Assembly: GCF_001886815.1 (NCBI RefSeq)
Contig: NZ_CP018099.1
Span: 2,664,501-2,728,500, forward strand
Origin: Caldithrix abyssi DSM 13497
Lineage (GTDB): Bacteria; Calditrichota; Calditrichia; Calditrichales; Calditrichaceae
Direction: 5' to 3'
DNA: 64,000 nucleotides
Shown: piece by piece, positions 1 to 64,000 of the stretch
How positions within the stretch are numbered: the stretch's first letter is position 1
Layout: each line of letters opens with the position of its first letter
Translations under genes and position numbers: made by a program
Notes under the pieces: model-generated
Told to the model about the DNA's origin: nothing
Database searches by the model: none
What the model saw: only the letters and a program-made list of their open reading frames with translations

Positions 1-829
1 TGGAACCTTTAACCGCCTGCAAATTTTTTAAGGCCAGCAAATACTCTTCCTGGGTGGTTACCAGTTCGGGAGAATAAATTTCCAGTAATGGTTGCCCCTT
101 GCGCACCAGTTTGCCGGTGTAATCGGCATACAATTTCTCTACCCAGCCCGAAATCTTGCTATTGATGGTAAACAGCCTACTTTCATCGTACTCGATATAG
201 CCAACGGTGCGGATGGCATGGTAAAAATCTTTTTTAACCACAGGCGTAAAACGTACGCCCATATTTTGAACCGTAACCGGATCGATGGTGATCGTACCGC
301 CGCTTCCCAGGCCGGACTCGCCTTCATAAACCGGAATCAAATCCATGCCCATTTTCGATTTGCCGGGACGATCGTAAATTTCTGTAGGATCCATGGGCGC
401 CCGCCAGTACAAAATCTTGCCTGATTTTTGCGTTGTTTTTTTAGATTTTTCCGTTTTTAAAGGCACCAGATTCATTCCACACTTGGGACATTGGCCCGGT
501 TCTTCCAGAATGACCTCTGGATGCATGCCGCACGTCCACAATTGCGCTTGTTCACCGTCGCCGGATTGATCATGAGCCCCGGCGTCATGATCTTCATTCA
601 TATTCATCTGCTGCCCGGCGCTTTTTTTAACGGGCACCAGGTCCATTCCGCATTTGGGGCATTGGCCGGGTTCTTCGGTTATCACTTCCGGATGCATGGG
701 ACAGGTGTACAATTGCACTTCTTCTTTTTGTTCCGTTTTATCTTTTTCACCGCTGCAACTGCTCACAGTAGCCCCGATTGAAAAAATTAGTAAAAGTCCA
801 AATAACGTAATCAGAATGCGTGACTTCAT
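1..829 (-). CDS. Heavy-metal RND efflux periplasmic adaptor, CusB-like (partial, C-terminus outside window)
   Basis: Reads open from the ATG at 829 to the window edge, 276 residues, with an AGGAG ribosome site just upstream. It begins with a lipoprotein-type signal ending at a Cys (VSSCSG). Two copies of the heavy-metal-binding motif follow (CPMHPEV...GQCPKCGMDLVP and CGMHPEV...GQCPKCGMNLVP), then a third degenerate copy (APMDP...KSKMGMDLIPVY), and then the start of the membrane-fusion fold (GWVEKLYADYTGKLVRKGQPLLEIYSPEL), which is typical of CusB/CzcB adaptors. In this family the adaptor joins an inner-membrane RND pump to an outer-membrane TolC channel and exports Cu, Ag, Zn or Co. The TolC gene lies 12 bp upstream in the same operon, and the pump gene is presumably beyond the edge. 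The metal cannot be assigned from this fragment. Confidence 0.88.
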   Translation of the reverse strand, partial: MKSRILITLFGLLLIFSIGATVSSCSGEKDKTEQKEEVQLYTCPMHPEVITEEPGQCPKCGMDLVPVKKSAGQQMNMNEDHDAGAHDQSGDGEQAQLWTCGMHPEVILEEPGQCPKCGMNLVPLKTEKSKKTTQKSGKILYWRAPMDPTEIYDRPGKSKMGMDLIPVYEGESGLGSGGTITIDPVTVQNMGVRFTPVVKKDFYHAIRTVGYIEYDESRLFTINSKISGWVEKLYADYTGKLVRKGQPLLEIYSPELVTTQEEYLLALKNLQAVKGS

Positions 830-841
830 GTTTCACTCCTT

Positions 842-2089
842 CTATTTTATGATTTGTTTTGCGGTTAAGTACTCGATTTGCGCCAATTGCTGATAATATT
901 CGCTGATCAGTCGATAATATTCTCTTTCGTAATTGAATAATACCATCAGGTTATTCAATAAGGTCAAAAAATCGACCTGATCGTTTTGATAGCTGGCAAT
1001 GGCAGAGTTGAGGGCCTGGCTGGCCTGGGGGATGATGGTTGCCTGATAAAGTTGAATGAGCTCTGCCTTTTTTTGCGCTCTCTGATAGGCGTCATTTAGG
1101 GAGGCGAGCAAACGGTTTTTGATATCATTAAATTGTTCCGTGCTTTCTTTTTTCTGAAAACGACGTGCCTGTAATTGTTTATCTTGTTTTTTCCAGAAAT
1201 AGAGCGGAATTTTCAGGCCAACCACGGCAGAAAGAAAATCATTGCCGCCCAGTCCGGATTGCAGAACCTCTCTTTGTGTATAGGCAAACGTAAATGTAAA
1301 ATCGGGTAATAATTCCTTTTTTGCCAGACGCACGCGCACCGCGCTTTGCTCGGTGTTTTTTTGCCAGGCTTTTAAGATCGGATTGTTTTTAAGCAGCCGG
1401 TTTTTTAGAGTATCGAATGGAATGTCATTCGCTTCGAATGACCAGATCTCTGTTTTTTCTAAAGCTTGATCTTGCGGAAGATTTAAAAGCGCGTTTAGCT
1501 TCGCGTTTAAAGCGGCTCTCTTTTCTTGTAATGAAATTAACCGGTCTTCAAAGCGGGCAAATTCTACTTGCGCTTTCAAAACATCCTGCTGAATGCCGCT
1601 GCCCACGGTGTAGCGCGTCTGGGCAATTTGCGTGAAGTTTTTCAGCACCGTCTGGTTCCTTTCGGTCACCTCAATAGCGCGATCCAGATCGAAAATTTTA
1701 AAATAGGTCTGTTTAACATTGCGAATGATTTGCAATTCAAGTTCGCCCTGTACATCGGTTGCTTTTTGCGCTTCAATTTCTGCCAGTTTTTTCTTAAGTC
1801 CCAGCTTGCCAGGAAAGGGGATGGCCTGACTGAAGGCCAGTTGCTTGCCGCTCATCGGTTCCTGATTAAAGGCGAATGAATTCGACGGCACGTTCATCAG
1901 CCCCAAACTGATCATGGGGTCTGGCAGCGCACCGGCCGGGTCGATGAGCTCTTTGGCCGCCTGTACGTGATGACCGCGAGCCTTAAGCGCCGGATTATTT
2001 TCGAGAGCCCGCTCAACAAGGTTTTGTAGCTGTTGCTGCTGCCCGAAAGAAACGGAGATCAATATTAGCAAAATCGTCAACAATCTCAT
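842..2089 (-). CDS. TolC-family outer-membrane efflux channel (CusC/CzcC-like)
   Basis: 415 residues with a short signal peptide ending near FGQ. The body is long amphipathic helices with the duplicated TolC layout. Family-like segments include ALENNPALKARG near the start, the conserved mid segment around PLYFWKKQDKQ, and the C-terminal helix with the motif SYQNDQVDFLTLLNNL. TolC proteins form the trimeric outer-membrane and periplasmic tunnel of tripartite exporters. It lies between the small membrane protein, with which it shares an ATGA overlap, and the CusB-like adaptor 12 bp downstream, so it should be the channel of the same metal pump. Length is normal for CusC-type members. Confidence 0.9.
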   Translation of the reverse strand: MRLLTILLILISVSFGQQQQLQNLVERALENNPALKARGHHVQAAKELIDPAGALPDPMISLGLMNVPSNSFAFNQEPMSGKQLAFSQAIPFPGKLGLKKKLAEIEAQKATDVQGELELQIIRNVKQTYFKIFDLDRAIEVTERNQTVLKNFTQIAQTRYTVGSGIQQDVLKAQVEFARFEDRLISLQEKRAALNAKLNALLNLPQDQALEKTEIWSFEANDIPFDTLKNRLLKNNPILKAWQKNTEQSAVRVRLAKKELLPDFTFTFAYTQREVLQSGLGGNDFLSAVVGLKIPLYFWKKQDKQLQARRFQKKESTEQFNDIKNRLLASLNDAYQRAQKKAELIQLYQATIIPQASQALNSAIASYQNDQVDFLTLLNNLMVLFNYEREYYRLISEYYQQLAQIEYLTAKQIIK

Positions 2090-2367
2090 GACAATCCTTT
2101 CTGTTTGTTCAAATTATTTTTCTTATTTAAAAGGTAAATACCGGCTGAGCCTAACAATAAACTGCCCCACCAAAAGAAACTGAAGCGATGGACGTAATAA
2201 TCTACCAGCTGTTTCCCATGATGTTCTACAGCGATGGTTTGCGACGGCAGAGCCATACGATGAAAGAAACAGGTAAATTTCCCGTCAATGGGCAGCGGGA
2301 AAAAGAGAATGCCTCCCAGAATTCCCAGCAAAATCATTGCCCACCAGATCAGTTTTTTATTTTCCAT
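2086..2367 (-). CDS. Small two-helix membrane protein, first gene of the metal-efflux operon
   Basis: 93 residues with two hydrophobic helices (about residues 7-25 and 66-82) around a loop containing KFTCFFHRMAL, EHHGKQ and YYVHR. The loop is rich in His with one Cys, which would suit metal binding, but that is inference. A GGAG site precedes the ATG by 8 bases. The stop overlaps the start of the TolC gene (ATGA), so the two are translationally coupled. No family recognised. Confidence 0.7.
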   Translation of the reverse strand: MENKKLIWWAMILLGILGGILFFPLPIDGKFTCFFHRMALPSQTIAVEHHGKQLVDYYVHRFSFFWWGSLLLGSAGIYLLNKKNNLNKQKGLS

Positions 2368-2601
2368 TAAACAACTCCATTTATGAATTTTCCTTTATTC
2401 AGGCCAAAACCGTGCCAGGAAAAATGGCCATAACTTAACATATTGTTATTGCATTGGTTAAAAAAATAGTTTTATTAAGAGATAATTGAGAAAGGGCGGT
2501 TAATGTAGAATATTCTACAGGTGTGTGTAGATTAAACTACATCATTAAACGATGTTTTAAAATTTTTACGTGTCTTGCAGATTGACGAAATGCAGCTGGG
2601 T
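2368..2601. other. Intergenic region upstream of the metal-efflux operon
   Basis: AT-rich gap with no reading frame worth calling. It holds the paired operator and presumably the minus-strand promoter and a long 5' leader for the efflux operon. I could not pick a convincing -35/-10 pair. Confidence 0.5.
2504..2541. promoter_or_regulatory. Paired palindromic operator, TGTAG-N6-CTACA twice
   Basis: A perfect 16-bp palindrome TGTAGAATATTCTACA lies at 2504-2519 and a second TGTAG-N6-CTACA site at 2526-2541. The centres are 22 bp apart, about two helical turns, so two repressor dimers could bind the same DNA face. The pair lies 137 bp upstream of the first gene of the metal-efflux operon and downstream of the end of the neighbouring gene, so it most likely controls the efflux genes. 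The regulator is not in this window. Confidence 0.6.
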
Positions 2602-3207
2602 TTACCGAAGTTTACCAAACTGAATGGAAAACAGGCCACCGCAGTAAGATTTTTCCATATTTAAATTGGCAAAACCATAAATGCCGATCCCTACAAAGGA
2701 AAACGGCGTCCAGAAAAGCTGCGTTTCAATGGGAACGCCCACGGTGAGAAAGGTAAGTTTTTCATAGTAGGTTTCTTCAAAAAATCCGCCGCTGCTGCCA
2801 ATTTTGTCGCCGCGTCGAACGCCGCCTACTACTCCAATTCCCGCGGCTATTGAGGCCAGACCATATGACGCTTTAGCGCTTTTGCCATAAAGCAAGCCCA
2901 CATCCCATACATTTTCTTCTGGCAAGTCTGGCCATAACAATTGAAATTCCTGAACAATGACATAGCGAACCGATAGAATGTTATTTTTACTCTGCCCTGA
3001 AAAATTTACGCCAAACGTTAAGCCTCCGTCATTCGACCCAAAGCCGCCGGCAACCCAGCCGGAGCCCATTCCCACATTTCCCCACCAGAAATGCCGGTCG
3101 TTATTCCTGGATTTTTCCTGACCAAAGGCCGCGTTGCTGCCACCAGTGAACAAGATCAATCCCAAAACCACCATACACCAGACATCCCAATACAAAATTT
3201 TACGCAA
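2602..3207 (-). CDS. Secreted or outer-membrane protein of unknown function
   Basis: 201 residues from a TTG start chosen because AAGGA lies 8 bases upstream; the first in-frame ATG would cut into the signal peptide. The N-terminal hydrophobic segment ends at AAFGQ, a likely signal-peptidase site. The rest is Gly- and aromatic-rich and alternating in character (GMGSGWVAGGFGSNDGG, FVGIGIYGFANLN), which suits a small beta barrel or similar envelope fold. No family recognised. It is followed by the metal-efflux promoter region but need not be related to it. Confidence 0.6.
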   Translation of the reverse strand: MRKILYWDVWCMVVLGLILFTGGSNAAFGQEKSRNNDRHFWWGNVGMGSGWVAGGFGSNDGGLTFGVNFSGQSKNNILSVRYVIVQEFQLLWPDLPEENVWDVGLLYGKSAKASYGLASIAAGIGVVGGVRRGDKIGSSGGFFEETYYEKLTFLTVGVPIETQLFWTPFSFVGIGIYGFANLNMEKSYCGGLFSIQFGKLR

Positions 3208-3305
3208 GTTAAACGTCCTTCTGTAAATTTATTTAAATAATGCTGAAGACGCACGCCGCATTTTTTCTTTAAAGTCAATTCTTATTTATTACGTTAATAT
3301 TTTTT

Positions 3306-3626
3306 TTACTTAAAATCTTCAGGCAACTTGAAAACAAAGATGGAAATAATCAAAAAAATAGCGACGAATAAATCAACCATCATCCATAATTCTCGCCCCA
3401 GATGCACAGGAATCAAAGGATTAAAAAGAAGCGCCATAAATCCAAAAATCCAGATCCAGCCATGTTTTTGACATTTATAGGCTAACCAGGCCAGAAAAGC
3501 GGTTGCTGCAAAAACGATTAGGCGAAGCAAAGTGTAAAATCCGTAAGGCCAGCCTTCAAACAGGGCTAAGAAAAGGAAAATGATAGAAATCGTAATAGCC
3601 ATGTTTTTTTGATTGTTCAGTACCAT
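3306..3626 (-). CDS. Small integral membrane protein, DUF6804-like
   Basis: 106 residues with about four closely spaced hydrophobic helices. The segment LLFNPLIPVHLGRELWMMVD is the signature I associate with the DUF6804 group of small membrane proteins, whose function is unknown. An ATG eight codons in (3602) is an alternative start, and neither start has a strong ribosome site. It stands alone between two envelope-protein genes. Confidence 0.6.
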   Translation of the reverse strand: MVLNNQKNMAITISIIFLFLALFEGWPYGFYTLLRLIVFAATAFLAWLAYKCQKHGWIWIFGFMALLFNPLIPVHLGRELWMMVDLFVAIFLIISIFVFKLPEDFK

Positions 3627-3692
3627 GCTTGAATCAAATTTATTGTTAACTCGTTGTTTAATTGCCCAAACACTTACACGCCCACATTGCCG

Positions 3693-5576
3693 TTAAAACC
3701 ACAGGCTGATGCCCGCTGAGGCAGAATAAAACTGAATTTTGATTTTTTCGTACTTCAAGGTTCGCTGTTCGCCGGCTTCGATATAAAATCCGAAACCGGA
3801 ATTGATTAAGAGATCCAGACCCGTCCTTAATGTAAGATACTGGCTTTCCCATTCCACGGAAGAATTGAAGGGTGAGTCTTCTCCCCGCGGATTTCTAAAA
3901 AAAGCGTATTGATAAAGAGCAATGCCATAAAGAGAAAACGGGCCAAAAACAGGGCTTTGTAACCTGACGCCCGTTCCAATAAAATTGACAAAAACCTTAT
4001 CTTCCGAAATTTTATACTGTAAATGGTGGTAGGCGTAGTTTAACACAAGGCTGAGGTACGGATAGCTGCCAAGATAGAGGTCGATATCCATTTTCGGGCT
4101 GTTTTTCAAATCAAAGATCTGATCATCGGATTTCGATTTTGCCAGCGACAACGTATAGCCAAACCGGACGCGACTTTTAGGTATGGCCTGGAGCTTTTTT
4201 TTAGCCTTTATTTTTTTCTCTACCTCTAATTTTTCCTGTCGTTCTATTTCATATCTCTTTTTCTCCTGTTGCACAGCCAGCTTAATCGTTTGCAATCTAT
4301 TGTGCAACTGATTTTTGGTAAAAGCGGGCTCAACAAAAGTCACCATCATTCCGGCGCGTATTGAAGTAAAATTGGCTGGCATTTCAATGCGGGATTCATT
4401 TTGCGAAACCTGTTTAACCACCGATTCCGCAATAATTCCCCCGTCTTCTTCAGAGCGGAACAAGATTTTTTGCCCTTTAAGAATTTTATGATTTCTCCCC
4501 TTATTAATTACAATGGAAGTGTCGCTCACATGAGATACAAGCGCTTTCTTTTCCCAGCGATTTAAGGCCTCGGTCAGTAAAATTTTTAAGGCGTCCTGTA
4601 GGTCTGCAGACACGCACTCAATATTCTTTTCAAAAACTATTTTGTACGCCGGCAATTCGGTTATGGACAAATTAACCAGAAAGAGACGGCCATCATATTT
4701 TTTTTGCAACGAAAAATTAAATTCATAGTACGGTTGATTAATGGGCCTTTCAATTAAATAAAATTTTGCGCTTTCAATAATCATCTGCCGCGTTTTCAGG
4801 AATAACTCCTTTTCGTTTTCCGAAGCGCCCTTAAAAGGCGGCAAATAAGCTGCGCGTAAGGGAATGGTTAAGTTTTGAAAATTTTGCGCAAGTACAACTC
4901 TGTCGCCCACTCGAATTCGATCATTCAAATAGATAATTTCGGCCCGGGCCTCATTTTCCGCAAAGCTAACCAGACGAACACGCCCGTAACCGTAATTCAA
5001 ATTATTCACCAAAACGAATTCATCGCCCAATAACCAGCCCGACCTCTCAGGCATTTTGATTTTAATCGTATTATTAGATGGTGGGGCGAATACTTTTCCT
5101 TCTTTTACGATAAATCTTAACAACTCTTTTTTTAAGGCATTTAATGGCTCCTGAAAATGGCGGGAATCTTTAATGTTTTGAATAAATGTTTTTTCTATTA
5201 AGCCATTATGAACATTAATCCATTCGACGTGTAAATAATATTCACGCTCATGTTCATTAATCTGCCCAATGACGATGTAATCAACAGGCGTAAGTTCTCC
5301 CAGTTTAATAACCTTTCTGCTATCCCGAAAATCATTGATGGTCAAAATAAAATGATAGGTGCTAAAGATCTTTTGCCAGGCTTTTTCGCTGAATAAATTC
5401 ACTCTACCGGTAGCGCTCAGATTTGAACAGAAATAGGAATAGACCTGTTGACTGAATGGCGTTTCATTTTGATCAACGCTTTTAAAGGGATAAACATAAA
5501 CTACCGGCACGTTCTGGCTCCACAGCAGGCTAAATAAAATTAATTGAAAAAACAGTATGGTTTTTACGCGCATCAT
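3693..5576 (-). CDS. Outer-membrane protein with CsgG/FlgT-like N-terminal region and C-terminal beta barrel
   Basis: About 627 residues from the ATG at 5576 (an ATG follows at 5573); a TTG nine codons upstream is possible but would bury the signal peptide. Signal peptide MMRVKTILFF...LLWSQ. Residues about 25-150 resemble the nucleotide-free alpha/beta region of CsgG/TolB-like proteins (VVYVYPFKSVDQ, VDYIVIGQI). Next come FlgT-like small beta modules (SGWLLGDEFVLVNN, RIRVGDRVVL and, later, INKGRNHKILKGQKILF). A Lys/Glu-rich coiled segment follows, then a barrel-like C-terminal domain ending in SAGISLWF with a terminal aromatic, as in outer-membrane barrels. Function unknown. A related small beta module occurs in the barrel protein of the cytochrome operon at 9343-10959. 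Confidence 0.65.
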   Translation of the reverse strand: MMRVKTILFFQLILFSLLWSQNVPVVYVYPFKSVDQNETPFSQQVYSYFCSNLSATGRVNLFSEKAWQKIFSTYHFILTINDFRDSRKVIKLGELTPVDYIVIGQINEHEREYYLHVEWINVHNGLIEKTFIQNIKDSRHFQEPLNALKKELLRFIVKEGKVFAPPSNNTIKIKMPERSGWLLGDEFVLVNNLNYGYGRVRLVSFAENEARAEIIYLNDRIRVGDRVVLAQNFQNLTIPLRAAYLPPFKGASENEKELFLKTRQMIIESAKFYLIERPINQPYYEFNFSLQKKYDGRLFLVNLSITELPAYKIVFEKNIECVSADLQDALKILLTEALNRWEKKALVSHVSDTSIVINKGRNHKILKGQKILFRSEEDGGIIAESVVKQVSQNESRIEMPANFTSIRAGMMVTFVEPAFTKNQLHNRLQTIKLAVQQEKKRYEIERQEKLEVEKKIKAKKKLQAIPKSRVRFGYTLSLAKSKSDDQIFDLKNSPKMDIDLYLGSYPYLSLVLNYAYHHLQYKISEDKVFVNFIGTGVRLQSPVFGPFSLYGIALYQYAFFRNPRGEDSPFNSSVEWESQYLTLRTGLDLLINSGFGFYIEAGEQRTLKYEKIKIQFYSASAGISLWF

Positions 5577-6102
5577 TGTTCTCTCTACTTTTATTTTTTT
5601 CAAAATATATTCAGATTAAACAAAGAAAATAAAGTATTCCAAAATGCTGTGCTGTAAAATATAACTAAAATATTCGAAAGATCAAATAGAATTATAAAAT
5701 GTTTACGATTTTTACTATCCATGGCAGCAAAAGCCGCAACCAAAACATTTTCGCAGGGATTAAAACAAGAGGGGGGAGGCTGTGCGTGGAAAATTATTTC
5801 CAACAGTGTAAGTAATTTCTGCGCTGGCTATTTTTAGCAAAATCGTGAAAAGGAGTGCCAGACGGGCGACCATTCAACTTATTAACTCTTATTTTCTTCT
5901 TATCTCCAGGACGGTAACCACTCAACCAGGCGCCGCGCATAATTCGGACGCGGCCTCCCACTTCGCGTGTTAATTCTAAATCCGTAATTCGTAATTCGTA
6001 ATTCGTAATTTTTAATTATTCTAACCCACAACTTTTAACTTGCAACACAAAAGATCAAATCGTAAACTTAGGCTTTTTAAAAAACTAAAGAAAGCGGAAA
6101 AC
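5577..6102. other. Gene-free stretch with hairpin and tandem repeats
   Basis: No convincing gene in about 525 bp. It holds a stem GCCGCG/CGCGGC with an 11-base loop (5932-5954), the text AACCACTCAACCAGGCGCCG nearby, and a four-copy heptamer array at 5983-6010. It lies between divergent genes, so promoters are expected, but none stands out. Confidence 0.45.
5983..6010. repeat. Four exact tandem copies of the heptamer CGTAATT
   Basis: CGTAATT is repeated head to tail at 5983, 5990, 5997 and 6004 without a mismatch, and partial copies flank the array. It lies about 90 bp before the GT39 gene. It is comparable in style to the octamer arrays at 53271 and 55132. Confidence 0.9.
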
Positions 6103-7608
6103 ATGTTGGACAGAATGGAAATAAAGGAACCGTTAAAAACGGCCTACCAGCTTATTGCCGGCCTGACCCTGTTCAAGCTGATTTACATCTTTTTTCTGCC
6201 CATTACGCCACAGGAAGCCTATTACTGGTATTACATTCAGTATCCTGCGCTCTCCTATTTTGACCATCCGCCCATGGCCGCCTATTCGATTGGACTGGGC
6301 ACAACGCTTTTTGGCGATACGGTATTTGGCGTCAAATTTATGGCGGTCGTCTGGTTTTTGGGTATTAATCTTCTGCTGCTCAAAAGCGCGCTGTTAATGG
6401 CGCAATTAAAAAACATTCCTCGTCACCTGGCAGAAAAGGCCGGCTTTTGGACCGTTCTGTTCTTCAACTTAACCATTTTCGCCCATCTCTACGCCATCCT
6501 GAGCGTGCCCGACACGCCGCTGCTTTTTTTCTGGATATTGACCTTGTTTCTATTTTTAAAATTTTACCAGACGCAACGAGCGCGCTGGTTGTATTTGATG
6601 GGCGTCACGTTAGGATTTGGCCTGATCAGCAAATACACCATGGTTGCACTGCTGCCCGGGCTGTTTGCCTTTTTACTGTTCGATAAAAAATTGCGGCGCT
6701 GGCTTGTTACGCCCCATCCCTATTTGACGTTCGTGATTATGCTGCTGGTATTCTCGCCCGTGGTTATCTGGAATGCGCAAAACGACTGGGCATCGTTTGC
6801 CTTTCAATTTAGCAATCGGGCGGCGAAATTCAAACCGCTTACCAGCAAGTACATTGTTCAGTTATTCTTCAGTCAATTATTTTTGCTAACGCCGCTGGTA
6901 TTCGGCTTATTGGTTTATTTCGTTAAAAAACAGATTCAAACGCGTTTTAAAGATCGTTTGCTCAATCTGCTATTCTGGAGCGGGTTTGTAATCATTGGCG
7001 GCTTTATTTATGTCAGTCTGCGTTCGCTGGTAAAAATGAACTGGCTTTTGCCGGGATATCTGGGATGGATTTTAGGCGCCGTGTTCGTTCTGAAAGCGGA
7101 GACGATTCGGTCGTCGCGCTGGATTAAGTCCGGCATGTATTTTTCTGTCTTTTTGCTGCTCATCGCCCACATTATTCAGCTTGTGCCTAACATGCCGCTG
7201 GGCGAAGGCAACACCTGGAGCGGCTGGTCGGACGCCGCCCAAAAAATTCATGCGTTGCAGCAAAAGATGGGCGGTCGTAAAAAGGTCTTTATCTTCTCCA
7301 ACGGTTACAAAAGCGCCGCCTTACTAAAATTCTACCTGCCGGATCATCAGGACACTTATGCCGAAAACATTTACAATCGCCCGGCCCTGCAGTTTGACAT
7401 CTGGGGAACGCCGGATTCACTGATCGGTAAAAACGCTTTGTACGTAATCGACGACCGCCGAGAATACAAAGACGATCTGAAGTATGTCCGTAAGTATTTT
7501 GATTCGGTTGAGCTAATCGAGCAATTTGAATACAAATTTTTAGATCGCTTTCACACGCGCACCATTTACTGCTATGAGGCAAAGAATTACCATGGCCCCG
7601 CAAATTAA
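6103..7608 (+). CDS. GT39-family membrane glycosyltransferase (PMT/ArnT-like)
   Basis: 501 residues from the ATG at 6103; an in-frame TTG at 6040 and an ATG at 6115 are alternatives. There are about ten to twelve hydrophobic helices. The first periplasmic loop carries PQEAYYWYY followed by SYFDHPPMAAY, matching the acidic loop and HPP motif of the dolichyl-/undecaprenyl-phosphate sugar transferases of family GT39. Such enzymes move a sugar from a polyprenyl phosphate to lipid or protein on the outer face of the inner membrane. The soluble C-terminal part contains VFIFSNGYKSAALLKFYLP. The next gene overlaps and encodes a GtrA protein, which supports a lipid-linked sugar role. The acceptor is unknown. 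Confidence 0.85.
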   Translation: MLDRMEIKEPLKTAYQLIAGLTLFKLIYIFFLPITPQEAYYWYYIQYPALSYFDHPPMAAYSIGLGTTLFGDTVFGVKFMAVVWFLGINLLLLKSALLMAQLKNIPRHLAEKAGFWTVLFFNLTIFAHLYAILSVPDTPLLFFWILTLFLFLKFYQTQRARWLYLMGVTLGFGLISKYTMVALLPGLFAFLLFDKKLRRWLVTPHPYLTFVIMLLVFSPVVIWNAQNDWASFAFQFSNRAAKFKPLTSKYIVQLFFSQLFLLTPLVFGLLVYFVKKQIQTRFKDRLLNLLFWSGFVIIGGFIYVSLRSLVKMNWLLPGYLGWILGAVFVLKAETIRSSRWIKSGMYFSVFLLLIAHIIQLVPNMPLGEGNTWSGWSDAAQKIHALQQKMGGRKKVFIFSNGYKSAALLKFYLPDHQDTYAENIYNRPALQFDIWGTPDSLIGKNALYVIDDRREYKDDLKYVRKYFDSVELIEQFEYKFLDRFHTRTIYCYEAKNYHGPAN

Positions 7609-8008
7609 AGAGCGTCTGATCCGTATGATTAAATTCGGTCTGATTGGCGCATCCGGTTTAATTGTTAACAATCTGTTCTTATGGATTTTTCATGGAAAAC
7701 TGCATCTTTCGCTGGAAGTAGCCTCTCCTCTGGCCATTGTCATTGCCATTTTCAATAATTTTTCATGGAACGATCTTTTCACCTGGGGCAGAGAGCGCCA
7801 CAAACGGCGCTATACCTACTTTCACCGTTTGATTCGTTATTACACCTCGGCAGCATTAGGCGGATTGATCAACTACGCAACGCTTCTGATTCTAACCAGC
7901 AAATTTGACTGGCCTTATATTTTAAGCAATTTAATCGGCATTGGCCTGGGCATGATTTCTAATTTTTTACTGAGCGAATTCTGGGTGTTCCGCAAAAAGA
8001 GCGACTAA
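7592..8008 (+). CDS. GtrA-family membrane protein
   Basis: 138 residues from ATG 7592, with GAGG 13 bases upstream; ATG 7574 is an alternative. Four hydrophobic helices match the GtrA layout, including FGLIGASGLIVNNL in helix 1, NNFSWNDLFTW after helix 2, and the closing motif SNFLLSEFWVFRKK. GtrA proteins are thought to flip or assist transport of polyprenyl-linked sugars. It overlaps the end of the GT39 gene by 17 bp, so the two should act together. It meets the cytochrome operon tail to tail, the last 4 bp being shared with the opposite-strand flavoprotein gene. Confidence 0.88.
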   Translation: MAPQIKERLIRMIKFGLIGASGLIVNNLFLWIFHGKLHLSLEVASPLAIVIAIFNNFSWNDLFTWGRERHKRRYTYFHRLIRYYTSAALGGLINYATLLILTSKFDWPYILSNLIGIGLGMISNFLLSEFWVFRKKSD

Positions 8009-9327
8009 CCGGCCAGCGCGTTCTGGGCGACTTCCACGCCAAATTGAATGCCGATTTTTTTGAGCAAGGCAAAAGGCGGTTCGCCGCCGGCAAAGATAAA
8101 AACATAGTCATTCTCTATTTCCACCTCGCCGCGCTCTGTATTTAGAATGACGGATTTTTCTTTAATCTCTTTTACGGTGGATTTGTAAATGACAAACACC
8201 TTATTCTCTTCAATCAATTTCTCAATGCGCTCGGCATTTCGCTTTTTAATGCGAAAAAATTTATCCTTGCGGTAAGAGATGGTGATGATGTTGCCCTTTT
8301 GGTGCGCCAAACCGATGGCGGCTTCAATAGCGCTATCTCCTCCGCCAACAATCAAAATTTTATCATTCTGGTAGGCTTCTGCGTCCAGTAAACGATACAT
8401 GACCTTGCCCTGCTCTTCGCCGGGCACGTTTAATTTTCGCGGAGTGCCTCTTCGTCCCAGAGCAAGCACAACGGTGCGGGCTTTAAAAGACTCTAAGTTG
8501 GTGATCACCTTAAAATGCCCATTCTCCTGTACAACATTTTCTAACTTTAGGCCGGATTTAATCTTTAAATTGAATTTTTTTTGAGCATCTTCCCAGATTT
8601 CAAGCAATTCTTCTTTGGTGTACTCCGGCTTATCAAGAACGCCGTACAAAGGGATTTCCACAGGACGGGTCATGACCAGCTTTTTTCGCGGATAGTGTAA
8701 AATGGTTCCGCCCGCCCCCTGGCGATCTACCACCAGATAATTTAGATTGTATTTTACTGCTGTCAATCCTGCCGAAAGCCCGGCCGGGCCCGCCCCGACA
8801 ATCAGGACATCCAGCAGTTGGTCGTCTTCATCTTGCTTTTTTAAGGTCTTTGCGATGTGTTCCACGGCCACATTTCCCTGCTTGATTGCGTTGCGTATTA
8901 ACGCCAGGCCGCCTAATTCGCCTACCACATACAAACCAGGGATGTTCGTTTGAAAGTGCTCATCGGTAAAGGGAATATCGTCTCTTTTTGAAATATCTCC
9001 CAGGCCAATCACAATAGCGCCCACCGGGCAGGCTTCGGCGCACATTCCATGCCCCACGCACTTCAAACCGTTTATAATTGTGGCCTTGCCCATCACAATC
9101 CCCAGCACGCCGCCTTCCGGACAGGCATCCACACAGGAGCCGCAGCCAATGCACTCTAATTGATTGATTTGCGGAAACTGGGCAATCGGTTGATCGGCCC
9201 CCAGTTCCTGCGCTTCCGCCTTAAGGGCTTTATCCCTGTTTAACTTCCTTCTGAATTGAATAAAATACGGAACTAAAATAACCATAACGATGATGGCTGT
9301 GATTATCCAGATTATCAGACTTTCCAT
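8005..9327 (-). CDS. Membrane-anchored Fe-S flavoprotein, thioredoxin-reductase-like fold with N-terminal ferredoxin domain
   Basis: 440 residues. One N-terminal helix (4-24) is followed by basic residues (RRKLNRDK), placing the rest in the cytoplasm. Ferredoxin domain: Cys59, 62, 65 and 69 form a complete 4Fe-4S motif. In the second motif (Cys90, His93, Cys96, Cys100) His replaces the second Cys. Residues 120-160 (TNIPGLYVVGELGG...GNVAVEHI) look like the FAD-binding end of a reductase, yet they precede the dinucleotide fold GAGPAG at 178-183; a second dinucleotide motif is ILIVGGGDSAIEAA. It is the last gene of the cytochrome operon, 15 bp after the barrel gene. A likely role is electron exchange between NAD(P)H or ferredoxin and the membrane; the partner is inferred. 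The 3' end overlaps the convergent GtrA gene by 4 bp. Confidence 0.82.
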   Translation of the reverse strand: MESLIIWIITAIIVMVILVPYFIQFRRKLNRDKALKAEAQELGADQPIAQFPQINQLECIGCGSCVDACPEGGVLGIVMGKATIINGLKCVGHGMCAEACPVGAIVIGLGDISKRDDIPFTDEHFQTNIPGLYVVGELGGLALIRNAIKQGNVAVEHIAKTLKKQDEDDQLLDVLIVGAGPAGLSAGLTAVKYNLNYLVVDRQGAGGTILHYPRKKLVMTRPVEIPLYGVLDKPEYTKEELLEIWEDAQKKFNLKIKSGLKLENVVQENGHFKVITNLESFKARTVVLALGRRGTPRKLNVPGEEQGKVMYRLLDAEAYQNDKILIVGGGDSAIEAAIGLAHQKGNIITISYRKDKFFRIKKRNAERIEKLIEENKVFVIYKSTVKEIKEKSVILNTERGEVEIENDYVFIFAGGEPPFALLKKIGIQFGVEVAQNALAG

Positions 9328-9342
9328 TTTATTTTCCCTGCT

Positions 9343-10959
9343 TTAAAATCTATAGCCAAGTTCAAATAACAGGCGATGACCTTTTACATCGCTTCCCCAG
9401 TCGTATTCATAGGTAGAATTGATATAAAACCTGGCCGGCAGTTCTATTTGCCCCAGAATCCTTATCCAGTGGTTTAATTTATTATCGTTGATATTTTTAA
9501 TTTGATAATAGTAATTTCCGTATGAAAAGGTTAAATAATGCCCTCCGCGCAAATATCTGGAAAAAGTGGCATTCGGGCTAAAACCTGTGGCAAAGATATT
9601 ATCAAACCCGGAAAATCTAAAACTCATTCGATTATACTTACTGAAAAAATTCCTGCGAGTAACATTCAAACCATAACTGTAGGAGAAATTGGCATCCGTC
9701 GATTTTTCTCTGAGGCCAAAGTTCAAAGATATCTGATAATCTTTAAAGATTTTAAAATAGACATTCGCTCGCAAACCATGTCGGAAAGCATCATCAAATA
9801 AACTATCGGCCAGCGTTCTCAATTCGTAAGTATAGTAATTCTTACGATTGTCATAACTTAAAGAGGCGCTAATGCTGGAAGTGATGCGATAGTTGGCATT
9901 CAGATAAAAGCCGGTTAAGCTTAAACTCTCTTTTGCCCGTTCTTTACGCCAGTATCGGTTTACATCTATTTCCACATTGTGATAGATATTCCAGCGCCGC
10001 CCATGGTAGTAGGATACCTGAAAATACATAAACTCCCTGCTTACGGTGCCGCCGTGGTATTCACCAACGCCCGCCAGCGTTACGTTAATTTTTTTTGAAC
10101 CGAATTTTCCTCGCTCAAATTTAAGGTATCCTCCGTATTTTTGAATTTCGGTCTGGAAGTTAGAAGTTCGCCAGTCTGGTTGGGTACCGGCAAAAAGACC
10201 AAAATAAAAGTCATTGGTTAATTTTAAATTAGCCAACGCGCCGTCAATGTACCCGACCCCGCTAAACGCATTGGATATAATTCTGCCCAGTTTGTAGGTT
10301 AAAAAGGCGCCCGGAGCATTGTAGTCAAAGGTGAATTCGTACAAGCGGTTTTGCCACTCGCTTTTGGGTACGTTTGCGCTAAAACTTTTGTCGCGCAAAT
10401 TATATCGTGAACGAAATCTTAACTCAAAATTGTAATGCCGATTCCAGAGGTTCTTTATTTTCAGGCGCAGGCGCATGGTCGGCTGACTGAAATTGAGTTT
10501 GCGTGCTCCCAGATCCTTAAAATAGTAATATTGACCCGAAACATATCCGTCTATTTTTGTTTTTAAAGCCCGGGGCGCGGTGCGTTTTCTTTGATAAGGC
10601 GGCATTTTCCTTTCGCTAATCAAAGAATCTGTTTTTTGACTTGAAATGGCAGTTTCAGCGGTCTTTTCTTCTTTTACAAGTTTTGCAATATCTCCAATTT
10701 TAAAATCCCTTTGCTTTTCCAGAACGGAAGCCGATGCGCTGTATCGCGAAACAAATTCAATCTTAATTCGTCCGATCTTTTCACTGCCGTTGTAAACGAT
10801 TAGCTCATCCCCCACTGCCAGACCGTCCTTTTCTCCGCCCTGTAAATAAATGTGGCTGGCAGAAATATATTTGATTTTAAAGGTCTTAATCTCGACCTCT
10901 TGCGCCGTTATTACACCCAGAATTGTAATCAAGATGAGAAAAATTTTGATTCGGGTCAT
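9343..10959 (-). CDS. Outer-membrane beta-barrel protein of the multiheme cytochrome operon
   Basis: 538 residues with a signal peptide ending near VITAQ. Residues 25-95 form a small FlgT-like beta module (GGEKDGLAVGDELIVY...FKIGDIAKLV). A Lys/Arg/Pro-rich linker follows. From about residue 135 to the end are many alternating amphipathic strands rich in Tyr, Phe and Asn, ending LLFELGYRF with a terminal Phe, the mark of an outer-membrane barrel. It follows the 10-heme gene by 2 bp and precedes the flavoprotein by 15 bp. By analogy with MtrB-type porin-cytochrome complexes it may hold or seat a cytochrome in the outer membrane. No MtrB sequence signature was recognised, and the barrel (about 400 residues) is smaller than MtrB. 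Confidence 0.75.
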   Translation of the reverse strand: MTRIKIFLILITILGVITAQEVEIKTFKIKYISASHIYLQGGEKDGLAVGDELIVYNGSEKIGRIKIEFVSRYSASASVLEKQRDFKIGDIAKLVKEEKTAETAISSQKTDSLISERKMPPYQRKRTAPRALKTKIDGYVSGQYYYFKDLGARKLNFSQPTMRLRLKIKNLWNRHYNFELRFRSRYNLRDKSFSANVPKSEWQNRLYEFTFDYNAPGAFLTYKLGRIISNAFSGVGYIDGALANLKLTNDFYFGLFAGTQPDWRTSNFQTEIQKYGGYLKFERGKFGSKKINVTLAGVGEYHGGTVSREFMYFQVSYYHGRRWNIYHNVEIDVNRYWRKERAKESLSLTGFYLNANYRITSSISASLSYDNRKNYYTYELRTLADSLFDDAFRHGLRANVYFKIFKDYQISLNFGLREKSTDANFSYSYGLNVTRRNFFSKYNRMSFRFSGFDNIFATGFSPNATFSRYLRGGHYLTFSYGNYYYQIKNINDNKLNHWIRILGQIELPARFYINSTYEYDWGSDVKGHRLLFELGYRF

Positions 10960-10961
10960 GA

Positions 10962-11765
10962 TTAATCATCCCCCTTTCCGCTCCTATGACATTCATAACA
11001 GGCATTGCTGTCATATCGATAGCCTGCCACATCATCATGTTCCCTGTCGGTTGCCGCCTGATTGTGTTCGTGGCAATTCAAAAAACAAGAGAAAGTAGAA
11101 TAATTGCCGGCATCGTAATGGCAGGTGGTACAACTTTCCCATCGTCCGGCATGTTCACCAGAAAATATGGGAAAATATTGACCGTCGTGTTTCTTAAATG
11201 TCGCCGGTTTCCATGAGAACAACGAATGACAATCTTCACATAAAACGCCAAACCCAAGGTCGTCGTGCACAGGATCTGTGGCTGCTAAGTAATCGTTTTT
11301 ATGACATTCAATGCAATTGGAAGACAACCTTCGCCATTCGCCTTCTACTTCCCCACGGTGACAGGTCCAACAATCCAGATTGGCATGCCGACCGATTAAC
11401 TGAAAGGATGTGTTGCCATGGGCTTTTTGAACATCCATTACAATCCAGCTCTGCGTCATATGGCATCTTTCACAGTCCGGATATAAACGGTTTCGGTGCA
11501 CATCTGTATGACAGGAGTTACAATTTGCCTGCACCTGAGAAAAATCTGCCAGATTATGGCAGGAGACACAGGCAATTTTTTTATGCTCGCCGCTTAATTC
11601 ATAGCCCGTTGTTGTGTGATCAAACGAGATATCCTGCCAGTTTTTCGTTACATGGCAACTTTCACAGGGTAAAGTCAAAACTTTATGCGGCGTTTCCCCT
11701 GCGTCGGCAGTTTGTATTGCAAAAAACACAAATATCAAAATTAAATTAATGAATTGATGCCCCAT
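10962..11765 (-). CDS. Secreted deca-heme c-type cytochrome
   Basis: 267 residues from ATG 11765, chosen because AGGAG overlaps the end of the upstream gene immediately before it and a signal peptide (MGHQFINLIL...TADAG) then starts cleanly. Nine CXXCH sites (first CESCH at about 34, last CYECH at about 256) and one atypical CX3CH (CFLNCH, 227-232). Extra His in FDH, GEH and GRH segments can serve as sixth ligands. The order of motifs is colinear with the first seven and last three hemes of the adjacent 22-heme protein, so the two genes are paralogs. Likely a periplasmic or surface electron carrier; position and redox partner are inferred from the operon. Confidence 0.9.
   Translation of the reverse strand: MGHQFINLILIFVFFAIQTADAGETPHKVLTLPCESCHVTKNWQDISFDHTTTGYELSGEHKKIACVSCHNLADFSQVQANCNSCHTDVHRNRLYPDCERCHMTQSWIVMDVQKAHGNTSFQLIGRHANLDCWTCHRGEVEGEWRRLSSNCIECHKNDYLAATDPVHDDLGFGVLCEDCHSLFSWKPATFKKHDGQYFPIFSGEHAGRWESCTTCHYDAGNYSTFSCFLNCHEHNQAATDREHDDVAGYRYDSNACYECHRSGKGDD
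11070..11087 (-). other. Atypical CX3CH heme site in the deca-heme cytochrome
   Basis: Codons spell Cys-Phe-Leu-Asn-Cys-His, one residue longer than CXXCH. The aligned site in the 22-heme paralog is the normal CITCH. CX3CH and longer spacings are known to take heme in some cytochromes. Confidence 0.85.
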
Positions 11766-11767
11766 GC

Positions 11768-13462
11768 TTAATCTCCTGCTTCCTTTCCTTGCGGATGGCA
11801 ATCGTAACATGCCCGGCTTTCATAAACATAATTAGTTACTTCACTGTGTTTAGCATCCATTGTTGTTCTTTCGTGTTCGTGACAGGTAATACATTCAAAT
11901 TGAGAATAATCGGCGCTGTTCACATGACAATCGGAACAGGTATCCCATGCTCCCTGATGGCTCCCGGAATAAATCGGGAAATATTGGGCGTCATGGTCCC
12001 AGTTTGCCGGCTGCCAGGCTGTCGTAGAATGGCAGTCTTCACAGGTAAACGGGAAATTGGCCGCCTGGTGGTTCGGATCGGTTGTGGCGTCATAATCCTG
12101 TTGGTGGCATGAAACGCAACTGGTGGGCGTATTCTCATACCCGCTTGCATGGCAATCAATGCACTGCACGTTTTGATGAGCGCCGGTCAATGGAAAGTTC
12201 GTTTGCGCATGATCGAAAGTAGCCGGAGTCCAGGACGTGGTCGAATGACAGTTTGTACAATCATGGCTGAAATTGCTCTGCTGATGATCCGGATCGGTTG
12301 TCTGGTTAAAATCATTCTGATGGCAGGAATAACAATCGGTTGCAATTCCGGAATACTGTCCGTCCGTATGACAATCTTCACAGGCAGCGGTTTGATGGGC
12401 CCCAGTCAGGGGAAAAGCCGTCCGATTATGATCGAAGTCGGAAGGCGACCAGGCCTCCTGGTTGTGACAGATTAAGCAATCCTGAGGAAAGTTGCCCGTT
12501 ACATGATTGGGATTGAGCGCACGATTGTAATCATTTTGATGACATCCGTAGCAATCGCGGGGTAAACCACGAAGCTGGTTATTGACATGACAATCGATGC
12601 ATTTTACTTCTTCCGATCTTGCGTGCACGCCAACTAAAGCAAATCCGCTTGCAGATAGGTGATCGAAGTCGCTCCGTTCCCACATCTGGGGAGAATGACA
12701 CTCCTGGCAATTGGTGGGAAAGCCAAAAAGCATGTGATTCGGGTTGGTTGTACTTTCATATTGATCCTGATGGCAGGCGTAACATTCGACAGAAACGCCC
12801 TGATAGCGATCATTGTGGCAATCAACGCATTCCAGATTGCTATGTCCGCCAACCAGTGGAAACGTTTCACTATGCTCATAAATGGCCTGTTTCCATGAGG
12901 CCGCGTTAACTAAATGACAATTTTCGCATTGTAAGGAAAATCCAGCCTTTTGATGAGAGGGATTTATGGTCTTTAAAAAATCTTGAATATGGCATTGCTG
13001 GCACTCAACGCTTTTTAGCTTAAAGTCCTGCCTGTCTTCCCGATCATGACAGGATTGACAATCAATAACGGCGTGGATTCCATAAAGCGGAAAGCGCGTA
13101 TTTTGATGGATTTCAAACACTTCAAAGCGATTCTCCCAGCTATCCGGCGAGTGACAACGTTCGCAATCAACGCCCAGCCTGCCCTGATGCACGTCCTGGT
13201 GGCAATCGATGCAATTATGTCCGATGTGAGAAAAAACAAGGGAATTATGACAGCTCAAACACTCAACCTGACGATGCGCTCCCAACAAACGGAAGCCGGT
13301 CGTATTGTGATCAAAGAGGATTTGCTGAGGATCTACCTTCCAGGTTTTGGTCGTATGGCAAAGTTTGCAGTCCAAATTAAAATTTGGCCCATGAATAAAA
13401 TCCGCCGGGTGCTGCCCTGTTGCCTCCGTCAACATCAACAGTATAAAAACGATCCAATACAT
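11768..13462 (-). CDS. Secreted 22-heme c-type cytochrome
   Basis: 564 residues, signal peptide to about residue 16 (TEATGQ). Twenty-two CXXCH motifs by direct count. Hemes 1-7 (residues 32-183) and 20-22 (509-556) align one for one with the deca-heme neighbour. Between them lie four tri-heme repeats of about 73 residues starting at the FPLVGGH, FALVGVH, FPLTGAH and FPLTGAH segments (about 201, 274, 350 and 423), each ending with a conserved FDH or WDH that supplies distal His. The start overlaps the stop of the 20-heme gene (TGATG), implying coupled translation. Such linear heme chains conduct electrons over long distances; a role in electron export or import at the cell surface is inferred. 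Confidence 0.93.
   Translation of the reverse strand: MYWIVFILLMLTEATGQHPADFIHGPNFNLDCKLCHTTKTWKVDPQQILFDHNTTGFRLLGAHRQVECLSCHNSLVFSHIGHNCIDCHQDVHQGRLGVDCERCHSPDSWENRFEVFEIHQNTRFPLYGIHAVIDCQSCHDREDRQDFKLKSVECQQCHIQDFLKTINPSHQKAGFSLQCENCHLVNAASWKQAIYEHSETFPLVGGHSNLECVDCHNDRYQGVSVECYACHQDQYESTTNPNHMLFGFPTNCQECHSPQMWERSDFDHLSASGFALVGVHARSEEVKCIDCHVNNQLRGLPRDCYGCHQNDYNRALNPNHVTGNFPQDCLICHNQEAWSPSDFDHNRTAFPLTGAHQTAACEDCHTDGQYSGIATDCYSCHQNDFNQTTDPDHQQSNFSHDCTNCHSTTSWTPATFDHAQTNFPLTGAHQNVQCIDCHASGYENTPTSCVSCHQQDYDATTDPNHQAANFPFTCEDCHSTTAWQPANWDHDAQYFPIYSGSHQGAWDTCSDCHVNSADYSQFECITCHEHERTTMDAKHSEVTNYVYESRACYDCHPQGKEAGD
11981..12862 (-). repeat. Four in-frame tri-heme module repeats inside the 22-heme gene
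   Basis: Residues 201-494 consist of four modules of 72-76 residues (about 219 bp each). Each has the order F-x-L-x-G-x-H, CXXCH, CXXCH-Q-x-D/N-Y/F, NPNH/DPDH/DPNH, CXXCH, F/W-D-H. Modules 3 and 4 are the most alike. This block is absent from the neighbouring deca-heme paralog. Confidence 0.88.
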
Positions 13463-15144
13463 CAGTTTACCTCAACAGGTTGAATGATCTCTTTTCCGTG
13501 GCACTCATTACATGAAGTCGGGATGGGTTTGTATTTAACAAATCTTTTAGCGTTCTGCACCGCAATTTTGTGGCAATCATTACAGGGGACTTTCGCATGC
13601 GCTCCAGAAAGTTTAAATTTCGAGTCCCGGTTATGGTCAAACTTTCGCGCTATCCAGTCTTGAGGAGTATGGCAGCGTTCACACTCAATGGCCCCGGATG
13701 CCGTTTTGAATTGCCCAAGGTGGACGTCTTCGTGACAGTCTTCGCATTTAACGGGCACACCTGCAAATTTAAAAACGCCGCGCGCATCCGGTTTATGGCA
13801 CTCTCTGCAAGCTACTTTTTGATGGCGCCCCTCAAGTTTAAAGTTGGTAATGGCATGATCAAAGCTAACCAGATCCCAGCGTTCAACCCTATGGCAATGC
13901 TCACAACCATCCATGTTATTTATGGTTGAAGTTAATTTTAAGTACTTATTTAACTGATTGTCATGCGGGTCCTCATGACAATCGATGCATCGTGTAGATT
14001 TAAACCGGAACTGCATGGTTTCCTGAGGAGTTCCCTGATTGATTTTTTTATGACACAAAATGCAGGGCACAGCCTGATGCGCGCCCTTTAAAGGGTAGTT
14101 TGTGCTTTGATGATCTTTCATGCTAAAGGTGGATGGCGAAAAGCCATTAACCGTATGACAATGTTCGCAGGCGCCTTTAGATTGACTCGTTGCAAACTGT
14201 CCCTGATGATAGTCCTGATGACAATCTGTGCAGGATTGGAAACGCGCAATTTTCAAGGTCTCTGAGCTTTTATGGCACTCTTTACATTCAACCGTCTGGT
14301 GTTTGCCCCGTAGCGGAAAAGCGGTAAGATCGTGGTTAAATGCCTTTTTGTTGTATTCTTTCCAGCCATTTGTGGTATGACATTGTTCGCACTTTTGTCC
14401 GAATTTCTTTTGATGAGGATCTTTATGGCAGTCGACACACCTGGTAAAATTTTTTACTTTGAAATCAAGATACACACTGTCTTTTCCAATCGGACGATCT
14501 GCCTTAATCTTATGACATTTCTGACATTCTACTTTTTTATGGCGCCCGGTTAGTTTATATCGCGTTTTATTGTGATCGAATTTGGGCACAGGCTTCCAGC
14601 TTTTCATTACATGACAATCTAAACAGTTTTCGTTCAATTGCCCCCGGTGTTCATCAATATGGCACGAAAGACACCGTTGCTCCAGACCTAAAAAGGTACG
14701 GTTCAAATCTTTTTTTTGATCCAATAATTCCTTTTTGTTGACAATAAATTTTTCGTTATGGCAATCCCTACACTTTAAAGCGGCATGCGCGCCTTCCAGA
14801 ACATAGCCGGTTTTACTGTGATCGAAATTTTCCTGTCCTTCCTTCCAGTACACTAATTCAGCATCTCTCCCATGATGTTCAATGTGGCAATTTTTGCACT
14901 CTTTAAATTCTTCATTGGCATGCAGTCCCTTTCCCTGCTCGATCCTTTCTTTCAACAATTCGTGGCAATCCAGACAGCGATCGCCCGACAACTGTTTCCC
15001 TCTTTCATGGCATTTGGTACAATTTTCAATGCCTTCCAGATTCTTATGTACTTGATGCAATTTACCCGGAGACAGCTGAGCGAAAGATAGAGAATAAAAA
15101 AATAATAAATACGAAAATACAAATATTTGAAATTTTAAAAACAT
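13462..15144 (-). CDS. Secreted 20-heme c-type cytochrome
   Basis: 560 residues, signal peptide to SFAQ at about 23. Twenty CXXCH motifs by direct count, first CTKCH (42-46), last CNECH (545-549). The repeat texture (FDHNKTRYKLTGRHKKVECQ, FPLRGKHQTVECKE) is related to the two downstream cytochromes but more Lys-rich, so the protein is basic where they are Asn/Asp/Gln-rich. It starts 16 bp after the cytochrome b gene and overlaps the 22-heme gene by 1 bp. The basic character and position next to the membrane protein suggest a periplasmic carrier taking electrons from, or giving them to, the b-type subunit. That order is inference. Confidence 0.93.
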   Translation of the reverse strand: MFLKFQIFVFSYLLFFYSLSFAQLSPGKLHQVHKNLEGIENCTKCHERGKQLSGDRCLDCHELLKERIEQGKGLHANEEFKECKNCHIEHHGRDAELVYWKEGQENFDHSKTGYVLEGAHAALKCRDCHNEKFIVNKKELLDQKKDLNRTFLGLEQRCLSCHIDEHRGQLNENCLDCHVMKSWKPVPKFDHNKTRYKLTGRHKKVECQKCHKIKADRPIGKDSVYLDFKVKNFTRCVDCHKDPHQKKFGQKCEQCHTTNGWKEYNKKAFNHDLTAFPLRGKHQTVECKECHKSSETLKIARFQSCTDCHQDYHQGQFATSQSKGACEHCHTVNGFSPSTFSMKDHQSTNYPLKGAHQAVPCILCHKKINQGTPQETMQFRFKSTRCIDCHEDPHDNQLNKYLKLTSTINNMDGCEHCHRVERWDLVSFDHAITNFKLEGRHQKVACRECHKPDARGVFKFAGVPVKCEDCHEDVHLGQFKTASGAIECERCHTPQDWIARKFDHNRDSKFKLSGAHAKVPCNDCHKIAVQNAKRFVKYKPIPTSCNECHGKEIIQPVEVN

Positions 15145-15160
15145 TACCCCTCCATTCCGC

Positions 15161-16045
15161 TTAGAACCAGGTATATCCCAACCAGACTACAATACCTACA
15201 TGAATCATCATAATTAAATACATTAAAATGGCAAAAGGCTTGTGAATAACGTGCCAGTAATGAAAAATCTGTTGAATTTGATTTAAAAAGTGAATTCGCT
15301 GCTCCAGCTTTGCTTGTTGAACCGTCAAATTTACTAATGTTTTAATCCTTGCTCTCGAAATATTCAATTTTTCTTCCACACGCTTATAAATACGTGGGCG
15401 TCTAAAAAAGAGAATGAGATCAATTAAGACTAAGGAGACAAATACCTTAAAAAACGAATCCGATGTGAAATGGACGCCAATTTCTTCCTCAAGAGTAACA
15501 AATTCCTGATCATCTAACTGATATTCATATTGTATTTTGGATTTCAATCTTTCATTAATATTCATGGCTTTGTCTTTGCTTAATTCAATCCCCACAATAT
15601 TCCGCGGAATCTGAACATAAATAAACCTCCCGAATACGCCAGACAGGGCAACGGCAATCATCGACCAGAAACTAACGGCAACCAGGCCATCTACTTTAAA
15701 CGTGGTGTGTAAAATAACAAAAAGCGGCCCCATAATTCCTAAAAAAATATGAAAATTCAACCAGCGATTCAATGCGCCCCATCTTCTAAATGCTTTAACT
15801 CTTTTTCGAAGGGAATAAAACAATAGTGATATCATCATTAATGATCCCATGATACCAAGCCCATGACTTATTCGGCCTCCTGGTTTTAAGTTTTGGTATT
15901 GAGGATGACGAATTTTTTCCTGCAGTGGTAATCGATAATAGTCCCAACCGGTGTATAAAAAATAAAGCAGAAAAAGCCCTGTCACAAGATAAAGCAAAAT
16001 CATAAAATATTTAAACAGATTATTCTTTTGTTGTTGCGAAAGCAT
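15161..16045 (-). CDS. Six-helix di-heme cytochrome b-type membrane protein
   Basis: 294 residues with hydrophobic helices at about 11-33, 57-80, 95-117, 121-147, 198-214 and 266-292. Two helices carry His pairs with 13 residues between them, His99/His113 and His268/His282, the spacing used to hold two stacked b hemes in a four-helix bundle. A soluble loop of about 50 residues (148-197) follows helix 4. First gene of the operon, with AAGGAG 9 bases before the ATG. It most resembles quinol-oxidising cytochrome b subunits partnered with multiheme cytochromes (CbcL, NrfD/CymA-type roles) in function rather than in clear sequence family. Likely couples the quinone pool to the periplasmic 20-heme protein. 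Confidence 0.8.
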   Translation of the reverse strand: MLSQQQKNNLFKYFMILLYLVTGLFLLYFLYTGWDYYRLPLQEKIRHPQYQNLKPGGRISHGLGIMGSLMMISLLFYSLRKRVKAFRRWGALNRWLNFHIFLGIMGPLFVILHTTFKVDGLVAVSFWSMIAVALSGVFGRFIYVQIPRNIVGIELSKDKAMNINERLKSKIQYEYQLDDQEFVTLEEEIGVHFTSDSFFKVFVSLVLIDLILFFRRPRIYKRVEEKLNISRARIKTLVNLTVQQAKLEQRIHFLNQIQQIFHYWHVIHKPFAILMYLIMMIHVGIVVWLGYTWF

Positions 16046-16107
16046 GCCCTTTTACTCCTTGCCTAAAAAAGTAATCCTGCCTGAAAAATCGCCCTGCAAG
16101 ACTAACC

Positions 16108-16127
16108 ACTCGACTGAGGCGTCGAGT
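16108..16127. promoter_or_regulatory. Hairpin in the leader of the cytochrome operon
   Basis: ACTCGAC and GTCGAGT form a perfect 7-bp stem around a 6-base loop, about 63 bp before the cytochrome b start and downstream of the proposed promoter. No T-run follows, so it is not an ordinary terminator. It could be an operator or an RNA stabiliser. Confidence 0.4.
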
Positions 16128-16161
16128 CCAACTATTTTATTCTTAAATCTAATCGTCAAAA

Positions 16162-16189
16162 TTTATACTTTTTTTAATATAAATGTAAA
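16162..16189 (-). promoter_or_regulatory. Sigma-70-type promoter of the cytochrome operon
   Basis: On the minus strand TTTACA (16189-16184) is followed after 16 bp by TATAAA (16167-16162). Transcription would begin near 16155 and leave a 5' leader of about 110 bases before the cytochrome b gene. Confidence 0.55.
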
Positions 16190-16440
16190 GAGTTAAAAAA
16201 AATTATGGTTCTTTTTCGCTTTGATGAACTAAAAGTAATTTACCAACAACATTAATTACGAGCCTTAAACTATTCAATATCAAATCCTTAATTGTTTTCT
16301 AAAAGAAGTCGTCATGCTATAACAGAATTTTTTAACCGCCTTAAATTAAAACTTCTATTCATAATTTATAAATTACTAAGTTAATTTTTTGTTTGGTATA
16401 AAATTTGTTTATATTTTTGTATCGAAAGGAGGTTTTTATA

Positions 16441-16830
16441 ATGAAAGGGATAAAATTTATTATCATAATGTTACTGATTTTTTTTGCAGCAAGTTCAATT
16501 GTTTGGGCGCAGGATGCCGATACAACCAAAACTCAAAAGCAACATCCGAACGTTAATTTTGTTGATAAAGACGGTGATGGCTACAATGACAACGCGCCCG
16601 ATCATGACGGCGACGGCATTCCCAACGGTCTCGATCCGGACTGGTTGAATAACAAGCAAAAAAACCGACCGGCATTCAGAGACCTTGACGGAGACGGCAT
16701 TAACGATTTTTTCCAGAATGGCGGAAGAGGTAATAAAGGTTTTCCGCATGGGCGGATGCCTTATATCAGGGATAAAAACCGGGGAAGTCATCAACCGCCT
16801 TTTAAACAAAAAATGAAAGGGCGAAAATAA
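16441..16830 (+). CDS. Small secreted protein with thrombospondin-type-3 / EF-hand-like Asp repeats
   Basis: 129 residues from ATG 16441, fixed by AAAGGAGG upstream; a TTG-led extension is rejected. Signal peptide to about residue 24 (SSIVWAQ). Then three acidic calcium-type loops: DKDGDGYNDNAPDHDGDGIP and DLDGDGINDF, with DxDGDG spacing as in thrombospondin type 3 repeats. The tail is basic and Gly/Arg/Pro-rich (RGNKGFPHGRMP...KMKGRK). It diverges from the cytochrome operon with about 400 bp between starts, so shared control is possible. The function is unknown; in other proteins such loops bind Ca2+ and stiffen linkers. Confidence 0.75.
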   Translation: MKGIKFIIIMLLIFFAASSIVWAQDADTTKTQKQHPNVNFVDKDGDGYNDNAPDHDGDGIPNGLDPDWLNNKQKNRPAFRDLDGDGINDFFQNGGRGNKGFPHGRMPYIRDKNRGSHQPPFKQKMKGRK

Positions 16831-16832
16831 AC

Positions 16833-17063
16833 CTACAGAGCCTGAATCGGTCCGCTAATTCGTATTTCCACGGGAATGCCATTAATATCGGCCGGAATCA
16901 TGGTTTGAACTTCTGTTGAAAATTCTCTTACCGAAACGATGATTCCGGCTTTCCCGCGGGCTGTTTTACCAATTCCCACTGCCACCACCCCCGGAATTTT
17001 CAGCCATTCTTTTTCAACTTTTTGTTTAATAGCCTTAATCGTTTGTAATTGTTCACGATCCAT
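16833..17063 (-). CDS. Stand-alone copy of the N-terminal domain of the adjacent trypsin-like protease
   Basis: 76 residues, no signal peptide or helix. The core KIPGVVAVGIG...INGIPVEIRISGP lines up with KPHVVATGIG...INGLPTDVVPSG at the N-terminus of the protease encoded 3 bp upstream in the same direction. It is therefore a free-standing version of the protease leader domain. It may act as a separate propeptide, inhibitor or chaperone; which of these is not shown by the sequence. Its 3' end meets the small Ca-type protein gene tail to tail with 2 bp between. Confidence 0.7.
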   Translation of the reverse strand: MDREQLQTIKAIKQKVEKEWLKIPGVVAVGIGKTARGKAGIIVSVREFSTEVQTMIPADINGIPVEIRISGPIQAL

Positions 17064-17066
17064 TTT

Positions 17067-18095
17067 TTAAATATGAATAATATCTACGTTTAAAGCGGCA
17101 AAAACATTCTGAATTCTGTTAATTACGGTGCTTGAACTACTCCCGGCAAAAAGCAATCCTACAATTTCGCTGTTCATATTTAACACCGCCGAACCGCTGT
17201 CTCCGCCGGCGCTCATATTGCCGGTCATTAACTGATCTACAAAAACGGCCGTTTTGTTTTCCCCATAACTCACGGAAACCGTCACATCAACCTGTTCGAT
17301 CTGGCCGGTGGTCCAACCGGTGGTGCGTCCGCTTTTTTGAACCTTCATGCCCAGCTCGCCTTCGGCCACGCCCTGAATGGTGCCGATTTCGGCAATTTCA
17401 TTAACCACGTCACCCGGATTAAGCGGCTTAGCTATGGCGCAATCCACCAGATTTTCTGTAGCCTGGCTCTCTTGCTGACGAACGGCCTTTAAGCGAGTTT
17501 TACTGCCGATAAGAGCGGCCATTCCGTTAAGCAAACTACTCACCGCATTACCAATCGAACATGTACTGTCGCCGCCGTTTTCCCCTTCGAAATGGATAGG
17601 GACAAACTCGCTCAAATTGGCAATATGATCCTGTGGGTGGCTCCCGCCGTCATAAGGGCCGGGTTGTAAAATCGGATCGCCAATCTCCGCCTGGTTGCTA
17701 TTGGCCAACACATGATTGTTGGAAAGAATGTACACCTCTCCGTCTCTTTGCACAAGGCAGCCAAGCGTACCGGCAGTAATATTAATATGACCAATACTTA
17801 CGCCGCCGGGAGCGGGTCGATAACGCGCGGTGTGATCAAACTGGGCGTAAAAAATCCCGCTGGGCACCACATCGGTAGGCAGACCATTAATCGATTGCGG
17901 TATCAGATCATTCTGCGTTAAAAATTTTTTAGAAACCTTGGTATCAACGGAGCAAATAACCGCCAGCTCGCCAGTCTTCTTTCCGTTGACTACCTTGTAA
18001 CCGATGCCTGTGGCCACAACATGGGGCTTATTGTGTAACTCGCGTCGGTATTCTTTAATGATTTGCCGGGCGGCTGCAAGATCTAATGTCATCAT
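17067..18095 (-). CDS. Trypsin-like serine protease (Nal1-like), no signal peptide
   Basis: 342 residues; GAGGAGGGA lies immediately before two tandem ATG codons (18095 and 18092). N-terminal domain of about 80 residues (VVATGIGYK...INGLPTDVV), then a chymotrypsin-fold domain with the triad visible as His128 (SNNHVL), Asp218 (LVDCAIAKP) and Ser300 (AGGDSGSA). Other family-like text is GCLVQRDGEVYILSNNHVLA and KSGRTTGWTTG. This resembles the Nal1/DUF-type trypsin-like peptidases of bacteria and plants. There is no export signal, so it may act in the cytoplasm, which is unusual for a trypsin-fold enzyme. It sits 3 bp upstream of a free copy of its own N-terminal domain. Confidence 0.85.
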   Translation of the reverse strand: MMTLDLAAARQIIKEYRRELHNKPHVVATGIGYKVVNGKKTGELAVICSVDTKVSKKFLTQNDLIPQSINGLPTDVVPSGIFYAQFDHTARYRPAPGGVSIGHINITAGTLGCLVQRDGEVYILSNNHVLANSNQAEIGDPILQPGPYDGGSHPQDHIANLSEFVPIHFEGENGGDSTCSIGNAVSSLLNGMAALIGSKTRLKAVRQQESQATENLVDCAIAKPLNPGDVVNEIAEIGTIQGVAEGELGMKVQKSGRTTGWTTGQIEQVDVTVSVSYGENKTAVFVDQLMTGNMSAGGDSGSAVLNMNSEIVGLLFAGSSSSTVINRIQNVFAALNVDIIHI

Positions 18096-18334
18096 TCCCT
18101 CCTCTCACAATGTTGTTAAAAAATTCTGCAACATGCACACATCTGTGCATGCCATATTGAATCTGGTCTTTACATGAGTAAAAACCTGACAACCTCAACA
18201 AAACAAAATATCTTCTTTCTCCATCCATGGAAGGGACCGCGAAATGGCATTGAAGTTTACATTTTGCAGAAAGATAAAAACCAATAATAAATTTTACGAC
18301 GAGCTTAAGAAAATTGCAAATTTTTATTTACCCC

Positions 18335-18362
18335 TTGACAACATTACTTTTTTTCTTATATT
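18335..18362 (+). promoter_or_regulatory. Consensus sigma-70 promoter of the satD-like gene
   Basis: TTGACA at 18335-18340, a 16-bp spacer and TATATT at 18357-18362. Transcription would start near 18369, so the leader is about 47 bases. Confidence 0.7.
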
Positions 18363-18371
18363 TAACAGGTA

Positions 18372-18388
18372 ATAAGTGTAATGCTTAT
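18372..18388. promoter_or_regulatory. Inverted repeat ATAAG-N7-CTTAT at the satD-like transcription start
   Basis: Two 5-bp arms around 7 bases, placed just downstream of the -10 box where a bound protein would block RNA polymerase. A further CTTAT half-site touches the start codon (18413-18417). The gene it precedes encodes a protein with its own C-terminal helix-turn-helix, so autoregulation is plausible. Confidence 0.45.
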
Positions 18389-18415
18389 ATTAACATTATT
18401 ATAAAAGAAAAGCTT

Positions 18416-19063
18416 ATGAAGAACCATTTCGTTTTTATCGGAGATATTATTCAATCGCGCCGCATCACTGACCGGGCGCAGGTGCAGCGCAAATTCTCGC
18501 AGGCCATAGAAAAACTGGCCAAAAGCCATGGTCACCTCTTTTTATCGCCTCCAACGCTGACCATTGGAGATGAATTTCAGGCTGTTGTAAAATCGACTGC
18601 CAATCTGTTTTTAATACTCCATCAGTTTGAAGTAGAAATGCATCCCGTGCACATGCGTTTTGGTTTTGGACTGGGATCGATCGACACGCCGCTAAATACG
18701 CGCGCCGCCATCGGCATGGACGGCAGCGCCTTTCACAACGCCCGCACAGCCATCGAAGAGGCACGCCAGCTGGGCAAAAAATATGCGCTCGTCTCTTCCA
18801 TCAACAAGGATCAGAGCGCGGCCTTAAAACTTTTGTTAAGCTGGATCGATTTGAATTTGCAAAACTGGTCCAATGAAAAATTGCAGATTTTTGTCTGGAA
18901 CAGGCAGGGAAAACGGCAGAGAGAGATTGCGGACATTTTGAATATTTCGCAACCGGCGGTTTCGCAACACATTAACAAGCCGATCTTTGCCTTGCTTTTA
19001 GAAAGCGAGCAGTACCTGGAAAAGCAGTTTAACATTTTTTTGCAAGGAAATAAAAATGACTGA
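18416..19063 (+). CDS. SatD-family protein with C-terminal helix-turn-helix
   Basis: 215 residues from ATG 18416; an upstream extension lies in the promoter and is rejected. The N-terminal part has the SatD signature (VFIGDIIQSRRITDR...TIGDEFQAVV and RFGFGLGSIDTP...AIGMDGSAFHNARTAIE). Residues about 165-195 form a helix-turn-helix (KRQREIADILNISQPAVSQHIN). SatD proteins are poorly understood and usually paired with a DUF3307 membrane protein, as here. It overlaps that gene by 8 bp. DNA binding and self-regulation are inferred from the HTH and the upstream inverted repeat. Confidence 0.82.
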   Translation: MKNHFVFIGDIIQSRRITDRAQVQRKFSQAIEKLAKSHGHLFLSPPTLTIGDEFQAVVKSTANLFLILHQFEVEMHPVHMRFGFGLGSIDTPLNTRAAIGMDGSAFHNARTAIEEARQLGKKYALVSSINKDQSAALKLLLSWIDLNLQNWSNEKLQIFVWNRQGKRQREIADILNISQPAVSQHINKPIFALLLESEQYLEKQFNIFLQGNKND

Positions 19064-19760
19064 CGAATTAATTTTTTTAAACTTCTTTTTCCTGGGCCGC
19101 CTTTTTTTCCGTGAAATGGGCCAGTCTTTATTTGGTACGCCTCCCCACGCAAAAAATTTTTGGGCCAGGTTTTTGATGGGGTTTTTGCTCGTTCTTTTCA
19201 TTACTCCCCTTTCGCTGTCCCTTTTTTACTTTTTGCTCTACATTATTTTTCTTTGCCTCGATTCTTTAATTACTCCTAAAGCCGAAAGGCAAAGAGCCTT
19301 GTGGTACGCATTTACGCTATTGCTGCCCTTTGCAACCTGTATCGGGCAGCCACAATTGGCTCCTTTGAGCAAGAACTTTCAATTTGCGGTTATTCCTTAT
19401 CTTTCCGAAAGATTCTGGCTGGTTTTGCTGGGCTTTATTTTGACCATTAAAGAAGGGACCATCATTATCCGTATGGCATTAAACAATTTACGAACCGTGC
19501 CTTTTTCAGAGGAAAACAAGGAAACCGATAAAGAGGAATACGAACGCGGCAAATGGATCGGAATTCTGGAACGAACCTTTATCTACTTTTTAATCATTTT
19601 CGATCAAATTGGCGCCATTGCCTTAATCGTCGCCCTGAAATCGCTGGCCAGGTTCAACGAATTGAACAAACGCACCTTTGCCGAATACTTTTTAATCGGC
19701 TCATTTTTGAGCCTACTGGTTGCCGCGGTCCCCGCCGTGCTGGTTCGGCTTTTATGGTAA
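19056..19760 (+). CDS. DUF3307-like integral membrane protein, SatD partner
   Basis: 234 residues with about six hydrophobic helices. The C-terminal half carries the recognisable text GKWIGILERTFIYFL...GAIALIVALKSLARFNEL...AEYFLIGSFLSLL, which matches the DUF3307 pattern of isoprene-length membrane proteins usually encoded beside satD. The start overlaps the satD-like gene by 8 bp. Function unknown; phage-abortive and stress roles have been suggested for relatives only on context. No gene follows on this strand. Confidence 0.72.
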   Translation: MTDELIFLNFFFLGRLFFREMGQSLFGTPPHAKNFWARFLMGFLLVLFITPLSLSLFYFLLYIIFLCLDSLITPKAERQRALWYAFTLLLPFATCIGQPQLAPLSKNFQFAVIPYLSERFWLVLLGFILTIKEGTIIIRMALNNLRTVPFSEENKETDKEEYERGKWIGILERTFIYFLIIFDQIGAIALIVALKSLARFNELNKRTFAEYFLIGSFLSLLVAAVPAVLVRLLW

Positions 19761-19762
19761 AC

Positions 19763-19799
19763 AAAAAAGCCTCCCGAAGGTATTATAGCTTCAGGAGGC
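19763..19799 (-). terminator. Intrinsic terminator of the M16 peptidase gene
   Basis: GCCTCC/GGAGGC plus GAAG/CTTC form a stem interrupted by one mismatch around a 9-base loop (19769-19799). The six A bases at 19763-19768 become a T-run on the minus strand, so the terminator serves the minus-strand M16 gene. It may also slow plus-strand transcripts from the satD pair. Confidence 0.8.
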
Positions 19800-19840
19800 C
19801 TGTTAAAACAATGCTCAAAGGCGTCAGAATTCCGCCACGG

Positions 19841-22591
19841 TTATTCTATTACGTTTCCTTCCACGTCAATAACCTTCACCTCGGCGACTCCAAGTTGCTT
19901 TATGGGTTCTTCGATCTTTGTACGATCTCCGACCACCACCCAGATCAAATGATCGGGATGCAAAGCCTTTTTAGCGGCATTTTGCACCTGCTCCAGACTC
20001 AAGCTGCGAATCAGGTTAGGATACTGACTCCAGAAGTCTTCGGGCAAACCAAAGGTTACGATTTCCTGAATGCTGTGTAAAACGGCGGCGCCGGTTTCCC
20101 AGGTTCCGGGCAGTTTCAGTATCTCATTATTCTTCACCTTTTCCAGTTCTTCAGGCGTAACCGGTTTTTCGCTGCGCATACCGTTTATTTCTTTTAACAT
20201 TTCCTGAATCGATTCTTTGGTTTTATCGATTTGCACGGGAGCGTAGGCAAAAAAGAGCGAGGGACCGCGGGCATCGCTGACGATAGTGCGGGCGCCATAC
20301 GACCAGTGTTTTTCTTCTCTCAGATTCATATTCAAACGTGAAGTAAACGTTCCGCCCAGCACTTTATTCATCATTTCAATGGCCAGGTTATCCGGATCGC
20401 TTTTTGGAGGCAGAATCTGGCCGGCTATTATCAAAGATTGCTCCGAAGCCGGTTTGTCAATCAATAAAATTTGCGCAGGCTTTAAAGCCACATCCGAAAT
20501 ATTCTTCTGTGGCACAGTTCCCGCCTTCCATTTTCCAAAATATTTTTTAACCAGCTTTTCCAGTTCGTCTTTTTCAATATTACCGACTACAATGAGTTTG
20601 GCGTTATTTGACTTAAACCAGGTTTTATGAAATTTAATCAGATCATCGCGCGTCATCTTTTTTACCGATTCGATGGTGCCGCTGCCGGTTAACGGATTGC
20701 CATAGGCATGCCCGATCCCGTACAAATAACGCGGCAACACTCGTAGAGCCATTTGCACCGGTTGCGATTGCTCGCGCTTAATACCAGCAATAATCTGTTT
20801 TTTAAGTCGTTCCAGCTCTTTTTGCGGAAAAGTGGGATGTAAAATAACCTCCGAATAAATGCGCATGGCTTCTGGCAGGGTTGTTTTAAGCACATTTAAG
20901 TTGACGAACGAAACATCCAGATTGGAGCCGGCTCTTAGATTGGCGCCCAACATATCCAGCTTTTCGCTGATTTCCAGCGAAGACATATCAGGCGTTCCTT
21001 CGTCTAACATGGTCAGGGTCATGTTGGCTGTACCGGGCGAGGCAAATTGATCGGCGGCATAACCGGCGTCAATCACCAGCGACATATTGACCACCGGAAC
21101 GGTAGTTCTTTTGGTGTAGAAAATTTCCAGTCCGTTGTCCAGTTTAATTTTTTCATAGGCAGGAAATTTCGGTTCCGGAGGGGTTCCGGTTTCTGGCAAT
21201 TTTGAACGATCCACATCCTTACCGGTTGTGCTGTATTCAGGAAAAGGATGTACTTCCAGGATAAACACGCCGTCGCTCAGCCACTTTTTGGTCGCTGCAT
21301 GAACGGCCTTCGGCGCGGCGTTTACCACCCAGTTTACCGTCTTTTTGAAGTAATCCGGGCTGCCGCCAAATACTTCGTTTTTGGCAAGGATGTTAGCCTT
21401 TCCTCTAAATCCTCCGATTTGCTCAATTCCTTTCACAAAACGGGAAAGATGCTGCACCTTAACGCGTTTTAATTCTTTTTCGGATGGGCCCTTTTGCAAG
21501 AATTTTTGCAGCTCTTCGTCAATGGCCTTTTCTACTTTTTTCAGATCAACGCCGGGCCGCGCGGCGGCAGAAATCATAAATTGGCCGCCTATTTCGCCCA
21601 GATAAACAGTGGCCGAAACATCGGTGGCTATCTGGTCTTTGTAAACCAGGCGTTTGTACAGTCTTGAGTTTTTGCCGCTGCCCAACACGGAAGAGGCCAG
21701 ATCGAGCATAACGGCTTCTTTACTGCCCCACTGCGGAATATTCCACACCTTCCAGATGCGCGCCTGCGGAACGCGGTCCTCGGCCACCATACGATGTGTT
21801 CCCTGCATTTTGGCCACCCATACATCGTGTTTGGTTACAGGCGGCCCCGGAGGCACATCGCCAAAATATTGTTCAACTTTTTGTCTGACCGAGTCCGTAT
21901 TAATATCGCCGGCAATGACCAGATAGGCATTGGCCGCGCCGTAATAATTTTTAAACCACTCGTGCACATCCTCCAGCGAGGCCGCATTGAGGTCTTCCAT
22001 GGAACCGATGGTGGTCCAGGAATAGGGATGACCTTTGGGATAGGTATTTTGCACAATCCAGGTCCACACCTTTCCATAAGGCTGGTTTTCTCCCTGTCGC
22101 TTTTCGTTTTGCACAACGCCCCGCTGCTCGTCGAGTTTGGCCTGATCAATGGCGCCGATTAAATGTCCCATACGATCCGACTCCATCCACAGGGCCATAT
22201 CCAGCGCATTGACCGGGACCGTTTCAAAATAGTTGGTGCGGTCGCGATTGGTGGTGCCGTTCATGCCCGTGGCGCCCACTTTCTCAAAAGGCTTGAAGTA
22301 TTCGTCGTTGTAGTTTTCCGAGCCGTTAAACATTAAATGTTCGAATAAATGGGCGAATCCGGTTTTTCCCGGCTTCTCGTTTTTAGAACCTACATGATAC
22401 CATACGTTTACGGCGACAATCGGCGCTTTATGATCTTCATGAACGATCAGCGTTAAACCGTTTTTTAATACAAATTTTTGAAATGGTATGTCAATTTGCT
22501 TTGCCAGAGCTTTTAGGTCGTCGTCATTTTTACTAAAGGCTAACGAAAAAGTTAAAAATAATATTAATAAAAGATAACGAAAAATAGGCAT
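19841..22591 (-). CDS. Secreted M16-family (insulinase/pitrilysin) zinc peptidase
   Basis: 916 residues, signal peptide MPIFRYLLL...SLAFS, GGAGG 4 bases before the ATG. Two M16 halves: the first has the inverted zinc motif HLFEH (His81, Glu84, His85), the downstream acidic segment VQNEKRQGENQPYG, and HPYSWTTIGSMEDL. The second half (from about 470, YEKIKLDNGLEIFYTKR) lacks the zinc motif, as usual. M16 enzymes with fused halves clamp shut around peptides up to a few kDa. Periplasmic peptide breakdown is the likely role. Single gene with its own terminator. Confidence 0.93.
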   Translation of the reverse strand: MPIFRYLLLILFLTFSLAFSKNDDDLKALAKQIDIPFQKFVLKNGLTLIVHEDHKAPIVAVNVWYHVGSKNEKPGKTGFAHLFEHLMFNGSENYNDEYFKPFEKVGATGMNGTTNRDRTNYFETVPVNALDMALWMESDRMGHLIGAIDQAKLDEQRGVVQNEKRQGENQPYGKVWTWIVQNTYPKGHPYSWTTIGSMEDLNAASLEDVHEWFKNYYGAANAYLVIAGDINTDSVRQKVEQYFGDVPPGPPVTKHDVWVAKMQGTHRMVAEDRVPQARIWKVWNIPQWGSKEAVMLDLASSVLGSGKNSRLYKRLVYKDQIATDVSATVYLGEIGGQFMISAAARPGVDLKKVEKAIDEELQKFLQKGPSEKELKRVKVQHLSRFVKGIEQIGGFRGKANILAKNEVFGGSPDYFKKTVNWVVNAAPKAVHAATKKWLSDGVFILEVHPFPEYSTTGKDVDRSKLPETGTPPEPKFPAYEKIKLDNGLEIFYTKRTTVPVVNMSLVIDAGYAADQFASPGTANMTLTMLDEGTPDMSSLEISEKLDMLGANLRAGSNLDVSFVNLNVLKTTLPEAMRIYSEVILHPTFPQKELERLKKQIIAGIKREQSQPVQMALRVLPRYLYGIGHAYGNPLTGSGTIESVKKMTRDDLIKFHKTWFKSNNAKLIVVGNIEKDELEKLVKKYFGKWKAGTVPQKNISDVALKPAQILLIDKPASEQSLIIAGQILPPKSDPDNLAIEMMNKVLGGTFTSRLNMNLREEKHWSYGARTIVSDARGPSLFFAYAPVQIDKTKESIQEMLKEINGMRSEKPVTPEELEKVKNNEILKLPGTWETGAAVLHSIQEIVTFGLPEDFWSQYPNLIRSLSLEQVQNAAKKALHPDHLIWVVVGDRTKIEEPIKQLGVAEVKVIDVEGNVIE

Positions 22592-22660
22592 AATTCCTCC
22601 TGTAGTTGATTAATAGCTATTGAAATTCCCTGTACGTAAGTTTTTTTAGATTGTTTCAAA

Positions 22661-23362
22661 TTACCAGGGGATTTCTGCCCGATCTCTAAAAAATCTGCCG
22701 GTCAGATGGGAGGGGGCGTCCAATGCCAGCCAGACGGCGGTATCGGCGCCCTGCTCAATACTGCGGGGAGCCATTTCTCCTCCCATATCTGTACGTACCC
22801 ATCCCGGACACATGGAGTTAACGGCCACTCCCCTTTCGTTTAGCTCGATGGAGGCTAATCTGGTTAGGGCGTTGAGCGTGGTTTTTGAAATACTGTAAGC
22901 AGGTGCGTAGCCATTCATCTCCGTCAGCGAACCGGAGCCAGAAGAGATGTTAATAATCCGCCCGCCTTTAGGAATAAGAGGGTGAAAGGTCTGGATCATT
23001 TGCAAAGGACCGTAAACATTGGTGACCATAGTCGTTTGCAATGTTTCCTGATCGAGGGTTAAAACCGAACCGCGGTCAATCAAAATAGCCGCGTTATTAA
23101 TTAAAATATCCAGTTTAGTTTCTTTTTCGCTGAACTCCCTGAAGGCCTGTAAAATGCTCTGGCGATTGCTCACATCCAGAACGATAAATTCAACGTCCAG
23201 CCCCTGGGAACGCAATTTTTCTGCGGCGGCCAGCCCCTTTCCTTTACTACGGGCGGCCAGATAAACACGCACACCTCGAATGGCCAGTTGTCTAACAATT
23301 TCAAAGCCGATTCCCCGATTGGCCCCGGTTACCAGGGCAATCTTTTTAAACGCCATGGCCAT
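22661..23362 (-). CDS. Short-chain dehydrogenase/reductase, carbonyl-reductase-like
   Basis: 233 residues (MAMAF...; the ATG two codons in, 23356, is an alternative). NAD(P) motif TGANRGIG at 14-21, NNAA, catalytic Ser in NISSGSGS and YSISK (Tyr-x3-Lys), and PGWVRTDMGG as in carbonyl-reductase-type SDRs. It starts on the last base of the aldo/keto reductase stop (TAATG), so the two are coupled. The substrate is unknown; a detoxifying carbonyl reductase is likely. Confidence 0.9.
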   Translation of the reverse strand: MAMAFKKIALVTGANRGIGFEIVRQLAIRGVRVYLAARSKGKGLAAAEKLRSQGLDVEFIVLDVSNRQSILQAFREFSEKETKLDILINNAAILIDRGSVLTLDQETLQTTMVTNVYGPLQMIQTFHPLIPKGGRIINISSGSGSLTEMNGYAPAYSISKTTLNALTRLASIELNERGVAVNSMCPGWVRTDMGGEMAPRSIEQGADTAVWLALDAPSHLTGRFFRDRAEIPW

Positions 23363-24360
23363 TAAAGATTCCTCAAATCCATCGGAGGTCGAGGCTTGTT
23401 TTGCAGAATCGATTCGATTTTTTCCATCACCTCATCGTTTAAAAGGGCAAGCGCCTTCAAAGCTTCCATATTCTGGCGCACCTGAGACGGATTGGAGGCG
23501 CCGGTAATCACCGTGCTTACATTCGGATTTTTCAAGCACCAGGCTATGGCCATCTGGGCCATGGTAACGCCCAGCTCATCGGCTATTCTGGTCAGCTGTC
23601 TGGTCTTTTCGAGCTTTTTCCTGCCTTCTTCAGATTCCAAACGGCTGCGCAGCCACTGATAACCTTTTAACGAAAGACGCGATCCTTCGGGAATTCCGTT
23701 ATTGTATTTTCCTGTCAAAATGCCGCTGGCCAAAGGACTCCAGGTCGTTGTGCCCAGTCCAATGTCCCGGTACAAATTCAAAAACTCTTTTTCGACCTTT
23801 TCCCGATTAAACATGTTGTATTCGGGCTGTTCCATGGTGGGAGGAATGAGGTGCTCGCGCAGGGCAAATTCATGTGCATGGCGAATTTGTTCGGCTGACC
23901 ACTCGCTCGTGCCCCAGTACAACGCTTTGCCCTGCTGAATGATCAGGTTCATGGCCCACACGGTTTCTTCAATGGGCGTGTAAAGATCGGGCCGGTGGCA
24001 AAAAATCAAATCCACATAATCTACCTGCAAGCGCTTTAAAGCGGCGTTTGTCCCTTCAAAAATGTGTTTGCGTGAAAGTCCGCAATCGTTGGGCCCGGAA
24101 CCGCCCCAAAAAATCTTGGTGGAAAGCACCAGATCGCTGCGCTTCCAGCCGGTTTTTTTCAGAATATTGCCCATCATGATCTCTGCCTGTCCCTGGGCGT
24201 AAACTTCTGCATTGTCGAAAAAATTTACGCCAGCATCGTAGGCTTCTTTCATGCATTGGTAGGCTATCTTTTCATCAACCTGTTCTCCAAAAGTAACCCA
24301 TGCGCCAAACGAAAGGGCCGAAACCTTTAAACCTGATTTACCTAAAAAACGATATTCCAT
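23362..24360 (-). CDS. Aldo/keto reductase, voltage-gated-channel beta-subunit-like group
   Basis: 332 residues. [15 protein letters not shown] at the N-terminus, catalytic Asp/Tyr in [11 protein letters not shown], Lys in STKIFWGG, His in IFCHRPD, and the NADP-site end [13 protein letters not shown]. The text matches AKRs of the Kv-beta/YghZ group, which reduce aldehydes and ketones with NADPH. In an apparent operon M48 - RpiB-like - AKR - SDR with gaps of 31, 24 and -1 bp. Confidence 0.9.
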
Positions 24361-24384
24361 AAAATACGACTCCTGACATCTAAT

Positions 24385-25014
24385 TTAAGGTTTGTAATTT
24401 AAAATTTTTTGCACACGTTTTTTATGACGTTCCGCACCTCCGGAGGTGGTTAAAAAAGCAGCGACAATTTCTCTGGCCATATTCTCCCCGATTATTTTAG
24501 CGCCCAGAGTGAGCACATTGGCGTAATTGTGTTCGCGCGCGCTTTTGGCTTCTACCACATTATTACATTTTGCGGCCAGAACGCCGGGCACCCGATTGGC
24601 AGCCATGGCCGAACCGATGCCCACGCTGTCGATCATGATCCCGCGATCCGCCTTTCCGGAGGCCACCGCCTCGGCCACTTTAAGGGCATAATCCGGATAG
24701 TCGCAAGCCTCCGGGCTCTGTGTTCCCACATCATAAACCTGATATTTTTTTTCTTTTAAAAAATCTTTCAACGCTTCTTTTAAATAATAGCCGCCATGAT
24801 CCGCGCCGATGACAATTTTTTCCGGCAGAGTTTCTTCTATCAGGCGCTGCGCCGCCGTTCGGTCAACTTTTTCAGGACTTGCCAGAAATTGAACGCCCAG
24901 CTCCCTGGCTCTGTCTCTTGCCAGAGGCGTAATGATGGTTTGCCGGTCGATGTAAAGTTTGTTGCTGCGTTTGGCTGCCTCCGCAACCTGGCGTTCTGTG
25001 ATGATCTTTTTCAT
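24385..25014 (-). CDS. RpiB/LacAB-family sugar-phosphate isomerase with extra N-terminal domain and no catalytic Cys
   Basis: 209 residues. The RpiB fold starts at about residue 66 (KIVIGADHGGYYLKEALKDFL). The usual CGTGIG active-site loop reads DSVGIG (Asp129), so the catalytic Cys of the E. coli type is absent. HNYANVLTLG is conserved. The first 45 residues (ITERQVAEAAKR...IITPLARDRARELG) are an added small domain of a kind I have seen in front of microcompartment-associated enzymes such as EutT. No shell gene is present here. It may isomerise a sugar phosphate other than ribose 5-phosphate. Confidence 0.8.
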   Translation of the reverse strand: MKKIITERQVAEAAKRSNKLYIDRQTIITPLARDRARELGVQFLASPEKVDRTAAQRLIEETLPEKIVIGADHGGYYLKEALKDFLKEKKYQVYDVGTQSPEACDYPDYALKVAEAVASGKADRGIMIDSVGIGSAMAANRVPGVLAAKCNNVVEAKSAREHNYANVLTLGAKIIGENMAREIVAAFLTTSGGAERHKKRVQKILNYKP

Positions 25015-25045
25015 TTAATTCCTCATAACTTCAAACTTAAATCTT

Positions 25046-25768
25046 TTATTTCAGCTTGATTAATTTTTTTAAATGCAAGATGCGCTCATCAATGGACGGA
25101 TGGCTGGCAAAATAGTTAAAACGATCTCCATTGCCTTTCCATCTCTTAAACCGCTGCAGTAGTTGAATGGCGCCTGCCGGATCAAAACCGGCGCTGTACA
25201 TCAAACGCGCTCCGTATTCATCGGCATAATATTCGTTGCTCTGCGAGTACTGACTGTTGATCAATTTTTTAATCATGTCGCGTCCATAAACCGCAGCAAT
25301 CGAACCGCTTCTAAAAACTTTACTCAACGCCTCCATGGAATAGTTTGTAACCATCTTTTTAAAAGGATGACGGGCAATAATGTGCACCATCTCGTGCGAC
25401 AGGACAAAGGCCAGTTCGTCTTTATCCCGTTCAATATTTTGCACAAGCGCCGAGGTTAAAAAGATAAAGCCGCCGGGCAGGGCAAATGCATTCAAATCAT
25501 CGCTTTCCAGAATTTTGATGTAAAAATAGCGTTCTTTGTTTTTTACGCGCGTCTTTAATTGCTTAAGCAGCGACTCCAGCAAAAGCTGGTGATAGGGAGA
25601 ATCGAACACGGTGTTTTGCGCTTCTATTTCGCGGGCCAGAATGCTGCCCAGGCGGTATTCGGCTTTTAAGGCTTCTGTTTTGGGGGCAAAGGCTGAGTTG
25701 TACAAATACCTGCCTTTAGCCAGCGACTTTCCCACGCGTTTTCCAAGTTTATAAAAAATATCGGCCAT
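25046..25768 (-). CDS. M48-family zinc metallopeptidase
   Basis: 240 residues, AGGAG before the ATG. Zinc motif HEMVH (His125, Glu126, His129); the third ligand is probably the Glu of NEYYADEYGARL. Also FALPGGFIFLTSAL, conserved in M48, and the C-terminal SHPSIDERI. No signal peptide or clear membrane helix, unlike HtpX, so it is closer to the soluble BepA/Loip or eukaryote-type catalytic cores. Protein quality control is the usual role. First gene of the M48-RpiB-AKR-SDR set. Confidence 0.9.
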   Translation of the reverse strand: MADIFYKLGKRVGKSLAKGRYLYNSAFAPKTEALKAEYRLGSILAREIEAQNTVFDSPYHQLLLESLLKQLKTRVKNKERYFYIKILESDDLNAFALPGGFIFLTSALVQNIERDKDELAFVLSHEMVHIIARHPFKKMVTNYSMEALSKVFRSGSIAAVYGRDMIKKLINSQYSQSNEYYADEYGARLMYSAGFDPAGAIQLLQRFKRWKGNGDRFNYFASHPSIDERILHLKKLIKLK

Positions 25769-25910
25769 TGGTCTCCTGTTTTTTTGTAATATTAGAATTT
25801 CCTGTGATTAAAATCAAGTGTAATAAAATTTAACTAAACTAAGTTCGATTAAGTACGAAATAATGATCAGGGTAAAATACGAGTTTAATCTTTATTTTGA
25901 GGGAAAAAAA

Positions 25911-26579
25911 ATGTCGGCAGACAGAATATTTATCATCGACGACAACAAGATGAACATCAATTTAATCAATTCCATTTTGGGGAAAGAAGGCTATGAGGTC
26001 TTTTCTACGCTGGACAGCACAACGGCCTTCAAAAAAACCCTTGAAATAAAACCGGATTTGATACTGCTGGATATTATGATGCCGGAGATGGATGGATTTC
26101 AGGTTTGCGAACAATTAAAGGCCTCGGATCAAACGCGTTTTATCCCCATTATTTTTCTGACTTCACGTAACGACGAAGAAGGGATCAAACGAGCCTTTGA
26201 ACTGGGCGCGGCCGATTATGTGACTCGCCCTTTTAATCGAACAGAGCTATTGGCCCGCATTCGGACGCATCTTGATCTTAAAAATACGCATCAAAAACTG
26301 ATTAAGCTGGAAAGACAAAGCGCCATTCTGGCCATGGCCGTTACGGCAAATCATGAAATCAATCAGCCTCTGACCGTACTCAGCGGCAATTTGTTTTTAC
26401 TAAAAGAATCACTCAGTTCGAAGGCGCTCAGCCCCAAAGAGATGGAATATATGGAGAGAATGGAAAAAGCGATTATGAAGATAAAGATGATTCTGGAAAA
26501 ATTTCGCAATCCGAGTTCCATTAAAATTCAAAAATACATCGAAGACACCAAAATGGTGGTCTTCGATGATCGTCCTTAA
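25911..26579 (+). CDS. Receiver domain joined to a histidine-kinase DHp helix, no ATPase domain
   Basis: 222 residues from ATG 25911 with GAGGG upstream; an earlier in-frame ATG is rejected. Receiver domain 1-120: acidic pair Asp10/Asp11, phospho-acceptor Asp54 (LLDIMMP), Thr in FLTS. The conserved Lys before Pro-Phe is Arg106 (VTRPF). A helix follows and then an H-box NHEINQPL with His148, as in HisKA kinases. The protein ends at residue 222 without N, G1 or G2 boxes. It could be a phosphotransfer relay served by a separate kinase, or a dimerising response regulator. It stands alone, divergent from the M48 gene. Confidence 0.82.
   Translation: MSADRIFIIDDNKMNINLINSILGKEGYEVFSTLDSTTAFKKTLEIKPDLILLDIMMPEMDGFQVCEQLKASDQTRFIPIIFLTSRNDEEGIKRAFELGAADYVTRPFNRTELLARIRTHLDLKNTHQKLIKLERQSAILAMAVTANHEINQPLTVLSGNLFLLKESLSSKALSPKEMEYMERMEKAIMKIKMILEKFRNPSSIKIQKYIEDTKMVVFDDRP
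26538..26567. other. Hairpin inside the 3' end of the receiver-DHp gene
   Basis: ATCGAAGAC-ACC and GGT-G-GTCTTCGAT pair over 12 bp with one bulged base around a 5-base loop. It ends 12 bp before the stop codon and 14 bp from the convergent HMA gene. No T-run on either side, so termination is uncertain. Confidence 0.45.
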
Positions 26580-26580
26580 A

Positions 26581-26781
26581 TCAAACAGTGTAGCCGGCGC
26601 TGCGGATGGCTTCTTTTACGTGTTCAAGGCTGTCTTCGTCTTCTAAATAAAATTCGGCCTTACCGCTCTGCAGGTCAACTTCGATATCTTCGGCGCCGTC
26701 AACCGACTCGATAGCCATTGTAACGGCATGTACGCAGTGCTGGCAGGTCATGCCGCCCACTTCTAATATAATTTTGCCCAT
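26581..26781 (-). CDS. Heavy-metal-associated domain protein (CopZ-like copper chaperone)
   Basis: 66 residues: GGMTCQHCVHAV gives the metal site GMTCxxC (Cys13, Cys16 by count from the ATG), followed by the beta-alpha-beta pattern DIEVDLQSGKAEFYL...VKEAIRSAGYTV. This is the full length of a CopZ/Atx1-type chaperone that carries Cu(I). Last gene of the run M64 - GGR - DPP III - LplA - HMA, 17 bp after lplA. No copper ATPase nearby. Confidence 0.9.
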   Translation of the reverse strand: MGKIILEVGGMTCQHCVHAVTMAIESVDGAEDIEVDLQSGKAEFYLEDEDSLEHVKEAIRSAGYTV

Positions 26782-26798
26782 AATTCATTCCTCTTTTG

Positions 26799-27800
26799 TT
26801 AAAACCATCGTTCTAATAAATATTTCATTTCTGCCCTTTTTTCTTCAGGCAGTGCGCCTAAAAGCTTTTTTAGTCGGATCCATAATTGTTCGTCCAACCG
26901 TTGAGCTTCAAACTCTTGCGCCAGAAACCGCCAGTCTGCATTAACGATCTCTACGCTGCGGAATATTCCGTTTTCTACTCTGTACTTAAAAAAAACTTGA
27001 CGGCCGTCAACATTTACCGTTTTCTCAATCGACACAGGTGGAGACTCGGCAATATTCCATTGCCATGTCATGTACTTTTGCCTTGCCAGCCTTTTTATTT
27101 CTGCCCACTCATTCTCCGAAAAATCGTAGATTTCAAAATGCGGCCCGCCAAAGATTTGTTTTAATTGCCTCGCGACAAACTCCACATCAAAATTTAGAAC
27201 CGTTTCTTCGGCGATATTGGTTACCGCGCTTTTAATGGATGCGGTGGCCCGCGTTTGAACCACGCAGCGTTCCGCTTCAGGTTTTTTTAAGGCGCGCTTT
27301 AAATGCTGCAGATTGCTGCTGATCAAAAGCGTTCCGTGGCTCAGCATGCGATCACGGCTGGTAAATTGCGCGTTTCCAGAAATCTTTTTTGAGTTCAAAC
27401 GTAAATTGTTGCGTTCATCTATTTCAATACGCAAACCATGCGTATTGAAATATTCCACCACTGGTTGTAAAAATGTACGATATTGGTTGAAATTTTTTAA
27501 AGTGTACTGCGTAATAAAGCTTAAATTTAAATTGCCCGGATCGTGATAAACCGCCCCTCCGCCGGAAATTCTGCGGAAGATGGGAATTTTGTTTTCCCAG
27601 CAGTAGGGCAAGTTCACTTCCAGAAGCACGCTTTGATGTTTTCCGACAATGACCGAAGGTCGGTTGCGGTAAACCAAAAAATAGGAACGATCACCGGCTA
27701 AATGGCGCACGGCATATTCTTCGATGGCCAGGTTTACAGCAGGATCCAGGTTGTTCCGGTTATTCAGAACAACCCAGTCTTGCTTATTGAAATCCTGCAT
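26799..27800 (-). CDS. lplA: Lipoate-protein ligase A
   Basis: 333 residues. Signature RRISGGGAVYHDPGNLN at about 75-91 is the lipoyl-adenylate site, followed by KISGNAQ and LSHGTLLISS, as in LplA. The enzyme activates lipoate with ATP and attaches it to E2 or GcvH lysines in the cytoplasm. The C-terminal 90 residues are the small accessory domain (NVDGRQVFFKYRVENGIFRSVEI), so this is the long two-domain form. Two bp separate it from the DPP III gene. Confidence 0.92.
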   Translation of the reverse strand: MQDFNKQDWVVLNNRNNLDPAVNLAIEEYAVRHLAGDRSYFLVYRNRPSVIVGKHQSVLLEVNLPYCWENKIPIFRRISGGGAVYHDPGNLNLSFITQYTLKNFNQYRTFLQPVVEYFNTHGLRIEIDERNNLRLNSKKISGNAQFTSRDRMLSHGTLLISSNLQHLKRALKKPEAERCVVQTRATASIKSAVTNIAEETVLNFDVEFVARQLKQIFGGPHFEIYDFSENEWAEIKRLARQKYMTWQWNIAESPPVSIEKTVNVDGRQVFFKYRVENGIFRSVEIVNADWRFLAQEFEAQRLDEQLWIRLKKLLGALPEEKRAEMKYLLERWF

Positions 27801-27802
27801 GT

Positions 27803-29479
27803 TTAATTGCTATTTCCCAGTTCCTTTTCAATTTGAAAGATCGGTTTAATATCAACCGGCAACTCCTGCAGCCGGGCGCGCATGATCATGATTGGTTCGG
27901 ATTCTACGGCGTAAGTTTCCAGCAAATTTTTAGCGGCCATGTAATCGCCCTGCGCCTGAATGGTCAGCACTTTATTGGCCAGGTCACGCACGCCGTCTTT
28001 AATTTTTTCAAAATTGACTTTTACCCTGTGCGCCGCCGGATCAAACTGATAGGCGCCCTTTTCCAGAAGATAATTGAAGATAACCGCGTTGCCTGCGCCA
28101 TGCGCTTCGTTAATGCCAAAGCGAATGGTGCGAAAAATACCGGCCAGAAAAGTGACGTAAATCTGTTTTTCAAATTCAGGCGGATAAACGCCTTTTTCGA
28201 TCATAAACAGATTATTGTACATGCCCAGAACATCGGCCTTACATTCTTCAATGCTGGAATAGGTTTCTTTCAGTTCTTTTTTAACCTCAGTCTGGCGGCC
28301 ATTGAGGACAATTTTACCCGGTCCCAGGCCGTGGGAGATTTCGTGCATCAGAGTGTGGTTAAAAAATCCTTCGAAGGTTACCAGCGGCAGCTGCTCGGCA
28401 AAAAGGACCTTTTCGGCGATGGGTTTTAATAATTTGTCGAACTTGGCCTCGTGAATATTTTTAAGCATTACCTTTTTGGAGCCTTTAGCTTCGCGGACGC
28501 GTTCATCGTTTGGCAGATTGAAAGCCAGCGTTTGCACCCCGGCTTTGGTATCTCCGGCAGAAAAGACCTCCTGCACCACGACCATGGGCGACTCGGAACC
28601 GCGGTTAAAGTTTTTGTAGGCGTCCGGAATGGGAAGATTCTTTTCCATTTCATCCAGATAGCCGACAAATTTTTTTAGCTTTGCGCTTTCAACCGGGTCG
28701 CGTAAAGTGATAAAGGCTTCGAAGGCAGCCTTGTAATTAAATAATTTGTCTTCGTAAACCTCATAAGGCCCGATGACGACTTCGATGGTGTGATCATTCA
28801 GATCCATCCAGGCCAGGTCGCTTTCGTAATAATCATTATTCAAAAAGGCTTCGGCGCGCAACTGAAGATATTTTTTTAACGAAGGATTATCGGCAAATTC
28901 CGCCGCTTTTTTCAGATAATCAGCGGCTCTGGTTAAATATTCTTTGTAGTATTCGGAGTAAGGAATGGCGACCAGCTTACCATCCTGACGGCGAATGACC
29001 GTGAACTCAGAAGTAAACGCCGCTTCATCTTCAGGATGAGCCTTCAGCCAGTTTTCGAATTCTTCGCGCGTCATGTCCGGCGGGTAAAAGTTTGCGCCTT
29101 TGGGTTTAGGCGTGTTGCCAATAAATGGTTTATCATGGTTCAATCGATCAAACGGTCCGAACATGATGGTAAAATATTCCAGGCGCAATTGATCGAGCGG
29201 ATCGCTGGAGGCCCTTAATTGTTCACGAATTTCAAAATTTTTGGAATACACCTGATCGAGAAAAATCTCGTCCATGATTTTTGCAGCCCGGTATAAGTTT
29301 TCCACCACTTTTTGCTTACGTTCATCGAGCAAAGAATGGTCATATTTAATTTCCGTCGGGGCAAATTGTGCAATCATCCTCTTCAACTTTACCATCTCCG
29401 TTTTGTTTTCTTCTTTTTTCTGGCAGGCTATAGCGCCTAAAAAGACCAACGTTAGCAAAACTAACAAGATTCGTTTCAT
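27803..29479 (-). CDS. Dipeptidyl peptidase III (M49), lipoprotein, HEISH type
   Basis: 558 residues. Lipoprotein signal with lipobox ending at Cys19 (LGAIAC). Zinc motif HEISH with His379, Glu380 and His383 by codon count, then EECKAD supplying the third ligand. M49 enzymes normally have the six-residue HEXXGH; from memory, the five-residue HEISH was described for the Caldithrix abyssi enzyme, and the position matches. It removes dipeptides from peptide N-termini. The lipobox predicts anchoring outside the inner membrane, unusual for an enzyme family known mainly from the cytosol. Neighbours: GGR-like gene 34 bp upstream, lplA 2 bp downstream. Confidence 0.9.
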   Translation of the reverse strand: MKRILLVLLTLVFLGAIACQKKEENKTEMVKLKRMIAQFAPTEIKYDHSLLDERKQKVVENLYRAAKIMDEIFLDQVYSKNFEIREQLRASSDPLDQLRLEYFTIMFGPFDRLNHDKPFIGNTPKPKGANFYPPDMTREEFENWLKAHPEDEAAFTSEFTVIRRQDGKLVAIPYSEYYKEYLTRAADYLKKAAEFADNPSLKKYLQLRAEAFLNNDYYESDLAWMDLNDHTIEVVIGPYEVYEDKLFNYKAAFEAFITLRDPVESAKLKKFVGYLDEMEKNLPIPDAYKNFNRGSESPMVVVQEVFSAGDTKAGVQTLAFNLPNDERVREAKGSKKVMLKNIHEAKFDKLLKPIAEKVLFAEQLPLVTFEGFFNHTLMHEISHGLGPGKIVLNGRQTEVKKELKETYSSIEECKADVLGMYNNLFMIEKGVYPPEFEKQIYVTFLAGIFRTIRFGINEAHGAGNAVIFNYLLEKGAYQFDPAAHRVKVNFEKIKDGVRDLANKVLTIQAQGDYMAAKNLLETYAVESEPIMIMRARLQELPVDIKPIFQIEKELGNSN

Positions 29480-29513
29480 GGCTTGTTCCTTTACTCCTTT
29501 TTAATGATCTATT

Positions 29514-30743
29514 TTAATTACTAAAAAACAATTTTAAATAAAATAAAGGATTGGCAAATTCTGTTTTAGGAATCTGATTGGCCATCATGCCGCTGATAAT
29601 TTCGCGCACATGGTTGCTGCGGGCTGCTTTTTTGATCACAAAATTGAGCAGGGGGCTTATTCGGCCAATGCGTTGCAATTTGGCGCTGACCTGCAACTCA
29701 TCTCCCAGCGCCTGCCAGAGCTTCTGATCGTAGCGTTTTAAAAACTCTTCGGTAAAGTCGTTTTGTTTAACCGCCTCGGCGACGGTTTCGGCTGCGATTT
29801 TAGCCGAAAAGAGCGCATTGCCAATTCCTTCGCCAGTAAAGGGATCGATTAAACCAGCGGCGTCGCCCAGCAACAAAAATCCATGGCCATAATTTTTACG
29901 ATGTTTGCTGGCGACCGGCAAATTCCATCCCATCGGTTTTTCCAGCGGCTCGGCTTCGGCAAAACGGTCGGCAAAAAAGGGACTGTTAATGGCCTTCTGC
30001 ATCGCTTCGCTCAAATTAACATTGCGTTTTTTCATACTTTTGTGCAGCATTCCTATGCCAATATTGGCCACATTGTCGCCGGCCGGAAACAGCCATAAAT
30101 AGCCTGGTTGAACTTCGTCGATGTAATGCAGTTCAATGGTATCATTCAAACCTTTTACGTTTTTGTAATATTGACGAAGGGCTACCACCCAGTGTTCCGG
30201 ATCGTGCTCATAAAGGCCAGTGTGTCGCGCCACAATAGAATTAAAACCATCGGCCCCGATAATAACCTTACCCAGGACGCTGATGGAGTTCACATGTTCT
30301 GTTCCGCGCGTTTCCACGCCAATTACACGGTCGCCATCAAAAATCAGGCGGTTTACCTGATAGCCTTCATAAACACTGGCCGCTGATTTTCTGACTTTGT
30401 TGAATAGAAATTCATCAAACAATAGCCGCTTAATAACCAGACCAGGCGGAATGCCGCGCCGTTTATCGCCCAATAAGGGGATGGTTACCGTATTGTGATC
30501 GGGATTGCCAAACGTAATGGCGTTAATGCGAGCCGAGGGTAAAGTGGTCACCTCGTCTAATAGCTCCAGTTCCTTAAGCATGGTCATGGATTTACCTGAG
30601 ATGGCGTCTCCGCAGATTTTATCGCGCGGGAATTGCGCTTTTTCAATAACGCAGACTTCGAGCCCGTGACGCACACAAAACAAAGCGGCTGCAGAGCCCG
30701 CCGGCCCGCCGCCAACCACAACAACATCATAAATTCTTGACAT
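29514..30743 (-). CDS. Geranylgeranyl-reductase-family FAD oxidoreductase
   Basis: 409 residues. FAD motif VVVGGGPAGSAAA at 8-20, the family signature FPRDKICGDAISGKS, GADGFNS in the middle, and GDAAGLIDPFTGEGIGNAL near 280. These are the GGR/ChlP marks. The enzymes reduce isoprenoid double bonds, for example in menaquinone or lipid side chains. It is 24 bp after the M64 gene and 34 bp before the DPP III gene. The substrate is not clear; a quinone or carotenoid role is a guess. Confidence 0.88.
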   Translation of the reverse strand: MSRIYDVVVVGGGPAGSAAALFCVRHGLEVCVIEKAQFPRDKICGDAISGKSMTMLKELELLDEVTTLPSARINAITFGNPDHNTVTIPLLGDKRRGIPPGLVIKRLLFDEFLFNKVRKSAASVYEGYQVNRLIFDGDRVIGVETRGTEHVNSISVLGKVIIGADGFNSIVARHTGLYEHDPEHWVVALRQYYKNVKGLNDTIELHYIDEVQPGYLWLFPAGDNVANIGIGMLHKSMKKRNVNLSEAMQKAINSPFFADRFAEAEPLEKPMGWNLPVASKHRKNYGHGFLLLGDAAGLIDPFTGEGIGNALFSAKIAAETVAEAVKQNDFTEEFLKRYDQKLWQALGDELQVSAKLQRIGRISPLLNFVIKKAARSNHVREIISGMMANQIPKTEFANPLFYLKLFFSN

Positions 30744-30767
30744 CGAATGTCTCCGCTTTATTTTTTA

Positions 30768-32225
30768 TTAATCGCTAAAAAACTTTATTACTTTCATAAG
30801 GCGCTGAGCGCACACCTGGCAAAAAGGTTTATCGCCGTTTCTGAACATCACACAGTCCAGCATGGGGCGGTACATGCCTTCAGACACATAACCGGCGCCC
30901 TCAAAAGCGCCCACCTTTCCGGCATACCTGTCTTCATGCAAAATTTTATCGGCCATAGCATTGAATTTGTGCGCCAGCTCTGTCGCCTCTTTTTGCACTC
31001 TGGCCAGGGCTGCCGAACCGGCCTGCGCCTGACTCAATTCAGCCATCTGGCGATTTAATTCCTGTCGTTTTTTTTGATAGTCGATCTGCAGTTGATCAAA
31101 GGTCTCTTTCTGCCATGGCGTGGGGATGGGCGTATCTGCCTGAACCAGATTTCTCCACTTGAGCCTTTGTGGATTGAACAGGCGTGTGATATTGGGCTCG
31201 GTGGGCTCCACACCCGGCGGATAAAATTCATCGAAAGCCGTGGCGGCAGTGTAATATTCATCGGCCAGTCCACCGAAAGAATGACCGAATTCGTGAATAA
31301 ATACATTTTCACTGTACGGATTATCGGTGGTAAAATCCATGTAAAAGTTGTAGATTCCGCCGCCGCCGTAACGAGCGTGGTTGACCATGATGATGACGGC
31401 GTCGTAAGGTACAGCCGAAGCCAAATCATGCATGGCGCGGTTGTCTTCGGTTAACAAGTAACGATAGGAACCCATCGAATTAAATGTGCAGTTTAAAACC
31501 GTACTGCGGAATTGTTGGTGCGTAGGTTCATCGCAGCCCGCTTCGACAGAGGGCTTAAATACGCCGTAGATATTAAATTTATCCCGATAGGTTTTAAATG
31601 GTTCTTTATTTAACAAAACAGTGGCGTAATGGGACAGGTCCTTCCGGAATTTGGCGCTATCCTGCAGGGTGTACCCTTCCGCCAGAAAAACAACATCCAC
31701 ATTGTTATGAGCCGCACCGGAATAATGAGCCGTAATTACCGATGCGCCGGTCGCTCGATTTTCCTCGTTGATTTGAAGATTTTGCACATCTATTGTGCGC
31801 TCAAAGATGAGGTTTAAATGATTCTGTCGATCTCTGGCGTAAATACGGAAAATAACCGACGCTCTGGGAAAGGGAATCAACGCCGTTTCATGATATGTAC
31901 GCTTGAGGCCCTTTTTTGCCATTTCCGTAGTCTGGTATTCGCCAAAATAGGAATTAAAGCCCCTTGAAAAAATCAATCGGTGGGTCTGCGCATCAAAAAC
32001 TTTAACGTAATATTTGCCATTGTCAAAGGGATCGATCAACTTTGAAACAGAACCCGCCCACTGGCGGAGCAGGTAATAATGGTCGATGGTAATCCATTCT
32101 TCGTCATCGTCGCCGATGTGGTAATAATCAATGCGCAAGGTGCTGTCTCTGAAAAATCTGTAAAAATCATTTTGCGCCCATATCAGGGTGGGCAGCAAAA
32201 ATAAAAACAGCAGTTTTTTTAACAT
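30768..32225 (-). CDS. Secreted M64-family (IgA-peptidase-like) zinc peptidase
   Basis: 485 residues, signal peptide MLKKLLFLFLLPTLIWAQ. Zinc motif HEFGHSFGGLADEY with His311, Glu312 and His315, the M64 signature. Before it, VDVVFLAEGYTLQD and YGGGGIYN are the conserved family blocks. The N-terminal 170 residues form a beta-rich accessory domain (the M64_N type). The C-terminal half has a predicted coiled stretch and four Cys (LDCVMFRNGDKPFCQVCAQR). Despite the family name the substrate here cannot be IgA; general proteolysis outside the cell is likely. Confidence 0.9.
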   Translation of the reverse strand: MLKKLLFLFLLPTLIWAQNDFYRFFRDSTLRIDYYHIGDDDEEWITIDHYYLLRQWAGSVSKLIDPFDNGKYYVKVFDAQTHRLIFSRGFNSYFGEYQTTEMAKKGLKRTYHETALIPFPRASVIFRIYARDRQNHLNLIFERTIDVQNLQINEENRATGASVITAHYSGAAHNNVDVVFLAEGYTLQDSAKFRKDLSHYATVLLNKEPFKTYRDKFNIYGVFKPSVEAGCDEPTHQQFRSTVLNCTFNSMGSYRYLLTEDNRAMHDLASAVPYDAVIIMVNHARYGGGGIYNFYMDFTTDNPYSENVFIHEFGHSFGGLADEYYTAATAFDEFYPPGVEPTEPNITRLFNPQRLKWRNLVQADTPIPTPWQKETFDQLQIDYQKKRQELNRQMAELSQAQAGSAALARVQKEATELAHKFNAMADKILHEDRYAGKVGAFEGAGYVSEGMYRPMLDCVMFRNGDKPFCQVCAQRLMKVIKFFSD

Positions 32226-32370
32226 GAAGTTCTCCGCGAAATCTTAAAGAATATCTAATTTCGAAAATTTAACTATTGCATGCAACCGGCAGTTCAAAAT
32301 TATTTTACCCACTACGCTGCGGTCAAATGGTAAAAAATGGGAATGAAAAAGCGTTTGAGCGCCAAAAGAT

Positions 32371-32412
32371 AAAAAAAGCCGTAAAGGGACGGTAAAATCA
32401 TCCTTTTACGGC
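32371..32412 (-). terminator. Intrinsic terminator after the small HTH gene
   Basis: GCCGTAAA-GG and CC-TTTTACGGC pair with one extra base around a 14-base loop (32378-32412). Seven A bases at 32371-32377 become the T-run on the minus strand. It closes the alkaline phosphatase - HTH transcript and separates it from the M64 gene. Confidence 0.85.
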
Positions 32413-32440
32413 CATGTGATTCAAATTATGGAGCTCGCTA

Positions 32441-32620
32441 TCATTCTTTTTCAGCTTCGGCTTTAATCTTTTCGGCCGTTTCGCGGTAGTAGTAACTGCA
32501 GTTGCCTTTTTTTACGTCCGGCTCCAGATTTAACTTTTTAATGATCTCTTTTATTTTCTTTTGAGGCAGGCCAAACTCTTTGGCTATTTTACCGGCTGTC
32601 AATAATTCCTGATCGGCCAT
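32441..32620 (-). CDS. Small helix-turn-helix protein, MerR/excisionase-like
   Basis: 59 residues starting MADQELLTAGKIAKEFGLP, with GGAGGAG before the ATG. The first 30 residues are a winged-helix-like HTH (AGKIAKEFGLPQKKIKEIIKKL). The tail ends in AEKE after a short NCSYYYRETAEKI segment. It follows the alkaline phosphatase gene by 12 bp and is closed by a terminator. Similar mini-HTH proteins occur widely in this phylum; DNA binding is likely, target unknown. Confidence 0.8.
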   Translation of the reverse strand: MADQELLTAGKIAKEFGLPQKKIKEIIKKLNLEPDVKKGNCSYYYRETAEKIKAEAEKE

Positions 32621-32632
32621 TTTCTCCTCCTT

Positions 32633-33994
32633 TCATTTATTGAAAAAACTTTTTAATACTTTTCCGACATCGCTGTTATCGATAAACTTGCCGCGCACAG
32701 GATCCGTTCCATCGACTTCACCTTCAAACAGGCCGCTACCCTGCCCTTTTGCGAAGAAGGGGATCAATGAATTGGTATGGCCATGGCTATGAAACTCCAT
32801 GTCGGGCATTTTGCCTTTACCATTGTTTTTTAGCGCCGGCCACACCTCTTCGACGCTGAAAGCAGTCGAGCCGTCGTACTCTGTTTTTGCGCCGGGGCCG
32901 GTTAAGTAGCCGGTTTCGTGGTCTCCGGTGACAATGATCAGCGTTTCGTCCCAGTTGCTGTTTTTTTCCACCCATTCAATGGCGGCCTGCACAGCCTTAT
33001 CGAAGTCCAGTTTCTCTTCAATCAGGCGACCGGGGGCGTTTGCGTGTCCTGCCCAGTCAATGGCGCCGCCTTCAACCATCAAAAAGAAACCGTCTGGATC
33101 GTCATCCAGCACGTTAATGGCGGCTTGCGTCATCGTTCTTAAATCGGGCAGGCCCTTATTAAAAGGTACGGTAAAGGCGTCGGCGCTTTTGTCTCCGGCT
33201 CTGTTGAACTGTAAGGTCGAGATCACTTTGGCCAGGCCAAACACTCGTTCGGGCGTTTGACCGCTCACCAGTCCGGCAAAGTCGGCGCTGTCTTCAATAA
33301 ACGTCCAGTATTCGACGGCGCCATCCCCATCGGCATCATTGCCTATCTTGCCTTGTTTAAGCTCCTGGAATGCAGAATCCGAAATAAATTTGAATACCGG
33401 TTCCTGCAGTTTTTGTGCATTGTCATCATATTCCGGATGTCCGGCGCCCATTATGAGATCAATGGTAGATTTAAAGATCATTTCACGGGCAATCTGATGG
33501 TAATTTTTTCTGCTCTCATTGTGCGCTACAAATCCGGCCGGCGTGGCATGATTGAACGGCACGGTAGTTACGACGCCAGTTGCCTTGCCCGCTTGCTCTA
33601 CCACTTCCACAATATTCTGTAAGGGCGTAAAGGTAGAGTCCATTCCCAGAATGCCATTTTTGGTTTTAACGCCCGTGGCCAGAGCCGTTGCCGAAGCCGC
33701 CGAATCAGTGGGTTTTTGCAAAACGTAGGCAAAGCTTTTCCACGCCTTTTGCGGTTCGTACAGACCATCCACCGGAAAGGTACTTATAGCAAATTTTATC
33801 GGAAAACTTTGATAAACCGCTTTGCCCTTTTCTCCAAATTGATAGTATTCGCCCGCCGCCACCTGGTTAAAACCGCAGCCATCGGCAATAAAAACGATAA
33901 TATTTTTGGGCTGACGCGCCTCTTGTTTGCAGGAAATCAATACCATCAAAGTCAAAAGCGCCAGCGCGAAAAACTTAAAATTAAATCTAAGCAT
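32633..33994 (-). CDS. Alkaline phosphatase (PhoA family), lipoprotein
   Basis: 453 residues, lipobox ending at Cys22 (LISC), AAGGAG before the ATG. Metal-site text ADGCG (Asp38), nucleophile Ser98 in TDSAASATA, DWAGHAN, GDHETGYL and HSHGHTN supply the zinc and magnesium ligands in family order. It releases phosphate from many monoesters outside the inner membrane. No Pho-box-like repeat recognised upstream. Co-transcribed with a small HTH protein. Confidence 0.95.
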   Translation of the reverse strand: MLRFNFKFFALALLTLMVLISCKQEARQPKNIIVFIADGCGFNQVAAGEYYQFGEKGKAVYQSFPIKFAISTFPVDGLYEPQKAWKSFAYVLQKPTDSAASATALATGVKTKNGILGMDSTFTPLQNIVEVVEQAGKATGVVTTVPFNHATPAGFVAHNESRKNYHQIAREMIFKSTIDLIMGAGHPEYDDNAQKLQEPVFKFISDSAFQELKQGKIGNDADGDGAVEYWTFIEDSADFAGLVSGQTPERVFGLAKVISTLQFNRAGDKSADAFTVPFNKGLPDLRTMTQAAINVLDDDPDGFFLMVEGGAIDWAGHANAPGRLIEEKLDFDKAVQAAIEWVEKNSNWDETLIIVTGDHETGYLTGPGAKTEYDGSTAFSVEEVWPALKNNGKGKMPDMEFHSHGHTNSLIPFFAKGQGSGLFEGEVDGTDPVRGKFIDNSDVGKVLKSFFNK

Positions 33995-34139
33995 ACATCA
34001 CTCCTTAAAATTTAATAATCTTTTAAAATAGTAAAATAAGGTCAATGATTCAATGAAAATTGGAATAAAATAAATTTTAGTTTGTTTTATCTATTTTAAT
34101 TAAATTATTTGTTGTTAATTAATTCAGGATGAAGCTAAC

Positions 34140-35201
34140 ATGAGATTATTATTAATTTTTATCACCTTTTCGTTTATTTTTGCCTGCAGCGGGCAAAAAC
34201 AAACGCTACAACCTATCAAGCCATTAGCTCCAGAGCCGGACGGAAAATATGATTCGGAATTTCCAATACAGCCCACAGCGCCGCACTTGAACCGTTTTGC
34301 GCGTTCCATCAAACTGATTTCGACCATGACCTTTTACAAGGCCTATCAATTTCGGTTTGAGGATTACATAACGGAATCCGATTTAAAAAAACCGGATATC
34401 CAAAAGCTTTCTACCACGGAATACATTTACCAGCGACCTGCTTCTGGGACGGCCACGCTACTTTCGCAAAACGATCGGGAGTTGATATTTTTAACCTGTA
34501 ATCACATTGTTAACCATCCAGACACCATCATAACCTACTATTCTAAAAAAGAGAACTCTCGTGAAAAATCGCCTTTTGTTCACTCTATGTCCGTAAAAAT
34601 TAAAGAGACTATGAACATCGTCGGCATTCAACACGCCAGTCAACCCGTTCTGCTGGCTTTTGAAGAAAAAACCGACCTGGCCATCATCGGCGTTAAACTA
34701 TCCAGAATCCCTCCTGCTCCATTACCGGTTTTAAACGTACCTTTTGGTAAGGCGGCGCAGCTGGAATGGGGAACCTTTATTTACTTTCTGTCCTATCCTC
34801 TGGGCAAGTTGATGTTAAGCCATTCGCTGGTCAGCCAACCCAATCGGGACAGCGCGCACAATTTTTTATTTAATTCATCGCTTACCCGCGGCATTAGCGG
34901 CGGTATTGTTTTAGCGCTGCGCGACGGGGTTCCCAATTTTGAGATTGTAGGCATCGTTTCGGCGCTTGGCGCGCAAACGCAGTATTTTTTAAAACCCGAT
35001 TTAAATCGCGTCTCGTGGATGTTCGACACCTACCAGCCTTACACGGGTGACATTTTTATTGACCAACAGGTGGGGAATAATTCTGGAGTTATCTTCGCGG
35101 TTTCCGCGGAAAATATTGTAAATTTTCTTAAAAAGAATAAAAGACGCATCGAAGAACAGGGCTTTGAGTTCCCCGCTAAATTTATTCGCGTTGTTCGATA
35201 A
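34140..35201 (+). CDS. Trypsin-like serine protease, lipoprotein
   Basis: 353 residues, AGGAT before the ATG, lipobox ending at Cys16 (FIFAC). Triad visible as His122 (LTCNHIV), Asp179 (KTDLAIIGVKL) and Ser253 (TRGISGGIVLA). No PDZ domain, so not DegP/HtrA. The C-terminal tail (IVNFLKKNKRRIEEQGFEF) is helical. The last 20 bp overlap the 3' end of the convergent DUF2459 gene. Target unknown. Confidence 0.82.
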   Translation: MRLLLIFITFSFIFACSGQKQTLQPIKPLAPEPDGKYDSEFPIQPTAPHLNRFARSIKLISTMTFYKAYQFRFEDYITESDLKKPDIQKLSTTEYIYQRPASGTATLLSQNDRELIFLTCNHIVNHPDTIITYYSKKENSREKSPFVHSMSVKIKETMNIVGIQHASQPVLLAFEEKTDLAIIGVKLSRIPPAPLPVLNVPFGKAAQLEWGTFIYFLSYPLGKLMLSHSLVSQPNRDSAHNFLFNSSLTRGISGGIVLALRDGVPNFEIVGIVSALGAQTQYFLKPDLNRVSWMFDTYQPYTGDIFIDQQVGNNSGVIFAVSAENIVNFLKKNKRRIEEQGFEFPAKFIRVVR

Positions 35202-35895
35202 TAGCCAGACGAATGTTTTTATGGTTCTTCTGTTTCCGGGAAAAATTTTCCAGAACGCGCACCAGAAACGAAGGATACTGATAGATAACGGGCGTCAGAG
35301 GCAAATGTGCGGCTTTTAATGCCCTGGCCGTCCAGACATTACAGGTATTGGGGAAAATGTATGTGCCTTTGCTTTTCATAAACCAGCTATCGCCGTACAG
35401 TCCGCGATCGATTATGATGAATTTGTGATTTTGGTCGGTCTCAAAAAAGGAACAGACATAATAGATTAGATTTTCAAATTCCTCATCCGTTAAGTAAATG
35501 GTGTAATATTTACTCCAGCGATAAAAATGATCGACCGGCACCTTAAATCCGACCAGATGTAAAACGCTGTTGGTTGGCCAGAGTAAAGCTCTAACCGCCA
35601 GCAACCAGTTTATGCCTGGACCGCGCGCCTGGTAAAACTGTTCATCCCCCCAACTGATTTCAATAAAACGGTGCTCTTTTAACATGGCAAAATAGGGCAG
35701 GTAGTCTTCAGGAATATCTTGAACCGCGACCACCAATCCGGTATGCCAGCCATAATTAAAGATATGGATCGCCTTTTCTCCCGGAAAAACATTACGCTTT
35801 TGCAATCTTCTGGAATCTATGGCAATCGTCAGGGAAACCAGAATAACAAAAAGCAGAAAGGCGGCCAGCGCAGTGAGCAAAATCTTTTTCACCAT
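35182..35895 (-). CDS. DUF2459 (TIGR02117) membrane-anchored protein
   Basis: 237 residues with one N-terminal helix (4-27). Family marks: NYGWHTGLVV, FIEISWGDEQFYQARG, and NTCNVWTARALKAAHLPL. The Cys/His/Trp pattern is reminiscent of a papain-type (NlpC-like) hydrolase, an inference. Function unknown in the family. Transcribed toward the trypsin-like gene and overlapping its end. Confidence 0.85.
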   Translation of the reverse strand: MVKKILLTALAAFLLFVILVSLTIAIDSRRLQKRNVFPGEKAIHIFNYGWHTGLVVAVQDIPEDYLPYFAMLKEHRFIEISWGDEQFYQARGPGINWLLAVRALLWPTNSVLHLVGFKVPVDHFYRWSKYYTIYLTDEEFENLIYYVCSFFETDQNHKFIIIDRGLYGDSWFMKSKGTYIFPNTCNVWTARALKAAHLPLTPVIYQYPSFLVRVLENFSRKQKNHKNIRLAIIEQRE

Positions 35896-36397
35896 AAGGC
35901 TGTCAATCCTTTTTTGATAATTAATGTAATTCGATACGATTTGTAAATCAAGCTTGAATATGAAAATTAAAAGCGCTTAGCTTACATTGAGAAATTAACA
36001 GATAATATTGGGGAATTATTCCTTGAGCGTCTAAATTTTTCTTTGCAATTTAAATACAAGAAAAAAGAGTTTGCGCCAGAAAATCAGGAGAGTATGGCGG
36101 CTGCCCATAATAAATTGATGAAATTAACTGCCATGAAAACAAAGGACTGGCCGAAAAAGCCCACAAGACAGACTTTTTTGTAATGTGTGAGCCGTAATGG
36201 GTGTTTGAAGAAATTGGTTTGCACGGCATGTGTTTCATGCCATCATGAGAATATATTGGTACAAGATAGAGAGGCCCGGGGCAACGCCCCGGGCTTCATT
36301 CTCCTTCGCCGTCGGAAACAAAAGTGCGTCTTCTTCCATACCACAAACAAACGACAGAAACGAAACTTTTTGGCGTGCGACCATTTTTCTTCATGAT
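35896..36397. other. Gene-free stretch with GC-rich hairpin
   Basis: No gene supported in about 500 bp. It contains AT-rich divergent upstream sequence on the left and a GC-rich hairpin (36274-36294) close to the end of the CotH gene. Confidence 0.5.
36273..36295. repeat. GC-rich hairpin repeat, copy 1
   Basis: GCCCGGGGC-AAC-GCCCCGGGC, a perfect 9-bp stem with a 3-base loop, followed by TTCATTCTC. The same hairpin in the other orientation, followed by TTCTTCTC, is at 53722-53744. Confidence 0.9.
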
Positions 36398-38920
36398 TCA
36401 CTTTAACAACATTATTTTTGAAATTTGTTTTACCGCTGCTCTACCTTTCAGCTCCACAAAATAAACGCCGCTGGCCATGTCCTCCATTGGCAAACGAATG
36501 TGGTGCAGACCGGCATTAAGTAAAATCTTCTTTTTAAAGACTTTGATTTTTCTACCTCGCAGATCATACAACGAAATCTGAAAGTAATCCGTTACGGCCG
36601 TTGTTATTTCCAGCGTGGTGCTGCTATTAAAGGGATTGGGGAAATTCCTCAGTAAAACAAATTTTTGCGGCGTCCGTGGTGGCCCTGGTAAGGTGCTTAA
36701 CATGCTCTTTAATTTTAACAATCCCAGCCCATTACTGTCTTCCCACCAGCCGATTTTAGAATCGCGTCTGCCGCCGTCATCGTCATCATTTATTTGAAGA
36801 TCGAAAGCAATAAGTTGTCCTTCAGCCGGTTCTTTCCTTAAGGTTTTCCAGGGGATGGCCAGTTCTGCAAAATAACCGTCATCCAGCATTTTAACACCGT
36901 ACACAATCCCTTCCACCGCCTGCTGCTCCGTTTCAACAAACTGTGAATCCTGAAAGGTAAAACGGTAGGTAAATGTATGGGAATAAATGGCGTTCGACTT
37001 TCCATAGTTCATATCAAAAAGAAGTTCCAGGCCGTCATCCTGATAAAAGTTTACGCCGGAGTCTCTGATCTTTAAATCGTCAAAGATGCGAACCAGTAAA
37101 TAAAGATTGACATCGTCCCACAGCATTTTAAATCTGGCGGAAAGGTCTGACTGGTTTTCGATATTATCCATTAACACGTGTTCTACGGATTGCCATGCAA
37201 CCTGGCGCCACTGATCTTCTTCAAAGGCATCCACATAGATCGCGCCCTCCGTTTTCATAACGATCAGTCCGTCGCTTTCGGTAAAGAGTTCGGTACTGGC
37301 TGTAATCTGTGCTTCTTCCAGTGAACGATTCCCTGCAAAATCCCGGCTTTTAATCGTAATATGATACGTTTTGTCATCTTCCAGATCGTACAACGTGACG
37401 TTGTTCAGACGTGTCGGTTGCAGGTATTTCCCATCAAGGTAAACATCATAGCCGGCAATGCCCACATTATCAGTGGCGGATTCCCAGGTCAGGGCAATGC
37501 TGGAATGGTCAGCCTGCGTAACGGAAATTCGACCGGGTCTTGTGGGCGGTTGCTCATCAAACAACTGAGAATCCATCCAGCTTAAGCGTTCTGCGATCCA
37601 GTTTTTCAGATAGTTAATTTCGTCCTCATAGGTTTGCCCGATGAAGTAATTAGGCCAGACGTACTTACCCAGCACATCCCAGCGTTGAAAATTGCGCGCC
37701 TGAGCCTCGTTCAATGTATCCACATAACTATCGATCAACTGATAAATGTGCCACAGGGAAAACACATCCTCACGCAGGATTTGATAGCGTTGAATCAGCT
37801 TTTTAACGAATATGCTGTCGCTCATTAATTTTTCCCACCAAAAAGGCACCAGAAAAGGATCATTCCAATCCACAAACTGTGGATCTCGATTGATGTCAAT
37901 TTGCCAGCCAGTAGTTTGATAGCCGTGGTAATAATCGGCATTGCCAAAACCTAAATTAAAGTCCCAGATCGGCCCCATATACAATCGACCGTCTTTGCTG
38001 TCCTTATCTTTGTACATAAAGGTGCTTAGCCGGTAGCCATCCACATTCTTACTGATTTCATTTAACAGAAAAAAATCAACAAAAGAATTTAAATTCACCC
38101 ATCGATAGTAGCCGCTATCGGGATGCATGAAAGTATTCTTAAATAACGAAAGCTCAAAATTAAACATCCAGTTCTGAATGTAGGCTTTTTGCTGACTGAC
38201 GATTTCATCGGGCTTCGGGTAATGGTATTGAAAAAAGATGCGAAAAGCGCTTTGTGGATAAGGCGGAAAGATTGACTGCCAGCCGTCAACCAGCTCACCG
38301 GCGCGCTTATCGATTTTAATGATGTAGCCGCCCGTCAGATCATCGCCGCTAATTTCATCGGCTTTGAGCTTCGAGATATTTACGCGATTCTTATCCCGCT
38401 TGATTTTTTCCATCAAAACATAAATGCCGCGGTAATCGCCGTTTAAAACCAGCTCGCAAAACCGCGTCCGGCTGGCGTACTGCCCTATTTCTCGACTCAA
38501 CTGGTAGATTAACACATTGCGTATTAAAGACTTATCGCTGTATGGCGCGTATAAAATCCAATCGTTTTCCGCTGGCAAGCCGAGTAAAGAAACATTGAGA
38601 TTCTCACCCGATTCGGTCTGCGTTTCCAGTCTGTATTGCTTTTTTGGAAACATCTGTGAACTGGCGCCGCGCAGTTCAATGGCAATTTTTCCTTCAAAAT
38701 GGTTAAAGGATTGGTTTAGATAATTTCTTTGATCCGGACCGTTGTAAATAATGCCCATGTCAGCCACAATGCGATACTCGTCAGGAATCTCCTGACCATG
38801 CGTGTCAATCACCACAATGGGCAAATTAGAAGACTCAAAGGAGACATTCTGTGCCGCCAGAGTTAAGGCTGTGCAAAACAGCGTCGTCAGGACAAGGCCT
38901 GTCATTTTCAAAATAGGCAT
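36398..38920 (-). CDS. Secreted CotH-family protein with FN3, CBM9-like domain and type IX sorting tail
   Basis: 840 residues with signal peptide to about LAAQ. CotH kinase-like domain 25-450: IELRGASSQMFPKKQYRLE, NDWILYAPYSDKSLIRN, GPIWDFNLGFGNADY. FN3 domain about 475-560 (ITLTWES-like core). CBM9/DUF1083-like sugar-binding domain about 570-745 (YVDAFEEDQW...YFAELAIPWKTL...LIAFDLQINDDDDG). Sorting tail from about 755 (LLRNFPNPFNSSTTLEI...SGVYFVELKG...MLLK). CotH proteins are atypical kinases of spore coats and, in cellulolytic bacteria, of cellulosome parts. Here a surface glycan-related role is inferred from the CBM9-like domain. Confidence 0.88.
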   Translation of the reverse strand: MPILKMTGLVLTTLFCTALTLAAQNVSFESSNLPIVVIDTHGQEIPDEYRIVADMGIIYNGPDQRNYLNQSFNHFEGKIAIELRGASSQMFPKKQYRLETQTESGENLNVSLLGLPAENDWILYAPYSDKSLIRNVLIYQLSREIGQYASRTRFCELVLNGDYRGIYVLMEKIKRDKNRVNISKLKADEISGDDLTGGYIIKIDKRAGELVDGWQSIFPPYPQSAFRIFFQYHYPKPDEIVSQQKAYIQNWMFNFELSLFKNTFMHPDSGYYRWVNLNSFVDFFLLNEISKNVDGYRLSTFMYKDKDSKDGRLYMGPIWDFNLGFGNADYYHGYQTTGWQIDINRDPQFVDWNDPFLVPFWWEKLMSDSIFVKKLIQRYQILREDVFSLWHIYQLIDSYVDTLNEAQARNFQRWDVLGKYVWPNYFIGQTYEDEINYLKNWIAERLSWMDSQLFDEQPPTRPGRISVTQADHSSIALTWESATDNVGIAGYDVYLDGKYLQPTRLNNVTLYDLEDDKTYHITIKSRDFAGNRSLEEAQITASTELFTESDGLIVMKTEGAIYVDAFEEDQWRQVAWQSVEHVLMDNIENQSDLSARFKMLWDDVNLYLLVRIFDDLKIRDSGVNFYQDDGLELLFDMNYGKSNAIYSHTFTYRFTFQDSQFVETEQQAVEGIVYGVKMLDDGYFAELAIPWKTLRKEPAEGQLIAFDLQINDDDDGGRRDSKIGWWEDSNGLGLLKLKSMLSTLPGPPRTPQKFVLLRNFPNPFNSSTTLEITTAVTDYFQISLYDLRGRKIKVFKKKILLNAGLHHIRLPMEDMASGVYFVELKGRAAVKQISKIMLLK

Positions 38921-39058
38921 GTTGTTTTTCGCTTTATTTTAATTTAGACTTCTGCAAAATTGCATTGTGTGTCATTTTGATCCAGACGAAGAATCTCCTT
39001 TGCAATGAATCCCTTCAGCGACATGAACGCAGTACAAATCCCTCCTTTTTTAAGCGGT

Positions 39059-40966
<1,908 letters not shown>

Positions 40967-41150
40967 AACTCCTGACTCCTTTGTAGAAATTCGCAATCAA
41001 GAATCTGTTGCAGTGAAGATAAGGTTTTTTACAAATCCATGCACATTTTTGTTTGTTCTCAAAATAAATTAACCGCTAATCTGAGGCAGCGCTGCCGCAA
41101 CAAAAAACTTCGGTGGAGACGGTTTTGGCAGTAAAAAAAACGGTAGAGTA

Positions 41151-41200
41151 GAAAATCACTTTGCGCGCGTTGCGGTTGGTTTTGGTTGCGGCTCTGCCGC
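41151..41200. repeat. Dispersed intergenic repeat R1, copy A
   Basis: The core GCGCGCGTTGCGGTTG then TTTTGGTTGCGGCTCT is shared with copies at 48017-48097 and 55334-55418. This copy is shortened on its left side. Confidence 0.85.
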
Positions 41201-41228
41201 ATGAGAACAACCGGCGGAAATAATTCAG

Positions 41229-41265
41229 AAAAATGGCGCCATAAAGAACCTGGCGCCATTTTTTT
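41229..41265. terminator. Bidirectional intrinsic terminator, end of ftcD
   Basis: TGGCGCCA repeats face each other around a 9-base loop, with AAAAA on the left and TTTTTTT on the right. It works in both directions and lies about 27 bp past the ftcD stop. Confidence 0.9.
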
Positions 41266-41291
41266 AAAAATCCGTATTTTTGATCTTTATT

Positions 41292-43124
41292 CTATTTGAT
41301 TTTTTCTTCTACTCTGGACAGAATACGATCCCGCAGCTCAGCCGCTTCCTTTTCCAGCTTGCGGCAGGTCTCTTTCATTTCTTTGACGAACTGCTGATCT
41401 TCAATTTGTCCGAGATTAATCAAAACGTTAAACACGCCGCCTTTAACGCCGTTAAAAGCCATCAGCGCGCCAACGCCCACATCGGTAATGGAATTGGGAT
41501 TTCCGTACTTGACCACGGTTTCCGCCACTTTTAAGGCTTCCAGGCTCTGTCTGGCAGTTTCCAGCGGCACATGAACGGCCTGTTTTAGTCCTGCCTGTTC
41601 GGCCTGGTGTTTAATCTTCTTTTCTTCAGCCGTTTTAGAAGGCAGGCGACGCGCTTCCATATATGCGTTAAAGGCATTGGTATCGGCATCGATGCCGGCG
41701 GCCAGTTTAAACTTAATCTCCTGCGCTTTTTCGGCCGCTTCATTCAAAATTTCGTCAACCGCTTCGCTGCCCCGCTTATTAGCCGTTAAATTGGAAACCA
41801 TGGAAGCCAGCGCGGCGCCCAGGCTTCCGCTTAACGCGGCAATGGAACCGCCGCCCGGTGCCGGGGACTCGCGCGAAACTTCATCAATGAAATCGGCAAC
41901 TTTCATCTGAACTAACGGTTGATTCAGATCTTCCGGCAGACCCAGAACGCGTTCTTCTATTTTAAAATCGCTCACATCGCGTAAACCCAGCGATTGAATC
42001 GCAGTTTCCAGAATATCACGGATGGGGATGCCTAAGCTTCGGCCCTGCTGTTGAAGGTAAAATTTACCGGTTTCCAGCAACGCCGGATACGGCACCAGCC
42101 CCACAATTTCGCTGCCGGTAACCACCAGACCGCGTTCGGCAGCCAGTCGGCGCGTCTCTTCCAGCACATGATGCATGGAAGTTACTTTGTAATTGGTTAA
42201 GTTGATGGAAATCTGAGCGCGGTCATATTCCGGAACCAGCCAGCCAATGGCCTTACAGTGTTTGAACTTCCCCGGCTTTTTGACCGACTGCCCTTCCGGA
42301 TGTTTGGGATCGATGCCATTGAGCTTTAAAAGATGAGGTAAATCGTAATGATGAATATCTTTACAATGCCGGATCGTTTCGTCCATGGTTTTGCCCACGA
42401 AATCGCAACTTCCGCAGGGATAATGGCCTTCGCGGTATTTAAGAATTTCACGTCCTTTAAAATAAAATGGACGAATGTTGCCGCGGCGCACCGAACGGCC
42501 CCTTTCGCGTAGCTCAAAAGCGATGTCGGTAGCATACTTGGCTTCGCGTGTATTTAGATTGATATTGTAGGCGATTAAGAATTCTCTCACGCCGATCACC
42601 GTGGCGCCGGCCTGAGGATTGAATTCCGCCGGTCCAAAGTCCGGCTTCCACTCTGGATCTTTTAATTTTTCGGCCAGACCTTCGTACTCGCCCTGTCGAA
42701 TAATCGCCAGATTCTGCCGCTCGGGTCGTGTGGCAGATTTTTCGTAAAGATAAACCGGAATGCCCAGTTCCTCGCCAACGCGTCTGGCAACTTCCTTAGA
42801 TAGTTCAACGCACTCTTCCACCGTAATTCCGCTAACGGGAACAAAGGGACAGACGTCCGTTGCGCCCATCCTGGGATGCGAGCCCTTATGTTTGCGCATG
42901 TCAATCAGTTCCGCCGCCTTTTTGATGGCCCGGAATGCGGCTTCTTTTACGCCTTCCGGAGAGCCGACAAACGTCACAACCGTGCGGTTCATCTCCGCGC
43001 CCGGATCCACATCCAGCAATCTTACGCCTTCTACCGATTTAATTTCACTGGTAATTTGATTAATCACATCCATGTTGCGACCTTCGGAAAAATTCGGTAC
43101 GCATTCGACTAATGCTTTGCTCAT
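41292..43124 (-). CDS. ftcD: Bifunctional glutamate formiminotransferase / formiminotetrahydrofolate cyclodeaminase
   Basis: 610 residues with GAGG before the ATG. Formiminotransferase part 1-405: LVECVPNFSEGRN, RKHKGSHPRMGATDVCPFVPV, and GSEIVGLVPYPAL. Cyclodeaminase part about 420-610: SPAPGGGSIAALSGSLGAALASMV. In histidine degradation it moves the formimino group of formiminoglutamate to tetrahydrofolate and releases ammonia. Between residues 218 and 290 is an inserted segment with a C2H2-finger-like pattern (Cys237, Cys240, His253, His258). No hut genes are nearby. Confidence 0.93.
   Translation of the reverse strand: MSKALVECVPNFSEGRNMDVINQITSEIKSVEGVRLLDVDPGAEMNRTVVTFVGSPEGVKEAAFRAIKKAAELIDMRKHKGSHPRMGATDVCPFVPVSGITVEECVELSKEVARRVGEELGIPVYLYEKSATRPERQNLAIIRQGEYEGLAEKLKDPEWKPDFGPAEFNPQAGATVIGVREFLIAYNINLNTREAKYATDIAFELRERGRSVRRGNIRPFYFKGREILKYREGHYPCGSCDFVGKTMDETIRHCKDIHHYDLPHLLKLNGIDPKHPEGQSVKKPGKFKHCKAIGWLVPEYDRAQISINLTNYKVTSMHHVLEETRRLAAERGLVVTGSEIVGLVPYPALLETGKFYLQQQGRSLGIPIRDILETAIQSLGLRDVSDFKIEERVLGLPEDLNQPLVQMKVADFIDEVSRESPAPGGGSIAALSGSLGAALASMVSNLTANKRGSEAVDEILNEAAEKAQEIKFKLAAGIDADTNAFNAYMEARRLPSKTAEEKKIKHQAEQAGLKQAVHVPLETARQSLEALKVAETVVKYGNPNSITDVGVGALMAFNGVKGGVFNVLINLGQIEDQQFVKEMKETCRKLEKEAAELRDRILSRVEEKIK
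42348..42416 (-). other. C2H2-finger-like insertion inside ftcD
   Basis: Codons 237-259 read C-G-S-C, 12 residues, H-C-K-D-I-H-H, the spacing of a classical C2H2 zinc finger, within an insert that splits the formiminotransferase part. Confidence 0.6.
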
Positions 43125-44055
43125 AATAACCTCATCGCTTTGACCTACTTTTTCTGGCTAAAGACTGTAAGTTACAAAAAGTTTTAATAAGACTAAAGAA
43201 AAAATGCGGTTGACTGAAGAACGCAAAATTATTTTCAGACTCATTCTCTGCGCTTCAGTTCTTCCAAAATAGAGTAAATTTTGTTCTCTTTACGTCCTCT
43301 ATGGCTCTTTAAGGTCAAATAAATCGCTTTACTTCAACAAGATCATTTTCTTCATCTGTGTAAAATTAGGCGTACGCAGGCTGTAATAATAAATGCCGGA
43401 ACTTACCGTCTGCCCCGATTGGTTTCGACCGTCCCAGATTATTCGGTGAACGCCTGCCGGCGCCTCTCCATCCAATAAAGTTTTAATGTGTTTTCCTAAT
43501 AGATTGTACACATTGAGCTGAACGCGCTCCCTTTGCGGCAGATTGAAACGGATGGTTGTGGATGCATTGAAAGGATTGGGGAAATTCTGCGATAGCCGGT
43601 ATGTTTCCGGAATTTGTTCATCCGTTTCATCCGCAATGTCCGTAACTTCCCGTATCAACAAAAACTTTACGGCATCGGCGCGTAGCACCGCCCCCTGCGT
43701 ACTTTTGCCCGAATCGATGACGCGCACTTCAACCGGTACCTCCTTCGGCAAAGATAGCGTGGTAATAGATTTCCAGTTGCCGCTGCCTTCGTTTTGATCT
43801 AAATAGACAGAATCAACCGGCACATTGTCAATACGGATTTCGTAAAGGGCGTGGTTACTGGCATTTTCCGTTTTAGGTACGATTTCAAACAACTCATAAA
43901 CGCCGCTTTTTTTCAGCGTTGTAAAAAAGCGGGCGTAGGCTGCAGGCGTCCGGTTAAGCCATGCGTAGCGGCTGGTTCCGCCATAACCGTGCGCTACGCT
44001 ATAAAACCATTCGCCAAATTCCTGGTATTGATCGGCATCTTCATTGTCAACAATT

Positions 44056-44061
44056 TTAAAA
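44056..44061. repeat. Target-site duplication TTAAAA, left copy
   Basis: Direct copy of 45949-45954 at the other border of the IS1634-type element. Joining the host gene across one copy restores the frame. Confidence 0.9.
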
Positions 44062-45948
44062 CCCCAGTTTGACAGTTAAGGTCAAATTTTTCAAAGCCAA
44101 ATCAATAAAAACATATAATTAAGTTCCTCTGTTTCAATTTATTTGTAGTCTATGCAGGCGTGCTTTTTTTATTTGCTATCAAATCGTTTTATTATTATAT
44201 TCATTCTATGTTTGTTAAGGTAAGTCGATCCAAAAGAAATAACAAAGTCCATGAGACTTTACAAATCGCTGAGTCCTACAGAGACTCAAATGGAAAAGTA
44301 CGCCATCGAATCTTGCTGCATTTAGGCCCTACCGACAAATTCATCAAAAAAGACGTAGACACGCTTATCAACGGACTTTTAAGGGCTAAGGGGTTAACTT
44401 TACAGGACTTAGATAGCAATATTGATAATGTCAAGGCCTTCGGTCAAATCTGGGCGCTTGTCCATTTATGGAAAGAGCTTAAAATGAGCCAGATTATTGC
44501 CAGGCAAAAGGAAAAAAGCGGAATAAAGTTTGATCTTGAAGCTCATTTAAAAAGTCTGATATTTAACCGCCTGGATGATCCTTCTTCCAAACTAAAACTA
44601 CTCACCTGGTTAGAAACCGTTTATATTCCGGGTATCAACAAAGACGACATTCGTTATGAGTATCTTTTAAGAGCGATGGATTTTCTAATAGCTCATAAGG
44701 AAAAGATTGAAACCCAACTTGCTAATCGTTTACTAGATCTGTTTAATCAGGATCTAAAGGTTTGTTTTTATGATTTAACATCAAGCTACTTTGAAGCCGA
44801 AAACTCATTGGTAGAAGGCGATATTCGTCAGTTTGGTTATAGTCGTGACCACCGCGGAGATAGAGAACAGATCGTAATTGGCGTGGTGATGACCGGAGAT
44901 GGTATTCCTATAGCCCATTACGTCTTCCCTGGCAATAAGGCTGATCGCTCTACCTTGCAAGAGATGCTCAATGATATTCGCAGGCGATTTAAGGTAAAAG
45001 ATATCCAGCTGGTGGCAGACAAAGGTTTATTAAGCAATGACAATCTCTGGCATTTAATCCAACAAGGTTATGAGTTTATTCTTGGAGAGAGTGTTCGTCA
45101 GAGCAAGGATGCCAAATCGGTTATAAAAGAAGCCAATGCGCATAAAGAGGCGACTGGTGAGACGATCTATGAGCGCCTAACGGAGCGTGAAATCAAGTCA
45201 AAAGATGGTAAAAAGGAAAAGATAAAACTTCGTTATGTGGCCAGTTACAATGCCGCCACGGCATTAAAGCGCTATAAAAATCGCATCAATCGTATTAATG
45301 AATTTTTAGAGCTGTCAGAAGAGATTAAGAAAAAGGAAATAAACACAGAAGATAAATATCATCAAATAAAGAGTGTATTATCAAGAAAACGTTTAAGTCG
45401 TTTCTTTAATGTTGAATTAACAGAAGATACGATAGAGATTCATAAGCAAGATGAGGTATTATCAGAAGAAGAAAAGAGCGACGGTTGGTTTATAGTGATA
45501 AGCAATGCTCATGACCTGAGTAAATCAGAACTCATAGCGCGCTATAAAGATTTAAAATATGTGGAGCATGGTTTTTACGAATTAAAGCATAGTTTGAATT
45601 TACGTCCCAATTTTCATTGGACAGAGAAGCGTATCAGGGCTCATGTGATGGTATGTTTTCTTGCATTCCAGATGGCAGTATTGTTTGAGAAGCGTTTGAG
45701 TGGCATAAAATTAAGTTGGCAGCGTGCTATGGAGAGCCTGCGTCGAGTCGTGGTTGTAGAATGGGAAAATGAAGGGAGACGTCGAAAAGGTTTATCCAGA
45801 GTGCATGTCGAACAGTTGGAAATATTTCAGGAGATAGGCAGCAGCAAACCAACGCTTTTATCTTTGTAGTGACAACTTAACGAAAATGAAATTAAACTAA
45901 CTTAATAATAATAAAGGAATTATGTGTCATACAACTGTCAAACTCAAG
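44062..45948 (+). mobile_element. IS1634-family insertion sequence, complete
   Basis: 1887 bp. Ends CCCCAGTTTGACAGTT (left) and CTTGAGTTTGACAGTT (right, reversed) match at 13 of 16 positions, with 12 in a row. Flanked by a 6-bp target duplication TTAAAA. One intact transposase gene. The family call rests on the transposase. Confidence 0.92.
44208..45869 (+). CDS. IS1634-family transposase
   Basis: 553 residues from ATG 44208; a TTG-led start at 44160 is rejected. N-terminal text FVKVSRSKRNNKVHETLQIAESYRDSNGKVRHRILLHLG is the usual start of IS1634 transposases. Catalytic acids: Asp189 (CFYDLTSSYFE), Asp in LVADKGLLS, and the C-terminal Y-x2-x-E-K box in YVEHGFYELKHSLNLRP. Frame is intact, so the element may still be active. 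Confidence 0.93.
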   Translation: MFVKVSRSKRNNKVHETLQIAESYRDSNGKVRHRILLHLGPTDKFIKKDVDTLINGLLRAKGLTLQDLDSNIDNVKAFGQIWALVHLWKELKMSQIIARQKEKSGIKFDLEAHLKSLIFNRLDDPSSKLKLLTWLETVYIPGINKDDIRYEYLLRAMDFLIAHKEKIETQLANRLLDLFNQDLKVCFYDLTSSYFEAENSLVEGDIRQFGYSRDHRGDREQIVIGVVMTGDGIPIAHYVFPGNKADRSTLQEMLNDIRRRFKVKDIQLVADKGLLSNDNLWHLIQQGYEFILGESVRQSKDAKSVIKEANAHKEATGETIYERLTEREIKSKDGKKEKIKLRYVASYNAATALKRYKNRINRINEFLELSEEIKKKEINTEDKYHQIKSVLSRKRLSRFFNVELTEDTIEIHKQDEVLSEEEKSDGWFIVISNAHDLSKSELIARYKDLKYVEHGFYELKHSLNLRPNFHWTEKRIRAHVMVCFLAFQMAVLFEKRLSGIKLSWQRAMESLRRVVVVEWENEGRRRKGLSRVHVEQLEIFQEIGSSKPTLLSL

Positions 45949-45954
45949 TTAAAA
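45949..45954. repeat. Target-site duplication TTAAAA, right copy
   Basis: Direct copy of 44056-44061, bordering the right end of the element. Confidence 0.9.
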
Positions 45955-48016
45955 TAATTTTCAACCTTTGCTCTAACAGGCAATTGAAGGAGCGGCTTTT
46001 TGGGATCGTTACTTTCAATGGTCAGCGTATCTGAAAAATCACCCTTTTGTTCGCTGAAGAATTTAATGGGAATGGTAAGCTCGGACATGGGATTGATTGT
46101 TAAAGGCATAGACGCTTCAACAATGATGCGCTCAGAGTGTGATTTAAAAGCGGTCACTGTCAAAATTTCGCGTCCAATATTAGTCAATTCTAAATCAATT
46201 TGCGCGGTATCGCCCCAGCTTATTTCACCAAAATCGAGCCGCTCCATTGAAAGACGTAAATCGCGATCTCTGACCAGGGCCGAAATTTTCAATACATCAG
46301 CGACGGCCAGCTTTCCTTCCTGCCCTGCTCCGTTTACTTGTAATTCCACCATTAGTTGGTCGCCGGCTTGCACGAAAAGCGTTTTTAAAAACTGCCATTC
46401 GTTAGATTTTAAAAATTGAAAAGAGATGGTATCCTGAATTTGATCATTTAAATAAATTAGGTAGCTAAAATTTCCCGCCTTGTTTTCCACCGCCGGAATT
46501 TGCACGAAAAGATTGTAGTAAGCCTGCTGCTCAAACGTATGGTGCCATGCGGCGCTCACAGAATCGTTGGCGTTCAGCGGGCAGATCAGAGCATCCGTGC
46601 CCCATGGCGCGCCATCAGCGTATGGTTGCCAGCTACCCGTTACCATTGAAAAATTCTCATCCAGGTTGTCAATAAAAACATCATCGGGTAAATACTGAAT
46701 GTAGCGCAGGGTCTGATTCCCAAACGTATCGCACACGGCAACGCCCGCTTTGGCCAGCATTTCTCTTTTTACAGGAGACATGGTGCGCCAGGTGTTGATT
46801 CCAATCGGCTCACATTCAAGCCGCTGATAGTCTTCGTACACGTCTTTAACCGCCACAAAGGGCGCCTTCTGGAAAATTTTTTCGTGCGAACGAATTTTAA
46901 AATAGACTTCATCGCCCACTATTTCTTCCGTAAATTCGATCTCGGGTTGTTGAAAATCCTGACTCTGGCGCCAGCGTTGCATGGCTTCGACGGCCGTACA
47001 ATAATAGAATTTGACGTCCGGATACTTGCTCAGGCGTGCGTGCAGTACACTGTCAATCTTCTCAATATTACTGATGAAGTTGGATTCGGGTAAATGTCCC
47101 CAGAAGCAGGCCACCTGATCCTGGCCCTGCTGCGCAGCTGCAAAAACGGTGTCGATCAAATCGTATTTTAATACTTTGAAAAAATGCGCCGAACGCACAT
47201 TCCAGCCCGGCCCATCGCCTGGCAGCTGGTAATTTTCTCTGGAAGGCCGATACGGAACAAAGGCCGAAGGCGCCTGCGACCAGTCGTAGTTGTTGTCAAT
47301 CGGTTCTTCCGTATCAATATGCTTTGCCGGGTAGTCGTTGTGTAAACTGTAAGGTAGAATGTAGTCATCCAGATAGCGCTGCCATTCGTTATCCATGTAA
47401 TGCCAGCCGCTGCGGAACGATACCGGAAAGACCTGTTCTTCTAACAAAAACTGGGCAAGAGTGTAGTTAAAATCATCAAAGCAATCCATAAAGGTTTTAG
47501 ATTGGTTCCAGTAATAACGACCGTCGCCGTCAAAATCATACCATTTAAAGGTATGGTAATGCAGCGATAATTCGTCGCCGTTTGCCGCAATATTTTGACC
47601 GTGGTACTTTTTCATCAAATACATGGTCATGGTATTGGGCACGGGCACATTTTGATTGGTGGCATGGCGAAAGATGTTTCCGGCCATCATCCACCAGGTC
47701 ATCTTTAAAGGTGTTCCGTCTGAATCCACCAGACGCGCCCTTAAAGCCGGATCCATGATTTTGTAGGCGTTTTTTTGCGGATTGACGTACAGATCAATAT
47801 TGTAGAAATTATTGAAATTTCCGGTATTCATTCCATCCCAAATGGCCGTATCCGAGCCAATGACCAGATAAACGTTGGCTGCTGTTGATAAAGAATTTTG
47901 CAATAAAAAGAAAAAAAAGAAGGCGAGTTTAAAAAAGGCTTTGATCATTGAACCGTTCCTTTTTGATTAGTACAAGCAATAAAATAAACTATACCGATCA
48001 AAATACAAATTTTTTT

Positions 48017-48097
48017 CTTCGATTATTGGCGTAATCTGCAAGAAAATTACTTTGAGCGCGTTGCGATTAATTTTGGTTGCGGCTCTTCTGCTGCTCT
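48017..48097. repeat. Dispersed intergenic repeat R1, copy B
   Basis: Begins CTTCGATTATTGGCGTAATC and ends GGCTCTTCTGCTGCTC. About 80 bp aligned with copy C at 55334-55418 with few differences; shares its right half with copy A. Confidence 0.88.
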
Positions 48098-48268
48098 GGT
48101 TAATTAGTTGAATGGTTGAATGGGCGCCGGCCTGTCAATCTGAACGGAGCGCCAGCTTCAGTCTCGAGAAATCGGGACGGAGTGAAGAAGCTATACAGTT
48201 GAATGGTTAAATAAAATTAGCCGGCGCTAACGTCCAGCACACCGTCGGAGAAAATCCTCACCTGCTAT

Positions 48269-48315
48269 CCTCTCCCAAACTTTTATTATGGGAGAGGTGG
48301 TGCAGGGGGTGAGGG
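48269..48315. repeat. Hairpin repeat R3, copy 1
   Basis: CCTCTCCCA and TGGGAGAGG form a perfect 9-bp stem around an 11-base loop, followed by TGGTGCAGGGGGTGAGGG. A second, decayed copy is at 55195-55242 and the end of another may touch the IS1182 at 59028-59046. Confidence 0.8.
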
Positions 48316-48558
48316 TTATTCCAGGAACAAAGAGCCGGTGAGCATTACTTTAGTACAACCGAAATAAACCTCGCCGGAAAATATAGGGACACAAATCCTT
48401 CGCCCTTACAAATACGATCATTCCTCATCTTTTTTCCTGAGATGAAGAAGATGTTTATCCTTAATTTTCCGTCCTTCCGGTTCAGAATTTGATTTGTGCG
48501 TGATGCGAAAATTTCTTTTATTAAGAAAAATTAAATTCTAAAAAGTAACGGAGGAACA

Positions 48559-49314
48559 ATGGCCAACCAAAGCGCATTAATCACTGGCGCCGCCAGGGGG
48601 ATCGGAAAATGCATCGCTTACACGCTTCTGAAAAACGACTTTACGGTAGGTTTAATGGATATGGATGGGGAAAATCTGGCATTAACCCTGAAAGATTTTT
48701 CGACACCGGGCAAAGCGTTTGCTTACCATGGGGATGTTGGCGACGAAAATTTCGTTAAAAAAACCATCGTACATTTTACGCAGCAGACGGGTCGAATTAA
48801 CGCTGTAATTAATAATGCAGCCATCGCCATAAATAAAGATATTGCTTCTCTGTCTCTGGAAGAATGGCGGCGCGTAATTGAAACCAACCTGACCTCGGCT
48901 TTTTTGATGGTCAAACACGCCTCTCCCTATCTAAAACAAAGCCGCGGCAGCATTATTAACATTGCCTCCACACGCGCTTTAATGTCCGAAGCGCACACCG
49001 AGGCTTACTCCGCTTCAAAAGGCGGGCTTTTAAGCTTAACTCATGCCCTGGCGATCAGCCTGGGACCGGAAGTAAAAGTTAACGCCATTAGCCCGGGCTG
49101 GATTGATACGCGTTACTGGGTAAACAAAGACCCGGCAGACTTTCCGCCGCTTGACGAACAAGATCATGCACAGCATCCGGCCGGTCGCGTTGGCAGGCCG
49201 GAAGATATCGCCAGCATGGTTCTATACCTGCTTCGACCGGAAAATGATTTTATCACCGGCGCCAATTTTGTCATCGATGGCGGCATGACACGCAAAATGA
49301 TTTATGCGGAGTAA
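48559..49314 (+). CDS. Short-chain dehydrogenase/reductase, FabG-like
   Basis: 251 residues with GGAGG before the ATG. TGAARGIG cofactor motif, NNAA, Ser in NIASTRA, YSASKGG active site, PGWIDT, and closing FVIDGGM as in classical FabG-type SDRs. The substrate is not clear; FabG itself is usually in a fatty-acid operon, which is not here, so a sugar or alcohol dehydrogenase is possible. Confidence 0.9.
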   Translation: MANQSALITGAARGIGKCIAYTLLKNDFTVGLMDMDGENLALTLKDFSTPGKAFAYHGDVGDENFVKKTIVHFTQQTGRINAVINNAAIAINKDIASLSLEEWRRVIETNLTSAFLMVKHASPYLKQSRGSIINIASTRALMSEAHTEAYSASKGGLLSLTHALAISLGPEVKVNAISPGWIDTRYWVNKDPADFPPLDEQDHAQHPAGRVGRPEDIASMVLYLLRPENDFITGANFVIDGGMTRKMIYAE

Positions 49315-49574
49315 TCTTCAAACTTTTTGATGACGTGGATTTGAATGACGCAACACTTTTGTTGATTTTTCGCCGTTTTTTGTGTAATTGCGCAACACAT
49401 GAGTAAGCAAAACGTTTTAAAATTGCATATAATGGCCATAATGGGAATTCCCTTTACAGACATTATTCGATTTTTGTCGATCTTTTCTTGATTTAACGCA
49501 GTTCAGGCCATGCTACACGCTTTTTCTGTAATTTTTGCCCAGGAGAAAAAGCAAAACGCAGGAGAATGGCAGTC

Positions 49575-52500
49575 ATGAAATCATCGTTTTTCGTTTTGTT
49601 CCTCGCCCTTACGCTTTTTGCCCAAACAGAAATTCCCGATCAAAGTGAAGTTTACGGCGTTTGGGGCGTGGACGGTTCTCCCTACCTGATCAATGGCGAA
49701 GTCATTGTTCCACAAAACGAGATTCTGGTCATTGAGGCAGGTGTTGAAGTACGGTTTAAAACAGGAACCAGTCATGAGTACATCAATCCTTCATTCGATC
49801 TGGGTTTTATACGCGTTCAAGGCGCCTTACAGGTAAAGGGCAGAGCCGACAGTCTGGTCGTCTTTACCCGTCAGGGAAGTAGCGGCCAGTGGGGCATTCT
49901 CTTTTTTGACGAATCGGCCAGCGATTCGTCGTTTCTGCGCTTTGCTAAAATTGAACACGCTTCTTACATCCAATACCTGCATGATTGGTTGGATTTTAAC
50001 GGCGCGCTTAGCGTGGTCAATGTTGCGCTGAACGTCGAAAACTGTCAGATAGCCAACAACGCCGGCGACGGGGTTTATGTTAAATCGGCGGCAATTCAGC
50101 TAACCAACTGTTTGATTAACGACAACGGCGGACATGGCATTCGTCTCCTTTCTGAGAGCGACGCACAAATTTACAACTGTACCATCGTGTTTAATAGTTT
50201 AAGCGGCTTTGATTGCGGATTGAACAGTCAACCGCTGATGGTCAATTCGATTTTGTACAGCAACGCAAGCGATCTGGAAATCGGTAAATATTCTCAGCTC
50301 ACGCTAGATCACTGCTTGCTGCAAAGCTCTACCCTGCCCTCGCAGGTAATCAGCGCGGGCAGGAATTTTCCGGGCAAAAACCCCCATTTTGTTGATGCGC
50401 AGCAGCAGGATTACCGTCCCGGCCCCAACTCCTGGGCCGTAAACAACGGCCTGCCCGATAGCAGTCAATTTTATCACCTCGCCACCGATTTACAGGGCAA
50501 TCCGCGCTTTATTCACGGCCGCATCGATCTTGGCGCGCTGGAGCGCAGCGGCGACTTTTTACGCCTGGAATATCCGATTGGCAACGAATCCTTATTGCAA
50601 AATTCGATTGAAATCCTGCGCTGGAGCAGCAATGTGCAGGGCGTTGAAATCGACTACTCCACCGACGCCGGGCTGACCTGGCAAAGCGTCGCCAGCTACG
50701 ACGGCAGCGAAAACCGATTTAAATGGCAGGTCCCGGCGTTGATTTCCGAAGACTGCCTGCTGCGCATTACGGCTCAAAACGATTTTCAAATAACAGACAT
50801 TAGCGACACTACCTTCATCATCAGCGATCACACCATTATTCGCCCCGGATTGAGTGTTTCCGGCAAATGGCAAAAAGCGGGCAGCCCGGTTGAGGTGCGC
50901 GGACCAACCGTGGTGGAAAAAGACTCCACCCTGCAAATTGAGGCGGGCGTGGAAGTACGCTTTAAAGCCGGCAACCATTTTGACTACAGTTCTACTGAAT
51001 TCGACGCCGCCTTTTTGCAAGTTAAGGGACACCTGCAGGCGCACGGCGCGGCAGGCGACACGATTGTATTTACTGCCCTGGAAAGCGATCGATATTGGGG
51101 CGGATTGATCATTGAAGACAGCGACAGTCTGGGCAGCGTGTTGCGTTTTGTCAAAATCGAACGGACTTACGGTATTGACAGCCTGGAGGGCAAAAATTTT
51201 CCGGCGGCCCTGTCTGTTTCCGGCGCTAAAATGCAATTGGAACACATGAGAATTACTAACAATGCGCGCAACGGCCTTCTGGTGACGGGCGCAGGTAACC
51301 ATCTGATCGCCCGATGTGTAATTGAACGCAACGAGCGGAACGGCATTTTGTTCGCCGAAGAGTCTAAATTTCCCACGCCGGAAGTAGCCAACAACACCAT
51401 TCGCTTCAACGGTTTGCACGGTATTTTTGTCAACGGTATCTTTTCTGCCTTCATTCACGACAATCTTATTACGCGCAACGATTCATGCGGCGTTAAGCTG
51501 CTTTCCGGCTATGCCGTGCCACAAATCGTTAACAATCGAATTGGTTATCAAAAAGTGGGCGTTTTTTGCGACAACGCGCAGGCCAAACTGGTGGGCAATG
51601 TGGTTTACCACAACGAACAGGGGCTGCTTTTAGATAACGCCAGCCCGGACATCGGCAACCTGACGCTGGCCGATAATACTACCGCCATCCGCGGCATGAA
51701 CACCAGCTCCATTTTAACCAATATTTTATTTGCTTTCAATGCCAGTGATTTTTCTTTCCCTTCCGGCGACAACAGCGCGCCCGGAATTTCCTATTCTTTG
51801 ACAGATAAATATTTTTTCGCTCCTCAGGTTACCGACCTTGGATTTAACCGTTACGGTAGCAAGACCACCTTTAAAAAGCAGGCGCCGCATTATTACGCCT
51901 TAACCGCCGGGGCGGCGGCCATTGATCATGGCACCATGGACAATTCTCTTATTACACTTCCTGAAATGGATGTGGCCGGCAAACCACGCATAACGGACGG
52001 CAATGATGACGGTACGGAAACCATTGACATTGGCGCTTACGAATTTGCCCTTTTGCAGGCCGATTTTAAAGCGCAGCCAACGGCGGGCAAACTCCCCTTA
52101 AAAGTGCAGTTTACGGATCAATCAAAGGGCGAAATCACAACCAGGCGCTGGGACTTTGGCGACGGCGTCACAGACAGCGTGCCCAATCCGCAGCATGTTT
52201 ACCATTCGACCGGCCGCTTTGACGTTCAATTGATCGTGAGCGGCCCGGTAGGCGCGGATACCCTTTTACAAAAGGAATACATTTACGCCAAACATCCGCC
52301 CTTTGTCTGTCAACCGGCGCCCGATGTCTCCTTTTTTGAAGACAGCGACTGGCAGTTTGTGGCACTGCTAACTAAGGTGTTTTGCGATTCAGACAGCGCC
52401 GCCCGCCACAGTTTTACGGTTTCCGGCTCATCCCCACACATTTTGAAAAAGGTAAAAAACGATTCGTTGTTCGTAAAAGGGGAGGAAAATTTTTATGGCC

Positions 52501-53183
52501 AGGGGACGGTCTTTCTTAAAGCGCAGGACCAGCTTTACCTGAGCGCGCGCGACACCTTTGCCGTTTTCGTCCTGCCGGTAAACGATGCGCCCTATTTTGA
52601 TAAGCCCCTGCCCGATTCGCTCTGCTTTCGCAGCGATTCCTCGGCGACGTTAAATTTATGGCAATTCGTGGCCGACATCGAAACGCCCGATTCGTTGCTT
52701 CATTTTGACCTGCAGATCAGTAACGATTCGCTTTTGTTTTCTTATGACTCAACAAGCGGTATACTCATTATTTCTGCTGCAAAAAGTTTTGCAGGCCAGG
52801 GCTGGCTGCGAGTCACGGTAAGGGACGATTCCCTGGCCGCTGCGCAGGATTCCGTGCGGATCGTGGTTTACACCTTGACCGACATCGGAAACAAGGTCGG
52901 CAGAAACGTTCCCGTAAGATTTTTCCTGGCGCAGAACTTCCCTAATCCCTTCAATCCCACGACGACCATTGCCTTTGGTCTGCCGCTTTCGCAAGAGGTG
53001 CGGCTTGCCCTGTTTGACGTTCGCGGACGCAAACTGGCCACACTACTGGATCGATCTATGCCCGCCGGTGCGCATCGCCTTGTAATTAATGCGCAGCAGC
53101 TGGCGCTTGCCAGTGGAATTTATTTTGTGGTATTGAAAACAGAAAATTTCAGCGCCGTGCGGAAATTGATTTTGATCAAATAG
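49575..53183 (+). CDS. Large secreted beta-helix protein with PKD domain and type IX sorting tail
   Basis: 1202 residues from ATG 49575 (an ATG nine bases earlier has the ribosome site too close). Signal peptide to about LFAQ. Two copies of a parallel beta-helix module: residues about 25-290 (LVIEAGVEVRFKTG...GQWGILFFDE) and about 420-760 (LQIEAGVEVRFKAG...RYWGGLIIED), with Asn-rich turns. Between them is an Ig-like segment. PKD domain about 835-915 (VQFTDQSKG...RRWDFGDG...HVYHSTGRF). Cadherin-like region about 920-1110. Sorting tail from about 1120 (AQNFPNPFNPTTTIAF...SGIYFVVLKT...LILIK). Likely a cell-surface or released carbohydrate-binding or -cleaving protein; no catalytic residues could be picked. 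Confidence 0.85.
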   Translation: MKSSFFVLFLALTLFAQTEIPDQSEVYGVWGVDGSPYLINGEVIVPQNEILVIEAGVEVRFKTGTSHEYINPSFDLGFIRVQGALQVKGRADSLVVFTRQGSSGQWGILFFDESASDSSFLRFAKIEHASYIQYLHDWLDFNGALSVVNVALNVENCQIANNAGDGVYVKSAAIQLTNCLINDNGGHGIRLLSESDAQIYNCTIVFNSLSGFDCGLNSQPLMVNSILYSNASDLEIGKYSQLTLDHCLLQSSTLPSQVISAGRNFPGKNPHFVDAQQQDYRPGPNSWAVNNGLPDSSQFYHLATDLQGNPRFIHGRIDLGALERSGDFLRLEYPIGNESLLQNSIEILRWSSNVQGVEIDYSTDAGLTWQSVASYDGSENRFKWQVPALISEDCLLRITAQNDFQITDISDTTFIISDHTIIRPGLSVSGKWQKAGSPVEVRGPTVVEKDSTLQIEAGVEVRFKAGNHFDYSSTEFDAAFLQVKGHLQAHGAAGDTIVFTALESDRYWGGLIIEDSDSLGSVLRFVKIERTYGIDSLEGKNFPAALSVSGAKMQLEHMRITNNARNGLLVTGAGNHLIARCVIERNERNGILFAEESKFPTPEVANNTIRFNGLHGIFVNGIFSAFIHDNLITRNDSCGVKLLSGYAVPQIVNNRIGYQKVGVFCDNAQAKLVGNVVYHNEQGLLLDNASPDIGNLTLADNTTAIRGMNTSSILTNILFAFNASDFSFPSGDNSAPGISYSLTDKYFFAPQVTDLGFNRYGSKTTFKKQAPHYYALTAGAAAIDHGTMDNSLITLPEMDVAGKPRITDGNDDGTETIDIGAYEFALLQADFKAQPTAGKLPLKVQFTDQSKGEITTRRWDFGDGVTDSVPNPQHVYHSTGRFDVQLIVSGPVGADTLLQKEYIYAKHPPFVCQPAPDVSFFEDSDWQFVALLTKVFCDSDSAARHSFTVSGSSPHILKKVKNDSLFVKGEENFYGQGTVFLKAQDQLYLSARDTFAVFVLPVNDAPYFDKPLPDSLCFRSDSSATLNLWQFVADIETPDSLLHFDLQISNDSLLFSYDSTSGILIISAAKSFAGQGWLRVTVRDDSLAAAQDSVRIVVYTLTDIGNKVGRNVPVRFFLAQNFPNPFNPTTTIAFGLPLSQEVRLALFDVRGRKLATLLDRSMPAGAHRLVINAQQLALASGIYFVVLKTENFSAVRKLILIK

Positions 53184-53270
53184 ATTGGCATGTTTCTTTT
53201 GAAAGATGTAGCGCTCTGGCGGGCGAAATATTTTGTGAATGCGTCCTAACGCGTGACAGGTAAAGTACAA

Positions 53271-53320
53271 GAGTTTAGAGGTTTAGGAGTTTAGGGAGTT
53301 TAGTGAGTTTAGGAGTTTGG
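53271..53320. repeat. Six tandem units of GAGTTTAG, 8-9 bp each
   Basis: Units GAGTTTAG, AGGTTTAG, GAGTTTAG, GGAGTTTAG, TGAGTTTAG and GAGTTTGG follow one another without gaps. Confidence 0.85.
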
Positions 53321-53539
53321 GGAAGGTAGGGGTGAATGATTTTTATCTGCTTTTTTTTCATCGAGGTTTGTTTTGCCTTTACCAATATCTATGTTCGTCT
53401 GAGTTAAAATTATTCAGGAAAATCCTTCACCCTTACGAGTATGGTAATCCTTTTCCAATTCTACGAAGAAAGGCAAGTCCAGGATATCCCATTTTGTTTT
53501 CAACCGAAACGGAATACAAGGGAAGCGTTCTCTGCTGGC

Positions 53540-53587
53540 GCTCCCTTCGACTGCGCTCCCTTCGACTGCGCTCAGGGAGCGTTTTTT
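53540..53587 (+). terminator. 15-bp tandem duplication leading into an intrinsic terminator
   Basis: GCTCCCTTCGACTGC occurs twice in a row (53540-53554 and 53555-53569). The second copy pairs with GGGAGCG (53575-53581), and TTTTTT follows at 53582-53587. It could end plus-strand transcripts from the beta-helix gene, although it is about 360 bp past the stop. Confidence 0.65.
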
Positions 53588-53679
53588 GTCCCGCTGGCTG
53601 AATCACTAAGTCAACGCCAAAGTAATTGTGCACGTCAAAGGAAAATCACGTTTTCAAAAAGGCGTTCGGAAGGAGAAAC

Positions 53680-53702
53680 GGAGCGCTCTGACAGAGCGCT
53701 CC
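53680..53702. repeat. Perfect 10-bp-stem hairpin
   Basis: GGAGCGCTCT and AGAGCGCTCC face each other around the loop GAC. No T-run follows. Confidence 0.85.
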
Positions 53703-53721
53703 AATTGCCCGCGGAAAACAC

Positions 53722-53744
53722 GGCCCGGGGCGTTGCCCCGGGCC
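53722..53744. repeat. GC-rich hairpin repeat, copy 2
   Basis: GGCCCGGGGC-GTT-GCCCCGGGCC, a 10-bp perfect stem, then TTCTTCTC. Inverted match of copy 1 at 36273-36295. Confidence 0.9.
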
Positions 53745-53875
53745 TTCTTCTCACATCACACAAATTTTTCCATGAATGTATTGAGCAGCACGCAACGCCG
53801 CACCTTGGTTTGCTTTTCACAAAATTTAAAAAAAGGAAACAACCTGAAGCGCAGGCTGCTTCCCTTAATCTTTGA

Positions 53876-54952
53876 TTAATTACGGTTAACGCAATTCAAA
53901 TCTTCAAAAGCCTTTTTAAGACGTTCAATCATCGATTTTTCCGCTTCACGCAGCCATTTGCGCGGATCGTAGTATTTTTTATTCGGTTTATCTTCGCCTT
54001 CAGGATTGCCGATCTGTCCCTGCAGGTAGCCCTCGTATTTTTTGTAATATTCCATCACGCCCTTCCAGAAAGCCCATTGCGTGTCGGTGTCGATATTCAT
54101 CTTAACCACGCCGTAGGAAATGGCTTCGCGAATCTCTTCCAGACTGGAACCCGAGCCGCCGTGAAAGACAAAACTGACCGGTTTTTCACCGGTGTTGAAT
54201 TTTTCTTTGACGTAATCCTGCGAATTTTTCAGGATAACGGGACGCAACACCACATTGCCTGGTTTGTAAACGCCGTGCACGTTGCCAAAAGCAGCGGCAA
54301 TGGTAAAATTAGGACTGACGGCCAGCAGTTTTTCGTAGGCGTAAGCCACCTCTTCGGGCTGAGTATAAAGCTTTTTGCTGTCCACATTGGTGTTATCCAC
54401 GCCGTCTTCTTCGCCGCCGGTAACGCCCAGTTCGATTTCCAGAGTCATGCCCATTTTAGCCATGCGCTGCAGATATTGCACGGAAAGCCCCACATTTTCT
54501 TCCAGCGGCTCTTCGGAGAGATCGAGCATGTGCGAGCTGAAAAGCGGTTTGCCGGTTTGGGCAAAATACTCTTCGTTGGCTTTTAAAAGACCGTCCACCC
54601 AGGGCAGTAATTTTTTGGCCGCATGATCGGTATGCACAATCACCGGCACGCCGTACAATTTCGCCATTTGATGGATGTGATGAGCGCCGGAAACCGCGCC
54701 GGCAATGGCCGCCTGCTGATCGTCGTTGGGCAGACCTTTGCCAGCAAAGAATGCAGCGCCGCCGTTGGAAAATTGAATAATTACGGGCGAATTGACTTCT
54801 CGCGCCGCTTCCAGAACCGCGTTTATGGAATTGGTTCCCACCACATTCACAGCCGGTAAGGCAAATCCTTCTTCTTTAGCAATTTTAAAAACCGTTTGTA
54901 CCTCTTCGCCGGTGAGCACGCCGGGTTTTACATGATCCAGTACTTTTGCCAT
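53876..54952 (-). CDS. fba: Class II fructose-bisphosphate aldolase
   Basis: 358 residues from ATG 54952, fixed by GGAGG 9 bases upstream; a longer frame to 55027 is rejected. Zinc site HTDHAAKK (His107, Asp109, His110), ELGVTGGEEDGVDN, AFGNVHGVYKPGNV and FHGGSGSS supply the metal and phosphate ligands in order. The length and the DGVDN text fit the class IIA (FbaA, E. coli-like) group. It splits fructose 1,6-bisphosphate in glycolysis or makes it in gluconeogenesis. Stands alone. Confidence 0.94.
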   Translation of the reverse strand: MAKVLDHVKPGVLTGEEVQTVFKIAKEEGFALPAVNVVGTNSINAVLEAAREVNSPVIIQFSNGGAAFFAGKGLPNDDQQAAIAGAVSGAHHIHQMAKLYGVPVIVHTDHAAKKLLPWVDGLLKANEEYFAQTGKPLFSSHMLDLSEEPLEENVGLSVQYLQRMAKMGMTLEIELGVTGGEEDGVDNTNVDSKKLYTQPEEVAYAYEKLLAVSPNFTIAAAFGNVHGVYKPGNVVLRPVILKNSQDYVKEKFNTGEKPVSFVFHGGSGSSLEEIREAISYGVVKMNIDTDTQWAFWKGVMEYYKKYEGYLQGQIGNPEGEDKPNKKYYDPRKWLREAEKSMIERLKKAFEDLNCVNRN

Positions 54953-55131
54953 ATTACATTTCCTCCAAAATATCTGTTGAACTTTATCCGAGTAAAATAG
55001 AATGGAATATCGTAAAAAAATGCACAATTTAAAAATAAAAATGCAGAAGAAATGTTTAAAACCTCTTTAGGATACTTCCCTCAAAAAATGTAATGCATTA
55101 GCGTGCGAAAATTTTTGTGCTGCTGGATTGG

Positions 55132-55171
55132 TTGAATAGTTGATTAGTTGAATGGTTGAATGGTTGAATGG
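55132..55171. repeat. Five tandem octamers TTGAWTRG
   Basis: TTGAATAG, TTGATTAG, then three TTGAATGG, head to tail. Matching text (GTTGAATGGTTGAATGG) occurs at 48107-48122 beside R1 copy B. Confidence 0.88.
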
Positions 55172-55194
55172 CAACTGTCCACTTTCAGCGTTCC

Positions 55195-55242
55195 CCTCTC
55201 CCAGACTTTTATTCTTGGAAAAGGAGATCAAGAGGGTGAGGG
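55195..55242. repeat. Hairpin repeat R3, copy 2 (decayed)
   Basis: CCTCTCCCAGACTTTTATT then TTGGAAAAGG and AGAGGGTGAGGG. Same order as copy 1 at 48269 but the right arm has mutated and no longer pairs well. Confidence 0.75.
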
Positions 55243-55333
55243 CAATTGAAACTATTTCTAATTTAAAACATTCTTTGCGCTCTTTGTGACTCCTCTGAGC
55301 TCTCTGTGGTCGCTTGAAATAGTTTGTTTAATC

Positions 55334-55418
55334 TTTTTCTGCGATGATTGGCGTAATCTGCGAGAAAATTACTCTGCGCGCGTTGCGGTCGATTTTGGTT
55401 GCGGCTGTGCTGCTTTAG
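55334..55418. repeat. Dispersed intergenic repeat R1, copy C
   Basis: GATGATTGGCGTAATCTGCG through TTTTGGTTGCGGCTGTGCTG, aligned with copy B over about 80 bp and with copy A over its right half. Confidence 0.88.
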
Positions 55419-55459
55419 CCATTTCTCTCTCATACCCTAAAAATCTCGCTCTCAAAGCT

Positions 55460-56485
55460 TTAAAACCCGGCCAATAGTCCCAGTGCACCGATTAAAAATC
55501 CCACGGCAACATTAATGATTTTCAAATAAACAAAACCTTTTTTGGAAACGGCTAAAAGCGGCAGAGTTCCGTGGCCGTCCTGCACAATGGAGCTGGCTAA
55601 TAGAATGCTGAAGGGAATGGAACCGCTGGCGAAAAGCGTAACAAAGATCAGATGCGGACCCGATTCCGGAATAATGCCCACCAGCACGGCAAGAATCAAA
55701 ATGGTAAAAAGATTGGTTTGAATCCAGTCGTTCAAATCCAGATAATGTTCTAACAGATGAATCACCAGCAGCGCGCCGAAGGTCCACAAAAAGATATTCA
55801 GCAAATGTTTTTTCAGCACATGTTCCCACAGGTGTTCTTCTAAAAAGTGGTCGGGCACGGTTGAGACCACAAACAACGCAAACAATGTGCTGACCAATAG
55901 CGTAATTTTAACCCAATTCCAGCTTTGCGGGCCGATGATTTCAGTGATCAAACCAAACAAAAATAGCGAAAAAAATGCGATCAATAAAGCGCGGGGAAAA
56001 CTAATGTTCTTTAGCTGAGGCAAAATTTTGCTACTGGTCAGGCAACGGCATATTTCCTTTTCGTGTATCTCATATTTATGCTTTACAGCAACCAATAAAG
56101 CATCCTGTTTTTTGTAAAGCACATCGACCAGATAGCCGGAGAGTAGGGCAAGGGCGAACAAAATCGCGTTTAATAACAATGTTTTAAGTGGAAAGAGAGA
56201 AAGCATCACATACGCTGCATCGCCGCTGGTGGCAATCATGGCCGCTACCAGCGCGCCAAAACTCAAAACACGGTGGGAATAAAGCGAGACCACGGAAAAC
56301 GCGCCCAGGCAGCCCGGTATCACGCCCAGAAAGGCGGCCAGCAGGTACTGTTTAAAGCGACTCTTTAAAAAGGTCTGCTGCCATTGTCCGTGCGTTTGCA
56401 CATTGATGTACTCAATGAGCAGCATCATAATAAATACAAAGCTGGTAATTAGCAGGGCGTGTTTTACAATACCGATGACAAACAT
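55460..56485 (-). CDS. Putative 10TM heavy-metal exporter (ArsP_2 / putative manganese transporter type)
   Basis: 341 residues, GAGGAA before the ATG. About nine to ten helices in two halves with a His/Cys-bearing cytoplasmic loop (KHKYEIHEKEICRCL). The repeated motifs FLGVIPGCLGAF in the first half and LVGIIPESGPHLIF in the second are the family signature of the 10TM exporters. Substrate unproven in the family (arsenic or manganese suggested). It ends an apparent operon after a NifX-like protein and a methyltransferase, gap 26 bp. Confidence 0.82.
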   Translation of the reverse strand: MFVIGIVKHALLITSFVFIMMLLIEYINVQTHGQWQQTFLKSRFKQYLLAAFLGVIPGCLGAFSVVSLYSHRVLSFGALVAAMIATSGDAAYVMLSLFPLKTLLLNAILFALALLSGYLVDVLYKKQDALLVAVKHKYEIHEKEICRCLTSSKILPQLKNISFPRALLIAFFSLFLFGLITEIIGPQSWNWVKITLLVSTLFALFVVSTVPDHFLEEHLWEHVLKKHLLNIFLWTFGALLVIHLLEHYLDLNDWIQTNLFTILILAVLVGIIPESGPHLIFVTLFASGSIPFSILLASSIVQDGHGTLPLLAVSKKGFVYLKIINVAVGFLIGALGLLAGF

Positions 56486-56511
56486 CTCAGCGTTCCTCTT
56501 TTAATGAGCGA

Positions 56512-57162
56512 TCAACTCTTTATCTTGGCTTTAAACAGGCGAAGCGTCTCCATGAACCACACATCTTGTTCGAAGATTTCAAATCCCCACTCTTTTAACT
56601 GCTCTTTCCAGTTGATGCGGATGTATTCAAAAGCCAGCGGACACTCAATGGTTTTAAAACCGATCCGGAACCACAGGGGCTTTTCATTAAGGTCAAATTC
56701 ATTAAAATCAAGGACGATGAGCTGGCCGTCATCCTTCAATGCCCGACGCGCATTGTCAATGATCTTCCTGCGGTTTTCCTGTGTAAATCCATGAAAAACA
56801 AAAGAGAGAAAAACTTTGTCAAATTCTTTCTTAAAAGGCAGAGGCTCCAGAAAACTTTGCCGCAACAGGAAAACATTTGACAGATGGCTGCAATTTTTCT
56901 CAAACTGAGCGGCCATCTCTTCGCCGATTTCCACGCCCACGATGCGACCGTTCGCACCAAGATAGCGGGCCATCAAACAGGCATTTTTCCCCGTTCCGCA
57001 TCCCAGGTCCAGAATGGCATCGTCTTTTTCAATGTTCATCTTAGCAATGGCCTCTTTCAAAAAGCGCTCGTACTTGCCTAAACTCCCCCACTTCAATAGC
57101 TGGTCGTAAAAACGGGCCGCAAAGCCTTTTACTTCCACTTTAGAAACAGATTGATCCAGCAT
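56512..57162 (-). CDS. Class I SAM-dependent methyltransferase
   Basis: 216 residues. SAM motif ILDLGCGTGKNACLMARYL, acidic loop VGVEIGEEM, LSFVFHGFTQENR and LIVLDFNEFD are the Rossmann-type motifs of the UbiE/Methyltransf_11 group. The start lies 1 bp after the NifX-like stop, with GGGAGGT inside that gene's end as ribosome site. Substrate not known; its place between a NifX-like protein and a metal exporter hints at metal or metalloid handling, an inference. Confidence 0.88.
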   Translation of the reverse strand: MLDQSVSKVEVKGFAARFYDQLLKWGSLGKYERFLKEAIAKMNIEKDDAILDLGCGTGKNACLMARYLGANGRIVGVEIGEEMAAQFEKNCSHLSNVFLLRQSFLEPLPFKKEFDKVFLSFVFHGFTQENRRKIIDNARRALKDDGQLIVLDFNEFDLNEKPLWFRIGFKTIECPLAFEYIRINWKEQLKEWGFEIFEQDVWFMETLRLFKAKIKS

Positions 57163-57163
57163 T

Positions 57164-57556
57164 TTAAAGACCTCCCGCGCATGGCATGAATTTCATGCCT
57201 TGCGTATTAAAACATTTGAAATCGCCATACTGCTCACTAAGCAGGCGGCTAATCGCTTCATCGATGCGGTTGATCCTGGTAAGCATCGGTTTTTTCCCCT
57301 TTTCAACCAGTTTGGGAATGGAATGCATGCCCATACTGCGCGCCAAAAACACATCGCAGTCCTTTAACAGCTGCATAATATTTTTAGCCTGCCCATGTTC
57401 ATGCCCCTCTCCTTGGCTGACAATAAAAGGATTTTCCCTTATCTCCTGAGTCATTATTTGTCCATTTTCCACCGTAAAAATCTTAAAAAAACGACTTTCA
57501 CCAAAATGGCCGCTGCGGATGGCGTTCAGGTCATCCGTTCCAACTGCGATCTTCAT
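57164..57556 (-). CDS. NifX/NafY-type dinitrogenase iron-molybdenum cofactor-binding domain protein
   Basis: 130 residues from ATG 57556 (AGGAG five bases upstream); the TTG just before is rejected. IAVGTDDLNAIRSGHFGESRFFKIF is the family start, HEHGQAKNIMQLLKDCDVFLARSMG the centre. The Cys near the end (FMPCAGG) is unusual. No nitrogenase genes nearby; stand-alone members are common in anaerobes and may bind Fe-S or molybdenum clusters. First gene of the NifX - methyltransferase - exporter set. Confidence 0.85.
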   Translation of the reverse strand: MKIAVGTDDLNAIRSGHFGESRFFKIFTVENGQIMTQEIRENPFIVSQGEGHEHGQAKNIMQLLKDCDVFLARSMGMHSIPKLVEKGKKPMLTRINRIDEAISRLLSEQYGDFKCFNTQGMKFMPCAGGL

Positions 57557-57757
57557 CAACGCTCCTTATTATTTTAGATTTTTAACTTTTAATGATATTT
57601 CTAACCTTTCGATACAAATCTAAAACGGCAAATACCAACCAAAAAATTTAACAGCAAAGAGATATTTGAATCACAATTCGACCTCCCAGATTTCACCCCA
57701 AAATATTAAATATTAAATAACAAATACCACCTTCCTCTGCTCGATCTCTACCACGAC

Positions 57758-58168
57758 CTAAAACTCCTTAAAAAGCCTGGCAAACGAATGCCCCGGCGCC
57801 TGCACGTCAATATCCAGAAAATAGCCGAAAGGCGTTTGCGCGGTTTCGTAGCCGGCGCTTTTTAAACGCTCTTCCGCATTGTCAAAAATTTTCTTCGTCA
57901 GCTCAGGGTCTCCTTTTTCTTCCGATAGATGGGCAAAAGAATGCAAAACAATGCGATTCGTCTCATTCTTACGAGCCGCCCACTTTAAATTTTTAACCAG
58001 TTTGGTCTGAACGGTAGAAAGGTGCTGTTCGTCGTCTGGTTCTACATGAATAAACCCCACCAGCGCATTTTCGAACTGTGCGGATTCATGCAGTTCATCG
58101 ACCTGCTCCAGTCCCTTAACACTGGTTTTGTAAGCAAATTTGGTACAATAAATCATCAATAAGCGCAT
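57758..58168 (-). CDS. Stand-alone threonyl-tRNA synthetase editing domain (archaeal type)
   Basis: 136 residues from ATG 58168, fixed by GGAGG 8 bases upstream; a longer frame is rejected. MRLLMIYCTKFAYKT and FIHVEPDDEQ...VLHSFAHLSE...SAGYETAQTPFGYF match the editing domain fused to archaeal threonyl-tRNA synthetases, which removes Ser wrongly loaded on tRNA-Thr. As a free protein it could edit in trans. Alone between intergenic gaps. Confidence 0.82.
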   Translation of the reverse strand: MRLLMIYCTKFAYKTSVKGLEQVDELHESAQFENALVGFIHVEPDDEQHLSTVQTKLVKNLKWAARKNETNRIVLHSFAHLSEEKGDPELTKKIFDNAEERLKSAGYETAQTPFGYFLDIDVQAPGHSFARLFKEF

Positions 58169-58288
58169 CGGCTTCCTCCATGGTTTTAAATTTTCAAGAT
58201 ATTTAGAAACTTTACGGCGTCGTTTATTCAACAGAGGTTTTTAATAATGTCAGATTTATTCGTTTACAAACTGCGCCCTCATTGTTCT

Positions 58289-58930
58289 TTAAATTTCGTA
58301 AACTTTTCCGACGCCGCCTTGCACAACTTTTGTAGGAAAACGTTCTTTAATTTCTGTTAGATGCTGTGTACAGTGTGTGGGACAAATAAATTGCAAATCT
58401 TTAAAAAGCTCGTATTGATCGAAACCATGCAAGCCGCCTAAAATACCGTAAACAGGGCCAAATTGTCGGGCTATTTGTAAAATGAACGACATAGGCGGAT
58501 GGGAACAACCAACAAAGAGCATCATCCCTTTTGAAGAAGGAAGAACAAGGGACTGTTCAATACCCCCTAACTCGCCGGTGGTAAAAAGGTCTTCTGCCAG
58601 CTTTTGCGGCCTGTCATCCACATGCACCACCTTACGCGCCCTGCGAACGCCGCGCAGAGAGCGCGGCACGTAAACGGTAACGCGTTCGTTGGCGTTTAAA
58701 AAAGCTGAAAGTCCGCCAATGTGATCGAAATGGTTGTGCGAAATAAAAACCGTATCAATGCTTCGCGCTTCAATATTTAAAAGCTGCAAATTATGCATGA
58801 GAATACGGCCGTCGGCGCCGGTGTCGAACAATATCTTCCTATTCTGTGTTTCGATTACACAGGCAAAGCCCCAGTCAGCCAGTAAATCTTCCCGGGCGCT
58901 GGTGTTGTCAAATACAATGGTTATTTTCAT
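58289..58930 (-). CDS. MBL-fold hydrolase, dihydropteroate-synthase-like group
   Basis: 213 residues from ATG 58930; a frame running back into the IS end is rejected. Metal motif SHNHFDHIGG (His65, His67, Asp69, His70). ILFDTGADGRIL, VGCSHPPM and GGLHGF, then CPTHCTQH supply the remaining ligands. This matches the MBL group annotated with methanopterin-like phosphate synthase. The real substrate is unknown. The IS1182-type element lies 116 bp upstream and may have separated it from its promoter. Confidence 0.85.
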   Translation of the reverse strand: MKITIVFDNTSAREDLLADWGFACVIETQNRKILFDTGADGRILMHNLQLLNIEARSIDTVFISHNHFDHIGGLSAFLNANERVTVYVPRSLRGVRRARKVVHVDDRPQKLAEDLFTTGELGGIEQSLVLPSSKGMMLFVGCSHPPMSFILQIARQFGPVYGILGGLHGFDQYELFKDLQFICPTHCTQHLTEIKERFPTKVVQGGVGKVYEI

Positions 58931-59046
58931 GGACGCCCCATTTTCAAAATGGTTAAACCAACTTGGGTGTGTCTCAAAAGCGAAATTAAATGTATATTTA
59001 TTTATATTCATGGTAAATATTACATTAGCCCTCACCCCCTGCCCCC

Positions 59047-61054
59047 GGGGCTGTCCCAAAAGTAAATCAAGATGTATAAATATGCAGGTTTTTAAATATA
59101 ATTTTATTGGTAAATGTGATACGAAATTATGGAAAAGGTAAAAGATTTCAACAAAAAAACATGAATAAAAACAAGATTTAAATTGGTTCTATTTATTGTC
59201 TTTAGCACATAAAATAACTTGCATTAATAACTTGAAAATATTAAATTTAAAATAAAAACCATGAAGCCAAAACGTTGTCGGAAAATCCCATTTAAAACTA
59301 CCGATCAAAACCAACTTACTATTCTTCCGCCTTCATTAGATGAGCTCATAGAACCCAATCATATGGTTCGGTTTATCAATGCCATCATAGACAAGATGGA
59401 TATTGATTTTTTAATTAAAGAATACAAAGGAGGCGGTCGGGCCGCGTATCATCCGCGGATGCTATTAAAAGTAGTCATTTATGCCTATACGCAGAAGATA
59501 TTTACTTCGCGCCAGATAGCTAAGGCCTTAAGAGAGAATATTCATTTCATGTGGTTATCAGGGAACAGTCGTCCGGATTTTAGGACGATAAATCGTTTTC
59601 GTTCATCACGATTGAAGGGAAAAATAGAGGAAGTATTCACCTATGTAGTTGAGCAATTATTGGAGTTGGGCTATATAGGATTAAATGATCTTTTTATAGA
59701 CGGGAGCAAATTTCAGGCGAATGCGAATAAATACAAGGCAGTCTGGAAGAAGAATGTAGACCGTTACCAGAGAGTACTTCAAGAGAAGCTAAAGGAATTA
59801 CTAAAGAAGATAGATAACGAGAATGATTTAGAGAATCGTTTATACGGTAATAAAGATTTAGGAGAATTAGGAGAGGATGTTACTTTAAGCTCTCATCAGA
59901 TTGAACAAATAGTTGATATATTGAATGAGCGGTTAAAAAAGGAACCGGACAATAAGGAATTAAAGAGAGCAAAAAATAAAATAGAGAAGGATTATTTACC
60001 GCGCCAACGTAAATATGAAAAGCAACGAAAGCTTCTAAATGGTAGGAATAGCTATAGCCAGACGGACCCGGATGCTACCTTTATGAGTAAGAAGCGGGAT
60101 CATCATAATAATACGGATTTGCTTCCGAGTTATAATGTTCAGGTAGGAAGTGAGAATCAATTTATAGTGAATTATACGATAAATCAGAACGCGAATGATA
60201 GCGTATTATTAAAGCCCTTTATGGAGTCATACAAGCGTTGTTATGGTAGGCAACCAAATCGAGTAATAGGCGATGCAGGCTATGGAAGTGAGGAGAATTA
60301 TGCATATTTGGAATCAGAAGGTGTAGAAGCTTATATCAAATACAGTAGTTATTACAAAGAGCAAAAGAAGTCATACAAAGAGAATCCTTTTTTGATAGAT
60401 AACATGCGGTATGATAGTGAATTAGATCGCTATGAATGTCCTGCCGGTCGGTATTTAGAATATGTTGGAGAACAGGAAAGTGTTACGTCGACGGGTTTTA
60501 AAGTAAAGCATCGTATTTACCGTAGTGAGAGTTGTGAAGGCTGTGTATTGAAAGAGAAGTGCTACAAGGGCCAGACTGCACGTGTTGTTAGAGTAAATGT
60601 CATGCTTAATGATTATAAAAAGCAGGTTCGTTCTCGATTGAATACGGAAGAAGGAAGAAGATTAATCAGCAAACGAGGTTCGGAGATAGAAACAATTTTT
60701 GGACAAATAAAGCATAATCTAGGAATAAGGGGCTTTTTATTAAGAGGATTAGAGAAAGTAAAAACAGAATTTGGTATAATAGCAGTAGCGTATAATTTAA
60801 AAAAGATGTTTAATCAGATGAAAGAGTACGGTTTAGTTAACGAGATGTATAAGTATAGCGCTAACATCTTTTTTAATTTAAACCGGGCAAGCCAGTGTCA
60901 AAATTTAGGCCCAAAAAATACCATTTTAAAATCGTTAGAGCGGTTTTTTATAGAAATTAAGGAAAAAATAGTTGTTAAATATTCATCTTGTCTCTTCAAC
61001 GCCAAAATATGTTTTGTATAAAAATTTACTTTCATCGACTTTTGGGACAGCCCC
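59047..61054 (+). mobile_element. IS1182-family insertion sequence, complete
   Basis: 2008 bp. Perfect 17-bp inverted ends GGGGCTGTCCCAAAAGT at 59047-59063 and reversed at 61038-61054. One intact transposase. A target duplication cannot be fixed because the borders are runs of C. Confidence 0.92.
59261..61021 (+). CDS. IS1182-family transposase
   Basis: 586 residues. N-terminal DUF772-type part (MVRFINAIIDKMDIDFLI, AYHPRMLLKVVIYAY, NSRPDFRTINRFR). Catalytic acids Asp147 (LFIDGSKF), Asp in VIGDAGYGS, and Glu in RGSEIETIFGQIKHN. A charged coiled region about 160-260 and a Cys4 knuckle (CEGCVLKEKC) as in the family. The frame is whole. Confidence 0.93.
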   Translation: MKPKRCRKIPFKTTDQNQLTILPPSLDELIEPNHMVRFINAIIDKMDIDFLIKEYKGGGRAAYHPRMLLKVVIYAYTQKIFTSRQIAKALRENIHFMWLSGNSRPDFRTINRFRSSRLKGKIEEVFTYVVEQLLELGYIGLNDLFIDGSKFQANANKYKAVWKKNVDRYQRVLQEKLKELLKKIDNENDLENRLYGNKDLGELGEDVTLSSHQIEQIVDILNERLKKEPDNKELKRAKNKIEKDYLPRQRKYEKQRKLLNGRNSYSQTDPDATFMSKKRDHHNNTDLLPSYNVQVGSENQFIVNYTINQNANDSVLLKPFMESYKRCYGRQPNRVIGDAGYGSEENYAYLESEGVEAYIKYSSYYKEQKKSYKENPFLIDNMRYDSELDRYECPAGRYLEYVGEQESVTSTGFKVKHRIYRSESCEGCVLKEKCYKGQTARVVRVNVMLNDYKKQVRSRLNTEEGRRLISKRGSEIETIFGQIKHNLGIRGFLLRGLEKVKTEFGIIAVAYNLKKMFNQMKEYGLVNEMYKYSANIFFNLNRASQCQNLGPKNTILKSLERFFIEIKEKIVVKYSSCLFNAKICFV

Positions 61055-61080
61055 CATCACTTCCCCTTGAACTCGCCTCT

Positions 61081-62706
61081 TTACACGCTAATCGTTCCGC
61101 CGTCCAGCCTTTTTATCCATTTTACCTCTTCCATGAATTTCTTAAAAAGATCAACATCAAAGGCCGGATGAAGGCGGAAGTCATTGCCGTCAAAAACGTA
61201 AAAACGATCTTCCGTTAGCAGTTTAAATAAAATTTCCAGTCCCGTTAAATCCCTCCCCTGCCAGTTATTTCGCTCCGCAAGTATTTCCTTTAACAAAAGG
61301 GATTTACCAGACAGGTCCAATTCTTTAAGAAAATTAACCATTCTGGCCATCACGAATAAGGTAAAAATCCGTTGGCGCCGTGCCTCATTTTCGGTTGCGC
61401 TCAAACTGCTTAACCGTCCCACAACCCACCAGGGTTTCTTATGCTCTGGCAGGCTACCCTCCAGCGGCATGCCCGGAGTCAGATAAAACGGAGAAACGCC
61501 AATGCGCAGCGGCAGCCTGCTGAGATAAATCAGCGTTTGCAGCATGGAATCGACCGATTCACCGGGTAAGCCTAAAATCTGGTACGAAATAACGGACATG
61601 CCCAGCGCATGTGCGGTTTGCACAACCCGTTCAAATTTTTGCAAATTAAACGGCCGTTTTAGCTGTTTCAATACAGGCTGGTTCAGACTTACCAGGCTGA
61701 TGTTCAACTCGCCGAAACCAGCATCTTTCATCAACTCCAGAGTTTGGTCATCCAGTTTAAAATAAGCAAGGCCGTTCATGGCCAGTAGCTTTAAATCATA
61801 AGCAGCGTAGTTTTTAATGATCTCTTTGCATAGCGTCTTAAAACGCCGTTGATCCAGAGTTAAATTATCGTCTTCAAAATCGAAGGCCCGCACGCCGGCG
61901 GCAAGACGCAGCTCCATCTCCTGTAGAATATTTTCAACGCTGCGCAAACGTAAGCGATGACCAAACGTTTGATGAACCGAACAAAACGCGCAACGATACG
62001 GACATCCACGCGAGCTGATTAAAAAACTCAGCTTCCGCCTGCCCAGTCGGTAATGCTCGAGATTCAATCCGGCGAAATCAGGAAATGGCAGCTCGTCAAT
62101 GGCAAAGTTTTCCTGCAGATCGTTAAAAACCAATTTTTCATGGGCAGTTTTAAATCCCAGATTGGGCACTTTGTCGAACCTTCTTTTGCCCAGCCACTCT
62201 TCCACAAAGCGCACAACAGGACGCTCGCCTTCGCCGCGGATTACAAAATCCACAAAGGGCAAAGCCAATAGTTCATTGGCCCGGGCCGAGACGTCCGAAC
62301 CTCCTAACAAAATCGGAACATTTAAACTTTTTTTCAAAATCCGGGCAAGCTGCAATGCCTGAGGGGCGTACGCCGTAAACAACATGGAAATGCCGATCAA
62401 ATCCGGGTTTAGCGCCCCTACTTCCTTTAAAACCTGTTCCTCACTCGCGCCAAAACGATAGTAGTGATAAAAGGTTGAAAACGGACTGCGATCGGGAAAA
62501 CGATAGTAATCCTTTAAAAACCTTAACGCATCCGGCAGAGGAATCGAACGTTTGCCCCAGCCCTGTTGAAAGTCTTTAACAATTACATCCACCTCTGGGA
62601 AGTGCTTTTTTAATACGCCACTTAAATAGGCCAGCCCAATGGGCTGCAGTCTGATCGGCGTGCTGTAAAAGTCTTCGATAGGCGGCTGAATAAAAACAAT
62701 GCGCAT
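61081..62706 (-). CDS. B12-binding-domain radical SAM protein
   Basis: 541 residues. N-terminal cobalamin-binding fold (RIVFIQPP...PIGLAYLSGVL, LIGISMLFTAY, PILLGGSDVSA, IRGEGERP). Radical SAM core with Cys cluster CPYRCAFC, then VRAFDFEDDNLT. C-terminal helical part after 430. Such proteins methylate or rearrange unreactive carbons, for instance in hopanoid, tetrapyrrole or natural-product pathways. The product is not clear. Single gene between the IS1182 and an ABC exporter. Confidence 0.9.
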   Translation of the reverse strand: MRIVFIQPPIEDFYSTPIRLQPIGLAYLSGVLKKHFPEVDVIVKDFQQGWGKRSIPLPDALRFLKDYYRFPDRSPFSTFYHYYRFGASEEQVLKEVGALNPDLIGISMLFTAYAPQALQLARILKKSLNVPILLGGSDVSARANELLALPFVDFVIRGEGERPVVRFVEEWLGKRRFDKVPNLGFKTAHEKLVFNDLQENFAIDELPFPDFAGLNLEHYRLGRRKLSFLISSRGCPYRCAFCSVHQTFGHRLRLRSVENILQEMELRLAAGVRAFDFEDDNLTLDQRRFKTLCKEIIKNYAAYDLKLLAMNGLAYFKLDDQTLELMKDAGFGELNISLVSLNQPVLKQLKRPFNLQKFERVVQTAHALGMSVISYQILGLPGESVDSMLQTLIYLSRLPLRIGVSPFYLTPGMPLEGSLPEHKKPWWVVGRLSSLSATENEARRQRIFTLFVMARMVNFLKELDLSGKSLLLKEILAERNNWQGRDLTGLEILFKLLTEDRFYVFDGNDFRLHPAFDVDLFKKFMEEVKWIKRLDGGTISV

Positions 62707-62884
62707 TTCGTTTTCTTTTTTAAATTTCCTTCTGCACCATTTTAGCCATATTTAATAAAAGTGGCAATAAATATTTCTATCGCTTAAATTCTGCAATCAT
62801 GGCCGAACAATCAATATTCGGCTTTGTAATTTCGAGTTTTATTCTTAATTTAAATTAATTAATCGAAAAGGAATTGCGAAGTAG

Positions 62885-64000
62885 ATGAAATTATACATGC
62901 AGGTTCTGGGGTTTATCAAACCTTACTGGAAAGGTATTGTTTTAATTATCGTACTGACTTTTTCGTATGTGATATTTAACAATCTTTCCATCTGGATTTC
63001 AATAGACTTTGTGCGCGAATTATTCAGCCCCGCTTACGTGCAACAACAATCCGTTCCGCCGGATAGCGTGCAGGTCGTGTCATCGGCCGATGAATTACAG
63101 GATATCGTTAAAAACAGCCAGGGCATCTACCAGAAACTCAATAGCAAAATAAAATCGTTTATTATCCGCAAAGACCGCCTCGAAACTCTGAAAATCGTCT
63201 GTCTGGTAATATTTCTGGCCTTTTTAATGAAGAACGTTTCACAATACAGCCGCAAATTGCTACTGATTTTTATTCAGGCGCGGGTGGTTGTGGATATCCG
63301 CAACAAGTTGCAACGCAAGTTTTTGCATTTACCGCTGTCATTTTTTCACCAGCACCACAGCGGCACGTTGACTTCCATCGTGTTCAACGATGTAAACGCC
63401 ATACAGCAGGTGTTAAATCAGAGTTTTGGCAAGATTATTCTCTCGCCGCTGCAAATTATCGCCAATATTATCATCCTGTTGATGATCAGCGTAAAGCTTT
63501 CGCTCATTACCTTTATCATATTACCGATTAGTTTTTTTGTCATTTACAAAATCGGTCAAAGCATCCGTCGTCGAAGCCGACGAGTTTTCCAGCAGGTGGC
63601 CGATGTGGTGCTGGCATTTCAGGAATCCATTTCGGCCATTAACATCGTTAAAATTTTTACCAGCGAAAAACGGGAAGAAGAACGCTTTAAGAAAACCAAT
63701 TTTCAATATTTCCAGAAACTGTTCCGCGCCGAACGCATTAAAATTGCCACCACGCCCATTAACGAGATTTTGCTGGTGCTTACCCTGGTCACCCTACTGT
63801 GGATCGGCGGAAGAATGGTCTATCAGAACGAAGGTTTACAGCCCGAAGATTTTGTGCGCTTTTTGGTGTTTTTGTTTGCCATGTTCAAACCGATTCAGGA
63901 ATTTTCGGGCATTAACAACGTGATGCAGACCGGCCTGGCTGCCGCCGAACGCGTCTTTAACGTTCTGGATCAACCGGAAGAGACCTACGATGCCCCTGAT
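62885..64000 (+). CDS. ABC exporter, MsbA-like (partial, C-terminus outside window)
   Basis: 372 residues to the edge from ATG 62885. Six-helix ABC-membrane domain: FIKPYWKGIVLIIVLTF at the start, KFLHLPLSFFHQHHSGTLTSIVFNDV (coupling helix, MsbA-like), ESISAINIVKIFTSEKREEERF, and FMFKPIQE-like text before the ATPase, whose Walker A lies beyond the edge. An inserted periplasmic segment of about 50 residues (QQQSVPPDSVQVV...) follows helix 1. Lipid A or other lipid export is the usual task. Confidence 0.9.
   Translation, partial: MKLYMQVLGFIKPYWKGIVLIIVLTFSYVIFNNLSIWISIDFVRELFSPAYVQQQSVPPDSVQVVSSADELQDIVKNSQGIYQKLNSKIKSFIIRKDRLETLKIVCLVIFLAFLMKNVSQYSRKLLLIFIQARVVVDIRNKLQRKFLHLPLSFFHQHHSGTLTSIVFNDVNAIQQVLNQSFGKIILSPLQIIANIIILLMISVKLSLITFIILPISFFVIYKIGQSIRRRSRRVFQQVADVVLAFQESISAINIVKIFTSEKREEERFKKTNFQYFQKLFRAERIKIATTPINEILLVLTLVTLLWIGGRMVYQNEGLQPEDFVRFLVFLFAMFKPIQEFSGINNVMQTGLAAAERVFNVLDQPEETYDAPD

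Follow-up and report, generated by a model that had tools for sequence, protein, structure and literature searches.

Background

Porin–cytochrome conduits of the PCC3 type were predicted in Proteobacteria in 2017, with a model that links them to the quinone pool (He et al., PMC5566968). Their inner membrane protein is about 300 residues long and has five transmembrane (TM) helices, two WX3HX13H motifs and an SGxxG motif; it is annotated as 'hypothetical', and its use of quinone is only guessed (PMC5566968). The periplasmic cytochrome has a median of 21 hemes (21–27) and the extracellular one a median of 34 (up to 85), with 22–39 residues per heme (median 26), and the porins have up to 42 strands (PMC5566968). 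A study of the Gallionellaceae describes the same four parts (PMC10734462), and the type is known from Fe(II) oxidizers (PMC5566968, PMC10734462).

The window analysed here is a stretch of 64,000 nucleotides from the genome of Caldithrix abyssi DSM 13497, a single contig of 4.98 Mb. The available part of the genome paper reports growth by nitrate reduction and fermentation only, leaves metal respiration unreported and does not discuss the cluster described below (PMC5317091).

The six-gene operon fits the PCC3 description

Six open reading frames run along the minus strand from 8005 to 16045, with intergenic gaps of 16, −1, 2, 2 and 15 bp, which reproduces the coordinates and spacing given in an initial annotation of the sequence. 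The single sigma-70-type promoter proposed there could not be established, as the matches upstream of the operon (16131–16189) reach 9 of 12 positions and equally good ones are common in this AT-rich region.

The gene at the head of the run, CYTB (15161–16045, minus strand), encodes a diheme b-type inner membrane protein of 294 residues with five predicted TM helices. Its two His-x13-His pairs, already recognized in the initial annotation, are H99/H113 and H268/H282; each forms part of a WX3HX13H motif (W95-H99-H113 and W264-H268-H282), and SGxxG occurs as SGVFG at residue 135, so that CYTB agrees with the PCC3 inner membrane protein in size, TM number and motifs. At least two H-x13-H pairs are present in 39 of 39 CYTB homologs compared with 6% of shuffled sequences, the double WX3HX13H in 36 of 39 and SGxxG in 34 of 39, and the four histidines are invariant in the alignment. 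The loop between TM2 and TM3 holds seven K/R residues, and the positive-inside rule, applied to the predicted helices, puts H99/H268 near the cytoplasm and H113/H282 near the periplasm. CYTB scored above the cut-off of no Pfam or NCBIfam family, and a PDB profile search gave no relevant match; AlphaFold models built from shallow alignments were poor (pLDDT 61 for CYTB and 56 for FLAVO) and were left unused. CbcL, CymA and ImcH are likewise inner membrane entry points of extracellular electron transfer chains, but their inner membrane subunits carry c-type hemes, whereas CYTB contains no CXXCH motif.

Three multiheme c-type cytochromes follow on the minus strand: C20 (13462–15144, 560 aa), C22 (11768–13462, 564 aa) and C10 (10962–11765, 267 aa counted from Met16 of a longer reading frame), the last being a 10-heme paralog of the 22-heme C22. 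They contain 20, 22 and 9 CXXCH motifs, and C10 has in addition one CX3CH (CFLNCH). The operon thus encodes 51 CXXCH motifs, and the 52 c hemes predicted earlier are reached only when the CX3CH is counted. This site arises from a one-residue insertion present in the window and in the ortholog from the same genus (L042:6114-6974); in the six more distant of the seven orthologs compared it is CXXCH. C20 is nearly constant in heme number, with exactly 20 motifs in each of the 13 full-length proteins from the first set of relatives; outside the phylum nearly all close relatives also have 20, apart from one with 19 and Emticicia with 23. This number matches the PCC3 periplasmic cytochrome of about 21 hemes. 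The C22 slot, in contrast, is very variable in relatives (7 to 76 hemes), and this heme-variable slot together with the predicted barrel would be a further likeness to PCC3. Residues per heme (28 in C20, 25.6 in C22, 26.7 in C10) lie within the PCC3 range. Judging solely from its signal-like N-terminal segment, C20 would be periplasmic; the placing of each cytochrome in the periplasm, across the outer membrane or outside it is provisional, and no surface lipoprotein cytochrome is evident.

BARREL (9343–10959, minus strand; 538 aa) is predicted to form an outer-membrane beta barrel and has a small domain at its N terminus that is FlgT_C-like in 3 of 20 relatives. It ends in YRF, in agreement with the terminal Phe noted previously. 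About 22 strands were counted by eye on the alignment, compared with up to 42 in PCC3 porins. The window protein has no Pfam match, and a PDB profile search found no solved structure for it. The Mtr/Mto/Pio systems differ from the operon, in which family models detect neither a decaheme MtrA-type cytochrome nor an MtrB-type barrel: C20 and C22 score 51 and 34 with the DmsE/MtrA-family model, far below its cut-off of 192, and C10 has no match. The EeuP humin-oxidation system was considered as a match and rejected as a different, four-heme system.

The operon thus fits a PCC3-like system, likened by motifs, heme counts and the published description, with a flavoprotein added, and is not a new kind of conduit. 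The initial annotation had recognized no described system in this combination of genes; the flavoprotein is the part missing from the PCC3 description, which assumes the quinone pool, and a word search of that paper found neither 'flavo' nor 'thioredoxin' (PMC5566968).

FLAVO has a permuted flavin module and a histidine-containing cluster motif

The last gene, FLAVO (8005–9327, minus strand, as are all coordinates in this section), encodes a membrane-anchored Fe-S flavoprotein of 440 residues. Residues 1–24 (9256–9327) form a predicted TM anchor followed by FRRKLNR, and the positive-inside rule predicts an N-out topology with the domain in the cytoplasm. Two cluster motifs follow. The one at residues 59–69 (9121–9153) is the Cys4 motif CIGCGSCVDAC, whose second Cys is replaced in some relatives, and the one at residues 90–100 (9028–9060) is the Cys3His motif CVGHGMCAEAC. 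The latter reads C-x2-H-x2-C-x3-C and so departs from the standard 4Fe-4S ferredoxin motif; its His93 is found in every one of 21 aligned sequences and is kept in nearly all of a wider set. The earlier description as a flavoprotein with 4Fe-4S sites therefore holds for the Fer4 and Pyr_redox domains and less well for the second motif.

The profile of residues 108–168 (8824–9006) matches the C-terminal portion of the FAD/NAD module in 24 solved flavoproteins (best E 3e-4), that is, the last module segment of glutamate synthase small chain (GltD), glutathione reductase (GR), lipoamide dehydrogenase and thioredoxin reductase (TrxR), and here it stands ahead of the FAD-binding GxGxxG. Residues 173–429 (8041–8811) make up the core that binds FAD and NAD(P), and they match the stretch lying ahead of this last segment in the same flavoproteins. 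The FAD/NAD(P)H module of FLAVO is thus, by these profile matches, a circularly permuted TrxR-like one. FLAVO shares this core with thioredoxin reductase and YpdA (E 9e-54 with the YpdA NCBIfam model, score 182, under the cut-off of 339.9), but differs from them in its permutation, its Fe-S clusters, its TM anchor and the lack of the CxxC active-site disulfide. Since all seven Cys of FLAVO belong to the cluster motifs, it is not a disulfide reductase. Occupancy by FAD and Fe-S clusters would follow from the motifs.

The same permuted module also occurs in four ORFs of about 755–774 aa (L062, L063, L064 and L065), fused ahead of a polytopic membrane ferredoxin region resembling, by sequence, NosR/NapH; no cytochromes are nearby, and these fusions are another use of this flavoprotein type. 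A Pseudoalteromonas plasmid protein (L124:4932-7286) matches it as well.

The genes are conserved together across phyla and on a plasmid

With FLAVO as the query against 60 relatives, full-length homologs of 50–69% identity were found in 21 genomes beyond the window's own, along with partial or divergent ones. Gene order, read at 20 FLAVO loci over as much as about 20 kb of surrounding sequence, is conserved as CYTB-C20-C22-(C10)-BARREL-FLAVO. BARREL immediately precedes FLAVO at 19 of the 20, the exception being L048, from a genome whose remaining genes are on other contigs. Of the 11 loci with a contig long enough to show it, 10 have CYTB immediately ahead of C20. The neighbourhood comparison suggested by the initial annotation thus finds the genes kept together both within the phylum and well beyond it, as well as on a plasmid.

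Across a census of 385 genomes, CYTB is present in 51, FLAVO in 41, C20 in 40 and BARREL in 35, and these four main genes co-occur (Fisher p 2e-30 to 3e-40). FLAVO and CYTB are shared by 39 genomes, with FLAVO alone in 2 and CYTB alone in 12 (p 3e-40); these p values are overstated, as kin genomes are not independent, and the figures from outside the phylum, mostly from different families, are fairer (19 shared, FLAVO alone in 1, CYTB alone in 8, p 5e-24). Every pair other than FLAVO and CYTB has p below 1e-10. On plasmid pEMTOL02 of Emticicia oligotrophica DSM 17448, genes for ccsA, CYTB, FLAVO, a 23-heme and a 40-heme cytochrome and BARREL are consecutive and form a complete set; their annotated products are hypothetical, NAD(P)-binding or cytochrome c3 family proteins. 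CYTB and FLAVO are adjacent in L119, where the sequence for about 6 kb on the downstream side and 9 kb on the upstream side contains no cytochrome. A CYTB and FLAVO pair in L009 was rejected as an independent two-gene unit, as the contig stops just past FLAVO and the order elsewhere is CYTB-FLAVO-C20.

CYTB is fused to, or found beside, different cytoplasmic-type partners

FLAVO and CYTB are naturally fused in two lineages, with FLAVO N-terminal. The fusion in L120 (753 aa) has 23- and 76-heme cytochromes as neighbours, and that in L108 (946 aa) a 20-heme cytochrome. The 76-heme protein, which adjoins the L120 fusion, is 1934 aa long with 76 CXXCH motifs. In L097 and L098, CYTB is fused behind 4Fe-4S ferredoxin modules. 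The N-terminal position of the FLAVO and ferredoxin modules agrees with an N-in topology of CYTB.

On proteobacterial plasmids, from Methylophaga, Roseomonas, Alteromonas and Acetobacter, distant CYTBs adjoin FAD_binding_6/NAD_binding_1 reductases. Among the four scanned, three have a Fer2 domain, and 7-heme cytochromes are present in three; other distant CYTBs adjoin Pyr_redox_2 proteins. These unrelated NAD(P)H reductases show that the cytoplasmic partner of CYTB is exchangeable, which is the main argument for CYTB taking electrons from, or giving them to, such partners. On Alteromonas macleodii plasmids, a CYTB relative, a 2Fe-2S reductase and a 7-heme cytochrome lie directly upstream of hydrogenase genes (L127:6989-13708).

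A comparable arrangement is found in PCC4 subgroup II, where an inner membrane protein with the same motifs has a cytoplasmic-type Fe-S protein next to it or attached to it; that Fe-S protein is, however, of pfam13247, the cytochromes have 4, 5 and 10 hemes, and the permuted flavoprotein is absent (PMC5566968).

Proposed electron path and alternatives

We consider it somewhat probable that the operon encodes a PCC3-like trans-envelope conduit in which electrons pass directly between a cytoplasmic flavo-FeS protein and a transmembrane diheme b protein. NAD(P)H, or some other two-electron carrier of the cytoplasm, would reduce the FAD of the membrane-anchored, permuted FLAVO, and the electrons would pass to its two Fe-S clusters and from there, with no quinone between, to the cytoplasmic-side heme b of CYTB (H99/H268). 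They would then move to the periplasmic-side heme b (H113/H282), to the fixed-length C20 in the periplasm, and through the variable-length C22 and C10 wires and the outer-membrane BARREL to an acceptor outside. The direction of flow and the outside partner are presumptive, and a reverse flow, with electron uptake and reduction of NAD(P)+, is conceivable. If this model is right, the arrangement is like that of the NADPH oxidase/ferric reductase family (FRD, PF01794), in which a cytoplasmic NAD(P)H-FAD unit feeds a stacked pair of b hemes, with H-x13-H on TM3 and TM5 holding them. The operon differs from that family in that none of 12 CYTB members matched PF01794 at E 0.01, the flavin unit is of the TrxR type, has Fe-S clusters and is a separate subunit in most relatives, and the output would be a multiheme wire in place of oxygen or a ferric chelate.

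The initial annotation had also drawn a full path from cytoplasm to surface with its own flavoprotein. A trans-envelope path is our best reading too, and the genes are conserved together; the flavin–quinone–periplasm order given there is disfavoured by the FLAVO–CYTB fusions and the exchange of partners, which favour direct transfer from flavin/FeS to heme b over a quinone step. The quinone-linked alternative, in which CYTB oxidizes menaquinol or reduces menaquinone and FLAVO delivers electrons to the quinone pool, or draws them from it, like a type II dehydrogenase, seems to us rather unlikely. It is the published model for PCC3 and PCC4 (PMC5566968), and a membrane-anchored flavoprotein could reduce quinone. 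CYTB also exists in genomes without any FLAVO; together with the published PCC3 systems, which have no flavoprotein, this means that CYTB need not depend on FLAVO, a point against our preferred reading, as are the growth data of C. abyssi, which leave metal respiration unreported (PMC5317091), and the lack of an evident surface lipoprotein cytochrome. However, a quinone-linked role is not what the FLAVO–CYTB and ferredoxin–CYTB fusions suggest, nor the replacement of FLAVO beside CYTB by other soluble-type reductases, and a simple type II dehydrogenase would not need Fe-S clusters. On the fusions and gene contexts, direct transfer would be the better account.

That the operon serves electron uptake, with Fe(II), a partner cell or humics as the source and inward flow reducing NAD(P)+, appears improbable. 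The same parts can work in either direction, but reduction of NAD(P)+ by most outside donors is uphill unless energy is supplied, as general bioenergetics holds, and Emticicia, which carries the genes, is a heterotroph. PCC3 does occur in Fe(II) oxidizers (PMC5566968, PMC10734462), whereas C. abyssi is known as a fermenter and nitrate reducer (PMC5317091). We give very little credence to a periplasmic chain for redox or detoxification purposes whose outer-membrane transporter is an unrelated neighbour. BARREL is without a structural match, and among the distant CYTB clusters some are surrounded by copper-resistance genes or have one of 7 hemes as their sole cytochrome, yet BARREL co-occurs with the cytochromes and is in the operon of nearly every relative, and wires of up to 76 hemes are far beyond the needs of a periplasmic enzyme.

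Direct transfer between flavoprotein and CYTB could be extended to all PCC3-type inner membrane proteins, which would then be ports for cytoplasmic flavin/Fe-S reductases and not quinone enzymes, served in the large group considered here by a hitherto undescribed permuted TrxR-fold flavoprotein with a His-ligated Fe-S cluster in a quinone-independent wire from NAD(P)H to the outside; we offer this tentatively, leaning slightly against it. Our data suggest that, within the open-access literature searched, the new part is the flavoprotein, in this and many other lineages, the PCC3 wire type itself being known. FLAVO suggests how such wires are powered and would revise the quinone-linked PCC3 model; its conservation, the fusions and the partner swaps offer a concrete, testable answer to how PCC3-type wires are linked to metabolism. 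The comparison also extends the PCC3-like system to Calditrichota, Bacteroidota, many other families and a plasmid, where its genes are labelled, for example, 'hypothetical' or 'NAD(P)-binding domain-containing protein'.

Other genes in the window

Elsewhere in the window, 17067–18095 encodes a trypsin-like protein whose N-terminal domain resembles that of plant NARROW LEAF 1. Large secreted proteins with a C-terminal Por_Secre_tail (type IX secretion) sorting domain are encoded at 36398–38920 and 49566–53183, and DDE-family transposase genes are found at 44160–45869 and 59261–61021.
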